Shown in pieces: positions 1 to 40,819 of a DNA stretch of 40,819 bases. The position numbers were made by a program, and so were the translations under genes. The notes beneath the pieces are model-generated. The model made no database searches. It saw only the letters and a list, made by a program, of their open reading frames with translations, and had not been told where the DNA came from. This DNA comes from a virus, in IMG/VR virus record IMGVR_UViG_3300020182_000073, positions 1-40,819 of that record; one strand, given 5' to 3'. The first letter of the stretch is position 1. Each line of letters starts with the position of its first letter.

Positions 1-396
1 AGATGCATTATGAACATCTATTAGGTCTGACAGATTAGCAACTGCAATTCTTGCATCTGCTCTTGCATCAGTGTAATATAAGTTGCTGCCTTCTGTTATA
101 TTTCCAGTGTTGAACTCAGTGAAGTCAACTGCAATAGAACCTGAGGTGATACTAATGCCAGTACCGGCACTAAAGTGCGCCCTTACCTGGTCTTCGTTTG
201 GTCCTGTGTAGGTTAATACTTTTGTTATACTGTTCCATGCTAGGCTACCATCACCGCCTGCGTCAACTACTGAGTTAATTCCTGAACCACTATTCGACTC
301 TATTGTAGTAACTCTTGTATTCAGATCAGTAAAGTTACCGTCCATTTCTGCATGTGTTAATGCAAAACCTTTTGTATTTCTCAACGTAATGGCCAT
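1..396 (-). CDS. Tail-fibre-like structural protein, N-terminal part (runs off the window)
   Basis: An open frame on the minus strand starts at ATG 394-396 and continues without a stop to base 1, so only the first 132 residues are visible. The start is supported by GAGGA about eight bases upstream and by a late promoter at 432-439. The protein opens MAITLRNTKGFALTHAEMDG and later has the motif LYYTDARADARI. This is typical of phage fibre proteins that carry a short N-terminal attachment segment followed by repetitive beta structure. It lies directly after the giant baseplate/fibre gene, which suits a distal fibre or fibre-attachment role. The fibre class is inferred from motif style and position; the receptor-binding end is outside the window. 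Confidence 0.7.
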   Translation of the reverse strand, partial: MAITLRNTKGFALTHAEMDGNFTDLNTRVTTIESNSGSGINSVVDAGGDGSLAWNSITKVLTYTGPNEDQVRAHFSAGTGISITSGSIAVDFTEFNTGNITEGSNLYYTDARADARIAVANLSDLIDVHNAS

Positions 397-431
397 TTAA
401 TTTTCCTCAAAAATAATATTACACTTTTATA

Positions 432-439
432 TATTTATA
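432..439 (-). promoter_or_regulatory. T4-type late promoter (TATAAATA)
   Basis: The exact T4 late promoter octamer TATAAATA reads on the minus strand, immediately downstream of the stop codon of the giant gene and 35 bases before the fibre-like gene's start. The known T4 late sigma factor gp55 recognises this sequence, and a gp55 homologue is encoded at 30128-30964. Confidence 0.75.
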
Positions 440-441
440 CA

Positions 442-3400
442 TCACGGGTCTTGTGTATAACCCGGATTAACGTAGTCTTCTTGCACAAAAGAAAGATCCG
501 ACGGTGTATTTTCAACATACCCTTCGTCAACATACCCTTCGTCAACATAGATATCATCAACTCCTGCAAATGTCAATGGGAAAGATATACCTTTTTTATC
601 TTTGATAAACTGTGCAGCTTTAGTTAATGATTGCTGCAACCCTTTTCCATCTGATGGTGTACCAGATCCTTTATTATACCAGGTATTACATTTTGAGTCA
701 GGAACTAATTTATTCATATTAAGAACTATTGTTCCTGTTGTATGTTCTGATGCACCAGTTCCGGCGACACCTCTCCTAATTTGTCCTAGTATATTTCCAT
801 TCTTGGTCCAGTATGTGATTCTTTCCCCATTAATAGATATAACCCCAGGAGTTTTTCCAACCGGAGTTGGAAATTCGGATGCATCTTTTAACTCAATCTC
901 AGTGGCAGTGAAACTTAAATCACGTGCTAATTCTGTTGCTTCTTCTTCTGCAATTCTATAATAATTAACATTTCCATTCATATCATTGAAAATACTATAC
1001 GTTGATTCGAAATTGTAAATGTTTTTATTCATTTCTGTTATAATAATTACACTAGTATCAGTAACTGATATCGAGTCTGCAAAATATAATGTTCTTCCTT
1101 TTGTTACATAATCGAGATTTGCAATCATTTTGGCACCATCAATTGATACAAACAATCTTTCTGCTATCTGTCCGTCACCGAGCTCATACTCAATGTCAAG
1201 TTCTGTTACAACGGAAATTCCGTCAAATTCGCTAACATCAAATGCAATATTATCAAAGCCGCCGATTTTTGTAGATGATAAAAACTGATCCGTACCAACA
1301 AATACCCTAGTTTCAAAGTGGTAACTATCATGATCGCTAAAACTTGTAACTGCTAACAAGTCGCCGCGGGCAGGAACAACTCCAAGTAATTCAATATCAT
1401 TTGTTGTTTCATTGATGGTGTAATCTGCATTACCTGTGTAGGTTATACTAACTCTTGCACCAACTTCAGGTGGTGTAAACATTGTAACAGTAGGTACTGA
1501 GGTGCCAGTTGGTGCTGACACAGTATAATCTTGTACCGGATTTAATTTTACATCGTCGACCCATACTCTAACTTGAGAATTTGTTAAACTTGTTATTGTT
1601 TTTTCTTTGGCTGTGTTTGGCAATTTAAAATCAACAGTCGATCCGTCGCTGTCGTAATAAGCAGTGTTACTCGGACGCAATCTAGAACCATTAAGTTCTG
1701 CAATCACTGTTGTGTCCTTTGGAAGATTATTTCTAATAACTTCATCTAATCTAACCACCACTTGGGAGTCTTCGAGTTGTTCGATTTGAGTGTAAACTTT
1801 ACTGATTGTGTTTTGGCTATTTCCGCTTAATAACATATGAATATGATCATTTAGTTGTGGTGTGATCGATAAAACAACGTAGGATATGTGATTGTTATTA
1901 CTGGTTATACTATGATCTACTTCTTTACCATTGACTAGTACTAGAGAATTTTTAATTCTACTATTTTCAATTTCAAGTGCAAAAATATTAGTAGTACCAT
2001 CACTAGTAAATGTTTTATTTGCAAGAATGTTTTCTCCGGTTTGCGCAATTCTTGTAATAGTTAAAATATCACCATCTGCTATCGGATTGTCAAATACTAT
2101 TTCGCCGGTTGTCCAATCAATGCTATATGCTCTATCCTGACTACCTTCATAATACCCACCTTCTACAGTAAACAATGGAATATTGTTATTAGTTTCAGCA
2201 ATTTTTCTATATCTCGGACCTGTTTCACTAGTGTATACCAAGAAGTAATCGCCAACATCTTCTTTACTAAAATTAAATCTAGTTTGTACACCATCGCCTG
2301 TATAGCTTGTTACACCAAACTTCGGAGAGTAGCCAGTGCTTCCGCTTAGTTGTGTTGGTAGTGTATGTACAAACATTTCTAGCGTATCGTACACACTTCC
2401 TGGTACATGTTCTTCTGGAGCATAACTATGATTAGGATCTAAGAATTTACCGCCGCTGGTAATAATATCCTCTGGTCTGGTGCCTAGTGCAGTATCGGTA
2501 AATCTACTGTAAATACCTTGATCGTAAGCACTAGGTAGTGAACTAGGTACACCTTCGATGGTTAAATCGTCAGGGTCAAATGCACCTATATCAAACCCTG
2601 AGCCACCTTCAAATCTATCATGTGCCCATTCCTCAAAAGTAAATTCTTTGTCAGGATCTCCAGAAAATCCTGGTCTATTAACAATGTCCGTACTCCATTT
2701 TTTAAAACTACTTAAAAGTTTATGTGTGCCACTATTCACTGATGTTATATTAACAACATTTAGTAATGCTTGATCTGTTGTTAATTTAAATTGTTTTGAG
2801 TTAACAACACTAACATAATATATTGTGTCGATAGCCAGGCCACCGATTGTAGCATTTCCGTTAGGATTGTAATATAATTTTTCTTCGTCGACAAATCCAT
2901 GATCAATTGATTCATCATTATCATTTTTAAATTCAAAAATATTACTTGTAATGTTAACATCAGTACTAGGATTAAATGTAGTTAGGTAAAGCGGGTCATT
3001 GCTATCTTCAATTGAAGATTTTTCAGTTGCACCCGAATCGAAACCTGAGTTTTTAGAAAATGCAACACCAAGTACTCTAGCACCCGGGAATACTGTTCCG
3101 TTAAACAGTTGCGCTGGATCATTTGCTAGCATACCGTCCACTGGTTTATACAATTTCCAAGTACGATCTAGATGACTAATAACTGATCCTGCTTCCAATT
3201 TGGTTAAGTTTGTAGTACTAAATCCACTTGTAGCACTTGTATAATCAACATCAACTGTGTAGAAAACATTGTTGTAGAACACTACATCGCCTGCATAGTA
3301 AGCAAAATTGTTTTTCCAGTTTAGTACACTTGGAGTATTATCAATTAAACTACCGTCGAGTGTTACTGTAGTTCCACTTATATCAATATTATTGATGCCG

Positions 3401-6400
3401 GCAGTTGTTCCTAGTGCACGTATTGCAGATTGTAGCGTAGATTGATGCAGACCGCGAACAGTATCTCTGCTGTCAAAGAACTGTACACGACTACGAACAA
3501 CACTAGTACAATCGCTAGACTTGTCACTGTCATTGTAGAATCTAAAGTTTGGCACATCTAATGCAGGGAATGTTGTGGTATCGTTGACCCAATTGCCGTT
3601 ACTGAAAATGTCAAGTACTAGGTCTAATACGCTTGCACCTGCATTACTTCTGGTTGTGCTTCTTGCAAAAATAGTTTCGTTACTTAAATCCACCGGTTGT
3701 CCTGCTGTTCCAGATCCAACTCCTACACCTGTTGCTATAAATTTTGTACCTGGTTTGTTTGAACTTGCGCCGATTTCTTTAAAGTTAGTAGTTCCGTTGC
3801 TAAGAATTTCATACTGCTCACCAATTACAAAACTTCCTGCGTTTATTGTATTTTTAAACTCAACTAGATATCCACTGTTACGGCTAACACGATCAAATTT
3901 AACTGTAGTGTTGAAACTACGAATCTTTTTATTAACTAGCACTGCACTTAGTTGAGCCGGATTATCGCTTTGCTCTTCTAATGTAACAGTAGGGGTACTA
4001 ATAAATCCGCTGCCTGGATTAGTTACTACAATACTAGTAATTTTATTAGCATTTAACACTGCCTTAGCAGTTGCGCCAGAGCCGCCGCCGCCGGATATTT
4101 TTACAGTAGGTGTAGTTAGGTACGTGCCGCCATCGTTTACAACAATGCTTCCAACTTCTAATTTATAGTTATCTGTCCAATCAGCCCATGGTGCTAGTAA
4201 CAATTTGTTATTGTCTTCGACTGTGCTTCCAGTTGGGCTTCGATAAGTGTTGCTGTTGAAACTATAATAACTGGGCAAATCAAAATCAGTTGTTTTTAAA
4301 TCTGCATTGTCGGTGCTGTTGTACTGTAGTACAAATTCACTGATTTTTGTATGATACGGTTTAGTTTCTTCAATATAATTTCTAATAAAGTCTTGGTTAT
4401 CTTTTTGATAAACTGTAACTTGTTGCAGAGCACGTTGCTGCTGATTTATTTTAATTAAACTAGTTTTAGTTGCAAAATCTAAGGATTTGTTTTTACTCAA
4501 TGCATATTTTAGCATATGAAGAAACCATTGGTTCTTTTCAATGGCATGTTCGTTAATAAAGAAATCTTCATACACAGCTCTAACAATTTTCTGTATTTCA
4601 AGACTTGGATTGTCGTCGTATAATTGCAATCCAAACCCATCTATATCAAAATTTAAGTTTAATAATTCTGTTTTATAAATGCTTTGATTAATTTTAAGTG
4701 TACTGTTTTCTTCTTGAACAGTTACCCACGAATCATTTTGTTTTTGCACAACCTTAAATAAACCTAACCCGTTGTCTTTAATTTTTACAAATTCGCCTTC
4801 GCTGGCAACAACACTGCGTAGATTGTATTCATATTCAACAACCTTGCTAAAGTTTCCTGGTACAACTACATTAGGATCAGTCCAGGTGACACGACTAATG
4901 TAGCGTGAGTTTTTATAAACTTGTACTCGTTTCTTAACCCATTCTTTGCTAGCTTGTAGTTCGTAAAGTACCCAACGATTCTTTGTAGTTTCGTCATTTT
5001 TAACAAATACAAGATAGCCAGTAACAAGAATGCCAGTTTCTAAGTATGTTAGTTCGACATAGTTATCTACTGCTTCGTCATATTCATGTGACTTTAGTTC
5101 TGGTTCACTTGCAAGTATATTATCAATATTCTTACTGTAAACAACTGGTGTTGTTTTCATAAACGAATTAAAATATTCCACAGCTTGCTTTACTGCATCT
5201 CTGCGATCAGTAAACATTGTCTGCCTAGGTCTGAAGTCAATGCCATATCTTAGATAACTGTTTAGTTTAATATCAGGAACTAGATTGCCGCTGGTGTCAG
5301 CACCTGCTAAACTATCAATGAGTTTTGTAATTAAATCTTCGTTAGCAACACTAGTCACATCACCTTCATTGATCAGTTGATATTCTTGATGAAGTAGATT
5401 ATTGTTTTTCTGAATATCATAGTCAATTGCTAATACTGTATTGTCTGTTAGTAAATCGTCGACATTGAATAAAGCGAATGTATTTGCTCCGGTAAACGCA
5501 ATAAACGGTACACCATTTAATGTTGGGTTAGAAATTAGATCTTCAATTTCATATATGCTGTAAATTCTATTTTCAGTATTTCTAGGTGCACGAGTTTTCC
5601 CTACAACCCAGAAATAATATTTTGTAACAAACTGTTGTGTAGTTTGATTAAATTCGGTAACAATATTAAAATTAGTAGGATTGTAAGGATATGCATCTGG
5701 GTTTTCGTCATCAAAATACTCTGACGGAGCAACATCACTTTCTGTCCATTCTGCACAAATAATTCTACTCCCTGGGAACGTAAATCCCCAGTTTGAACTG
5801 CTGTACTCTTCGCCGTCGTGATTGTATTCTACGTAACGCACTTGACTTAGATCCCACCACACTTTTCCTACATAGTCAGTACCCCAGGTTAATGCATTTC
5901 TAAGATTTTCAGTATTGCTATAAAATGCAGGGTCGATACTTGTTTGATAGGTAATTTCTTGCAACACACTACTAGTTACTTTACCTTTAATTGGGTCAAT
6001 GATATCAAGATTAGCTAATCTTTCATTTGTTTTAGAATCGTACAAGAATACACGATTAAACATATCTAAATCAACTTGCGGTTTTTCGTATCTTGTTAGT
6101 AGCCATGGCATTTTTTGTGTTGCATTTGTAAATTGATACACTACACCGCCTTCGGCTGTACTATCGTCACTGCCAGGTGCGCCTGCAATAATTGTATTTT
6201 TTGTAAATTCAATAGAATTTCCAAATTGATCTAAACTGTCGAGTTTATCAGTGTTTAATGATTCTGCAAAAACAAACTGTCCCGGATTATCAATACTCAG
6301 CTCAGGATTGCTTAGGAATTGATATATAAATACTCCTCCAGTTTGTGCTTTAGTGACACTAAATGATGTGCTGTTAGTATCAAATTTTGTTTTATTGTTG

Positions 6401-9400
6401 TCAAAAGTTTCAACTATAACTGCATCACTACGATCGGCACTAATTGCAATTAAGTCTGCTGTATTGTTTACTTTTACTACTTTACCAAAATTATTGTATG
6501 CTTTGTCTTGTGGACTATTAATTATTTGTCTAGCTACATAGACACTAATTCCCATGTCTGCAAAAAAGTCTCCAGTCTCTTGCACAAGATTTAATTTATC
6601 TGCATACACTTCACTGTCAGTTTCTACAGTAAGAATGTTCCCAACACTTAATGCAGTAACACCTGGAATATTTGCTGCATTAATTTTTGTAACCACATCA
6701 GATAGTGTGTCTGCTGCATCAAATGCAACTCTAAAATTGTTAAAGTACATTGCAGATCCTACGCTTACTGTTGGATTTTGTATTGTGCCGATTACTTTGC
6801 CAAAGAATTTTCCTTGATTTAAATATCTATATACACGGCCTGCGTCAATTGAGTCAACATCATGATATGGTGCACCAACATATAAACTACAGTCATTTGG
6901 ACATAAGTCAATACTATATCCGTATTGTGCACCAGACTGTGCATCTAATGCTGCGGTTATACTATGGTTTGTTACAAAGTTGTTTGTATCAATTTTAACA
7001 ATACTACCTCGACTTGGTGTTTCTGTAAAAGTGATAGTATTGGTGCCGTTGAATGTAAAATCTGTAGTTTCTACATCATCTACAAACACACGTGGTGTGC
7101 CTTGAATAGTTACACTTGCTGTAAAAATGTTAGTGCTTCCTGTGGCAAACTGATTTTCAACTGTCCTATTATAGACGTGCACTGTGCCAGCATTATTATT
7201 TGTAGCACTGATAATAATTTGATTAGCATCGGTACTGGTTACTACTCTATGACCAAAATCAGTTGCAGATGCTCCTGTAATAGTGTAAACATGATTAAAA
7301 TAATTTTTATAAGTTATACTAATAGAAACAACAGCAGGCGGAGTTGTAAACACAATATTGCTTCCTGAGATTGTGTATTCTTTAAACGGGATCATTAACT
7401 TATTTCCAACAATTACTTTAAGTTCATATATACTTGTTGGTTCATTTTCTAATGCAAATGTTGTTGTAGAGCCATTACCAACAGTATCTTCAGTAATTGC
7501 AAGCAATCCTTCTGTATCTAGTGTAACCATTTGGTAAGCATGTACTTTGTCTACACCAGGTTGTCCGATATACATCCATTTACCGTCGTTACTTATTGCA
7601 ATATCATTGCCAAATTTCCCATTAGCATCGTGTCCTGGTGCTGCCAAGGCTTGGTCAACGTAAAAACTGCCAAAGCGGTTTCTGCGCAGAATATGTACAT
7701 AGCCAATATTGCTGTTGCTCAATGGCGAACCTGCAGCGGCATATATATTTGATCCTGCTTCTAGTACACTACCAAATCCAACAATATCGTTACTTGGACT
7801 TAATAATTCACTATCTTCAATTAAAGCACCTGTGGTGATATTTCGTTGAAATGCCTGAACTTTGTTTGAAGATTCTGCACCAACAAGAACATAATTATTT
7901 CCGTTGTCGCCTGCTAAACTGTAACCAAAGCCGTCGTTTGCAGTTGATTCGCTGTCACTTAAACTCTGATCAAATGCAAATACATTTGAGTTTTTGTATA
8001 CGCCCCAGCCGCTGTTAGTTGCACTGTCGATGTATAGTTTGTCTTGATTCTTCCACCCTTTTGGGGGAACATTGTTGTTTGCATCTGATAGTGTATCAAA
8101 GTGAACTGTGTGTAAGTTATAAATTACTGCAACTAAGTCTTGGTTATCAAGAAATCCTCGATTATAGTTTGGTAAATCTGTTTGCACACTAATACTATTG
8201 CTGCCACTTTCGATAACTCTATAGTAACCTGTAAAATCAATTTCGCTTGGATCGCTGCTGGTATGCACTTTAATTAAAATATCATCGCCTGCTTCTAGTC
8301 CACTTACTTGTGTTGTAGTAAGAATTGCAATTCCTGATGGATCAGTTACAATACTACTAATACGTGCAGCATTAACAACTGTTTTGTAAACATTCCAATT
8401 ATCTTGTTTGTCGCTGCCGACCCAGATATACTGATCTTCTCCGATATTGTTATCAATATACGATCCTAATAAATCTAGTGTTGGACTAATATAATCAATT
8501 TCTGATTTCTGTGCATAACCTGCACTTGGTAAATTGTTAACACGTTTTTTTCTATCACGCATTGTAAATGCATTTTTATTATATGGCAATGGATGCACTA
8601 GAAGATCGTTTGATTTATAACCCACACGACCTGTTGTTTTGCTATCGTTATCGTCTAGCATTTCTATTAACAATGGAGATTTTTGTGTGTTATCATTATT
8701 AGGGATTTCTAATCTAATTTCAGTGGTATTACCAACTCCACCGAAGTTGCCACTTTTAATTGCCCACTGTTCAAAAAAGTCTGCTTGACTTTCAAAGTTG
8801 TCTAACTTTGCTCTTAACATTTTGTTAAGACTGTTGTTACTGCCTTTTTGTCTAATTAACCCTTGATAAAATTTAACTTGGCTAGTGTCACTAATTCCTA
8901 AATCATTTAGATATTCACGCTGCGAAAATCCTATTAATCCTTTTGCTAGTCTATCAGGATCAAGTTCAAGATTAGTTTCATTAAAGTCATAATATGACTT
9001 AGGCATGCCTGCCTTGTTAGCAAGGTTTGGTAGTAACTGATCAAATTGACTGTATTCAGTTATTAGCCAATCATTGCTGTTAAATTTTGTATGGCTAGTT
9101 ACACTCTCTTTAGCTGTATAATATTCACCTTTAAAAAGTACAATTTCACCTTTGCTATAGTTTCTACCTGCTTGCCACTGTGGTACATTATCTTCATTGA
9201 TAATAAATCCTGGTGCTCCAAATGTACCGTCCCAGGCAGATGTTCTAAATCCACTGATTCTAATTCTATATTGTCTATTACCACTCTCAGGCTGATAGAT
9301 AATATCGTTAAATTGTGTTTTGTTTTTAAACACAACTACGTGTTCCCAATCAACAACGTCAATGTCTGCTAGATAAATTGCAGTATCGTTTAGTGTTTCT

Positions 9401-12400
9401 ATACTAAAGTTTCTGCCGTCACGGTTGACAATATAGTTGTTTGGTTCTATAATAGCTTTATTGTTATCGTAAATTCTACTACCGTATGGGCGATTGCTAA
9501 TACTATCAACTGCACCTCGTACACTTCTAAAGTTTAATGTACTTCCAATTGGACTAAGACTAACACTGATGCCCTGATCCCATCCTTGTTGTGCCCAGAA
9601 TATAAATTCTTTTGCAGCAAGTTTCCAATTGTGCACTTCGTTTGAACCTTCAACTCGATTGTCAAATTTAAAGCCTTGGTTTTCAAGAAATCTACCGTAT
9701 CCTATTAAAAATTCAACTACATTTTCAACACTGTTTAATTCAGATCCGTATGCAAGAACAACATTCTCGTTGGTGCCAGTTGCAGATACTTCTACTGCGG
9801 TATTACCAACTTTAATAACTTGAGTATCACTGTTTTTACTTGCTACATTAACAATAAATGTTGGATCATTTAAATCATATCCACTAACTGTAAATCCGTT
9901 TGCACTTCTAGTAACAATAACACCACTGTAAACAACACTTTGTCTAGGACTACTTTTAAAAAGTTTAATATCGTAATCATCATCAGGAATTAAAATGCTA
10001 CTGTTGATACTATTAGGGCTACTCTGTTCAGCAAAGAACTTCAAAAACTTTTTATCTGTATATCCAGATGCTTTATAACTTAAACGCAATTGAATATTTC
10101 TAAGTTTATCACCAATAGCGTCTGTAATATTATAATTTAAACTGTTAGCGTATTCTGCAAGCCATGTTGTGTATCCGTTTGTTCTAGCAATAGTACCGTC
10201 AGTGTTTAATTCGCCATGTACTTGTTCAATTTTAGTTCTAGTACCAGTACTATTAAACTGCCACTGATTATTTTTAATAACTTGATCGTTTGTATCTCTG
10301 TACAATCCAAAATATTCTGCAGGTATTGAAAGTGCTAGTGCAATCTGAACTGCAAACGGATATTCACTACTGTGCTTCCATGCTGTTTCTACTGGATTGC
10401 CATCGCCGTACTTCCAGCTGCCATTTACAACATTACTGTTATTAACACTTAAACATTCATACGGGCTCAGCAATTCGCCGCTGTCATCGACCGGAATAAT
10501 GTCGCTTAACCCAGGTCTTTTGTAAACACTATCTATTGTAATGTTTCCTGGTTGTGCAATTTTACCTGCTTCAAGATCGTCCCATAATACTTTGTTGCCG
10601 CTGGTGTAAGGTGCGGGACCGTATACTTCTTCCCACCAAGTTGGTTTTGTTGTTTGCCCGAGCATTTCCCAAGGTCTTAGATTAGGTTGTTCTGTATCAT
10701 AAAAATGATTGTAAATACCTCTCCAGTATGCTGCTGGCATTGATTTACCAGTTAGTTTTTCATCAAATAATCTATAGTTCCAACTAAATTTGTCAAGACT
10801 CGAAACTTCAACAGTATCATTGATTTTAACATTGTTTTTGCCTAGCCAGCGACTAAAGTTCTGTGCAATAATATTATCAAACTCTGTTTTGCTATATGCT
10901 GTTTTTCTAAATGCGCCAGGAATATAACTATCAATATTGATTAAATCCTTATTGTAAGTTACTTTAACATTGTTATAAATGCGCTTTTCAAGTTCAAGAA
11001 TAATATTGTCTCTGAAATCTCCAAGCATTGCAATTTTGCTACCGTCGTGGCCTCTAATTACCTGATGTGTATTGTCTCCATATCCGTCAATAATAATCTC
11101 TGGTGAAAATAAAGGATACATTCCAAGTTTACTTGGAGTTGGCGGAATATGAAACCCATCTGTGCTGGTGTATTCTCTGATTTCTAGTTTATCGTCAATG
11201 TTTACTTCCAAGAATCTCATTGAGCTAGTGTCACCAGCAGGTCTAATTTTTAGTGTAATAACTATTCCGTCAATTGTATAATCTAGATTTTTAACTAATT
11301 GAGTACCGTTTAAGAAAACTAATACTGCACGATTGCTTGGAATTTTATCGTTGAATGTTTGGCTCAGGTAGTAAGTATCAATTTCAGTATTGTTTATTTC
11401 ATATGAAATTTCATTGTAGTCATTGCCTGACGGACACATATCGCTATGATAAAACGGGAACATCTCGTTTTTATTTGCAAACATTTCAGTTAACAACTCA
11501 TCTAAAGATGTACTAGAATCTGTTACATCAGTGTAACTTATTTCGCCGAGCATTCTATAAAATTTATTTTTAAATGTTTCGTATTCTCTTTGATTGTAAA
11601 GCAAACTTTCAATGAAATTTGCTTGAACATCATTTAAGAAAAGATTTGCCAAATGCGGAGCGCCTGCATTCTGAAGAATAGTACCGCCATTTAATTTAAC
11701 ATCTTTAAGATCTTTACTGTTGTTTAAACCTTGATAATTCCCGGACAAATCAGGAGTTTTTACAAATGTTTCAATGATGTGATTTCTCATCTGTCCGAGT
11801 GTAATTTCTACAATGTCAACATTTTTAGCATTATTCTCAAGGTTACTTGGAATTTCCCAATTATTGTTTTTACTAACTGTACTACTATAAATTTTTACAC
11901 TAATTTTATCAGTAGATTTTAAATCTTTAACAAAAACTAGACTGCCTACACCTCGTTCGACTTCAACATCGTATGTAGATTTGTCTATTGGTGTGTTGTT
12001 TTTATAAACAATAAGATGTGTTGGCGAAAGACTTTCTGGAATAATATCTAATTTAAATCTATTGGTTTGAGTTTCAGTTGCAAAAATAGTTTGTGTTTGG
12101 TATTGTTTACTCTTTTCAGATTTTTTACTCCATTGATTAATGTACTCAACTGTACCATCGGTGTTGTTTTTTCTTACTTTAAGACCTTTTGTTGTTGCAG
12201 TAATTGTATTTTCGTTGCTATCTTCATATACAAAGGTATCGTCATTGATAGAATCGCAGAAAACAATATCACCTACATTGTTAATACTTCTATAGCTTAA
12301 AGGAAATCCTAACTCAGTGTCGTTAGCTCCTGTGCCTTTTTTGTATCCAAAAAGTTTTGAGCCAAGGAAATTGCTTGCTTTATATGCCGAAGTATCACTA

Positions 12401-14958
12401 ATAGTAATGCCGTCGGCATTGAAAAGATCAAACAATGGTTCCTGATTGTTTGATCTTTTCTGTTGAGTTTGTGTCCATGTTCCTGCCTTGTAGTACCAAT
12501 TAGTCCCCTGGTATGTAGTTCCTAATTTACTTAGAATAACATCATTATTTTTAACTGTTGCAATTGCTTCAAGTTGTAACTGTTGGCTGTGTTTGTATGT
12601 AGCAATTACAGTTTGTCCGTTTGGTATTGCGGTGTTAAACACTAATTCGTTGCCATCAACACTGTACTGATATGTCGAATTAGGTACCGAAACACCATTA
12701 ACTTGCACAGTGAGTTGTATGTTTTCTGCTGCAAATCCTAGATCAAATCGTGTTGTACTACTATCGCCTGTAAATATAAATTGCTCTAGATTAACGTTGC
12801 TATCTACGTTAACCCAATTAATACGATAAATTGTTTTTCTAACTTCTTCATTTAAATCTGCAGAGAAGATTATAGTTTCTCCATTGACTAAAGGTACACC
12901 ATCTGAATAATAACTACTAACTATCTGATTACTGATACTAACCGGTAAGCCTTGTACATTAGAAAGTGCGTCAGTTTGTTCTGTGTTAATTGTTGTTACA
13001 GATTGTTTGTAATTTTTACCAAAATTAAACAATTGTAAATTTTTATCAAATTCAATAATAGGACGTTTTGCTTTATTATCTTGATCTGAGATAGTTGTGT
13101 AATTGTTAAATTTGTTAGACTTATTGATTACACTTTCATGAAACCAGCGGTTTTGTCTACTCCATGCACTACCTTCTTGGCTGCCCCGATTAATAACAAT
13201 ATATTGTTTGTCTTTAGGACTGTTAGAATTTCCATCAAATGAAATAGTATCAAATAAATTACTGTCAAACGGTTCTTTGACTACATCTAACCAACTTTCT
13301 GGTGTTTGTAAATTACTAACTGGAACAAGTTGTATCTTAGTTCCTACACCTTCAACATAATATTCATTATCTTCGTAGTGTGCTGGACTTGTAGTGCCTA
13401 CAAATTTAACTTTCAGGCCATTTTCAAATTCTACTCCGTTTGAACTTGTGTATGTACTACTTTCAAGAATATAATTGACATTAATTTCTGCATCATTAGT
13501 CTGGTCCACAATTTCTATTAATCCGTATACTTCAGGATCGATGCTATCTTGATAATAAAGATAATCTAATTTAGCAGTAATAGGCGGTATTAGTTTAATA
13601 CTATTATCGCTAGTCCTGTAAGCTTTTCTATTACCGTATTGAATACCTTCACCGATCTTTATTTTTTTGTTTACTAGAATTTCTTCCACTGATGTGAGTT
13701 TTAGTTTATTGTTAGAATCAATACTAATTCTAAACCAACCTAGTTTTTCTGTCTCAGTTATTATTGCATTGCTATCGTCAGGATCATTCCAGTGGTTTTC
13801 ATAATCATATACCACCAGGTTGCTTGTAACAAATCCCACACCACTTGTGAAATCTCTAATAACACGATAAACTGTGTTTGAGTAACTGACTAGATCATCT
13901 TCCTTGTAATTAGTATTTGCAGTCCAAGCAACCGAGGTCTGAGTTTTACTTCTTGTTTCTAAAAACAGTACTAGTTTTCCATCTAGATTGCGTTGACCAT
14001 CAATGCCGCCGTAATTTCTTAGAAACGTCGTTGCATCTTGGCTTTGAATTTCGTTATAACGTAAATGTCTTTGTTGTTTTGTGCTATATGAAACTAAATT
14101 TACACCATTGCCTTGTATCGGCATCTGTGTAAAGAAATCTTGTGCATCGTTTTCGGGTACGTTGAACGTAACTGTTCCAACATCTGCGCCGTTATTAGTA
14201 ACACCTAGTACTTCTCTAATATTAAGATTATCCTGCCAACTGTAAGAACTTTTTAATCCCGGTTCTGTTTGAATAAAAAAGCCGTGACCTTCTTGATTGA
14301 CATTAAATGTATATGTGCCACCACGTGCTAATCTTAGTAATGGATTTGATGTTGTTCCGATATTGCTAAAACGATACCCAGTTTCGCCTAGTCTTTTAAC
14401 ACTACCTACACTTGTATCAAAATTACTGCCATCAAATCCTTCATTGTCTACACTGCCAGTTACTACACTGTAATTCGATGGCGGAGAAACTGTTATATCT
14501 AAATTGTATTCAACTTCTGCGTTGATAATATTAATACTATTTGGACCATTGGGTAACCAATAATAGTTACTATAATTTGTAAACTTGTCAAAATCCATAA
14601 AACTAGTATATGTGTATTGATCAGCAGCAAACAATCTACTAGGGTTATCGATATTCCCCCCTAGTGAATTGATTTTGTTAATTAAATCAACATATGTACT
14701 AACAAATTTTATTTCGCCATTTTTGTTTTCGTAAACACTACTCGGCTCAAGTTGATAATTTTGTCTATCCGGCCATGCTTCAGTAACATAATTGTCAAAT
14801 TGATTTAGACTAGGATTAAACTTTCTGCCAATATATCCATCAAGACGCTCAACTTCTGGCTCACTGATAAGTTGGTCAACTGTTGCTCTCAGAAGTTTTT
14901 CGTTGGTCCTAGTTTGGAAAACACTAGGTAAAAAGTTTGAACTTTTCTTATATCCCAT
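442..14958 (-). CDS. Giant virion structural protein, probable baseplate wedge/fibre component (4838 aa)
   Basis: This is a single uninterrupted frame from ATG 14958 to TGA 442. It follows gp6, the position of gp7-type wedge proteins, so a baseplate or tail-fibre-network role is likely but inferred. Visible modules (residues approximate): a conserved-looking N-terminus (1-150); a cupredoxin-like beta segment with GGTYTFNV and TVTFNVP (205-290); three CBM5/12-like aromatic modules (341-366, 1924-1969, 3878-3905); a seven-repeat FG-GAP propeller (about 2330-2945); a glycine-rich GSGATAKA module (about 3605-3670); a G..Y.I..GTTNF module (about 3709-3745). A recurring beta-sandwich pattern, T.F.L then VFVNG then Y then I.F..P then V.I.Y, occurs about nine times, densest near the C-terminus. 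The last residues repeat YVDEG. Surface binding of glycans is plausible but unproven. No transmembrane or catalytic motif was seen. Confidence 0.85.
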   Translation of the reverse strand: MGYKKSSNFLPSVFQTRTNEKLLRATVDQLISEPEVERLDGYIGRKFNPSLNQFDNYVTEAWPDRQNYQLEPSSVYENKNGEIKFVSTYVDLINKINSLGGNIDNPSRLFAADQYTYTSFMDFDKFTNYSNYYWLPNGPNSINIINAEVEYNLDITVSPPSNYSVVTGSVDNEGFDGSNFDTSVGSVKRLGETGYRFSNIGTTSNPLLRLARGGTYTFNVNQEGHGFFIQTEPGLKSSYSWQDNLNIREVLGVTNNGADVGTVTFNVPENDAQDFFTQMPIQGNGVNLVSYSTKQQRHLRYNEIQSQDATTFLRNYGGIDGQRNLDGKLVLFLETRSKTQTSVAWTANTNYKEDDLVSYSNTVYRVIRDFTSGVGFVTSNLVVYDYENHWNDPDDSNAIITETEKLGWFRISIDSNNKLKLTSVEEILVNKKIKIGEGIQYGNRKAYRTSDNSIKLIPPITAKLDYLYYQDSIDPEVYGLIEIVDQTNDAEINVNYILESSTYTSSNGVEFENGLKVKFVGTTSPAHYEDNEYYVEGVGTKIQLVPVSNLQTPESWLDVVKEPFDSNLFDTISFDGNSNSPKDKQYIVINRGSQEGSAWSRQNRWFHESVINKSNKFNNYTTISDQDNKAKRPIIEFDKNLQLFNFGKNYKQSVTTINTEQTDALSNVQGLPVSISNQIVSSYYSDGVPLVNGETIIFSADLNEEVRKTIYRINWVNVDSNVNLEQFIFTGDSSTTRFDLGFAAENIQLTVQVNGVSVPNSTYQYSVDGNELVFNTAIPNGQTVIATYKHSQQLQLEAIATVKNNDVILSKLGTTYQGTNWYYKAGTWTQTQQKRSNNQEPLFDLFNADGITISDTSAYKASNFLGSKLFGYKKGTGANDTELGFPLSYRSINNVGDIVFCDSINDDTFVYEDSNENTITATTKGLKVRKNNTDGTVEYINQWSKKSEKSKQYQTQTIFATETQTNRFKLDIIPESLSPTHLIVYKNNTPIDKSTYDVEVERGVGSLVFVKDLKSTDKISVKIYSSTVSKNNNWEIPSNLENNAKNVDIVEITLGQMRNHIIETFVKTPDLSGNYQGLNNSKDLKDVKLNGGTILQNAGAPHLANLFLNDVQANFIESLLYNQREYETFKNKFYRMLGEISYTDVTDSSTSLDELLTEMFANKNEMFPFYHSDMCPSGNDYNEISYEINNTEIDTYYLSQTFNDKIPSNRAVLVFLNGTQLVKNLDYTIDGIVITLKIRPAGDTSSMRFLEVNIDDKLEIREYTSTDGFHIPPTPSKLGMYPLFSPEIIIDGYGDNTHQVIRGHDGSKIAMLGDFRDNIILELEKRIYNNVKVTYNKDLINIDSYIPGAFRKTAYSKTEFDNIIAQNFSRWLGKNNVKINDTVEVSSLDKFSWNYRLFDEKLTGKSMPAAYWRGIYNHFYDTEQPNLRPWEMLGQTTKPTWWEEVYGPAPYTSGNKVLWDDLEAGKIAQPGNITIDSVYKRPGLSDIIPVDDSGELLSPYECLSVNNSNVVNGSWKYGDGNPVETAWKHSSEYPFAVQIALALSIPAEYFGLYRDTNDQVIKNNQWQFNSTGTRTKIEQVHGELNTDGTIARTNGYTTWLAEYANSLNYNITDAIGDKLRNIQLRLSYKASGYTDKKFLKFFAEQSSPNSINSSILIPDDDYDIKLFKSSPRQSVVYSGVIVTRSANGFTVSGYDLNDPTFIVNVASKNSDTQVIKVGNTAVEVSATGTNENVVLAYGSELNSVENVVEFLIGYGRFLENQGFKFDNRVEGSNEVHNWKLAAKEFIFWAQQGWDQGISVSLSPIGSTLNFRSVRGAVDSISNRPYGSRIYDNNKAIIEPNNYIVNRDGRNFSIETLNDTAIYLADIDVVDWEHVVVFKNKTQFNDIIYQPESGNRQYRIRISGFRTSAWDGTFGAPGFIINEDNVPQWQAGRNYSKGEIVLFKGEYYTAKESVTSHTKFNSNDWLITEYSQFDQLLPNLANKAGMPKSYYDFNETNLELDPDRLAKGLIGFSQREYLNDLGISDTSQVKFYQGLIRQKGSNNSLNKMLRAKLDNFESQADFFEQWAIKSGNFGGVGNTTEIRLEIPNNDNTQKSPLLIEMLDDNDSKTTGRVGYKSNDLLVHPLPYNKNAFTMRDRKKRVNNLPSAGYAQKSEIDYISPTLDLLGSYIDNNIGEDQYIWVGSDKQDNWNVYKTVVNAARISSIVTDPSGIAILTTTQVSGLEAGDDILIKVHTSSDPSEIDFTGYYRVIESGSNSISVQTDLPNYNRGFLDNQDLVAVIYNLHTVHFDTLSDANNNVPPKGWKNQDKLYIDSATNSGWGVYKNSNVFAFDQSLSDSESTANDGFGYSLAGDNGNNYVLVGAESSNKVQAFQRNITTGALIEDSELLSPSNDIVGFGSVLEAGSNIYAAAGSPLSNSNIGYVHILRRNRFGSFYVDQALAAPGHDANGKFGNDIAISNDGKWMYIGQPGVDKVHAYQMVTLDTEGLLAITEDTVGNGSTTTFALENEPTSIYELKVIVGNKLMIPFKEYTISGSNIVFTTPPAVVSISITYKNYFNHVYTITGASATDFGHRVVTSTDANQIIISATNNNAGTVHVYNRTVENQFATGSTNIFTASVTIQGTPRVFVDDVETTDFTFNGTNTITFTETPSRGSIVKIDTNNFVTNHSITAALDAQSGAQYGYSIDLCPNDCSLYVGAPYHDVDSIDAGRVYRYLNQGKFFGKVIGTIQNPTVSVGSAMYFNNFRVAFDAADTLSDVVTKINAANIPGVTALSVGNILTVETDSEVYADKLNLVQETGDFFADMGISVYVARQIINSPQDKAYNNFGKVVKVNNTADLIAISADRSDAVIVETFDNNKTKFDTNSTSFSVTKAQTGGVFIYQFLSNPELSIDNPGQFVFAESLNTDKLDSLDQFGNSIEFTKNTIIAGAPGSDDSTAEGGVVYQFTNATQKMPWLLTRYEKPQVDLDMFNRVFLYDSKTNERLANLDIIDPIKGKVTSSVLQEITYQTSIDPAFYSNTENLRNALTWGTDYVGKVWWDLSQVRYVEYNHDGEEYSSSNWGFTFPGSRIICAEWTESDVAPSEYFDDENPDAYPYNPTNFNIVTEFNQTTQQFVTKYYFWVVGKTRAPRNTENRIYSIYEIEDLISNPTLNGVPFIAFTGANTFALFNVDDLLTDNTVLAIDYDIQKNNNLLHQEYQLINEGDVTSVANEDLITKLIDSLAGADTSGNLVPDIKLNSYLRYGIDFRPRQTMFTDRRDAVKQAVEYFNSFMKTTPVVYSKNIDNILASEPELKSHEYDEAVDNYVELTYLETGILVTGYLVFVKNDETTKNRWVLYELQASKEWVKKRVQVYKNSRYISRVTWTDPNVVVPGNFSKVVEYEYNLRSVVASEGEFVKIKDNGLGLFKVVQKQNDSWVTVQEENSTLKINQSIYKTELLNLNFDIDGFGLQLYDDNPSLEIQKIVRAVYEDFFINEHAIEKNQWFLHMLKYALSKNKSLDFATKTSLIKINQQQRALQQVTVYQKDNQDFIRNYIEETKPYHTKISEFVLQYNSTDNADLKTTDFDLPSYYSFNSNTYRSPTGSTVEDNNKLLLAPWADWTDNYKLEVGSIVVNDGGTYLTTPTVKISGGGGSGATAKAVLNANKITSIVVTNPGSGFISTPTVTLEEQSDNPAQLSAVLVNKKIRSFNTTVKFDRVSRNSGYLVEFKNTINAGSFVIGEQYEILSNGTTNFKEIGASSNKPGTKFIATGVGVGSGTAGQPVDLSNETIFARSTTRSNAGASVLDLVLDIFSNGNWVNDTTTFPALDVPNFRFYNDSDKSSDCTSVVRSRVQFFDSRDTVRGLHQSTLQSAIRALGTTAGINNIDISGTTVTLDGSLIDNTPSVLNWKNNFAYYAGDVVFYNNVFYTVDVDYTSATSGFSTTNLTKLEAGSVISHLDRTWKLYKPVDGMLANDPAQLFNGTVFPGARVLGVAFSKNSGFDSGATEKSSIEDSNDPLYLTTFNPSTDVNITSNIFEFKNDNDESIDHGFVDEEKLYYNPNGNATIGGLAIDTIYYVSVVNSKQFKLTTDQALLNVVNITSVNSGTHKLLSSFKKWSTDIVNRPGFSGDPDKEFTFEEWAHDRFEGGSGFDIGAFDPDDLTIEGVPSSLPSAYDQGIYSRFTDTALGTRPEDIITSGGKFLDPNHSYAPEEHVPGSVYDTLEMFVHTLPTQLSGSTGYSPKFGVTSYTGDGVQTRFNFSKEDVGDYFLVYTSETGPRYRKIAETNNNIPLFTVEGGYYEGSQDRAYSIDWTTGEIVFDNPIADGDILTITRIAQTGENILANKTFTSDGTTNIFALEIENSRIKNSLVLVNGKEVDHSITSNNNHISYVVLSITPQLNDHIHMLLSGNSQNTISKVYTQIEQLEDSQVVVRLDEVIRNNLPKDTTVIAELNGSRLRPSNTAYYDSDGSTVDFKLPNTAKEKTITSLTNSQVRVWVDDVKLNPVQDYTVSAPTGTSVPTVTMFTPPEVGARVSITYTGNADYTINETTNDIELLGVVPARGDLLAVTSFSDHDSYHFETRVFVGTDQFLSSTKIGGFDNIAFDVSEFDGISVVTELDIEYELGDGQIAERLFVSIDGAKMIANLDYVTKGRTLYFADSISVTDTSVIIITEMNKNIYNFESTYSIFNDMNGNVNYYRIAEEEATELARDLSFTATEIELKDASEFPTPVGKTPGVISINGERITYWTKNGNILGQIRRGVAGTGASEHTTGTIVLNMNKLVPDSKCNTWYNKGSGTPSDGKGLQQSLTKAAQFIKDKKGISFPLTFAGVDDIYVDEGYVDEGYVENTPSDLSFVQEDYVNPGYTQDP
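514..550 (-). repeat. 15-bp tandem repeat at the 3' end of the giant gene
   Basis: The 15-base unit AACATACCCTTCGTC occurs twice exactly at 514-528 and 529-543 and begins a third time at 544-550. On the coding strand it gives repeated YVDEG. It preserves the reading frame, so it looks like slippage-driven length variation in the C-terminal tail. Confidence 0.85.
12421..12460. repeat. Perfect 16-bp inverted repeat inside the giant gene
   Basis: GAAAAGATCAAACAAT at 12421-12436 is followed by an eight-base loop and its exact reverse complement at 12445-12460. It lies in the coding sequence for about residues 833-846 of the giant protein and would form a strong hairpin in the mRNA. No T-run follows on either strand, so it is not a typical terminator. 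Confidence 0.85.
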
Positions 14959-14972
14959 AACCGATCTTTCTT

Positions 14973-17900
14973 TTAATTACTTGTGTATCCGCCGGACACT
15001 ACGCTACTTGATGGTGCTTTTAATTGATTGCCTGTGATATTTTTAACTATTTTAATATCGTCGACTGTTGCACTACTGATAAAGATTTCGTTAGGCTCAC
15101 TAACAATTTGGAACAAATCACCAAATGTTTTTGAACTAGCATTCGGTACAATAACAATACTGCCAATTTCCTGAATCATACTCTTATGAATAAAACTAGA
15201 AAGTTCGCTAAAGTAAAATGTGTTTCCAAAATCCCAATTTTCAATGTTAAAGTATTCATTGATATACTTTATAACTTTACTCTTAATCTCACTATTACTT
15301 AGCCTTGTTCTTTCTGCTGGTACAACTTTAAAAGTTGCCTGGAATTCAGGTGCAGCTTTGGCTCCAAAAATAATTTTATAATTAGCAGCATTAAATGTAA
15401 TACTGTCACTGACACTTTTTAATTTGTTAAGTTCGCTGTACGCTACTTCCATTTCAAGTAACGTTGGTTTTTCAGGTTCAATTAATGTACCACTTGAATC
15501 ATTAATCCAATTTCTATATTCATTATTATATGCTTCAGTTAAAACATACATATCAATAATATTACTTTTACTTGGATCAATTCTGCGGTCGTTTGGAGCA
15601 TTGTGTCTGTACTGGAATTTTAGTTTATCTCTACCAACATAACACTGATAGTTGTTACTAGCTACAATTGTTCTTTTATTGTTAACCAGTGTTAACTCGT
15701 AAAAATCGTTATTAACTTCAAATACTGTACCTAACGGATGTGCATATCTACCTTCGAGATTTAAAGTAGCAACATCAGTATATCTTGATACAACTTTATT
15801 GCTATCAAAGTAACGATATCTTTCAAAGTTATCATAATCGATATATTTCTCAAAATAAACTTTTTCTTCGCTATCTGCGATAACGTCAAAAACTTCTGGG
15901 TTGTCGGGTATGCCATCGTTGTCTTTGTCGCCATGTGTAACTTTAACACGAGTGTCATCTCTATAACCATCAACATATTTTACAGTATCGTAAATTTCCA
16001 ATACTAATTGATTATCTAATAATGTACTACTGTTAGGAAGAGTATTCCCAGTTAAAATTCTAATCTGATCTTTAACTACTGTAGCATTTCTACTATCATA
16101 TACTCTTACTTTGCTATCAAAATAAAAGCGAGTTTCAATTTCGCTTCCCCAAAGCAATTCAGTATTTCTGTACGTTGTAGTATATCTTCCGCTGCCGACA
16201 TTTGTCATCAATACATGCCAGCTTGCATCTAAATTATTGCCACTTGTATCACCAGCATAAACAATGCTAAATTCACCAGTTGTTGCAATATCATTTGGGT
16301 TAATAATTTTCCAAAAGCCAGACTGGTAATCGAAACGCAGTCCAAAATCTTCATTATTGATAATTTTTCTTGTTAGTGTTTGACTTAGATTAATATCAAT
16401 GTTGTTTACATAAACTGCATAAATTTCTTCTAGTACTGCGCCATTTGGAATGTTTTCAGTTAGTACAATTGGACCCGGACCACTAGTTCCACTCAAGTAA
16501 CCATTGCCGTTTGAACTACCGTCGCCACTAATACTTTTAATACTTGCCCAAATTTTAGTTGCCTGACCTTCTTTAGTTGGAGTGCCAGTTGTTAACACTC
16601 TGTCAATATCAAAAAATTTCCCAGCAGGAGCAACAAACTTACAAACAACACCCGGCTTTAGATATTGTCTTTCCCCTTGGCCGCTTTCTCCAACTTGATG
16701 TACATAGTTACTTAAAGTATCATCATTGTAACCTTCAAAAAAACCGCTGCTGGTGCTGCTATCTGCACTGCCTCTTTTCCATGTAGTATTCGAAAAACTA
16801 ATTTTAGGATATTTGTCAAAATAAAGATTAACACTTCCTTTACTTCTTAGTATTGAACTAAGTGTATTAACTACAAAGTTCTGTACATCTGCTGCCGTTA
16901 GCCAATTAAAATTATCAGTTTCTTTGATATCATTTTTATAAACATACCCATCTTCGCAGAAAATATTTGTACTACTGTACTTGCCTGTTACATCTTTAAG
17001 TTCTAAGAATCTACTAATACCAGTACTGGTTCTATTAACACTTTTTATTTTTAAAATATCGCCGAATTTAATATAAGGGAGTGTGTTATAGTCTTCACCA
17101 TTAACCATTCTGTTTTGTGTATAGAAATTCTGAGGTGCTTTTACTTTAATATCAGTTAAACTTTCTCTTGTACTAGCATTGTTTACTGTATACTGAAGGT
17201 TTAGTGTAAAGTTAAGTTTTTCCTGTTTGCCGTATTTGTTGACATAAATCATTTCAACGACAATGTTTTCCATTTCTCTCGGACTAATAGTATAACTAGT
17301 TCCGTTGCTTGTGCGTACCACACTTCTGAACTGACCAACTGGAATTTTACTAAACACACCATCGCCAAAAATTAAATCAATTTGATCATTTGCACGGCTG
17401 TAAACTTCAAAAATCTTTCTATTGTTTTCGCTGATATCATTGTAGATTACGTTACTATCTCTGAGAACATCTACTTTAGTCCATTCATCAAGATATTCGC
17501 CTTGGTCGTTGGTTTCAAAAAGCCAAACATCATTATTATTGATATTGTCTACGTTTATACCTGCTAATCTATTTGGCAAACTTTCTGAAATTCTAAAGTC
17601 TAAATTGTTAATACGCCCTTGTTTAAATCCTAAAAAGAATCCAGTATTAGAACTACCGTTGCCTTCGCCGCTGTTTTTATACACAAAGCCAAGAGTACTA
17701 CCAGCAACTGGTGCTTTTTCATATAATCCTGTTTTACTATCTAAGCCAACATTGTAAATGTTAAACGGAAGGTTTTGGTTGTCAATTGAAGCACTAAAAT
17801 TAATTATCGGAACAAGATTATTTCTTGTTTTAAAATCATATAAATCATGTCTAACTGTGCCAATTTGTAAACTACTATTTGGTTTACCAATACGTTGATT

Positions 17901-18398
17901 GTTTGCTAGTGCAGCGTTAATAATACTTGTAAATTGCTCAAGCCAATCGAGGTTTGTTGGATCGTTCCATTTAATTGTTTTATTTGCTAAATCAACCCCA
18001 TTGCTATCAAAAATGCTTTCAGTAGTACTGATTGCAGTCATCTTTAACATGCCACTACTGCTGTTATTTCTATTAGGAGAATACCCTAACATATTTGCTA
18101 AACGATATACACTATCTCTACGTTCAGCAGTTTGTAAAAAGTTTTCTCTACTGTTTAAGTCGTTGCGATAACTAATACTTTGTCCCATAAAACTGATTAA
18201 GTCTAGTAGTGCAACAAATTCACTACTTTCTATGTAATCGTTAAAATCTTCTGGGTAGTATGTTCTGATATAATCAACCATGCTTTTTCGCAGAGTTTCG
18301 TAATCATAACTTTGAAAGTCAGCACTGCGAAAAGTTGTGTATAACTTTTTCCAATCTTCAGCAGCAAAAAGATTATTTTGGCGTATAAATGTCGACAT
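14973..18398 (-). CDS. gp6: Baseplate wedge protein gp6
   Basis: The 1141-residue product has the gp6 N-terminal signature: an LFAAEDWKKLYTTFRSADF-type opening, then YPEDFNDYIESSEF, LLDLISFMGQSISYRNDLN and ANMLGYSPNRN. In T4, gp6 dimers form the wedge ring of the baseplate and join with gp25 and gp53. The protein is about 1.7 times the length of T4 gp6 (about 660 aa); marine T4-like gp6 proteins also tend to be long, and the extra length lies in the middle. ATG at 18398 is preceded by AGAGGAAATAAT, a good ribosome binding site, and by a late-promoter-like octamer at 18417-18424. It sits between gp25 and the giant gene on the same strand, with only 14 bases separating it from the giant gene. 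Confidence 0.93.
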   Translation of the reverse strand: MSTFIRQNNLFAAEDWKKLYTTFRSADFQSYDYETLRKSMVDYIRTYYPEDFNDYIESSEFVALLDLISFMGQSISYRNDLNSRENFLQTAERRDSVYRLANMLGYSPNRNNSSSGMLKMTAISTTESIFDSNGVDLANKTIKWNDPTNLDWLEQFTSIINAALANNQRIGKPNSSLQIGTVRHDLYDFKTRNNLVPIINFSASIDNQNLPFNIYNVGLDSKTGLYEKAPVAGSTLGFVYKNSGEGNGSSNTGFFLGFKQGRINNLDFRISESLPNRLAGINVDNINNNDVWLFETNDQGEYLDEWTKVDVLRDSNVIYNDISENNRKIFEVYSRANDQIDLIFGDGVFSKIPVGQFRSVVRTSNGTSYTISPREMENIVVEMIYVNKYGKQEKLNFTLNLQYTVNNASTRESLTDIKVKAPQNFYTQNRMVNGEDYNTLPYIKFGDILKIKSVNRTSTGISRFLELKDVTGKYSSTNIFCEDGYVYKNDIKETDNFNWLTAADVQNFVVNTLSSILRSKGSVNLYFDKYPKISFSNTTWKRGSADSSTSSGFFEGYNDDTLSNYVHQVGESGQGERQYLKPGVVCKFVAPAGKFFDIDRVLTTGTPTKEGQATKIWASIKSISGDGSSNGNGYLSGTSGPGPIVLTENIPNGAVLEEIYAVYVNNIDINLSQTLTRKIINNEDFGLRFDYQSGFWKIINPNDIATTGEFSIVYAGDTSGNNLDASWHVLMTNVGSGRYTTTYRNTELLWGSEIETRFYFDSKVRVYDSRNATVVKDQIRILTGNTLPNSSTLLDNQLVLEIYDTVKYVDGYRDDTRVKVTHGDKDNDGIPDNPEVFDVIADSEEKVYFEKYIDYDNFERYRYFDSNKVVSRYTDVATLNLEGRYAHPLGTVFEVNNDFYELTLVNNKRTIVASNNYQCYVGRDKLKFQYRHNAPNDRRIDPSKSNIIDMYVLTEAYNNEYRNWINDSSGTLIEPEKPTLLEMEVAYSELNKLKSVSDSITFNAANYKIIFGAKAAPEFQATFKVVPAERTRLSNSEIKSKVIKYINEYFNIENWDFGNTFYFSELSSFIHKSMIQEIGSIVIVPNASSKTFGDLFQIVSEPNEIFISSATVDDIKIVKNITGNQLKAPSSSVVSGGYTSN

Positions 18399-18416
18399 AT
18401 TATTTCCTCTATAATG

Positions 18417-18424
18417 TATTTATT
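18417..18424 (-). promoter_or_regulatory. Probable late promoter for gp6 (AATAAATA)
   Basis: AATAAATA on the minus strand differs by one base from the T4 late octamer and lies 18 bases before the gp6 start codon, in a 47-base gap after gp25. The first base is the least constrained one among the other sites in this window. Confidence 0.5.
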
Positions 18425-18445
18425 TAATTTTATTATATGGTAATA

Positions 18446-18823
18446 TTAAGATGAATAAGCAACTTTACTGGTTTGATCAAACATAAATCTCATAGTATCA
18501 GCTTCGTTTGTGTTTTTGTATCTAAGTCTGATTTCAATGATTATGCCACGTTGATATTCATCTACTAGTATATTGTCAACAATTACTCTAGGTTCATAAG
18601 TAACTACACGAGTTACATCTTCAATAATAGCATCCTTAATTTCTTCAGTCATTGGCTCGAATAAAATTTCCCAAATAATAGTACCAAAATTTGGATTCAT
18701 TAGTTTTTCGCCTCGACGAATATTAAAGTGATTTGAAAGATCACGCTTAATTAACTCAAAATCTTCAAGTCGAGTTTTGGTTGACTTATTGTCAATTGTG
18801 TTGTAACCTCTGTATAGTGCCAT
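18446..18823 (-). CDS. gp25: Baseplate wedge protein gp25
   Basis: The 125-residue protein matches the gp25/GPW family in size (T4 gp25 is 132 aa) and motif order: an N-terminal polar segment, RRGEKLMNPNFGTIIWEILFEP, a helix, then TYEPRVIVDNI and a C-terminal IEIRLRYKN strand. gp25 bridges wedge and inner baseplate and is shared by all contractile injection machines. The frame stays open upstream to 18880, but MALYRGYN at 18823 fits the family length, and the longer version would run into the divergent glutaredoxin start. No clear ribosome binding site precedes ATG 18823; instead a GATAAATA octamer lies five bases upstream (18829-18836), so the late transcript may be leaderless or nearly so. 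Confidence 0.9.
   Translation of the reverse strand: MALYRGYNTIDNKSTKTRLEDFELIKRDLSNHFNIRRGEKLMNPNFGTIIWEILFEPMTEEIKDAIIEDVTRVVTYEPRVIVDNILVDEYQRGIIIEIRLRYKNTNEADTMRFMFDQTSKVAYSS
18789..18818 (+). promoter_or_regulatory. Possible sigma70-like promoter for the glutaredoxin cluster
   Basis: TTGTCA (18789-18794), an 18-base spacer and TATAGT (18813-18818) each match the bacterial consensus at five of six positions. The predicted start is about 40 bases before the glutaredoxin ATG. It lies inside the start of gp25 on the other strand. AT-rich DNA gives many chance matches, so this is weak. Confidence 0.3.
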
Positions 18824-18828
18824 ACTAT

Positions 18829-18836
18829 TATTTATC
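18829..18836 (-). promoter_or_regulatory. Probable late promoter for gp25 (GATAAATA)
   Basis: GATAAATA on the minus strand is the same variant seen at 30080-30087 and 39514-39521. Only five bases separate it from ATG 18823, so transcription would begin about at the start codon. Confidence 0.5.
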
Positions 18837-18863
18837 AGCAACTTTAAAGGGATATATAAAGAT

Positions 18864-19115
18864 ATGAAAACGTTATACATTTATACTAAAAACGGGTGTC
18901 CCGAATGCGACAGTGCCAAAAAATATATAAGCAACTTGGGTATTGCTTATACTGAAATAAACACAGATCGCGAAAGATGGGCACGTGATTGGTTAGCAAG
19001 TGAAGGTCATCAAACGTTTCCTATATTTTACGCAGACGAAGACGTTTTTATGCGTGGTAGCTGGCGTATAGTTGGAACTATGACACAACAAGAAATTTTC
19101 AGTCGACTAAAATAA
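18864..19115 (+). CDS. Glutaredoxin-like protein (83 aa)
   Basis: This small thioredoxin-fold protein has the redox motif C12-P-E-C15 after an N-terminal YIYTKNG strand, the cis-proline motif TFPIFY and a C-terminal helix. Such proteins reduce disulfides, classically in ribonucleotide reductase (T4 NrdC is the phage precedent). The size is normal for a minimal glutaredoxin. AAAGGG precedes the ATG at 18864 by an unusually long 12-base spacing. It is the first gene of a three-gene plus-strand block with PAAR and a large structural protein, surrounded by minus-strand baseplate genes, so expression with tail proteins seems likely. A role in protecting or maturing virion cysteines is possible but is inference; nucleotide metabolism is the alternative. 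Confidence 0.88.
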   Translation: MKTLYIYTKNGCPECDSAKKYISNLGIAYTEINTDRERWARDWLASEGHQTFPIFYADEDVFMRGSWRIVGTMTQQEIFSRLK

Positions 19116-19165
19116 TACCATATTATATTTTTGTTAAATACTATAGCAACTTTTAAGGATATAGT

Positions 19166-19426
19166 GTGCCGGGTATTATCAGAAAAAACGACAAAAACGT
19201 TCGCAATCAACCTGCGTTAGTTGGTGCTGAAAATTTTAAAATAGAAGATAAAAATGCTATTGTAAAGAATGACCCAGTGGGAAATGAAACATCTTATGTA
19301 AAAACAACCAGTAGTTCTAGAAATTTTATTGTAAATGGAAAACCAGTTACATTAATCGGCGATGCGGATACAAACAATGTAACAAGACGGACCGGTAGCA
19401 ATACGTTTATTGTAGGAAAAAGTTAA
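19166..19426 (+). CDS. PAAR-like spike-tip protein
   Basis: The 86-residue protein begins with GTG (19166) preceded by AAGGA, and ends immediately before the next ATG. It has the layout of PAAR proteins: short N-terminal strands with GIIRKND, then NFIVNGKPVTLIGD and a final GSNTFIVGKS. PAAR proteins form a small cone that sharpens the gp5 beta-helical spike (T4 gp5.4 is 97 aa). The classical metal-binding His/Cys set is not evident, so the fold may lack the usual zinc site or be a divergent member. Its position beside the 1055-residue structural gene and near gp5 supports the assignment. Confidence 0.65.
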   Translation: MPGIIRKNDKNVRNQPALVGAENFKIEDKNAIVKNDPVGNETSYVKTTSSSRNFIVNGKPVTLIGDADTNNVTRRTGSNTFIVGKS

Positions 19427-22400
19427 ATGTCAGCAAGTAATAGAAGTTACCTAGGACCTCGCGATAATGGTGTAATTTTTGCCAATGGAAGTCTTCGCGG
19501 AACTAGCACATATAGTGTTAGCACAGATCCTGCAGATGTGCCTAGACAACAAATTATTGATGCAGTTGATCATGCCAGTGAAATACTTCCGTTAAATTGG
19601 GTAGTACAAATCAATCCTGGAGGCGGAACCAATGCTGCTGAAAGTATGAGCAAACAACCGAATGGTTGGGCATTAGATTTGCAGCTCATTGGCAGTAACG
19701 GAACACTATATACACCAAGCTCTGCTCCGAGTGAATATATCAGTTTAATAAGTGCATTAGTTGGAAATGCATTATTAGATAATAAACATATAGGCATTGG
19801 GATGTATAGCTGGGGTATACATTTTGATCTTAGTCCTGCAAGACAAACTGGCTTTGGTGATGTAACTGTATGGAATTCAAATAATACTAGTGACAGTGGT
19901 ATTAACGAAGGTAGACAACGTGCTGAAAAGAAACAGCGCAGTGTTGCTACAAATATATTTGCAGATGGCACAGCTGACAGTAAAACTGACCCTATGGCAT
20001 ATCTTAGTTCAACTGACACTGAACTTGAATCGTTAACACAAATAAGAAAAATAAACGAACCTAATGCTAGTAGTTTTTCTGGACAACAATTAAACGGTGC
20101 CACTATTAGTAGTTTAGCCAGTCTCAGAGGCAATAACGGTATTGCAATTAACACAGAACTGTCAGATGCTATCAATGTATACGAATCTAGCGCATACCCA
20201 AGTGTATGGAAAAGCGTACTCGAAAAACTAGATACAGGAGACTTTTCTCCAAGTAATACCCCAAGTGGTTCTTGGCCAAGTTCAATGACTACATTGAGTA
20301 CTAGCGTAATTGAATCTGTTACAGGCTCCCATCTTTCTAGCGATCATTATTTTTTAACTGGCAAGTTGCTGGATTTTACAAGAACAAATATTACACATAT
20401 TTCTGCCACAGATAAAATTCTTAGTGATGTAATTGAAAGTGTTGCAAATGATATTCTTGGCGCAGGCACACTTAATAAGTTTGCAAATACATTTTTAAAC
20501 ACCGTTAGTGCTACTCAAAGTAGTACTAACTTCGGTTTAGCGTTGCAACAACTTGAAGGTCAAGTTTTTGGTAAAACTAAAGCCACACAAGAAAATCCTT
20601 ATAGTAGTATTCCCGGCATGGAATACAACAGTTTAGCAGGAAGTAAGATCATTGATTTAATTGGCGATCCTGAAGAAAAACTTAAACAGGTAGTAGACAC
20701 CGATTCTGTATTTAATACATTTGGAAGTTTGTACAAAGACTACAACGGATTAACAACGCTTGGGTTCGGATCATTGAGTAGCAATTTAGCTCTGCTTGGC
20801 AACGACTTCAATACACTTGGAAGAATAATAAATTTCCAAGATTTAATTAGAATGGGAAAGCCAGGGCAAATACTAGAAAAGATATTACTCAGTGATTGTG
20901 CAGTTGTTAGTGAATTAATGCCTGCACTAAACAGTCTTGGAATAAATCTAAGTAATGCAAATACCAAAGCAAATGATAATACTGCCTTAAAAGCACTAAC
21001 CGAAATTCAATCACCAGCAATAATACAAGGAGTATTTGATTGTTTTGATATACAAAGAAACATTCCAAAACATCTAGGAAAACTTTGTGACCCGGAATGG
21101 CAATTTGCAAAAAGTTACGACTATAATAATTTTAAAAATCTAAACGAAATTAGTGTACATTTAATTACTATGGGTATTACTAACATTAGTACCGCTGCAG
21201 AGTTTGGAAACATTTTAATTAATATTGAAAGTGTAACACAAGATGATGCACTTAGTGGACAAAATGGTACAATCACCGGAGACGAAATTGCAGACCTGAG
21301 AAGTGCATATAGTCCTCTTAGCGATTACAGCGGCGATAACAATTTAACAGTCGGTGACTTTTTAGGAACAGCAGCAGGATACAGACACAGCAAACTTCTG
21401 CCAATTTTAGCCAATGAAGTCAATCGAGTTGCTGCTACCAGCAATGGTATTGCTTATAAAAGTCTACTAGACAATTTACTAACTATGCTCAATGGCGGAT
21501 ACACAGTCGAAGAAGGATCCGGTCCTTACACTTATGCAATACGTTATAATAGTACTGATTACTCCACTTTAGACAATGCTGTTACCTATCTACTAGGAGA
21601 ACTCATAACTTCATTTACTGGAGTCGAAAGCGAGCTAACTAGTCCAATGCTAAATCGCTATCAAAGTTATCAAACAGAAATATTACATCAACTTTACAAA
21701 GAACTACAACTAAGAACAGACTACGGGATAACCATTGGCAGTGGTGTTTCTGGCTCCAATGATGATATATTGAATTTTACATTAAGTTTAGAGGATGCAG
21801 CGTTAATCACTGGACATGGCAGACAAGCCGACTTTATATATCGTGTAACAAGTACAGACTATCACGGCGGAAGAATTCGCAGCACCATGGCACAAAGTAG
21901 AAATAGAAATTTCTTAGATGGACAAAAAGTTAAATTAGAACATCAAAATACCGTTCTAAATGATGTTGCACTAGAAAAAATTAACTACATGAGTGATTTT
22001 GTAAAAACAACCGGAATTTGGAGTGCAGATGCAGACAGAAGTAGCGAAATTTATCTACAACTAAATCACAGAGTTAAAAATCGCTATGAATATACACTAA
22101 GACAAATAAAACAAAATCAAACTCAAATGCAAAATATCATTGATACAAACTGTGTTAATATACTAAGACAGTTGATGTTTGTGTCAAACAACAACGTAGC
22201 TGTGACTGCCAAATTCACAGGACTTTATAATCAATTTAGTGCATATTATAATAGCATGCACTCGCCGGTACAACATGGATATTTAAAAGTAAACCTAAAT
22301 AGTGCTTATACCACAAACGGTTATGTACTAGGTCCATTGGAAGAAATTGTTAGAGAACTAGGCAACTTTGAAAGAATGCCAAATAATTATATTGGCGCAG

Positions 22401-22594
22401 ATATTTCAGAAAAAACACAAAAATATATCAGCGCATTAGGGCTAGATATGAAAACAATAATTGGATTAACACACAAAATATTATTAGTTAATTCAGCACA
22501 CTATCTTGGTATCGATACTGTAGATTTTGTTGACTTATTTGGTACACCAAGTGTAAGCAGGTACTTGCTTACAATAGTTGCATTAGATGTTTAA
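19427..22594 (+). CDS. Large virion structural protein (1055 aa) with a degenerate M15-like N-terminal domain
   Basis: The frame starts at ATG 19427, abutting the PAAR stop codon. Residues about 58-138 resemble the peptidase domain of the neighbouring gp5: S-K-Q77-P-N-G-W-A-L-D84, then GIGMYSWGIH132FD against SSRHDDGYAAD and GIHVD in gp5. The first zinc ligand histidine is replaced by Q77, so the domain is probably inactive and may bind rather than cut peptidoglycan. The remaining 900 residues are rich in predicted helix and have no motif I recognise beyond a Gly/Asp-rich QNGTITGDEI segment near residue 620. Marine T4-like phages often carry a long structural protein (sometimes called VrlC-like) beside PAAR; that link is from memory and uncertain. 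Its stop codon overlaps the stop of gp5 on the other strand. Confidence 0.65.
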   Translation: MSASNRSYLGPRDNGVIFANGSLRGTSTYSVSTDPADVPRQQIIDAVDHASEILPLNWVVQINPGGGTNAAESMSKQPNGWALDLQLIGSNGTLYTPSSAPSEYISLISALVGNALLDNKHIGIGMYSWGIHFDLSPARQTGFGDVTVWNSNNTSDSGINEGRQRAEKKQRSVATNIFADGTADSKTDPMAYLSSTDTELESLTQIRKINEPNASSFSGQQLNGATISSLASLRGNNGIAINTELSDAINVYESSAYPSVWKSVLEKLDTGDFSPSNTPSGSWPSSMTTLSTSVIESVTGSHLSSDHYFLTGKLLDFTRTNITHISATDKILSDVIESVANDILGAGTLNKFANTFLNTVSATQSSTNFGLALQQLEGQVFGKTKATQENPYSSIPGMEYNSLAGSKIIDLIGDPEEKLKQVVDTDSVFNTFGSLYKDYNGLTTLGFGSLSSNLALLGNDFNTLGRIINFQDLIRMGKPGQILEKILLSDCAVVSELMPALNSLGINLSNANTKANDNTALKALTEIQSPAIIQGVFDCFDIQRNIPKHLGKLCDPEWQFAKSYDYNNFKNLNEISVHLITMGITNISTAAEFGNILINIESVTQDDALSGQNGTITGDEIADLRSAYSPLSDYSGDNNLTVGDFLGTAAGYRHSKLLPILANEVNRVAATSNGIAYKSLLDNLLTMLNGGYTVEEGSGPYTYAIRYNSTDYSTLDNAVTYLLGELITSFTGVESELTSPMLNRYQSYQTEILHQLYKELQLRTDYGITIGSGVSGSNDDILNFTLSLEDAALITGHGRQADFIYRVTSTDYHGGRIRSTMAQSRNRNFLDGQKVKLEHQNTVLNDVALEKINYMSDFVKTTGIWSADADRSSEIYLQLNHRVKNRYEYTLRQIKQNQTQMQNIIDTNCVNILRQLMFVSNNNVAVTAKFTGLYNQFSAYYNSMHSPVQHGYLKVNLNSAYTTNGYVLGPLEEIVRELGNFERMPNNYIGADISEKTQKYISALGLDMKTIIGLTHKILLVNSAHYLGIDTVDFVDLFGTPSVSRYLLTIVALDV
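22552..22573. terminator. Hairpin at the convergent gene junction, possible terminator
   Basis: TGTAAGCA (22552-22559), six loop bases and TGCTTACA (22566-22573) form a perfect 8-bp stem just before the two overlapping stop codons at 22591-22594. There is no strong T-run on either side, so termination is plausible only from its position between convergent genes. Confidence 0.35.
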
Positions 22595-25500
22595 CCTGAC
22601 TGTTTGTCATAATAATCATTAATACTACCAACAGTTATTCTGCCATCTCTTCCTCGCCAAACTTGGTTTTGCTGCCAAGCCTTACTGCCAACTTTATATA
22701 CTTCGTAGTTGTCTGGTTTGTCAGCATGTGCTGGTGCAGCTTGCATGATACCTAGACGTCCGCCTGCATAGTTAAACTTACTAAGATAATAATCGTACAA
22801 TTCAAGTTGTTCGCCACCAGTCATGTTTTGTATTGTATTAACATTTGTTCCTAGCCACTTAGCAGTACTTGGCATAAACTGAAATAGCCCTGTTGCATTT
22901 GTATTAGGATTAACTGCTCGAGTATTAAACGAACTTTCCCCTGACGCTACATTAAGTATTTGTTCTTCACTGAATTTACTGCCATACTTTTTTTTCATTT
23001 TTTCAATTGTTTTTGCCCACAATGGATCTTTTTTCAAATTTGCTGGAGTTACAATATTTTTACCCGATCCTAAATGAGGTTGTCCACCATTATCCCCGGA
23101 TGTTGTTGTTCCATTGCTCAGACCATTATCTGAGTTGGTATTACCGCCAGTTCCAGGAGTGCCTGCTTGTGATTTTTCTGTTACTGTGCCACATGTTTCG
23201 CAACCATATAATGGACCGTTTACAGCACCCAGGCCAGGAACTATACTGCTAACCGGATTAAATCCGGTTATGCTAGAAATTGCATCAGCTGCTAAATTAC
23301 CTGCAGCTACTAAATTACCTGTATTACTTATATTAGTCAATCTGCCTGCAGTTACAGTTTCACTTAGTTGTAAATTGTTACTTTTTCCTGTAGGAAGGAA
23401 TTTATCAACTCCGCCTAATACATTAATACTTTTAATTTTATCTAAGACACCAGCTCTGTTTAACACCGATCCAATGCTATCTATGTCTTTAATTGCAGAT
23501 AAACTAGTACCTGCTAAATTAGGAATAACATCTCTTGCACCTTGTAGTATATTACTAGATGCATTATCTAAAATTGATCCGTTGATTACTTTTGTGGCCA
23601 TTTGCAGCAAAACTGGACTTTGTACTAAGTCTTGAATACTTCTAACATCGTCAATAAGTGTTAGTGCTGCACCAATTTGTTGTAAACTTCGAGTGCTTAT
23701 GCTCGATCTAATTAATTTTAGTTCGTCGCTGTTTAGTATACCTAGTGTATTAACAATATCTTTATCCAATTGATCAACATTGCCAGATACTTTACTAGAA
23801 ACATCAAATAATTTTTGAGCGCTATTTGTAATATTTTTAAATGTCGGGCGAGATCCTGCAATTCCTGTATCTGAATGTGCAGTTCTGACTACATCACTGA
23901 ATCCGCTAAATCCGCCAAACTTGCTGTTTTTTGTTTCTTTTACATCTGCAATATTAGTAGGTGATTTAAGTTGTGAACCGCTAACATTTGTGCTATTATT
24001 AGCAACGACTGTAACATTTCGAGAATTAGAATAAGCATCTTTAACCCATTGTGGAGCGTTGTCTGCTTTCCCTCCTGCACCCCAAATTGAGGAACCTTTT
24101 GCAGTTCCCCAAAGATCTACGTGAATACCTGAATTTCCCATATACCCAGGACCGGCGCCGATTCCTTTTGCTCCTGCTGCTACACAAGCACTAATAAAGT
24201 CGCTTACTAGTTGACTATTTGTTTTAGTACTTAATGCTGTAGTGCTTGAATTATAAATCCATACGTCTGCTGCATATCCGTCGTCGTGTCTAGATGATCC
24301 AGTTCTTCTAGCATTAGGCGTTCCTTCTGCATCTTGCCCTCCTGAAAAAATAACTACATCTACTCCAATTTGACTTGCGGCAGTTCTTAATACATTCATG
24401 AGTTTTGGCTGAATTTTTTTGTTTCGTGTTTGATCTTCAAATGATTGACCTGGAGGTCCTTCTAAGTAAGTGACGCTTCCTCCTCCTGATCCGGTGCCGG
24501 TGATTGTGCGAGTGTTAGTTTCATCATCTTTAAAACCTTGCGGTGGTTGCACTGGAACCATATCTTCGTGACTTTCGTCAGGTAGAAGACTTGCGGGATC
24601 ATGTCCAGCGTACGGTTCTACTGTTGGAGTACGAGTTGTTGTTGTAGTGTATCCACCTGTTTCGACACTGTCTGTTTTAAACATCTGGTCAGGTTCAGAC
24701 ACGCTACCAGTGTTCCATAGAAACTTATCACCACGCAATTTATGTTGACTTGCTTTAATATTAACATCTTTTAAACTTCTAATTTTAATATCGCTACAAC
24801 AATGAATATCTAAGCTAACTGGACTGGTTAAATTAATATTGTTTCCCCAGAGACTTACTAGTTGATTACCCTGTAGTCTAGTAGTGTTTCCACTCTGTAT
24901 ATTAGCATTATTTTCAGCATGCATATTAATATCTGCCTGGGCATGCATATTAATACTTCCGTTTGTTGCAAAATTTATTCCGGCTTTAGCAAAAACATCT
25001 AAATGTCCGCTTGCACTTAATTCCATCCATCCGGTGCCGTCTGCATTAATAATGTAAATAAAACCGTCATCGTCATTCATGGTAATCTGATTGCCAGAGC
25101 TACTTCTTAATCTGATATGTCTACTGCCGCCGTCTTCGTTTCCATCATCCATTACAAAACTATTACCGCCGGGAGTATTAAACCCAAAAACCCTACTTGG
25201 AGATTCTCTTAAACTAGTACTGCTAATAGGTCCACGTTGCGGATCTTTAAACAATCCTTGCTCCGCAAACTGAAATGCTTTACTATGCTGAGGTCTTTCA
25301 CGATCAGCAATCGGAGTATTAGGATCGTTATAATAGTCAAAATCTCCCCGATCATTTGCTGGAATACTTCCGTGCGAGCCAATTTCTGGCAGACATCCAA
25401 TCCACACCCCTTTGCTACGGTCTCCGTTGATAAACAATACCAAGACTTTAATACCAACATCTGGAGGCTGCATCCACATACCATAACTTTCAAGTTTGCT

Positions 25501-25746
25501 GCTAGCTTCTCCTGCAACTGTGTTGCTCATTGGTTGAATACCATAAAAAGGTGTCATGTATCTGCACAACAACCAATTACTGCTATCCTTAGGATCTCCA
25601 CCAAAATCTGGAATATAAACCGATATTCTTCCACTTAGTTGACTGTCAACATTTTGCATAACTTCTGCCAGATACGGGCCGCTATCTTTTGCAATACCAG
25701 TATTATTAGAATTTGATTTAGCATTTTGTGGTGTATAGGTATTCAT
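22591..25746 (-). CDS. gp5: Baseplate spike protein gp5 with M15-like peptidase and SLT transglycosylase domains (1051 aa)
   Basis: Residues about 20-130 form the gp5/VgrG OB-fold (YLAEVMQNVDSQLSGRI, YGMWMQPPDVGIKVLVLF). Residues 190-345 carry the beta-helix repeat style (INMHAQADINMHAENNANI). The T4-type lysozyme insert is absent. Instead, residues 435-575 resemble an M15 peptidase (SSRH487DDGYAAD494, GIH542VD), and residues 905-1051 are a lytic transglycosylase SLT domain (ASGE937SSF, ATGLFQFMPSTAKWLG). Residues 600-890 are a helical linker ending in a low-complexity Gly/Asn/Thr stretch. Both enzymes would cut peptidoglycan during tail penetration: peptide stem and glycan strand respectively. 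T4 gp5 is 575 aa, so this is nearly twice as long. The ATG follows AAAGGA. It is the last gene of the minus hub block. Confidence 0.88.
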   Translation of the reverse strand: MNTYTPQNAKSNSNNTGIAKDSGPYLAEVMQNVDSQLSGRISVYIPDFGGDPKDSSNWLLCRYMTPFYGIQPMSNTVAGEASSKLESYGMWMQPPDVGIKVLVLFINGDRSKGVWIGCLPEIGSHGSIPANDRGDFDYYNDPNTPIADRERPQHSKAFQFAEQGLFKDPQRGPISSTSLRESPSRVFGFNTPGGNSFVMDDGNEDGGSRHIRLRSSSGNQITMNDDDGFIYIINADGTGWMELSASGHLDVFAKAGINFATNGSINMHAQADINMHAENNANIQSGNTTRLQGNQLVSLWGNNINLTSPVSLDIHCCSDIKIRSLKDVNIKASQHKLRGDKFLWNTGSVSEPDQMFKTDSVETGGYTTTTTRTPTVEPYAGHDPASLLPDESHEDMVPVQPPQGFKDDETNTRTITGTGSGGGSVTYLEGPPGQSFEDQTRNKKIQPKLMNVLRTAASQIGVDVVIFSGGQDAEGTPNARRTGSSRHDDGYAADVWIYNSSTTALSTKTNSQLVSDFISACVAAGAKGIGAGPGYMGNSGIHVDLWGTAKGSSIWGAGGKADNAPQWVKDAYSNSRNVTVVANNSTNVSGSQLKSPTNIADVKETKNSKFGGFSGFSDVVRTAHSDTGIAGSRPTFKNITNSAQKLFDVSSKVSGNVDQLDKDIVNTLGILNSDELKLIRSSISTRSLQQIGAALTLIDDVRSIQDLVQSPVLLQMATKVINGSILDNASSNILQGARDVIPNLAGTSLSAIKDIDSIGSVLNRAGVLDKIKSINVLGGVDKFLPTGKSNNLQLSETVTAGRLTNISNTGNLVAAGNLAADAISSITGFNPVSSIVPGLGAVNGPLYGCETCGTVTEKSQAGTPGTGGNTNSDNGLSNGTTTSGDNGGQPHLGSGKNIVTPANLKKDPLWAKTIEKMKKKYGSKFSEEQILNVASGESSFNTRAVNPNTNATGLFQFMPSTAKWLGTNVNTIQNMTGGEQLELYDYYLSKFNYAGGRLGIMQAAPAHADKPDNYEVYKVGSKAWQQNQVWRGRDGRITVGSINDYYDKQSG
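23250..23270. repeat. 9-bp perfect hairpin inside gp5
   Basis: TAACCGGAT, a three-base loop TAA and ATCCGGTTA form a compact hairpin in the linker between the peptidase and transglycosylase domains of gp5 (around residues 826-832). It may be an mRNA structure or chance. Confidence 0.6.
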
Positions 25747-25759
25747 ATATTAATTTCCT

Positions 25760-28678
25760 TTATTGCGGACCTGGGCGGTTTGGGATTTGGGAGTCATCAA
25801 CAGACGCTCCAATATCCATATATGCACTAATTTGTGCTGTTTCATCAACAAATTCTTTTTTAGTAATATTTGGAATATTCGTCGGATCGTTACTGACTTG
25901 ATTTTGCACACGTATCATTGCTAATTGTTGTGTAAATTGTCCATTTTCAAAAATACTTTCAACACTAATTACTCTATATAACCCTTGTATGAAAGTTTGA
26001 TCTGTTGTCATTTGCATTAAGCCAGTTTCGCTGTTGTAATCTCGCGGAGTTTTAAATTTTATCATAACAAAGACGGCGTGATTATCAGTTGCAATACTAT
26101 TATTTACATTAAGAGAATCGCCAGCTTGTGTGCGACCTCTCGGAAGTACACTATTATCCTGCGGTATCCAGTCTGGATCGCCAATAATATTTAATCTTAA
26201 CGTAATCATATCTGCGCCAGGGTTGTTTAATATATTATCCATGTTATCGCTAGCCAACTGATGTCCGTAACTGCGAGAAGTGTTAACAAGTGAATTAGAA
26301 TCGCTACCTGTTTTAGTGTAAACTGCTGGACTGTACGCTTGATCGCCAGCTTGTGTTCTAGTAAGCCCGTCGTCTGGCATATCTGTAATTGTTGTTTTAC
26401 CGCTTGGTACTCCGTTTACTTTCCCGTGCTCGTCAGTAAAAACAGTTTTTGTTATAAAATATTGTAAATTGTATTCAGCATCAAAATCAAGTATATCTTT
26501 ATTTTGACCGGTAAAGATCCAGTCGTACTGTTTCTGCCAGCCTCGTTGTGTCGGCTTGCCTTGTGGCATTCCGGGTACAACATACCCGTATTGTTTTTCA
26601 GTTTGTATCTTAAAGAAATACTTTTTGGTATACTTTTTTGTACTAGTGTTGTACTTGCCAAGTTCTTCAATCATTGGAACTACTTTAAGAATTCTTACTG
26701 GACGATCTTGGTTGCCAGGTTCACTTTCTGCTGCTCCGGTTGTGTTGAATTTTGCACCAAAATCAGTTGCTTCTGCTAGTTTTTGTATTGCACTTTTTAT
26801 AGTACTACCTGCAGGAATTTGAACTACTTCTTTAAGTTGAGCAGCTTCGTCTAAGCTTCTTCTTGCAGCTTCAACTGTTCTCGCTGTATCTTTGTTATAT
26901 CCTACCTGACTATCTTTGAGATCAGAATCAAATATTGCAAAATCGTATTGGTCTTTTTCCCTGTTTTGTTGTATAGATTTTGCTTCTTCGCTTTTGTTTA
27001 GATGGTCAAAAAACTCTTTTAATAATTCTTCAAATGTATTACCAGTAACACTAAAGTTTTCCTGGACAAAACTCATATGTTGATCTTGCAAAGGACTATG
27101 TGCAAAAGGAACAGCCGTAATAGTATAAATTGTGGCGCCGCTGTTAATTTTAAATTGCATGTTTATAATTTTTACTGGAATATATTTAGGAGGTGCACCC
27201 GGAATGCTAGTATATGGATTTCCCTGACTATCGTATCCGCTGAATTTAATTTCTAACAAATACGGAATTTCAAAATGATCTGGCAAACCTATTCTACTAG
27301 CATACTGAATTAATTCACTCATAAATGCAACACCGTACGGCTCGACAATATCAAATGTAATATTAAAATTATTACTAGCTTTAGTACTAGAACTATTTTG
27401 AGAAATAATACTTAAAAAACGTAAATTCTCAATGTGATAATCTTTTCCTTCTCCCAATACACCTTTAGTTCCTGTGCCGCCACTTTTTACTATTAAGTGA
27501 CTAAGTTCTCTGCCAGGATTTGTTATTGCACCGTTCTCTAATATACTTGTATGCAAGTTTGGTGTTAACATATATAATCCTAGATTGTAGGTCCAATTGG
27601 CATAATTATGTAGCACATTTGGTTTTTGTTCAATTTGAGGATTATTTTTTTCGTAACTGCCTATTTGTCCAATATCATTGGATCGTCTGATGTTTCCTGA
27701 ATTTAAAACATCAACAGAATTGCCATTGTTTCTATATCCGCTATCATATGGAGCTGAATTTCTTGGATCAAGATCAACAGGTTCGTCTGATCTTAAAGAA
27801 GGCGAAGTTGGTGATTGTATATTACCAGACTGCGGATTATCACCAGGCAATCTAATTTCATCATACCCGCTATCGTCGAGGTTATTGCTGTTAAATGTTG
27901 AAAGTCGCCCAAAGTTTTTGTTTACCGGAGAAGAGTTCGGATCCTCATCAAAACTTATTGCGTCATTATTTCGCACTGGCGGTCCAGGTACAAAAAGGCC
28001 GTCCGGTCCGATCCCAGTGCTGTTAGTATCGTTGGTATTAGAATCAAAAACACCAGTGCTGTTAGTATCGTTGGTATTAGAATCAAAAACACCTGTACTG
28101 GAATTAAATCCGCCGGGGTTTTCGTCATATCTAGGAAGATCTGCAGATAAAATATCTCCACCTGGGTTTGATACATTTGGAGGAGACAACGGCAATAGCA
28201 TCGGAGTACCTTCGCCTGGAACCCAATCGCTAGGCTTTCCTGCGTTTTGCCAGTTGTTATAATCTGTTGTGTTAAGAAATTCGTTTGGAACTGGCATGCT
28301 TGGTGCAGTGTTGCTTAATGCAGTGCCTTCAAATACTTCGTTAGCAACAGTGGTATTAAGTCCAGCAACATAGAAATCTTGTCCGCCTATATCAATTTTT
28401 AACGGTGCATTTTCTTGTTGAGGTGGTGGTGGCGGGCTGCCAAAATCAACATAATCATATTTTGCAGCAATAATTAATGCTTGTTTTTCCATCATTCCGT
28501 ATGTTACATACGGACCGTAGTCCTTGCCTGATTCAGGATCGATGTCTCGAGGAGTATTAGGATCTTCTCGCACAGACACATTCCATTGCTTTAATTCTAT
28601 ATTAGCACGTCTTAGCTCATCTGCCGCTGCTAATCTTTCAGCGTCAGTACTTTGATCATTGATCTGATTTCTAGCCAC
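25760..28678 (-). CDS. Baseplate hub protein, gp27-like (972 aa)
   Basis: The start is GTG at 28678 with AGGGA upstream, three bases after the gp53-type gene. Residues 80-340 are low-complexity Asn/Asp/Pro/Ser sequence, including PPPPPQQ and a duplicated 13-residue unit. Residues about 350-960 are folded: MLTPNLHTSI, FDIVEPYGVAFMSELIQYA, then YRVISVESIFENGQFTQQL near the end, a pattern of hub (gpD/gp27-type) proteins that carry the spike and tube. Position between gp53 and gp5 also fits gp27. T4 gp27 is only 391 aa, so the long disordered N-terminus is a difference. Family assignment is by position and general pattern rather than a firm motif. Confidence 0.6.
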   Translation of the reverse strand: MARNQINDQSTDAERLAAADELRRANIELKQWNVSVREDPNTPRDIDPESGKDYGPYVTYGMMEKQALIIAAKYDYVDFGSPPPPPQQENAPLKIDIGGQDFYVAGLNTTVANEVFEGTALSNTAPSMPVPNEFLNTTDYNNWQNAGKPSDWVPGEGTPMLLPLSPPNVSNPGGDILSADLPRYDENPGGFNSSTGVFDSNTNDTNSTGVFDSNTNDTNSTGIGPDGLFVPGPPVRNNDAISFDEDPNSSPVNKNFGRLSTFNSNNLDDSGYDEIRLPGDNPQSGNIQSPTSPSLRSDEPVDLDPRNSAPYDSGYRNNGNSVDVLNSGNIRRSNDIGQIGSYEKNNPQIEQKPNVLHNYANWTYNLGLYMLTPNLHTSILENGAITNPGRELSHLIVKSGGTGTKGVLGEGKDYHIENLRFLSIISQNSSSTKASNNFNITFDIVEPYGVAFMSELIQYASRIGLPDHFEIPYLLEIKFSGYDSQGNPYTSIPGAPPKYIPVKIINMQFKINSGATIYTITAVPFAHSPLQDQHMSFVQENFSVTGNTFEELLKEFFDHLNKSEEAKSIQQNREKDQYDFAIFDSDLKDSQVGYNKDTARTVEAARRSLDEAAQLKEVVQIPAGSTIKSAIQKLAEATDFGAKFNTTGAAESEPGNQDRPVRILKVVPMIEELGKYNTSTKKYTKKYFFKIQTEKQYGYVVPGMPQGKPTQRGWQKQYDWIFTGQNKDILDFDAEYNLQYFITKTVFTDEHGKVNGVPSGKTTITDMPDDGLTRTQAGDQAYSPAVYTKTGSDSNSLVNTSRSYGHQLASDNMDNILNNPGADMITLRLNIIGDPDWIPQDNSVLPRGRTQAGDSLNVNNSIATDNHAVFVMIKFKTPRDYNSETGLMQMTTDQTFIQGLYRVISVESIFENGQFTQQLAMIRVQNQVSNDPTNIPNITKKEFVDETAQISAYMDIGASVDDSQIPNRPGPQ
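28014..28091 (-). repeat. Perfect 39-bp tandem duplication in the hub gene
   Basis: Two identical 39-base copies lie at 28014-28052 and 28053-28091. They encode a duplicated 13-residue unit built around GVFDSNTNDTNST in the disordered N-terminal region. The perfect identity suggests a recent duplication; the frame is kept. Confidence 0.9.
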
Positions 28679-28681
28679 TGA

Positions 28682-28981
28682 TTAAATCCCTAGTTCTTTT
28701 TCTAGTGTTTGTTTTTTTGGAATGTATATTGTTGTGCCGCTTTGAAAATCAAAAATTGGATCTTCGATGATGTTTGGATTTCGTTGTGCAAAGACCCACC
28801 ATAATCCTGTATCGCCATAAAGATCGTATGCAAGTTTATCTGGCCTTAATGCATGTTGCGCAGTTATAGTGTATTTAGGATCATCGGGAAATTTTGTAAT
28901 AGTCCTGTCTGTCATTACATCTAAAGCACCTTGATTTATTGTAGTTGTTTTATAAGGACTACTTTGAGAATATATTGTCAT
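28682..28981 (-). CDS. gp53: Baseplate wedge protein gp53-like (LysM-type)
   Basis: The 99-residue protein has the gp53/LysM pattern: YTITAQHALRPDKLAYDLYG, then GLWWVFAQRNPNIIEDPIF and FQSGTTIYIP. In T4, gp53 (196 aa) links neighbouring wedges and binds gp25 and gp6; shorter LysM-like versions are common in other contractile phages. The ATG follows directly on the stop of the upstream gene (TTTAAATG), so translation is probably coupled, and three bases separate its stop from the hub gene. Confidence 0.8.
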   Translation of the reverse strand: MTIYSQSSPYKTTTINQGALDVMTDRTITKFPDDPKYTITAQHALRPDKLAYDLYGDTGLWWVFAQRNPNIIEDPIFDFQSGTTIYIPKKQTLEKELGI

Positions 28982-29704
28982 TTAAATGAATCCTCCATTA
29001 TTGCTATTTTGTTGTTGATTTAACAAGCTACCGCTGGCAAAATCACCTAAATTAAATTCGTTTGTTAATCGATCTCTGCTGTACAAAGGCTTTGCTGTGA
29101 TATTAAATGATTGTACAGTTGGCACACGACCATGTCTATCATCTGTTGCACTTATGTAGTCTACATCGCTAGGTAAGCTTGAACTAAAACTTGTAATTAC
29201 AATTGGTACACTATTAAGTTGCAGTGCACCATGTCCTTCTAAACGACACACCACCGGCGGAATGCCTGCAAGTTGATCTTGACCGTAAAACATTTTTGTT
29301 GCACTTCTAAAAAAATGCTGAACTGCTAATACATAATCAGCATCCTCAGGACTTCTGGCAGAAAATTGCGCAACTAAATTTATTTCACTTACTGCACTAC
29401 TTTGATAAAACAAATATTCATAGTTGCTGTGAGTTGGCGAAAGTGGAGTATAGTTTGCTGTATGATTAATACTAATTTCTGGTGTATAAGGAAACACTAC
29501 TTTTCCACTAGTTTGCTGTAGTGGTGCTAATGCCCCGGCGCTGTTACTTATTCTTCCGCTAGGATCAGAAATTTTAACTCTAAAATCTTTACTACTACTA
29601 GGAAATCTATCAATATTAATAGGAGCAATACGTGGAGAATCTGAATCTATTCCAAAGATAATGTTTCTTAATTCGTCCTTAATTTTATTAAGATTAAAAG
29701 CCAT
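28982..29704 (-). CDS. Tail tube cap/initiator protein, gp48/gp54 family
   Basis: The 240-residue protein has the motif VVFPYTPEISINHTANY followed by SNYEYLFYQSS, then AVQHFFRSATKMFYG and FNITAKPLYSRD near the end. This is the pattern of tube-like proteins that connect the hub to the tail tube in T4-like phages (gp48, tube cap; gp54, tube initiator). I cannot decide between the two. Its start overlaps the preceding gene by 11 bases, so it is translated in the same block as gp53 and the hub protein. Confidence 0.7.
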   Translation of the reverse strand: MAFNLNKIKDELRNIIFGIDSDSPRIAPINIDRFPSSSKDFRVKISDPSGRISNSAGALAPLQQTSGKVVFPYTPEISINHTANYTPLSPTHSNYEYLFYQSSAVSEINLVAQFSARSPEDADYVLAVQHFFRSATKMFYGQDQLAGIPPVVCRLEGHGALQLNSVPIVITSFSSSLPSDVDYISATDDRHGRVPTVQSFNITAKPLYSRDRLTNEFNLGDFASGSLLNQQQNSNNGGFI

Positions 29705-30050
29705 TTGTTTTTCCTCCAGATGTTGGAAACAATGTATTAACTACCCGTGCACGCCTACTGTTTGGTATGCTATTGTTAGGTCGATTTACTTGTTGTTTTT
29801 CTGGTGTGTAATTTGCAATCTCTGCTGTTCGTCGTTGACTAATTTCTTGTTGATTGAGTTTACCTCCTAATAGGTGCTGTACATTTCTAGTGGCAGCGCC
29901 AGTTGTTCGATTGTAGGTAATTTCCACTGGAATATTATCTCGATAAGTAACATTAGTAATATGTTCTGTGCCGATTCCTAAATCTTTTGCTAATTGATCT
30001 AGTAATTTTTGCTGTCTAGTACTAGCGTTTTGGTAAGCCAGTGATGTCAT
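29694..30050 (-). CDS. Small protein of unknown function, first gene of the hub block
   Basis: I do not recognise this 118-residue protein. It starts at ATG 30050, with GGAG six bases upstream, rather than at the in-frame TTG at 30062. It is polar, rich in Gln, Asn, Thr and Arg, with an N-terminal helix (TRQQKLLDQLAKDLG) and a short strand pair (VEITYNRTTG), and no Cys or membrane segment. It leads the late hub operon behind a GATAAATA promoter and overlaps the tube protein gene by 11 bases, so it is most likely a small virion or tail-assembly factor. Confidence 0.75.
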   Translation of the reverse strand: MTSLAYQNASTRQQKLLDQLAKDLGIGTEHITNVTYRDNIPVEITYNRTTGAATRNVQHLLGGKLNQQEISQRRTAEIANYTPEKQQVNRPNNSIPNSRRARVVNTLFPTSGGKTNGF

Positions 30051-30069
30051 GTTAAACTCCAATAAGATA

Positions 30070-30098
30070 TTGTATTAAGTATTTATCGGTGTTATAAT
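30070..30098 (+). promoter_or_regulatory. Sigma70-like promoter of the gp55-gp47-gp46 operon
   Basis: TTGTAT (30070-30075), exactly 17 bases, and a perfect TATAAT (30093-30098) precede gp55 by about 30 bases. The ribosome binding site AGGAG follows at 30118-30122. This would let host RNA polymerase transcribe the operon before late sigma exists. Confidence 0.65.
30080..30087 (-). promoter_or_regulatory. Late promoter of the hub block (GATAAATA)
   Basis: GATAAATA on the minus strand lies 29 bases before the first gene of the gp48/54, gp53, hub, gp5 block. It sits within the spacer of the divergent sigma70-like promoter, so the two promoters occupy the same DNA. Confidence 0.6.
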
Positions 30099-30127
30099 AT
30101 GCTAGTATTACATTTCTAGGAGAAACA

Positions 30128-30964
30128 ATGGCGTTAAGAAAAAGAAAATATCTTAATAATCGAGACTTACTATCAGAAATTTCTAAAAGCAAAAATAGTT
30201 ATTCAAGTTATGTAAATCCCGAAGATGCTGAGTATGACATTATACTCGACAGTATAGATTCAGTTAACAGAAATACTATTAGTCAAGCAAGAAAAAATCG
30301 TGCTGACAGAATTGCTAAAGCAAATTGGGAAGTCGAAGCGGCAGTTGCAAAAGGCGTTAAACAAGATAAATTTTCAATTAATCATTTAGATATTCCAAAA
30401 ACAGATGTTGTTTTTAGAATTAAAACATTTGATCACGTACCTGAAGAGCCCGGGCGTAAAAAGAATCCAAAAACTGTTGCAGATCATCATGTTAAGTTGA
30501 ACTTTCCTCCTTACCAACATTGGAGACTAGATGAAAACGACAAACTGTTTTGTGTTGGAAAGAGCCATTGGATAGGCGGAATGGAAAATGGATACTTTAG
30601 TCTCGACCACGGCGGAATGACTAATACACTAGCAAAAATGTATATGGTTATGTGTGAACGATACGGCAGCAAATGGAACTGGCGTGGATACACTTACAAT
30701 GATGAAATGAAAAGTCAAGCACTTTTACAACTATCACAAGTAGGTTTACAGTTTGACGAATCAAAAAGTGACAATCCTTTTGCATATTATACTGCAACAA
30801 TTACCAATAGTTTTACTAGAGTACTAAACATTGAAAAGAAAAATCAAAATATTAGAGATGACATGCTAGAATCGCACGGATATAAATCTAGTCACACTCG
30901 TGCACTAAACTCTCATATTAAATGGAAAGAGGAAACCGGACAAAGGACCGAAACAGGACAATGA
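30128..30964 (+). CDS. gp55: Late-transcription sigma factor gp55 with a large internal insertion
   Basis: The protein has the gp55 N-terminal motif YLNNRDLL (residues 8-15) and the gp55 region-2 block at residues 160-245: TNTLAKMYMVMCERYG, WNWRGYTYNDEMKSQAL, FDESKSDNPFAYYTATI, and RVLNIEKKNQ. T4 gp55 (185 aa) directs RNA polymerase to TATAAATA late promoters together with gp33 and the gp45 clamp. Here about 120-130 residues sit between these two parts, where T4 has only a short linker; they contain FRIKTFDHVP and FPPYQHWRLDENDKLFCVGKSHW. The C-terminal clamp-binding tail is not obvious. The operon position upstream of gp47/gp46 is as in T4-like phages. ATG 30128 follows AGGAGAAAC. Confidence 0.85.
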   Translation: MALRKRKYLNNRDLLSEISKSKNSYSSYVNPEDAEYDIILDSIDSVNRNTISQARKNRADRIAKANWEVEAAVAKGVKQDKFSINHLDIPKTDVVFRIKTFDHVPEEPGRKKNPKTVADHHVKLNFPPYQHWRLDENDKLFCVGKSHWIGGMENGYFSLDHGGMTNTLAKMYMVMCERYGSKWNWRGYTYNDEMKSQALLQLSQVGLQFDESKSDNPFAYYTATITNSFTRVLNIEKKNQNIRDDMLESHGYKSSHTRALNSHIKWKEETGQRTETGQ

Positions 30965-31614
30965 CTTTAAAGAAAAAAGATATACTTGACCGAATTTGGA
31001 ATTATAGAGAACTATGTTTATCGCATGTATATAGTGAACCAGACAGCCAAATACATCAGAATGTTATGGATCATGTCATTCCAAAATTTGTTAAAGAACA
31101 TTTCTTAGACGATTCGTATAAAATTCTCGACATCGGATGCGGTCAGGGATATGGTATGGAAAAATTCAGTGAGTTAGGATGTACTAATATCAGCGGGCTG
31201 ACTCTCAGTAAAGAAGATGTCAAGGCTGCAAAGAAACGCGGCTTTGAAGTTGCTACCGAAGACATGAGTTTTCAGAGTTGCAAAGATGGCACATACAATG
31301 CATTGTTTGCAAGACACAGTTTAGAACATAGCCCGTTTCCACTGCTCACACTGTTAGAGTTTAATAGAATACTAGCAGATGGAGGAATCACATACATTGA
31401 AATGCCTAGTCCAAAGTGTACCCGGTTACTTGAGCAATATGACAATCATTATTCGATTATGGGACCTCGTCAATGGTCTGCACTTTTTACTCGTGCCGGA
31501 TTTAATATTAAAGATATTGGTGAATTGCAGTTTGATATCAGTGATAACAACAACGGTGAATCCTTAGGTACTGAAGTTTATGAATGGTACGTACTCGAAA
31601 AACCGGTTGACTGA
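30961..31614 (+). CDS. Class I SAM-dependent methyltransferase
   Basis: The ATG at 30961 overlaps the gp55 stop in an ATGA junction, giving 217 residues; an upstream in-frame ATG (30922) would overlap gp55 by 43 bases and is less likely. Motif I is ILDIGCGQGYGMEKF, followed by ISGLTLS and a post-motif VATEDMSF; FARHSLEHSPFPLLTLLEF matches the methyltransferase-11 pattern of motif IV. The substrate cannot be read from the sequence. Known relatives modify small molecules, sugars or lipids. It shares an operon with a split glycosyltransferase-like gene and a radical SAM protein, so modification of a glycan or nucleotide is possible but inferred. Confidence 0.85.
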   Translation: MTLKKKDILDRIWNYRELCLSHVYSEPDSQIHQNVMDHVIPKFVKEHFLDDSYKILDIGCGQGYGMEKFSELGCTNISGLTLSKEDVKAAKKRGFEVATEDMSFQSCKDGTYNALFARHSLEHSPFPLLTLLEFNRILADGGITYIEMPSPKCTRLLEQYDNHYSIMGPRQWSALFTRAGFNIKDIGELQFDISDNNNGESLGTEVYEWYVLEKPVD

Positions 31615-31664
31615 GTTACGTTTTCAAGTTATTATTAAAGTATTAGTTAAGGTAAAGGATACTC

Positions 31665-32678
31665 ATGCCTCTTTTTGAACGTGCCATCATGTTCACTGAT
31701 ATACACCATGGCAATAAAAGCAACAGCTCTCTGTTTAATCAAGATTGTAGCGACTTTATTAACTGGGTATGCAGTGTAGCAAAAGAAAAAGACATCAATA
31801 CTTGTTTGTTTTTAGGCGACTGGAATCATAGTCGTGCTAGCATTAATGTGGCTACGCTAAATTACAGCACACAAAACTTGGAAAAACTAAACGAAACATT
31901 TGATGCTATACATTTTATTCCAGGTAACCACGACGAATATTATAGAGATCGTCGTGAGTTTAACAGTATGCCGTTTATCAATAACTTTAAGAACATTCAT
32001 TTTTACAACGATATTACAACCATTGACGATTGTAGCTTTGTTCCTTGGCTTATTGGCGACGAGCATAAAAAAATGCGTAAACTAAAAAGTCAGTATGTTT
32101 TTGGACATTTTGAACTACCGCACTTTTATATGAATGCAATGGTACAAATGCCGGACCATGGCGAGGTTAAAAGCGAAGACTTTGGTAGTTGTGGTACAGT
32201 GTTTAGCGGACACTTTCATAAACGTCAAGAAAAAGGCAATGTTGCATACATTGGCAATGCTTTTGGGCACAACTACAGCGATGCATGGGACGATGCTAGG
32301 GGTATTACAATTCTTGATTGGGGCAAGCCGCACACTTATATGGAATGGCCAGAAGCTCCTAAATATCGTACTATCAAAATTAGTCAACTGCTCGAAGGAC
32401 CAGAACAATATCTTAGTAACAAAACATATGCAAGAATTACACTAGACATTGATATCAGCTACGAAGAAGCAAACTTTATCAAAGAAACATTTGTTGATCA
32501 ATTTAGTCTCAGAGAACTTAGCTTGATACCAAATAAAAATGTAAATGCATTAGATCAAGAAGCAGTTGGCGAAATTAACTTCGAGAGTGTTGATACTATT
32601 GTTACTAGTCAACTTACACAAGTAGAAAGCGATATGTACGATAACAATCTATTAATGGATATCTATAGGAATCTTTAA
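31665..32678 (+). CDS. gp47: Recombination endonuclease subunit gp47 (Mre11/SbcD type)
   Basis: The 337-residue protein has all calcineurin-like phosphoesterase motifs: D12-I-H14, GD52WNH, GNH89DE, GH148FE and GHFH185. These bind two metal ions, and the enzyme acts with gp46 to resect DNA ends for recombination-dependent replication. T4 gp47 is 339 aa, so the length is normal. The ATG follows AAAGGA by five bases after a 50-base gap. Two non-T4 genes separate it from its partner gp46. Confidence 0.93.
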   Translation: MPLFERAIMFTDIHHGNKSNSSLFNQDCSDFINWVCSVAKEKDINTCLFLGDWNHSRASINVATLNYSTQNLEKLNETFDAIHFIPGNHDEYYRDRREFNSMPFINNFKNIHFYNDITTIDDCSFVPWLIGDEHKKMRKLKSQYVFGHFELPHFYMNAMVQMPDHGEVKSEDFGSCGTVFSGHFHKRQEKGNVAYIGNAFGHNYSDAWDDARGITILDWGKPHTYMEWPEAPKYRTIKISQLLEGPEQYLSNKTYARITLDIDISYEEANFIKETFVDQFSLRELSLIPNKNVNALDQEAVGEINFESVDTIVTSQLTQVESDMYDNNLLMDIYRNL

Positions 32679-33235
32679 TGAAGAATAGATTATATCATAC
32701 TATATACGATAGTATATCTAGTAGATTTCAAGTACTGGATATAATTGATTCTGTGCATTATGATTACTTACACCCTGATATTTTAGAAGAAAAAATTAAA
32801 ATTTTTGAGAATTTTACTTTTAAAGAAAACCAACGCTTGTTGATATATTACCATGACACTGGATTTTATCAACATGCAAATAACGGGTGCAGTGTATTTT
32901 TCTTCAACTTATTTCAATTATTTAAAAAATTTAATATACCAGCAGAATTTGTGATTATTTTTACTAACCATTATGGTTTAAAAAATGAAATCGATCAATT
33001 AAATTCTATAATAGATTATTCGATGACTAATATAGTAGAAACTTCCCTTTGGCACGACTACCCTTTAGTCAATCAAATAAAAGAATCACAACAGCATAAA
33101 CAAGATATTAAAAAAACTTTTTTGTACACTTGTTTAAACAATGCAAAAAGAGTTCATCGTGTATTGACACTGTGCTATCTTAAAGAAAAGAATTTGCTGG
33201 AAAAAGGTATTATTTCGTATAGGTTTAAATCATGA
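32678..33235 (+). CDS. Glycosyltransferase-like protein, N-terminal half (split gene)
   Basis: The ATG overlaps the gp47 stop (TAATG). The 185 residues contain LLIYYHDTGFYQ and end with FLYTCLNNAKRVHRVLTLCYL and LLEKGIISY. This CLN..R.HR..L pattern is what I associate with the middle of a longer glycosyltransferase-like family seen in phages, where a C-terminal FLVTET..TEKT domain follows in the same chain. Here that domain is encoded by the next gene, joined by an ATGA overlap. Function is inferred; no donor-binding motif is proven. Composition is more AT-rich and Phe/Tyr/Asn-rich than gp47 and gp46, hinting at separate acquisition. Confidence 0.55.
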   Translation: MKNRLYHTIYDSISSRFQVLDIIDSVHYDYLHPDILEEKIKIFENFTFKENQRLLIYYHDTGFYQHANNGCSVFFFNLFQLFKKFNIPAEFVIIFTNHYGLKNEIDQLNSIIDYSMTNIVETSLWHDYPLVNQIKESQQHKQDIKKTFLYTCLNNAKRVHRVLTLCYLKEKNLLEKGIISYRFKS

Positions 33236-33798
33236 ATTTAATACACTTTCCAACTCAGACTAGAATAAATGATGTATTTTTAGTTGGCAATAAACGCAAT
33301 GATATTTACAAGAAACACAGTGATTATTTCCTTGACTCAACCTATACACACGATTTAGCTAGTCCAAATTGGGTATTAAATCAAAATAATGAATATTTTG
33401 ATGATTTTTCTTTTATTAAACAATCTTTTGTTTTTTTAGTAACCGAAACAATAGGCGAGTATCCTTATCCATGTCTTACTGAGAAAACCTGGAGGACAAT
33501 GCTTAATAGAATGCCTTTTATGATTGTTGGAGGAAAACACAGTTTAAAATTATTAAAAAGTTTTGGATTTAAAACGTTTAACGATTACTGGAACGAAGAC
33601 TACGATAATTTTGAAAACTTAATTGATCGAATCGAAATGGTTACCGACAACCTAGATAAACTTTCAAAGTTAACACAGAATGATCTTGACAAATTGAACG
33701 AAAAAATGCTACCAATAGTAGAGCACAACATTAATCATCTTGAGTATTTTTATAACCAACAGACAATTGACATTGAAGAAAAGTTACAAAATCTATGA
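33232..33798 (+). CDS. Glycosyltransferase-like protein, C-terminal half (split gene)
   Basis: The start ATG (33232) lies in the stop of the first half. The 188 residues contain FVFLVTETIGEYPYPCLTEK, then W...LN-PFMIVGGKHSLKLLKSFGF and FNDYWNEDYDNFE. The TEKTW..M..R.PFMIVG pattern resembles the C-terminal nucleotide-sugar side of glycosyltransferase-like phage proteins. The two halves would probably associate, since one order of motifs spans both. A -1 frameshift to join them is unlikely: the -1 frame has TAA at 33226-33228, leaving almost no room. It ends in another ATGA overlap with gp46. Confidence 0.55.
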   Translation: MNLIHFPTQTRINDVFLVGNKRNDIYKKHSDYFLDSTYTHDLASPNWVLNQNNEYFDDFSFIKQSFVFLVTETIGEYPYPCLTEKTWRTMLNRMPFMIVGGKHSLKLLKSFGFKTFNDYWNEDYDNFENLIDRIEMVTDNLDKLSKLTQNDLDKLNEKMLPIVEHNINHLEYFYNQQTIDIEEKLQNL

Positions 33799-35567
33799 CA
33801 TTTAAAATCAATACACTTACTGTAAAAAACTTTATGAGCGTGGGCAATCAAACCCAGGCAGTTCATTTGGACAGGGATGATCTTACACTAGTTCTTGGTG
33901 AAAATTTAGATGTTGGCGGTGGCGAAGGTGGAGCACGTAACGGAACAGGCAAGACTACAATCATCAATGCATTGAGTTATAGCTTGTACGGTCTTGCATT
34001 AACAAACATTAAACGTGATAATCTTATTAATAAAACCAATAGTAAAGGTATGTTAGTAACAGTTGAGTTTGAACGCAATGGCTTGAGCTATAGAATTGAG
34101 CGTGGACGTAAGCCAAATGTACTTAAATTCTATGTCGGTGATCACGAAGTTGAGCCAACTGATGATGCTGCACAAGGAGATAGCAGAGAAACTCAGAACG
34201 AAATTGAGAAACTGCTAGGTATGAGTCATGACATGTTTAAGCATGTTGTTGCACTAAACACCTACACTGAGCCATTTCTTAGTATGAGAGCAAACGATCA
34301 ACGTGCTATTATCGAACAGTTGCTAGGTATTACACAACTTAGTGAAAAAGCAGACTCTCTCAAAGAGCTAAACAAAGACACTAAAAATGCAATCAAAGAA
34401 GAAGAATACAGAATCAAAGCAATCGAAGATGCTAATTCTAGAATACAAGAACAAATCGAAAATCTAAAACGCCGGCAGCGTATATGGCAAAAGAAAAACA
34501 CCGACGATATTAATGAATTACAAACCGGCATTGATCAACTATCGCACATTAATATCGAAAAAGAATTAGCCGATCATTCGGCAATTTCCGAGTACCAGGA
34601 AAAGAAAACTCGTTTAGATGAAGCAGTACGCTGGATCAATAGTATTGAATCTGACGATAAGAAACAAGAAAAAGTTATTTCTAAACTTGAAAACGAAATC
34701 AAATTGTTGAAAGAACACACTTGTTATGCTTGTGGTCAAGAAATGCACGATGATAAACAAGAGAGCATTCTTGCTTCTAAAGAAGAACAGAAAAAAGAAG
34801 CAGCAATGCAAATCTTATCTAATAGTTCTCAATTAACTGAACACTTGGATGTGGTAAATAGCATTGGTGAACTTGGTGATAAGCCTACAGTATTTTATAA
34901 CAACATCAATGAAGCATACGAGCACCAGAATACAATTAGTGCACTGGAAACTCAATTAGATAGCAAATGCAAGGATGTTGATCCGTATATTGAACAGATC
35001 AGCGATATGGAAAATGAAGCAATACAAGAAGTATCATGGGAAACAATCAACGAGTTAACCCGTATCAAAGACCATCAAGAATTTTTGCTTAAATTGCTAA
35101 CTAACAAAGACAGTTTTATTAGAAAACGTATTATTGATCAAAATTTAAGTTACTTAAATGCACGCCTAGACACCTATTTACAAAGTATTGGACTACAACA
35201 CAGCGTAGAATTTAAAAACGATCTTAGTGTCGAAATCCAAGAACTAGGAAGAGAGCTAGACTTTGATAACCTAAGCAGAGGAGAGAGAAACAGGCTTATA
35301 CTAAGCCTAAGTTGGGCGTTCCGAGATGTTTGGGAAAGTTTGTATCAACCAATTAACTTGCTTTTTATTGACGAACTAGTGGATAGCGGAATGGATAGTA
35401 GTGGAGTTGAAAACTCAATGAGCATACTTAAAAAAATGAGCAGAAGAAACAAGAGTGTTTGGTTAGTAAGCCACAAGGACGAACTAATTGGGCGTGTTAA
35501 TAATGTTCTTAAAGTTGTTAAAGAAAATGGGTTTACCAGTTACAACACTGATGTAGAAACTGTATGA
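33795..35567 (+). CDS. gp46: Recombination endonuclease subunit gp46 (Rad50/SbcC type)
   Basis: The 590-residue ATPase has a Walker A motif (GARNGTGKTT, residues 46-55), a Q-loop region near 150 (ALNTYTEPF), long coiled-coil arms about 185-300 and 320-440, a zinc hook C310-Y-A-C313, the ABC signature NLSRGERNRL (492-501) and Walker B LLFIDELVD (522-530) with a final H-loop VSH560KDE. With gp47 it processes DNA ends and drives T4-style recombination. T4 gp46 is 560 aa. The ATG overlaps the preceding stop in ATGA. Confidence 0.95.
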   Translation: MTFKINTLTVKNFMSVGNQTQAVHLDRDDLTLVLGENLDVGGGEGGARNGTGKTTIINALSYSLYGLALTNIKRDNLINKTNSKGMLVTVEFERNGLSYRIERGRKPNVLKFYVGDHEVEPTDDAAQGDSRETQNEIEKLLGMSHDMFKHVVALNTYTEPFLSMRANDQRAIIEQLLGITQLSEKADSLKELNKDTKNAIKEEEYRIKAIEDANSRIQEQIENLKRRQRIWQKKNTDDINELQTGIDQLSHINIEKELADHSAISEYQEKKTRLDEAVRWINSIESDDKKQEKVISKLENEIKLLKEHTCYACGQEMHDDKQESILASKEEQKKEAAMQILSNSSQLTEHLDVVNSIGELGDKPTVFYNNINEAYEHQNTISALETQLDSKCKDVDPYIEQISDMENEAIQEVSWETINELTRIKDHQEFLLKLLTNKDSFIRKRIIDQNLSYLNARLDTYLQSIGLQHSVEFKNDLSVEIQELGRELDFDNLSRGERNRLILSLSWAFRDVWESLYQPINLLFIDELVDSGMDSSGVENSMSILKKMSRRNKSVWLVSHKDELIGRVNNVLKVVKENGFTSYNTDVETV

Positions 35568-35974
35568 AGAACGCACTTACAATCAGTGTACAGCATCCAG
35601 ATATAACAATGATTCGCTGTGAAGTTAACAGCGAAGTTGTTAAGCATAAACTAATCAAAGGTAACTATTATTTTAGTGCACCAGATAACAGCCAAGTTAA
35701 TGTTTACTTTGAACCGTGGCAAATTGAGCCTATTATAAGATTTAATCATCATATGGTTAACTATGCACTAGCAGAAATTAATCAATACGATCATATGCTG
35801 GAATTTAAAGTAAATACTGATTATCTTGAGTACTATTTTTCAAACCAAATTGAATATAAGAAAAAGTTTTTAAATATTACAAACGATAACAAAAGTTTAC
35901 TAATGGATCAGTTTGTGGGTGTCGAAGTTGACTATAGAGAAATCGAACAATTAATAGACAAAAAGTTAAAATGA
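35564..35974 (+). CDS. Unknown protein, 136 aa
   Basis: I do not recognise this protein. It starts in an ATGA overlap with gp46 and ends in an ATGA overlap with the radical SAM gene, so it is translated as part of the operon. The N-terminal half is strand-rich (ALTISVQHPDITMIRCEV, YYFSAPDNSQVNVYF), the middle has FNHHMVNYALAEINQYDHM, and the C-terminus is charged and helical. No membrane segment or signal peptide is visible. Its position suggests a DNA-metabolism accessory role, but nothing in the sequence proves it. Confidence 0.8.
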   Translation: MKNALTISVQHPDITMIRCEVNSEVVKHKLIKGNYYFSAPDNSQVNVYFEPWQIEPIIRFNHHMVNYALAEINQYDHMLEFKVNTDYLEYYFSNQIEYKKKFLNITNDNKSLLMDQFVGVEVDYREIEQLIDKKLK

Positions 35975-37434
35975 AAAAAGCACTGCTGGTTAATCTTCCA
36001 AGATATGATACAATTGCACCTAGTAGTGCAATGGGAATTCTTGCTGGATTATGCGAGAACCATGACTGGGATTACGACATTGTTGACATAAGTTATGAAA
36101 TCAAAAGCCGGTTAACGGTAGACGAAAATTTTGAAATTGATAACTGGCTTACGTTTATTATACCAGAAATAAAACCAGAAACTGAACAGAAGTTGCTGGA
36201 TATCTGGAGAAGTTTAGTAGTTGATGTTGCAAATGATTATAATTTGGTATGTGCTAGTATCTTTACATACTGGACATTACCAATTGCTAGACTGTTTTTA
36301 ACTGACTATCAAGAAAATATTGCTGCAACAACCCCGATAGTAACTGGAGGTAACGGTACGCTTAGTGCTTTTCCAGATACAAAACAAAGATTTTATGATT
36401 GGGCAACTGAAAATAAAATTGTAGACTATGTTATTGTAGGCGAAGCAGAAACACCTTTTACAGAATTACTTAAAGGCAATACAACTGGTCCAGGCATTAA
36501 CAATGAGAATTTTATACAAGAAGAAAACTTAGATCGTTTCCCTTTGCCTAGTTATAAAAAGTTTAATATGCTAAACTACAGCGGCACTACACTTTATATT
36601 ACTGGTAGCAGGGGATGTGTTAGACGCTGTACATTTTGTGATATTCAAAATATGTGGCCAAAATTTAGATTTCGTAGTGCAGAAAGTCTAGTCCAGGAAA
36701 TAGTAAAGCACTACTACGAAACCGGTATTGAACGATATGAGTTCACAGACAGTTTAATTAACGGCAGTACTAGCAACTTTTATAAGTTTAACAGTTTGCT
36801 TGCAGAGGAAAAAGCAAAAAATAATGATTTAAAAAACATAAACTATGTCGGACAAGCAATTGTACGTCCAAAAAATCAAATGCCAGAATATCATTATGAA
36901 GCCATGTACCATGCAGGTTGCAGGCAAGTTACTATTGGCATTGAAAGTTTTAGTGAAAGTGTTAGAGATCATATGCTTAAAAAATTCAGCAACGAAGATA
37001 TAATGTATCATGCGCAGCAATGTAGTTATTGGGGCATACGAAACGTATGGCTAATGATTGTTGGTTATCCAACTGAAACAATTGAAGATCATATGGATAA
37101 CATGCGTGGATTGGAAACTTATAAAAAATATGCACAACAGGGTATTATCGAACTAATGCGCTGGGGTACAAGTATGCATTTAATTGAAGATACTCCTATT
37201 GCAGATCCACAGATGTTACGAGATTTAGAAATTAACAAAACACACCAAAGTAGCAATAGTACTGCTACAGATTGGCATTATAATTGGGTTAGCAACAAAA
37301 ACCCAAGTTTAGATTTAAAAGAAAGAATAAGACGCAGGATGGAATTACATTACGAAAGTGTTCGACTCGGTTATCCACAACCTAGGGTAATTGAAGAATT
37401 AAAGATCGTAAATGCCCTTGCAGATCATATATAA
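35971..37434 (+). CDS. B12-binding-type radical SAM protein
   Basis: Residues 1-170 have the Rossmann-like layout of B12-binding domains (KKALLVNLPRYDTIAPSSAMG, IVTGGNG, VDYVIVGEAETPF), but the cobalt-ligand DxHxxG motif is not visible, so cobalamin may be bound weakly or not at all. The radical SAM core begins at TLYITGSRGC216VRRC220TFC223, the canonical CxxxCxxC for the [4Fe-4S] cluster, followed by RFRSAESLVQEI and GIESFSESVRDHMLKK. Family members catalyse methylations, ring contractions and similar radical reactions; the substrate here is unknown. The 487-residue length is normal. It is in the recombination operon, next to a PD-(D/E)XK nuclease, and with a methyltransferase upstream. Confidence 0.88.
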   Translation: MKKALLVNLPRYDTIAPSSAMGILAGLCENHDWDYDIVDISYEIKSRLTVDENFEIDNWLTFIIPEIKPETEQKLLDIWRSLVVDVANDYNLVCASIFTYWTLPIARLFLTDYQENIAATTPIVTGGNGTLSAFPDTKQRFYDWATENKIVDYVIVGEAETPFTELLKGNTTGPGINNENFIQEENLDRFPLPSYKKFNMLNYSGTTLYITGSRGCVRRCTFCDIQNMWPKFRFRSAESLVQEIVKHYYETGIERYEFTDSLINGSTSNFYKFNSLLAEEKAKNNDLKNINYVGQAIVRPKNQMPEYHYEAMYHAGCRQVTIGIESFSESVRDHMLKKFSNEDIMYHAQQCSYWGIRNVWLMIVGYPTETIEDHMDNMRGLETYKKYAQQGIIELMRWGTSMHLIEDTPIADPQMLRDLEINKTHQSSNSTATDWHYNWVSNKNPSLDLKERIRRRMELHYESVRLGYPQPRVIEELKIVNALADHI

Positions 37435-37441
37435 TAAAATT

Positions 37442-37960
37442 ATGCCAAGCAAACAAAAAGCAAAAGGTAGTGGTTGGGAACGTGATGTTGCAAAATATCT
37501 GTCAGACCTCTACGAAGAAAGTTTCATACGTGCGCCCGGAAGTGGTGCATACATCGGCGGATTGAATACATTCCGCAAACAATACCTTGACGAAGAAAAA
37601 ATTAGAACTTTTAAAGGAGATATTGTTCCTGGTGAAAGTTTTCCAAAATTAAATGTAGAATGTAAAAATTATGCCGACTTTCCATTTAATCTACTGTATA
37701 GTAACGAATGTAAGGTAATTGATACCTGGCTTGATCAGTTACTGGCACCTGCAGATAAAAAAGACATAAACATATTAGCAATGAAGTTTAATCGAAAAGG
37801 CAAATATATTGTCTACGAAACTAAACACAAAAAAATAAACCCTGGCTCAAATTACACAACGTATAACAATAAATCTAAAGAACATGGTCCCTGGTGCATA
37901 GTCGATTTTGACACCTTTTGGCAATTAAATAAAACAGTTATAAAAACTCTCTCAAAATAA
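37442..37960 (+). CDS. PD-(D/E)XK family nuclease
   Basis: The preferred start is ATG 37442, eight bases after the radical SAM stop; the ATG at 37412 would overlap that gene. The 172-residue product has an N-terminal KAKGSGWERDVAKYL helix with E13, the loop RAPGSGAYIGG, then KGD60IVPGE and NVE73CK75, the D...ExK catalytic set. Similar proteins in phages are Holliday-junction or repair-type endonucleases. Position at the end of the gp47/gp46 operon fits DNA recombination or repair. A 12-base repeat shared with the downstream non-coding region lies within its 3' part. Confidence 0.75.
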   Translation: MPSKQKAKGSGWERDVAKYLSDLYEESFIRAPGSGAYIGGLNTFRKQYLDEEKIRTFKGDIVPGESFPKLNVECKNYADFPFNLLYSNECKVIDTWLDQLLAPADKKDINILAMKFNRKGKYIVYETKHKKINPGSNYTTYNNKSKEHGPWCIVDFDTFWQLNKTVIKTLSK

Positions 37961-38004
37961 ATAAAATACCCTGGCTCAAAATAATTCAATACTAACCTGG
38001 CTCA
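37840..38004 (+). repeat. Short repeats CCTGGCTCA across the operon end
   Basis: CCCTGGCTCAAA occurs at 37840-37851 (inside the nuclease gene) and again exactly at 37969-37980 just after its stop; CCTGGCTCA recurs at 37996-38004. They may be remnants of a local duplication or a binding motif. They lie just upstream of the candidate RNA promoter. Confidence 0.7.
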
Positions 38005-38005
38005 T

Positions 38006-38034
38006 TTAGCACGGCTATATAACCACCTTATAAT
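38006..38034 (+). promoter_or_regulatory. Sigma70-like promoter for the candidate RNA
   Basis: TTAGCA (38006-38011, four of six consensus positions), 17 bases, then perfect TATAAT (38029-38034). Transcription would begin at about 38041, which is exactly where the outer helix of the RNA candidate begins. Confidence 0.5.
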
Positions 38035-38040
38035 ATACTT

Positions 38041-38226
38041 CTGAAGGTTGCTTGGGACACTCCGATAATTGTCCCTATGTGGTAAAGTAATGGCTAACTA
38101 TAGGCTAAATGATTGCGGCTCTGTGAAACAGATACAACCGCTACACATTTATATACTGCTGATATAGTATATAAATGTTTCCGTTGGATGGAGACTAAGG
38201 TAGGGAGTACAGGCTAACCGCTTCTG
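38041..38226 (+). ncRNA. Candidate structured non-coding RNA (about 186 nt or longer)
   Basis: The ends can pair: CTGAAGGTTGC at 38041-38051 with GCTAACCGCTTCTG at 38213-38226, through GAAG/CTTC and GTTGC/GC-AAC with a small bulge. Inside are a GGGACA/TGTCCC hairpin (38054-38075), a two-part hairpin GCGG with TCTGT/ACAGA and CCGC (38115-38141), and a perfect 13-bp hairpin ACATTTATATACT (38145-38178). CTAAC (38094-38098) can also pair with GTTGG (38183-38187), enclosing the last two hairpins. A promoter lies just upstream. No tRNA, tmRNA, RNase P, 6S or group I intron signature was recognised. The 3' end may extend to the hairpin at 38292-38313. Function unknown. Confidence 0.5.
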
Positions 38227-38291
38227 CTGTGTAAAAACAAATCCTTTAATATCAGTGACTAGAACTGTCTAAATCAAGACTTTTTTAAAAC

Positions 38292-38313
38292 CTTCACCCG
38301 GAAACGGGTGAAG
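38292..38313 (-). terminator. Hairpin with 9-bp GC-rich stem, probable terminator for the gp26 transcript
   Basis: CTTCACCCG, loop GAAA (plus strand) and CGGGTGAAG form a perfect stem. On the minus strand it is followed by GGTTTTAAAAAA, a short T-run, so it could end transcription coming from gp26. On the plus strand it has a GAAA tetraloop and could instead cap the 3' end of the RNA candidate. Confidence 0.55.
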
Positions 38314-38417
38314 TATGACTACTCAATCTTAATCAAGTAATTAAAAGTATCATTAAAATATTATTCTTTAAGTTATATATTCTGAAAGAAAAAAATGATG
38401 AGTGCAAACGAATCATT

Positions 38418-38436
38418 AGATCTACTTAGTAGATCT
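38418..38436. repeat. 8-bp palindromic hairpin after the gp26 frameshift stop
   Basis: AGATCTAC, loop TTA and GTAGATCT form a perfect hairpin 10 bases beyond the stop codon of the frameshifted gp26 product. No T-run follows, so termination is uncertain; mRNA 3'-end protection is an alternative. Confidence 0.6.
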
Positions 38437-38446
38437 CTTAACTGAA

Positions 38447-38677
38447 CTAGTAAATTGCTTGTTTGATCTTCTTACTAGTTTCCATGTTGTTCTTGATCAA
38501 ACTATTAATAGAAGCTCTATCTTTTCCACTGAGTTGCCATGCTTCAGATATGCTTAGTCCTCCTCGCATCCACCAACATAAACTAACCACTGAGTCTCTG
38601 ATTTGATCTGCTTCGCTGTCGAGTTTTTTAAGTTCATCGCCGATCTCTGAAGCACTCAGTCCTAAGAGTCGGCTGCG
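38447..38677 (-). CDS. gp26 -1 frameshift extension (76 aa)
   Basis: In the -1 frame relative to gp26, 76 codons run from the end of the slippery heptamer to TAG at 38447. The product has SEIGDELKKLDSEADQIRDS, then LCWWMRGGLSISEAWQLS and KDRASINSLIKNNM, which looks like a real folded helical domain and resembles small CWYMRGG-type proteins I associate with gp26 loci of marine phages (from memory). There is no ATG, GTG or TTG before this domain, and a TAA lies a few codons upstream in its frame, so expression by slippage from gp26 is the simplest explanation. The fused protein would be about 351 residues. Confidence 0.7.
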   Translation of the reverse strand, partial: RSRLLGLSASEIGDELKKLDSEADQIRDSVVSLCWWMRGGLSISEAWQLSGKDRASINSLIKNNMETSKKIKQAIY

Positions 38678-38683
38678 AAAAAA
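38639..38683 (-). promoter_or_regulatory. Programmed -1 frameshift site: slippery heptamer and stem-loop
   Basis: The heptamer T-TTT-TTC (38677-38683) is in the correct phase with gp26 codons AAT TTT TTC. After a three-base spacer, GCCGA-CTCT (38673-38665) pairs with AGAG-A-TCGGC (38648-38639), a nine-base-pair stem with one bulged A. The gp26 stop codon (38662-38664) lies in its loop. Confidence 0.7.
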
Positions 38684-39501
38684 TTTGATGGATTAAATTC
38701 GAATTGTGTAGATTCTTCATGTCCACAAGCCGCACACACAAAAGGAATTTTTGGCGTACTGTATTGGGCATTCTTTTCGTCGATACCTTTTTTTAGTAAA
38801 TCAAAATCTTTTCTACTGCTCTGATTAATAAATTCAATAATATGTTCTTTATTTGTTACTTTACTTCCGTCTGGTAGTATCACATATTCGATATATTCAA
38901 TCATTTGATTGGTGCTAATTTCTCCGAGTTTTTGTATTGTATCTCTCAAAATCTTTTCTCTAGATTCAATTGTTAATTCTGAGCTTTGTGCAGCAAGAAT
39001 AGCACGTTGTTGTTCATACAATTTTTGTGCACTTAAATTTGACATTTCGTATGTACTAGGTTTAAGCATAAAATGCAAATCGCCAACTTGTACAGTTGTG
39101 TTAAAATCTGGAAACTGCAAACTTTCAAGCACACCATGTAGATTTATACCAAATTTTGTAGTTTCACTGCATACACTACAAGCTTTTTCGACGTCAAGTT
39201 CATTTCCGTAACTAGCAATTCTTAATGCAATAAACAAATATTCAATGTCAACATTAGGACCGGCCCATGCATTTTTAATATTTGGCACACAGCTCTGTAT
39301 AACTTCAACACTAGTTGATCCGTTCATAAGTCCGTCTGCGTTTTTCATAATTAAATCATCGTGGCCAGTCATAGCCATGATTGGTAATTCTTCGTTAGGT
39401 GGAATTTCGATACTACCTTCAGGCCACCATTTACCGCCACTGGGTAATTTGATATAAATTTCTGGTTTTCTTAGATAATTCTTTAAAGGGTTGTCTGTCA
39501 C
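38662..39501 (-). CDS. gp26: Baseplate hub assembly protein gp26-like
   Basis: The start is GTG 39501, preceded by AAGGA at seven bases. The 279-residue product has the T4 baseplate (gp26-type) opening NPLKNYLRKPEIYIKLPSGG, then MTGHDDLIMKNADGLMNG, and a C-terminal zinc-ribbon-like set: CSVC near 110 and CAAC near 260. T4 gp26 is 208 aa and helps assemble the baseplate hub. The reading frame ends NFFAADS, but a -1 slip at its last Phe codons would extend it by 76 residues, as in the tail-assembly chaperone pairs of other phages. A late promoter lies 37 bases upstream. Confidence 0.82.
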   Translation of the reverse strand: MTDNPLKNYLRKPEIYIKLPSGGKWWPEGSIEIPPNEELPIMAMTGHDDLIMKNADGLMNGSTSVEVIQSCVPNIKNAWAGPNVDIEYLFIALRIASYGNELDVEKACSVCSETTKFGINLHGVLESLQFPDFNTTVQVGDLHFMLKPSTYEMSNLSAQKLYEQQRAILAAQSSELTIESREKILRDTIQKLGEISTNQMIEYIEYVILPDGSKVTNKEHIIEFINQSSRKDFDLLKKGIDEKNAQYSTPKIPFVCAACGHEESTQFEFNPSNFFAADS

Positions 39502-39513
39502 TGTAAAATCCTT

Positions 39514-39521
39514 GATAAATA
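39514..39521 (+). promoter_or_regulatory. Late promoter for the tape-measure-like gene (GATAAATA)
   Basis: GATAAATA on the plus strand lies 48 bases before ATG 39570. It falls between the gp26 start codon and gp26's own late promoter, so the two divergent late promoters are overlapping in footprint. Confidence 0.5.
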
Positions 39522-39537
39522 CTTTATAGTACGTGTA

Positions 39538-39545
39538 TATTTATA
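39538..39545 (-). promoter_or_regulatory. Late promoter for gp26 (TATAAATA)
   Basis: The exact late octamer TATAAATA reads on the minus strand 36 bases before the GTG start of gp26, the normal late-promoter distance. Confidence 0.75.
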
Positions 39546-39569
39546 TGCGCAGTTAATGGCGAATTTATA

Positions 39570-40819
39570 ATGAGATTTCAAGCAGATATACCTGGTGTTG
39601 GACAAATTGATGTTGAAGGCAACTTTGCAACCAACGATAGTGTACAAGAACTAATAGCAATAATGAGGAATCAAGGCAGAACGCCTGGCTCTTCGACTAG
39701 TTTTAGCAAAACTGCTCAAGATGCTGAAGACGGACTAGCAAGTTTTAGCGATGAACTAGAAGATGCCGAACAATCTCAAAAGAAACTAACCGATCGTGTT
39801 ACAGGATTAGCAGCTAGTGTCCAAGGCGGAACTGACACTATGATGAAATTCAGCGACAGCGGCGGTAACATGACCGATGTTATGGATACCATGGCGCCGG
39901 TAATAGAAAGTACTGCTCGAGGTATTGGCGGATTAGTTCCTATATTTGGCGAAGGTCTAGAAGAATTAGCCGGCGCCGCAGCTACCGCAGCATTTGGGTT
40001 AGCAACAGCCGCTGTTGGAATGATTGAAGGGTTCATTGGACTTAATAAACAATTATACAATATGAACTTAATGGGCACTGGCGGATTTAAACAATTTGCA
40101 GACGCTGCTGAAACAGCACAAATACCTGTTAATGAATTTGCTTCTGCTATGATACAAAGTACAGATAAACTTAGATTATTTGGCAGTGGTGCGCCCGGCG
40201 GCATTGGACAAATTAGCAATGCATTAGGTCAACTAAGTAGAGATGGTACCTTAGAAACTCTATATAGCTTAGGATTTACAACCGAAGAAGTTGTAGCAGG
40301 TATGGCTGATTATGCTGTAGCAGCAGAACGCAGCGGTCGAGCACTAAGTACACCAGAACTAGCAGCAGGAAGTGCTGTATATTTAAAAAATCTACGTGAA
40401 CTGTCAAGGTTAACTGGTGTAAGTGTAAAAGAACAACAAGCAGAAATTGACGCACAGCGAGCAAATCTATTTGTACAAAATCAAATGCTAAATCTTGCAC
40501 CTGAACAACGTGCACAAGCAATGGCATTTGCAAGTGCTATCCCTGAAGCATTAGTGCCTATTAAAGACTTTATTATAAGTGGACAAAGTTATAATACCGA
40601 AAGTGCATTAATGGTATCTCAAATGCCAACCGCTGCAACTGCACTTAGACAAGCATATCAGCAAATTGAATCCGGCAATTTAAGTGCAAGTCAAGCACAA
40701 GAACTGTTAAAAACTACATTAGAAAATAACAGAACAGCAATTGATACAGAATTACAAAATGTAACTAGAACATTTGGTGTTGCTCCTCAAGGAGTTATCA
40801 CTGAAGGTGAACAATTAGG
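39570..40819 (+). CDS. Tape-measure-like tail protein, N-terminal part (runs off the window)
   Basis: The frame starts at ATG 39570 (MRFQADIPGVGQIDVEG) and is open to the window end, giving 416 residues. It has an N-terminal coiled-coil-like stretch (DELEDAEQSQKKLTDRV), then a hydrophobic Gly/Ala-rich section around residues 113-160 (AGAAATAAFGLATAAVGMIE) and long Gln/Ala-rich helices. This is the usual composition of tail tape-measure proteins, which set tail length and enter the cell envelope on ejection. The gp29 role in T4-like phages would match. The upstream ATG at 39555 stops after four codons. The ribosome binding site is weak. Assignment is by composition and position beside gp26. 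Confidence 0.6.
   Translation, partial: MRFQADIPGVGQIDVEGNFATNDSVQELIAIMRNQGRTPGSSTSFSKTAQDAEDGLASFSDELEDAEQSQKKLTDRVTGLAASVQGGTDTMMKFSDSGGNMTDVMDTMAPVIESTARGIGGLVPIFGEGLEELAGAAATAAFGLATAAVGMIEGFIGLNKQLYNMNLMGTGGFKQFADAAETAQIPVNEFASAMIQSTDKLRLFGSGAPGGIGQISNALGQLSRDGTLETLYSLGFTTEEVVAGMADYAVAAERSGRALSTPELAAGSAVYLKNLRELSRLTGVSVKEQQAEIDAQRANLFVQNQMLNLAPEQRAQAMAFASAIPEALVPIKDFIISGQSYNTESALMVSQMPTAATALRQAYQQIESGNLSASQAQELLKTTLENNRTAIDTELQNVTRTFGVAPQGVITEGEQL

Follow-up and report, generated by a model that had tools for sequence, protein, structure and literature searches.

A predicted M15-like peptidase and an SLT transglycosylase domain lie behind the beta-helix of a gp5-type spike from a jumbo-like phage

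The gp5 protein of phage T4 is the textbook spike of contractile tails and carries a single lysozyme before its needle. In a 40.8-kb virus fragment (IMG/VR record IMGVR_UViG_3300020182_000073; its full 40,819 nucleotides are hereafter called the window), the gene at 22591..25746 on the minus strand had been described in a first-pass annotation as a gp5 spike with two different cell wall enzymes behind the beta-helix. This arrangement raises the question of whether the protein is a genuine tail spike, whether the two domains are the enzymes they were taken for, and what they would do beyond the tip of the needle.

The gene is an intact open reading frame encoding 1051 aa plus stop, and the same architecture is present in loci L002-L004. 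Since L003, a contig of other metagenomes, repeats the identical gp5 layout at 95% protein identity (L004 is a near-identical copy of L003), the layout is no accident of assembly and a chimera as the source of the two-enzyme gp5 was ruled out. The gene occupies the place of a T4 gp5-type spike in a baseplate cluster, surrounded by genes for a gp6-like protein (14973-18398), gp25 (18446-18880) and gp53 (28682-28981) and neighboured by a hub-like virion protein (phrog_11190; 25760..28678, minus strand), and homologues of T4-type gp55, gp47 and gp46 are located beyond this cluster. No type VI secretion gene context was found around gp5 in the window; phage baseplate, gp55-, gp46- and gp47-like genes were found instead. 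The best phage-record relatives of the spike are gp5 proteins of jumbo phages, with identities of 39% to PA5oct (aa 1-285), 33% to Atu_ph07 and 28.8% to RaK2, and the gene order in these three phages resembles that of the window baseplate. The gene therefore most likely encodes the central gp5-type spike of a T4-related jumbo-like phage. A host search in bacterial genome contigs (genome_contigs) found no relative, and we infer a host of the Gram-negative type. Two further genes in the window deserve mention: a glutaredoxin gene (18864-19115, plus strand) lies within the baseplate cluster between gp25 and the PAAR-like gene described below, a similar ORF being kept in L179, and a 4838-aa ORF (442-14958, minus strand), probably for an exceptionally long tail or fibre protein, contains FG-GAP repeats, CBM_5_12 and a DUF2460-like stretch.

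The N-terminal part of the protein follows the order of a T4 gp5-type spike, an OB fold and then a beta-helix. Phage_base_V (Pfam) was matched N-terminally above cut-off (E 7.8e-6) and, together with the alignment of relatives, places the OB fold at aa ~23-125 (25372..25680, minus strand). The beta-helix at aa ~205-345 (24712..25134, minus strand) was delimited using a DUF2345 match at aa 245-334, which with an E-value of 2.4e-5 lies under the Pfam cut-off, and PDB profile matches to VgrG-like spikes; the protein also matches phrog_13211 (E 8e-34). T4 gp5 and the window gp5 share the OB fold, the beta-helix needle, the position at the baseplate hub and the presence of wall-cutting domain(s) on the spike. 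However, T4 gp5 has its only lysozyme, a GH24 domain, ahead of the helix, at which the protein ends, whereas in the window gp5 neither Pfam nor the alignment of relatives revealed a lysozyme between OB fold and helix, as had been claimed, and two domains follow the helix. Behind the helix we found the motif RTPTVEPYAGH (aa 372-382; 24601..24633, minus strand), which is conserved in the gp5 group in the family form RxPTHEPxxxH. Short gp5 members with this motif stop 16-73 residues past it and long members run on; this shared tip motif, newly seen here, marks the start of the gp5 extensions. It is followed by a flexible linker of low-complexity sequence (aa 383-434; 24445..24600, minus strand) that matched no Pfam family. 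In total, about 670-700 residues lie beyond the helix, close to the 700 first reported, and the spike as a whole would be a trimer.

The first of the two post-helix domains spans aa 435-575 (24022..24444, minus strand) and had been called an M15-like peptidase. A profile search with M15_3 (Pfam) was weak, with E-values of 0.2 for the whole protein and 0.017 for the domain alone, and the score of 15.7 bits lies below the gathering cut-off of 23.2. The fold and the zinc residues nevertheless support the assignment. The AlphaFold model of the domain (pLDDT 80.8, pTM 0.80) was used in Foldseek, and the 39 best PDB matches were all LAS/Hedgehog proteins, led by MepA (E 4.7e-4) and including Ply500, Hedgehog, LysECD7, ChiX and the L-Ala-D-Glu peptidases of T5 and RB49; the VIA Z-scores of 4.3-7.2 are moderate, a Z of 8 being strong by itself, and AlphaFold, Foldseek and VIA agree on an LAS/M15 fold. 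By domain search, 107 relatives were found in IMG/VR, the best 80 loci were retained and 39 sequences were aligned (the window gp5 and 38 relatives). The predicted zinc residues H487, D494 and H542, forming the triad H-x6-D ... H, are invariant in this alignment and hence present in all 38 relatives, as are an SxGQ motif, a Gly-Ala pair, a Tyr-Met pair and two Trp. In typical M15 enzymes such as VanX and Ply500, an acidic residue three positions N-terminal to the second zinc His acts as the base. Asp or Glu at this position is absent from the window gp5 and from nearly all aligned relatives, L087 having an Asp two residues before the second zinc His. Because the usual acidic base is missing, we named the domain M15-like and placed it in no M15 subfamily. 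Its dN/dS between the window and L003 is 0.20, indicating purifying selection. Judged from sequence and model, the domain is an LAS-fold relative of zinc peptidases and probably a peptide-cutting enzyme.

The second domain, at aa 905-1051 (22594..23034, minus strand), was clear-cut as an SLT domain, and the bounds originally given for both domains proved right. Pfam SLT was matched at aa 918-970 with an E-value of 2.7e-10 and 40.3 bits against a gathering cut-off of 21.3, and a profile of the domain and its relatives (A4) matched the solved lytic transglycosidase 9udh (E 4.8e-39). The catalytic Glu937 of the ES motif (E937-S938) and GLFQF, corresponding to GLxQF, are both present, and the Glu is invariant in A4. 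The third SLT motif is usually of the AYNxG type; the window gp5 has at this site an xxPAxAxK-type segment, which is common to the phage branch and was aligned to 9udh. We consider the domain a probable sugar-chain-cutting enzyme. Within the SLT segment (22600-23050), dS to L003 is 0.75, compared with 0.10-0.16 elsewhere in gp5, and nucleotide identity to L003 falls to 80-85%, while dN/dS is still 0.10. The simplest reading is that this segment was probably exchanged by recombination and is under purifying selection. The middle stretch between the two domains (aa 576-880; 23107..24021, minus strand) matched no family in a Pfam scan. Ahead of the SLT domain it contains the Cys pair CETC (aa 849-852; 23191-23202, minus strand), which reads CAIC in L179 and is possibly a metal or disulfide site.

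To compare domain order among related gp5 proteins, we took the best 80 loci matching the gp5 core and scanned 48 proteins with Pfam, namely the window gp5 and 47 relatives longer than 600 aa. Phage_lysozyme and SLT were each found in three proteins and VgrG3-like, Phage_lysozyme2, VanY and GDSL in one each, and most extensions of long gp5s were without a recognised enzyme. The gp5s of RaK2 and Vibrio phage 2.275.O carry M23 and then GH24 behind the helix. Among the more unusual members, the gp5 of Agrobacterium phage Atu_ph07 (L006:7905-10502) has at its end a protease domain of the trypsin/HtrA type (Trypsin_2, E 6.1e-17), which is unusual for a spike, and that of L130 (5571-8837) has SLT at aa 532-683, a middle domain and, by eye, a C-terminal VanY-type peptidase. 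The nearest gp5s outside the window lineage, L179 (51% over OB fold and helix) and L095, have SLT and no M15-like domain. The M15-like domain is therefore dispensable; either the window lineage acquired the module or L179 and L095 have lost it. Post-helix enzymes recur in the relatives, and the pairing of M15-like and SLT domains on one gp5, newly seen here, was found outside the window lineage in none of the best 80 gp5 relatives and 77 M15-bearing ORFs.

The M15-like domain itself recurs widely. The gp5 core profile was matched by 34 of the 77 M15-bearing ORFs tested, in which the domain is C-terminal. These gp5s include a jumbo type of 587-598 aa (L020, L039, L073) and a T4 type of about 554 aa (L027), both with the M15-like domain at the post-helix place it has in the window but without SLT, and a 759-aa form (L046-L048) in which OB fold and helix are separated by an additional insert, weakly GH24-like in L048; the gp5s of L042-L043 likewise have an extra insert at this position. 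The idea that the family is confined to gp5 had to be rejected, the domain being mobile (L054, L057 and others). In L054 (3733-6465) it ends a hub-like protein (phrog_11190) rather than gp5, and in L057 (5926-9708) it is N-terminal in a T7 gp16-like internal virion protein (phrog_342), where the profile aligns from position 161 and the M15-like domain takes the place of the annotated endolysin region. The proteins of L079, L080, L089 and L094 are similar to that of L057 in size and layout, the domain scan covering L057 alone. A tail-type protein of L066 (4906-7341) has the same pair outside gp5, M15-like at aa 366-500 followed directly by SLT-type at aa ~510-640, and tail proteins of Rhizobium phages have an M15-like domain beside a Phage_lysozyme2 domain. 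The position of L071 among structural-looking ORFs, together with the domain in L057, makes it less likely that the short M15-like proteins of 220-316 aa are mere lysis enzymes of the ordinary endolysin kind. What is newly seen in these data is the M15-like domain as a recurrent, proposed entry module.

Some of this layout has precedents. The gp5s of RaK2-type jumbo phages (CBB, RaK2) have a published peptidase and lysozyme behind the helix (PMC5259590), and since such proteins also recur here, the novelty of a two-enzyme gp5 is reduced: the observation is confirmed and its reading supported, and gp5s with wall enzymes beyond the tip are already known as a kind. RaK2-like gp5s share with the window gp5 the OB fold and beta-helix without a lysozyme between them, a peptidase plus a glycan-cutting enzyme beyond the helix and the baseplate gene order. 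However, their pair is M23 and GH24, neither of which was matched by Pfam in the window gp5, whose pair is M15-like and SLT, and the match between them is limited to the N-terminal ~340 aa. Hub protein gp15 of Anabaena phage A-1(L) carries peptidase and endoglucanase domains, both shown to act on cells (PMC10966104); there, the enzymes are other domains on a hub barrel protein, whereas those of the window are predicted enzymes behind the spike helix. Among the closest phage-record relatives of the SLT domain, at ~30% identity, are hub-cluster proteins of Synechococcus phages (S-MbCM6_010 and S-8S29, the latter pairing amidase with SLT), in which a protein other than gp5, encoded close to the hub genes, bears the SLT domain. 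The likeness to extended ('evolved') VgrG proteins noted at the outset also holds, in that an effector domain follows, on the same chain, the beta-helix of a spike resembling gp5, and one gp5 relative in our survey bears a VgrG3-like C-terminal domain; extended VgrGs kill rivals via type VI secretion, whereas the window gp5 belongs to a phage baseplate and has a proposed role in entry.

Collectively, we favour the interpretation, at a probability of roughly 0.8, that the protein is an entry device whose M15-like and SLT enzymes open the peptidoglycan after tail contraction. The needle would be formed by a trimeric OB collar and beta-helix, and past its tip each chain would continue through the flexible linker into the M15-like zinc peptidase, the middle stretch and the SLT domain. 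Sheath contraction would push the spike across the outer membrane into the periplasm, where the linker would let both domains, in three copies each on a trimeric spike, reach the peptidoglycan. The peptidase may then cleave stem peptides or their cross-links, and the transglycosylase the glycan strands, and the resulting hole would let the tube pass. Activity, bond specificity and timing are predicted here. This interpretation draws on baseplate synteny and gp5 profile matches, the SLT match above cut-off with its active-site motifs, the LAS/M15 fold with a conserved zinc triad, the recurrence of the M15-like domain on gp5s (34 of 77 ORFs) and other virion proteins, the M23 and GH24 domains behind the helix of RaK2 and Vibrio phage gp5s, and dN/dS values of 0.20 and 0.10 that point to purifying selection on the two domains. 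We counted against it the missing acidic base, the non-textbook third SLT motif, a PAAR match below cut-off and the lack of the M15-like domain in L179 and L095.

Two of these points would also suit a spike on which SLT alone works as an enzyme and the M15-like domain is a degenerate stem-binding fold positioning SLT on the peptidoglycan: the general-base position has no acidic residue across the M15-like family, the nearest gp5s retain SLT without the M15-like domain, and non-peptidase LAS folds do exist, with Hedgehog among the Foldseek and VIA matches. We regard this as unlikely, however, given that the zinc triad is invariant across 39 divergent sequences, that in L057 the domain takes the endolysin position in a protein like T7 gp16 and that it is the sole recognised enzyme on many gp5s. 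T4 gp5 itself undergoes cleavage during maturation, and long linkers could hold protease sites, so the post-helix part might be cleaved off in maturation or serve mainly in lysis, leaving the spike enzyme-free at entry. This is very improbable: the enzymes are fused to a structural spike inside the baseplate cluster, internal virion proteins with a role in entry contain similar modules, and CBB_240, the homologue in CBB, was detected in virions by mass spectrometry (PMC5259590). Least probable of all is that the domains are ballast or receptor contacts with a structural role and lost catalysis, as might be suggested by the absence of a recognised enzyme from the middle stretch and from most of the extensions on other long gp5s, but Glu937 and the zinc residues are intact, dN/dS is 0.10 and 0.20, and even the probably recombined SLT segment keeps its catalytic motifs.

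Judging by the window gp5 and related proteins, wall enzymes seem to be placed behind the tip and swapped in many T4-related jumbo phages, in parallel to the exchange of effectors on type VI secretion spikes. We tentatively propose, with slightly less than even confidence, that the gp5 tip is an exchangeable socket and the M15-like domain an undescribed mobile family of zinc peptidases for virion entry. RxPTHEPxxxH would then end the needle in T4-related jumbo phages and be followed by one, two or three wall enzymes (GH24, M23, M15-like, SLT, VanY, VgrG3-like or trypsin-like), and the M15-like family, without the acidic base, would move among gp5, the hub protein next to it and internal proteins like T7 gp16. 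If active, this family would provide a peptidase module for entry common to several virion types, and mutants of the zinc site and the catalytic Glu could address whether DNA entry needs both bond types to be cut.

The window gp5 also brings into sharper focus how a chain can run on beyond a tip that is capped by PAAR. A PAAR-like protein, the probable spike cap, is encoded at 19166..19426 (plus strand), as suggested by PF05488 (E 6.7e-5 to 4.9e-4, under cut-off), phrog_281 (E 2.1e-5) and synteny: the PAAR-like gene and the gene for a 1055-aa protein after it keep their position in L003 and L179, and the M15-bearing gp5 gene of L027 has a PAAR gene immediately after it. Cap and post-tip extension therefore probably coexist, and the geometry we envisage would have the three chains exiting beside the cap. 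The N-terminus (aa ~40-140) of the 1055-aa protein (19427-22594, plus strand) looks like an M15-like domain in degenerate form, where in the stretch SKQPNGWALDL ... GMYSWGIHFDL the zinc His is replaced and, in L179, the Asp too. A profile-profile comparison of this N-terminus with the M15-like family was colinear and not significant (E 0.09, probability 0.6%; an unrelated control pair gave E 0.27), and the AlphaFold model of the protein was unusable (pLDDT 32.5). The same gene contains islands of 69-86% identity to L003 at ~20200-20400 and ~21400-21800, against a background of 92-100%.

Follow-up and report, generated by a model that had tools for sequence, protein, structure and literature searches.

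A structured RNA with a conserved pseudoknot in uncultivated T4-like phages and cultured Rak2-like phages

The window, the whole stretch of DNA analysed here, is a 40,819-base virus record from IMG/VR. It carries a sigma factor, SbcD/gp47, SbcC/gp46 and a nuclease, then the hub on the opposite strand and the structural genes, an order that parallels that of the Escherichia jumbo phage 121Q. Elsewhere in the window, the minus strand carries a 4838-aa ORF (442-14958), which corresponds by position to a 9972-bp gene of 121Q, and a radical SAM protein is encoded within the recombination operon (35971-37434). A scan of the 40.8-kb window found no tRNA or tmRNA genes. Between the end of the plus-strand nuclease gene at 37960 and the hub ORF starting at 38662, no ORF of at least 60 aa is present, as expected from the original prediction, which placed a gene-free region here. 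A minus-strand frame of about 80 aa is readable at approximately 38447-38692 and is similar to a small gene found ahead of the hub in relatives; at full length, it has no listed start codon. The nuclease slot itself varies, holding a PDDEXK enzyme in the window, EndoVII in 121Q, and a SegE-type GIY-YIG enzyme in one uncultivated group. The locus contains the following features:

37412-37960, plus strand: upstream gene, PDDEXK_15 endonuclease (Pfam; RusA-like resolvase in PHROG)
38006-38034, plus strand: promoter-like TTAGCA-17-TATAAT (TATAAT at 38029-38034)
38016-38440, plus strand: structured RNA delimited by comparative structure, ends approximate (5' end at or before 38022, 3' end near 38440)
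38022-38083, plus strand: P1, ACCAC (38022-38026) with GUGGU (38079-38083); the homologous helix covaries in 33 relatives
38054-38059 with 38070-38075, plus strand: hairpin enclosed by P1, GGGACA/UGUCCC; pairs checked in the window
38091-38107, plus strand: hairpin A (38091-38094/38104-38107), loop UAACUAUAG; pair counts in two alignments
38115-38141, plus strand: hairpin B, GCGG/CCGC (38115-38118/38138-38141) and UGU/ACA (38122-38124/38134-38136); covariation
38145-38178, plus strand: hairpin C, perfect 13 bp (38145-38157/38166-38178); window pairs, and covariation in the widest alignment
38183-38218, plus strand: pseudoknot, GUUGG (38183-38187) with CUAAC in the P-b loop (38214-38218); covariation in the widest alignment
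38197-38246, plus strand: P-a, AAGG (38197-38200) with CCUU (38243-38246), closing the domain that contains P-b and P-c; covariation
38203-38225, plus strand: P-b hairpin, GGGAG (38203-38207) with CUUCU (38221-38225); widest alignment and cultured Rak2-like group
38228-38239, plus strand: P-c, small hairpin UGU..ACA; 4/4 pairs changed on both sides in the widest alignment
38292-38313, plus strand: 3' hairpin CUUCACCCG/CGGGUGAAG, then UAUGA; window pairs and relatives
38394-38417, plus strand: hairpin AAUGAU-GA-GUGCAAAC-GA-AUCAUU with tandem G-A mismatches
38418-38436, plus strand: palindromic hairpin AGAUCUAC-UUA-GUAGAUCU; window pairs, present in relatives
38662-39501, minus strand: downstream gene, baseplate hub, convergent

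The stretch 38006-38313, for which a strongly folded non-coding RNA had been predicted, folds better than 100 out of 100 dinucleotide shuffles (-83.6 versus -66.5 kcal/mol, z -3.3). It belongs to a real RNA, but the proposed span was too short: since the 3' hairpins lie downstream, the RNA runs past 38313 to about 38440, and is about 0.4 kb long in the window. The window can form every comparative helix as well as the pseudoknot, and all of its pairs in the P-a/P-b/P-c domain and the pseudoknot are standard. Some parts differ in detail among relatives. The loop of hairpin A is UAACUAUAG in the window and UAACUUAAG in most relatives, and the 3' hairpin at 38292-38313 has the conserved form TTCACC..GGTGAATTATGA in relatives. 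A tandem G-A hairpin (N-UGAG...CGAA-N) was found 90-320 nt past the start of the core in 120 of 128 loci, compared to 11% of random segments. The hairpin that follows it in the window (38418-38436) is terminator-like, but its U tract is short. In RNA variants from 6 loci, the core hairpin is separated from the CCGUUG strand by several tens of inserted nucleotides.

A second element of the original prediction, a long-range helix closing at 38213-38226, is neither conserved nor supported by covariation. Its putative 5' strand reads GAGG in 61 cases, GAAG in 12, GAGA in 7, and others besides, against a near-invariant CCTC, and because this strand fails to track the core, the helix was rejected. 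The bases concerned instead form the local hairpin at 38203-38225, whose loop pairs with 38183-38187.

Homologues of the RNA adjoin the same baseplate hub gene in uncultivated T4-like/jumbo phages. A single-sequence nhmmer search, which took in 86 loci, of which 80 had been retrieved solely through the nuclease protein, returned divergent matches beside this gene in other phages, with E-values from 6e-11 to 2e-5. Scanning for exact matches to the core motif GGGRGTACMGGNNAACCGCYTC gave at least 120 IMG/VR contig stretches, and a covariance model built only from uncultivated phages (R1) matched all of the first 100 motif loci at E<=2.3e-6, some of these loci having been used to build it. As a test of prevalence, R1 was run on 24 viral loci that were fetched only by the hub protein of a relative, and in 22 of these it detected the RNA next to the hub and on the strand opposite to it; in the two loci that were missed, less than 0.8 kb of sequence follows the hub. 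The RNA is nearly universal across the clade sampled, and its location beside the hub, which is convergent to the RNA in the window as well, is fixed in most members. Most of the uncultivated genomes searched had one clear copy. One 328-kb contig has the RNA on the strand opposite to its immediate neighbours (nuclease, gp46 and gp47), and there it therefore does not arise by read-through from them.

Base changes among these relatives preserve the proposed pairs. We drew on three alignments: one of the core (A1, 33 sequences), one of the 5' domain (A3, 33 relatives), and the widest (A5, 38 distinct sequences), to which cultured phages and loci recovered independently of the motif also contributed. 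Because an exact 22-nt motif served as the seed for A1 and A3, invariance within it is by construction; the two variable loop positions of the pseudoknot were N in the seed. In A1, 91.2% of cells were paired, compared to 79.5 +/- 0.7% in shuffles and 41-53% in slid controls, and 20 pairs had double changes, with 120 double-changed cells against 36.5 in shuffles. The 5' domain behaved similarly, with 89.4% of cells paired in A3 against 75.5%, 12 pairs double-changed, and 88 double-changed cells against 19 in shuffles. The helix homologous to P1 (alignment columns 37-40/76-79, from which its placement in the window was read off) was 100% paired. The signal was also clear in A5, where 93.2% of cells were paired against 67.1% in shuffles and 41-49% in slid controls, 29 of 34 pairs had changed on both sides (298 double-changed cells against 92 in shuffles), and the covariation score was 0.52 against 0.15.

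Individual elements bear this out. Hairpin B showed all four Watson-Crick pair types at two pairs in A1 and was 100% paired in A5, where P-b was 99.5% paired and P-a had changed on both sides at 4/4 pairs. The perfect 13-bp hairpin named in the original prediction is present as hairpin C; its position is conserved, while its sequence and length are variable, and 5/5 tested pairs had changed on both sides in A5. The cultured Rak2-like group on its own (8 sequences) was 99.1% paired with 5 pairs double-changed, and had the same P-a, P-b and pseudoknot architecture, giving independent support for P-a. The pseudoknot has the consensus CCGUUGN pairing with NNAACC, and its most variable, innermost pair was AU in 11, UA in 9, GC in 7, and CG in 5 sequences of A5. 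Variants read from the alignment include GUUGA/UCAAC, GUUGG/CUAAC, GUUGG/CCAAC, GUUGU/ACAAC, GUUGC/GCAAC, GCGGA/UCUGC, and GUCGU/ACGAC. As the pseudoknot columns were absent from the covariance model used to align A5, this covariation is not an artefact of fitting. The homology of these RNAs, their conserved secondary structure and the pseudoknot are thus established by comparison. A decayed protein gene was ruled out as the source of the conservation, as base changes preserve pairs and there is no conserved ORF; an ORF of at least 90 aa spans the core in only 1 of 128 loci.

Searches with the hub and nuclease proteins led to PA5oct/Paride-like phages, Phosso, and Asteriusvirus 121Q-like phages. 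Gene-poor gaps lie at the equivalent place in 121Q and PA5oct, in which R1, run with filters off, scored 12.4 bits (E 0.11, 121Q hub gap) and 9.5 bits, respectively, values that are weak alone. When R1 was run over 60 kb of cultured-phage loci, however, its eight best matches all fell on homologous gaps (E 9.4e-5 to 0.06), and the matched gene-free gaps belong to cultured Rak2-like phages (RaK2, 121Q, Munch). Considering its weak score, the 121Q hub copy is a putative member, placed by synteny and the reading of its motifs; PA5oct-like phages probably carry the RNA as well, judging from position, synteny and shared motifs. With the 121Q sequence as query, blastn found 32 further records carrying relatives at 60-80% identity, almost all of them from phages of Klebsiella, Salmonella, Erwinia, Cronobacter, Pectobacterium, Serratia, and Xanthomonas. 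Using blastn, the window RNA gave matches to cultured phages at chance level only, and a main-group sequence had no match among 50,697 cultured phages.

Sinorhizobium phage Phosso has a gene-free, strongly folding 1-kb gap at the equivalent place (2259-3274 of the fetched locus), which contains a UCAU-GA-GUUUAC-GA-AUGA hairpin and has no clear core match. Membership of Phosso is no more than a suspicion; its gap could hold a distant member or an unrelated RNA. In some cultured phages, tiny hypothetical ORFs are annotated inside the RNA, as in Hallingskeid (1159-1663 of the fetched locus), PA5oct (gp338/gp339, locus 3100-3517) and 121Q (gene 516, locus 2800-2955). ORFs annotated across the RNA are probably spurious.

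Rak2-like phages often carry several copies. In 8 of the 11 records with matches, 2-4 exact matches to the Rak2-like core were found per genome, with copies at 40.9, 182.4, 263.2, and 316.7 kb in Munch and at 193.2, 247.9, and 327.0 kb in 121Q. An apparent displacement of the RNA by 83 kb in Eneladusvirus was rejected, as it corresponded to a paralogous copy. The copies sit in gene-free gaps, one of which has a small annotated ORF across the core, and the dispersed copies lie in differing gene contexts. In all 11 records, the copies within a genome share one strand, which may reflect gene direction or a constraint from replication or transcription.

The RNA had also been predicted to have its own TATAAT promoter. 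For the window, this could not be upheld: the scan found 2 promoter-like sites compared to 3.6 in shuffles, and the TATAAT at 38029-38034 overlaps the conserved P1 domain. Because it lies between the two strands of P1 (38022-38026/38079-38083), it probably does not serve as a promoter for the full-length RNA. Nor did the uncultivated group inspected show a recurrent promoter position or an own promoter for the RNA. Among the cultured Rak2-like copies, on the other hand, the idea holds up better, as 22 of 27 have a TATAAT 300-620 nt upstream of the core, compared to 35% of random windows. It often occurs as TGNTATAAT, mostly in one conserved or similar context, suggesting that host-type sigma-70 promoters may drive the RNA in these phages.

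The prediction of a structured non-coding RNA outside known families was strongly supported by the checks proposed along with it, a covariance-model search of viral contigs and the presence of compensatory changes, and Rfam was silent. Rfam 15 gave no matches at the gathering threshold in the window and 20 relatives, and none for single members at lax thresholds (E<=5 and E<=10); on cultured-phage loci, it gave three sub-threshold matches, none covering the RNA core. Silent families include GOLLD, ROOL, rRNA, tmRNA, RNase P, 6S, introns, and HEARO. A hammerhead reading of the 3' tandem-GA hairpin was rejected as well, since the Rfam hammerhead models were silent and the order of a hammerhead core (CUGAUGA ... 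GAAA ... UH, with three stems) is absent; the flanks of the G-A pairs are instead self-complementary through UGAU. When 257 Gb of bacterial and archaeal genomes were scanned for the exact core motif, four matches turned up, approximately the chance number calculated for the pattern. In three of the four, the R1 match covers little beyond the 22-nt motif or the contig end, and the single match that was opened lies inside a coding frame. With four motif matches and no full RNA, a bacterial origin was rejected; the RNA is viral only, with no cellular or Rfam relative found. The open-access literature searched yielded no description of the RNA, though one may exist elsewhere. No described RNA family matches it.

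Its transcription, partner and function we infer from these comparisons. We lean towards a stand-alone structured RNA gene that is standard equipment of a large T4-like jumbo clade, consisting of the Rak2-like phages, most probably the PA5oct-like phages, and many uncultivated relatives. From our reading of the copies, the gene would be about 0.35-0.6 kb long. Its RNA comprises a 5' domain (P1), hairpins A-C, a central pseudoknotted domain (the P-b loop with the CCGUUGN strand), and then the 3' hairpins. In Rak2-like phages, transcription would start from host-type sigma-70 promoters. With less assurance, we propose that the RNA works in trans as a folded molecule, binding a phage protein or itself, that the resulting RNP or oligomer may act on a function common to all hosts, and that dispersed extra copies could raise the RNA dose. 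The dispersed copies in differing contexts with an upstream TATAAT argue for such a stand-alone, trans-acting gene. A more far-reaching version, to which we give somewhat less than even chances, is that these RNAs form a trans-acting structural class, multicopy in Rak2-like phages, that is core and possibly essential to the infection programme of the T4-like jumbo supergroup, acting as an RNP or oligomer on shared host machinery.

Alternatively, the RNA could be a cis-acting element: a 3' UTR stabiliser or processing element of the recombination operon in most of the phages, or an antiterminator-like leader before operons in Rak2-like phages. It would then affect its own transcript, for example through RNA polymerase, in the manner of the HK022 put RNA. 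In 111 of 114 uncultivated loci, the RNA is preceded by a gene on its own (plus) strand, whose end lies a median of 210 nt before the core, and a 3' UTR role is possible in this group because the RNA follows this gene and no own promoter was found. Likewise, some Rak2-like copies precede plus-strand genes, several of which start within about 0.3 kb, and a leader would fit these. However, in the window, as in 97 of 114 loci, the gene that follows the RNA is encoded on the other strand, which leaves no room for a leader there, and the upstream gene is on the opposite strand in 121Q, GAP32, CBB, and Hallingskeid. Moreover, the antiterminator RNAs known to us are smaller than the multi-domain pseudoknotted fold seen here. 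We consider a cis-acting role unlikely.

Mimicry or sequestration of a host machine (the ribosome, RNA polymerase or an RNase) appears improbable. The RNA is conserved across phages of unrelated hosts, meaning that any host partner must be universal, and the promoter-like sites in Rak2-like phages are of the host sigma-70 type, but no Rfam family, including rRNA, 6S, tmRNA, and RNase P, matched even at lax thresholds. We see even slimmer prospects for an RNA linked to replication or packaging, such as an R-loop origin transcript or a motor RNA. The single strand shared by the copies of each of the 11 genomes and the position of the hub copy between recombination and structural genes would suit it; however, same-strandedness may only reflect gene direction and the shared ancestry of few copies, most uncultivated genomes searched have a single copy, and we know of no packaging RNAs from T4-type motors. 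Finally, the RNA could be a ribozyme or derive from a mobile element, for instance as a leftover intron or OMEGA-type guide RNA; the SegE-type endonuclease gene adjoining it in one uncultivated group points this way. This reading is very improbable given that the adjacent nuclease differs by group (PDDEXK, GIY-YIG, EndoVII) and was not seen beside most other Rak2-like copies, that no Rfam ribozyme, intron or HEARO model matched, and that the core elements of a hammerhead do not occur in their proper order in the tandem-GA hairpin.

This pseudoknotted RNA has been conserved through heavy compensatory change in giant phages infecting E. coli, Salmonella, Klebsiella, Cronobacter, Pectobacterium, Erwinia, Serratia, and Xanthomonas, as well as in a large uncultivated group, yet no RNA library searched contains it, and in cultured phages it goes without annotation or lies under ORFs that are probably spurious. 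As Escherichia phage Sharanji (host MG1655; identical locus) and 121Q grow on E. coli, the function of the RNA is directly testable in the laboratory. If essential, it would join the small number of RNA components that large lytic phages are known to need.

Among known systems, the HK022 put RNA acts on its own transcript through RNA polymerase. Antiterminators of this type are likewise structured and may precede early operons, but they are much smaller and cis-acting, and unlike them, most copies of the RNA described here are not upstream of same-strand genes. GOLLD is a large, structured, phage-encoded RNA of unknown function whose expression rises during lysis (PMC12286853). The present RNA shares these traits apart from the expression pattern; GOLLD, however, is often longer than 800 nt and lies near tRNA islands, whereas the RNA studied here is about 0.4 kb, with no tRNA gene in the 40.8-kb window, and gave no match to the GOLLD model. 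ROOL, found in phages and prophages, contains several pseudoknots, has no known protein partner, and forms nanocages (PMC12286853). Both are pseudoknotted phage RNAs, but ROOL gave no covariance-model match and has a different gene context. The lytic phage ICP1 produces an abundant non-coding transcript of about 800 nt from an ORF-less gap of about 1 kb (PMC7567579); it comes from a different phage group and context. The resemblance to GOLLD, ROOL and this transcript is confined to a sizeable length, phage origin and an unknown role. Broadly, the RNA joins other orphan phage RNAs.

Follow-up and report, generated by a model that had tools for sequence, protein, structure and literature searches.

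The gp26-like gene near one end of the viral sequence analysed here raises the question of how an open reading frame that continues past its stop codon in the −1 frame, and that has no early start codon of its own, could be translated. The window, by which we mean the whole stretch of DNA analysed, is the entire 40,819-base IMG/VR virus record IMGVR_UViG_3300020182_000073 (positions 1 to 40,819). A preliminary description of the locus proposed a programmed −1 frameshift that extends gp26, and this proposal is strongly supported, as far as sequence comparison can carry it, by a census of relatives, by a codon control and by the absence of an early start in the open frame. In our reading, one gene very probably gives rise to a short and a long form of a tail assembly chaperone through a −1 slip on the heptamer T TTT TTC.

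The locus and its surroundings

Genes for baseplate wedge, hub/lysozyme, late sigma factor and SbcC/SbcD-like proteins are present in the record, which probably represents part of a larger myophage genome; a DNA-level search of phage records found no near match to the sequence. One third of the record is occupied by an open reading frame of 4838 residues (442-14958, minus strand). The predicted protein P0002 gave no Pfam match and no significant PHROG match. A 12-base repeat around CCTGGCTCA occurs in three copies at 37838-38004, at and just past the end of a RusA-like gene, and the non-coding region 37961-38446 holds a perfect 13-bp inverted repeat (38145-38178) as well as a 9-bp hairpin, CTTCACCCG/CGGGTGAAG, at 38292-38313; Rfam and tRNA searches of this region returned no match. 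The features of the locus are as follows.

39570-40819, plus strand: divergent open reading frame that leaves the contig end, candidate tape measure protein gene by its position
39509-39513, minus strand: Shine-Dalgarno-like AAGGA upstream of the GTG start, found by sequence inspection
38662-39501, minus strand: gp26-like gene with a GTG start, 279 aa, putative short chaperone form (open reading frame, PF12322, phrog_150)
38677-38683, minus strand: T TTT TTC slippery heptamer in the gp26 reading phase, 5 codons ahead of the gp26 stop, kept by all 160 relatives
38662-38664, minus strand: TAG stop that closes the short form in the zero frame, at the end of the open reading frame
38639-38673, minus strand: bulged hairpin starting 3 nt past the heptamer, a possible stimulator
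38447-38677, minus strand: −1 extension of 76 codons and a stop, predicted C-terminal domain of the long form (open frame, 33 loci)

For the divergent open reading frame, comparison with Pfam and PHROG gave no convincing match, and in phage RaK2 the annotation of the gene at the equivalent position notes similarity to a tape measure protein.

The gp26-like protein and its extension

The gp26-like protein matches the Pfam family PF12322 (T4_baseplate) with 63.6 bits and E 2.7e-17, against a curated cut-off of 24.5, and phrog_150 (baseplate hub) with E 7.5e-21. Its predicted structure is confident (pLDDT 90.5), and a comparison of the model with BFVD retrieved T4-like baseplate hub proteins with E down to 8e-25 and a TM of 0.90. 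The model also matches uncharacterised proteins of the large phages Special G, Motura, phiRSL1, PaBG and pT24 (E about 1e-8 to 4e-6), which, judging from the structural model, may be unrecognised chaperones. Searches of the PDB by sequence and with Foldseek found no solved structure, of a lambda-type chaperone or otherwise, matching either gp26 or the −1 extension.

The gene ends in the codons AAT TTT TTC GCA GCC GAC TCT TAG, and the three signs on which the preliminary description relied are all found there; to that description we add that the gene lies on the minus strand. The heptamer T-TTT-TTC lies in frame at 38683-38677; a nine-pair stem with one bulged A follows three bases later, at 38673-38639; and the −1 frame is open for 76 codons up to a stop at 38449-38447 and offers no ATG, GTG or TTG before the GTG at 38590, some 30 codons beyond the slip. 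The product of this frame, which had been described as a folded-looking domain, is modelled as a four-helix domain with a pLDDT of 88.6. A slip at the heptamer would join this domain to gp26 in a predicted long product of 351 aa. The sequence of the extension is conserved among relatives, and 33 viral contigs were found to encode the downstream domain, which, where gp26 is also present, always lies in the −1 frame with a T TTT TTC junction. Since one of the patterns used in that search touched the junction itself, the search was repeated with patterns taken from the gp26 body.

Conservation of the slip site

We chose 160 relatives by the gp26 body only, 80 near the window protein (the window group) and 80 near cyanophage gp26, and all 160 have an in-frame T TTT TTC, placed 2-7 codons ahead of the gp26 stop, as well as an open −1 frame. 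At 50% identity these relatives fall into 13 (window group) and 2 (cyanophage) clusters, and at 70% into 58 and 17, so that the independent events are fewer than 160. The joint retention of the heptamer and the open −1 frame is, to judge by these alignments, far beyond chance. Homopolymer runs are prone to sequencing and assembly errors, and one might therefore take the locus for an erroneous frameshift or a decayed gene; given that site, phase and open frame are identical in 160 separate contigs and in many cultured genomes, and that the extension is conserved and confidently modelled, the probability of such an artefact is negligible, and we regard it as refuted by these comparisons.

The codons tell the same site apart from the remainder of the gene. 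The phenylalanine pair at the junction is written TTT-TTC in 73/73 window-group and 78/78 cyanophage unique genes (151 in total). Elsewhere in these genes, TTT-TTC encodes only 8/48 and 0/92 of the Phe-Phe pairs, respectively. Codon identity among sequences with the same residue is 1.00 at both junction Phe codons in both groups, and in the window group only, also at the codon preceding the pair; at the other measured positions it is mostly 0.3-0.6. Two of the checks that the preliminary description had proposed, retention of heptamer and downstream frame in relatives and synonymous-site conservation, here at the heptamer, came out in favour of the frameshift.

Two other ways of obtaining the products have to be weighed against these data. 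The downstream domain could be a separate overlapping gene, translated by coupling at the gp26 stop, with the heptamer incidental to it, and in some phages, described below, the domain does have its own ATG over that stop, with or without the heptamer. This arrangement is very improbable for the window, in which the first common start is the distant GTG, and 35/80 window-group and 18/80 cyanophage loci have no ATG, GTG or TTG in the open frame through extension codon 12; moreover, coupling would leave the synonymous-site fixation of the heptamer unexplained. RNA polymerase might instead slip on the T run, which is six to eight T long, and so produce a mixed mRNA pool from which both forms are made by ordinary translation. 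We consider this a shade less probable still, because bacterial transcriptional slippage generally takes place on T runs longer than six, and because in nearly all sequences a C ends the run after six T, as fits tRNA re-pairing on T TTT TTC. Ribosomal frameshifting on the heptamer remains the reading that we favour.

The downstream hairpin

The predicted stem consists of nine pairs in two runs separated by the bulged A, with a folding energy of −15.5 kcal/mol and a z of −3.1 relative to dinucleotide shuffles. It can also form, despite a different loop, in L008 and L009, the two lineages closest to the window after its own. Consensus folding of the window-group loci and of the cyanophage loci gave no common RNA structure in either case, and the hairpin is lineage-specific; its 3-nt spacer is also short for a stimulator. 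Folding downstream of the slip site is stronger than within genes, a figure that ignores the kinship among the sequences.

Other arrangements in cultured phages

Among cultured and annotated phages, which belong to many lineages, an equivalent junction is found in 121Q, MIJ3, Atu_ph07, Phosso and SCTP-2, as well as in KBS-M-1A. T TTT TTC itself forms the junction in RaK2, Vibrio 2.275, Vibrio D527, YB07, P-TIM68 and Desulfovibrio 7757; the junction ends in TTT in HTVC008M, Melnitz-1, Ochrobactrum OC, XacN1 and RAS14, and in TTG in RHph_N34. In Synechococcus phage S-SCSM1 (L046:2971-3874), gp26 carries the heptamer at its end; the extension, however, lies in the +1 frame and has its own ATG. 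No heptamer is present in Cygsa01, BX-1 and K351, in which an ATG belonging to the domain overlaps the gp26 stop, nor in Vi01, which has no overlapping ATG either. Both elements occur together in 121Q (L043:4828-5037), Phosso (L041:4013-4243) and Atu_ph07 (L040:4001-4237), where the heptamer is accompanied by an ATG in the extension frame that overlaps the gp26 stop, and a free C-terminal protein is possible in these three phages.

The preliminary description had named as evidence against the frameshift relatives with the downstream domain in the gp26 frame or with a start codon for it, and peptides showing that it is never joined to gp26. No such evidence came up in the close relatives; in some distant ones, a start codon does overlap the gp26 stop. 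As Cygsa01, BX-1 and K351 use the overlapping start, not every member of the wider family needs to make a fused product. Tentatively, and with considerable doubt, one might suppose that phages within one homologous family have switched among at least three routes to the short and long pair, namely a slip site, a start overlapping the stop, and duplication as in T4, and that the jumbo phages with both a slip site and an overlapping start may make a short form, a fused long form and a free C-terminal domain.

Relation to T4 gp26 and gp51

In T4, gp26 and gp51 both belong to PF12322; gp26 is short, and gp51 consists of a gp26-like core with a C-terminal extension. The two genes are paralogous, and all five T4-type gp26 genes that were readable lack the heptamer. 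We searched 32 records, five of them from Straboviridae, for PF12322, and found two copies in 5/5 Straboviridae and one copy in 26/27 of the other records, with no copy scored in SCTP-2. The pattern is that a full-length second copy goes with the absence of the slip site.

The cyanophage −1 extension aligns with the gp51 C-terminus (hhalign probability 95%, E 7.2e-8), and all 19 cyanophage extensions tested match phrog_634 (baseplate hub assembly catalyst). The window-group extension occupies the same place and frame as the cyanophage one; its hhalign alignment with the gp51 C-terminus is weak (probability 25%, E 8e-4), and a comparison of the two extension families with each other gave no convincing match. 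When the whole window-group gp26 was aligned with gp51 by hhalign, only a short zinc-ribbon-like stretch was recovered. Because the direct gp26-gp51 alignment is poor, the link from the window to gp51 runs through cyanophage gp26 and PF12322. The suggestion in the preliminary description that the extension may be equivalent to a second small hub assembly protein comes close, with one shift of emphasis: the extension sits at the place of the gp51 C-terminal part, so that the long form as a whole is the likely gp51 equivalent. In the annotation of Acinetobacter phage Abraxas, gp26 and gp51 are given as tape measure protein assembly chaperones.

We can propose how the gene would work. The site, its conservation and the gp26/gp51 paralogy are read directly from the sequences, whereas that ribosomes slip, how often they do so, and that the products act as chaperones we infer from the comparisons. 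Most ribosomes would stop at the gp26 TAG and release the 279-aa short form as the main product, while some would move back by one base at T TTT TTC, perhaps aided by the downstream hairpin, and read 76 more codons to give a minor 351-aa long form, whose C-terminal helical domain would occupy the place of the T4 gp51 C-terminal part. By analogy with gpG and gpGT of phage lambda, we would expect the short form to cover the tape measure protein and the less abundant long form to bring in the subunits of the tail tube.

Comparison with known systems

In phage lambda, gpG and gpGT are the abundant short and the rare −1 extended forms of a tail assembly chaperone. This frameshifted chaperone was described by Xu, Hendrix and Duda (2004), as cited in PMC9024508, and the parallel drawn with it in the preliminary description holds as an analogy: the proposed layout of an abundant short and a rare −1 extended form is alike, whereas the slip sequence differs and sequence and fold searches gave no match to a solved chaperone. 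T4 has the equivalent products as the paralogous genes 26 and 51 (PF12322, phrog_150/phrog_634), which resemble the present system in Pfam family, in the short form and in the core-plus-extension long form, and differ from it in being two genes without a heptamer instead of a single gene with a slip site. The tail assembly chaperones of Vandenendeviridae and Andersonviridae, described with phage Adele (PMC12846349), have a −1 frameshift near the 3′ end with a conserved GTTTTT; the likeness is by description, and the motif is a different one.

The preliminary description had held that such a frameshift might be undescribed for the gp26 of T4-like phages, but the principle is already published by Vladimirov et al. 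2022, as reported in two papers that cite it. The Adele paper (PMC12846349) cites it for poly-T slip signals in the short-form genes of T4-like phages. According to the PRFect paper (PMC10885494), a short gene together with a longer fusion gene takes the place of frameshifting in some T4-like phages. The frameshift strategy is therefore already known for phage tails, and the window gene is a strong new example of it. Our own contribution lies in counting the relatives, in the codon control, in the contrast of copy numbers and in describing the alternative arrangements, part of which Vladimirov et al. may already contain.

The nearest cultured relatives of the gp26-like protein in tblastn searches are the jumbo phages of the 121Q, RaK2, Atu_ph07, Phosso and PA5oct group, which have the same junction although their gp26 proteins are only about 25-31% identical to that of the window; in some of these phages an ATG also lies over the stop. 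In cyanophages (Kyanoviridae), gp26 and the "baseplate hub assembly catalyst" share with the window the T TTT TTC, its phase and the −1 extension; the cyanophage extension is about 60-66 aa long, clearly gp51-like and, in public annotation, a gene of its own that starts late, whereas that of the window has 76 aa and is more divergent. Down to its individual codons, one slip site is thus fixed in myophages that are only very distantly related. In many cyanophages and jumbo phages, gp26 is followed by a small gene labelled "baseplate hub assembly catalyst" or "hypothetical", and such genes make better sense as frameshift extensions.
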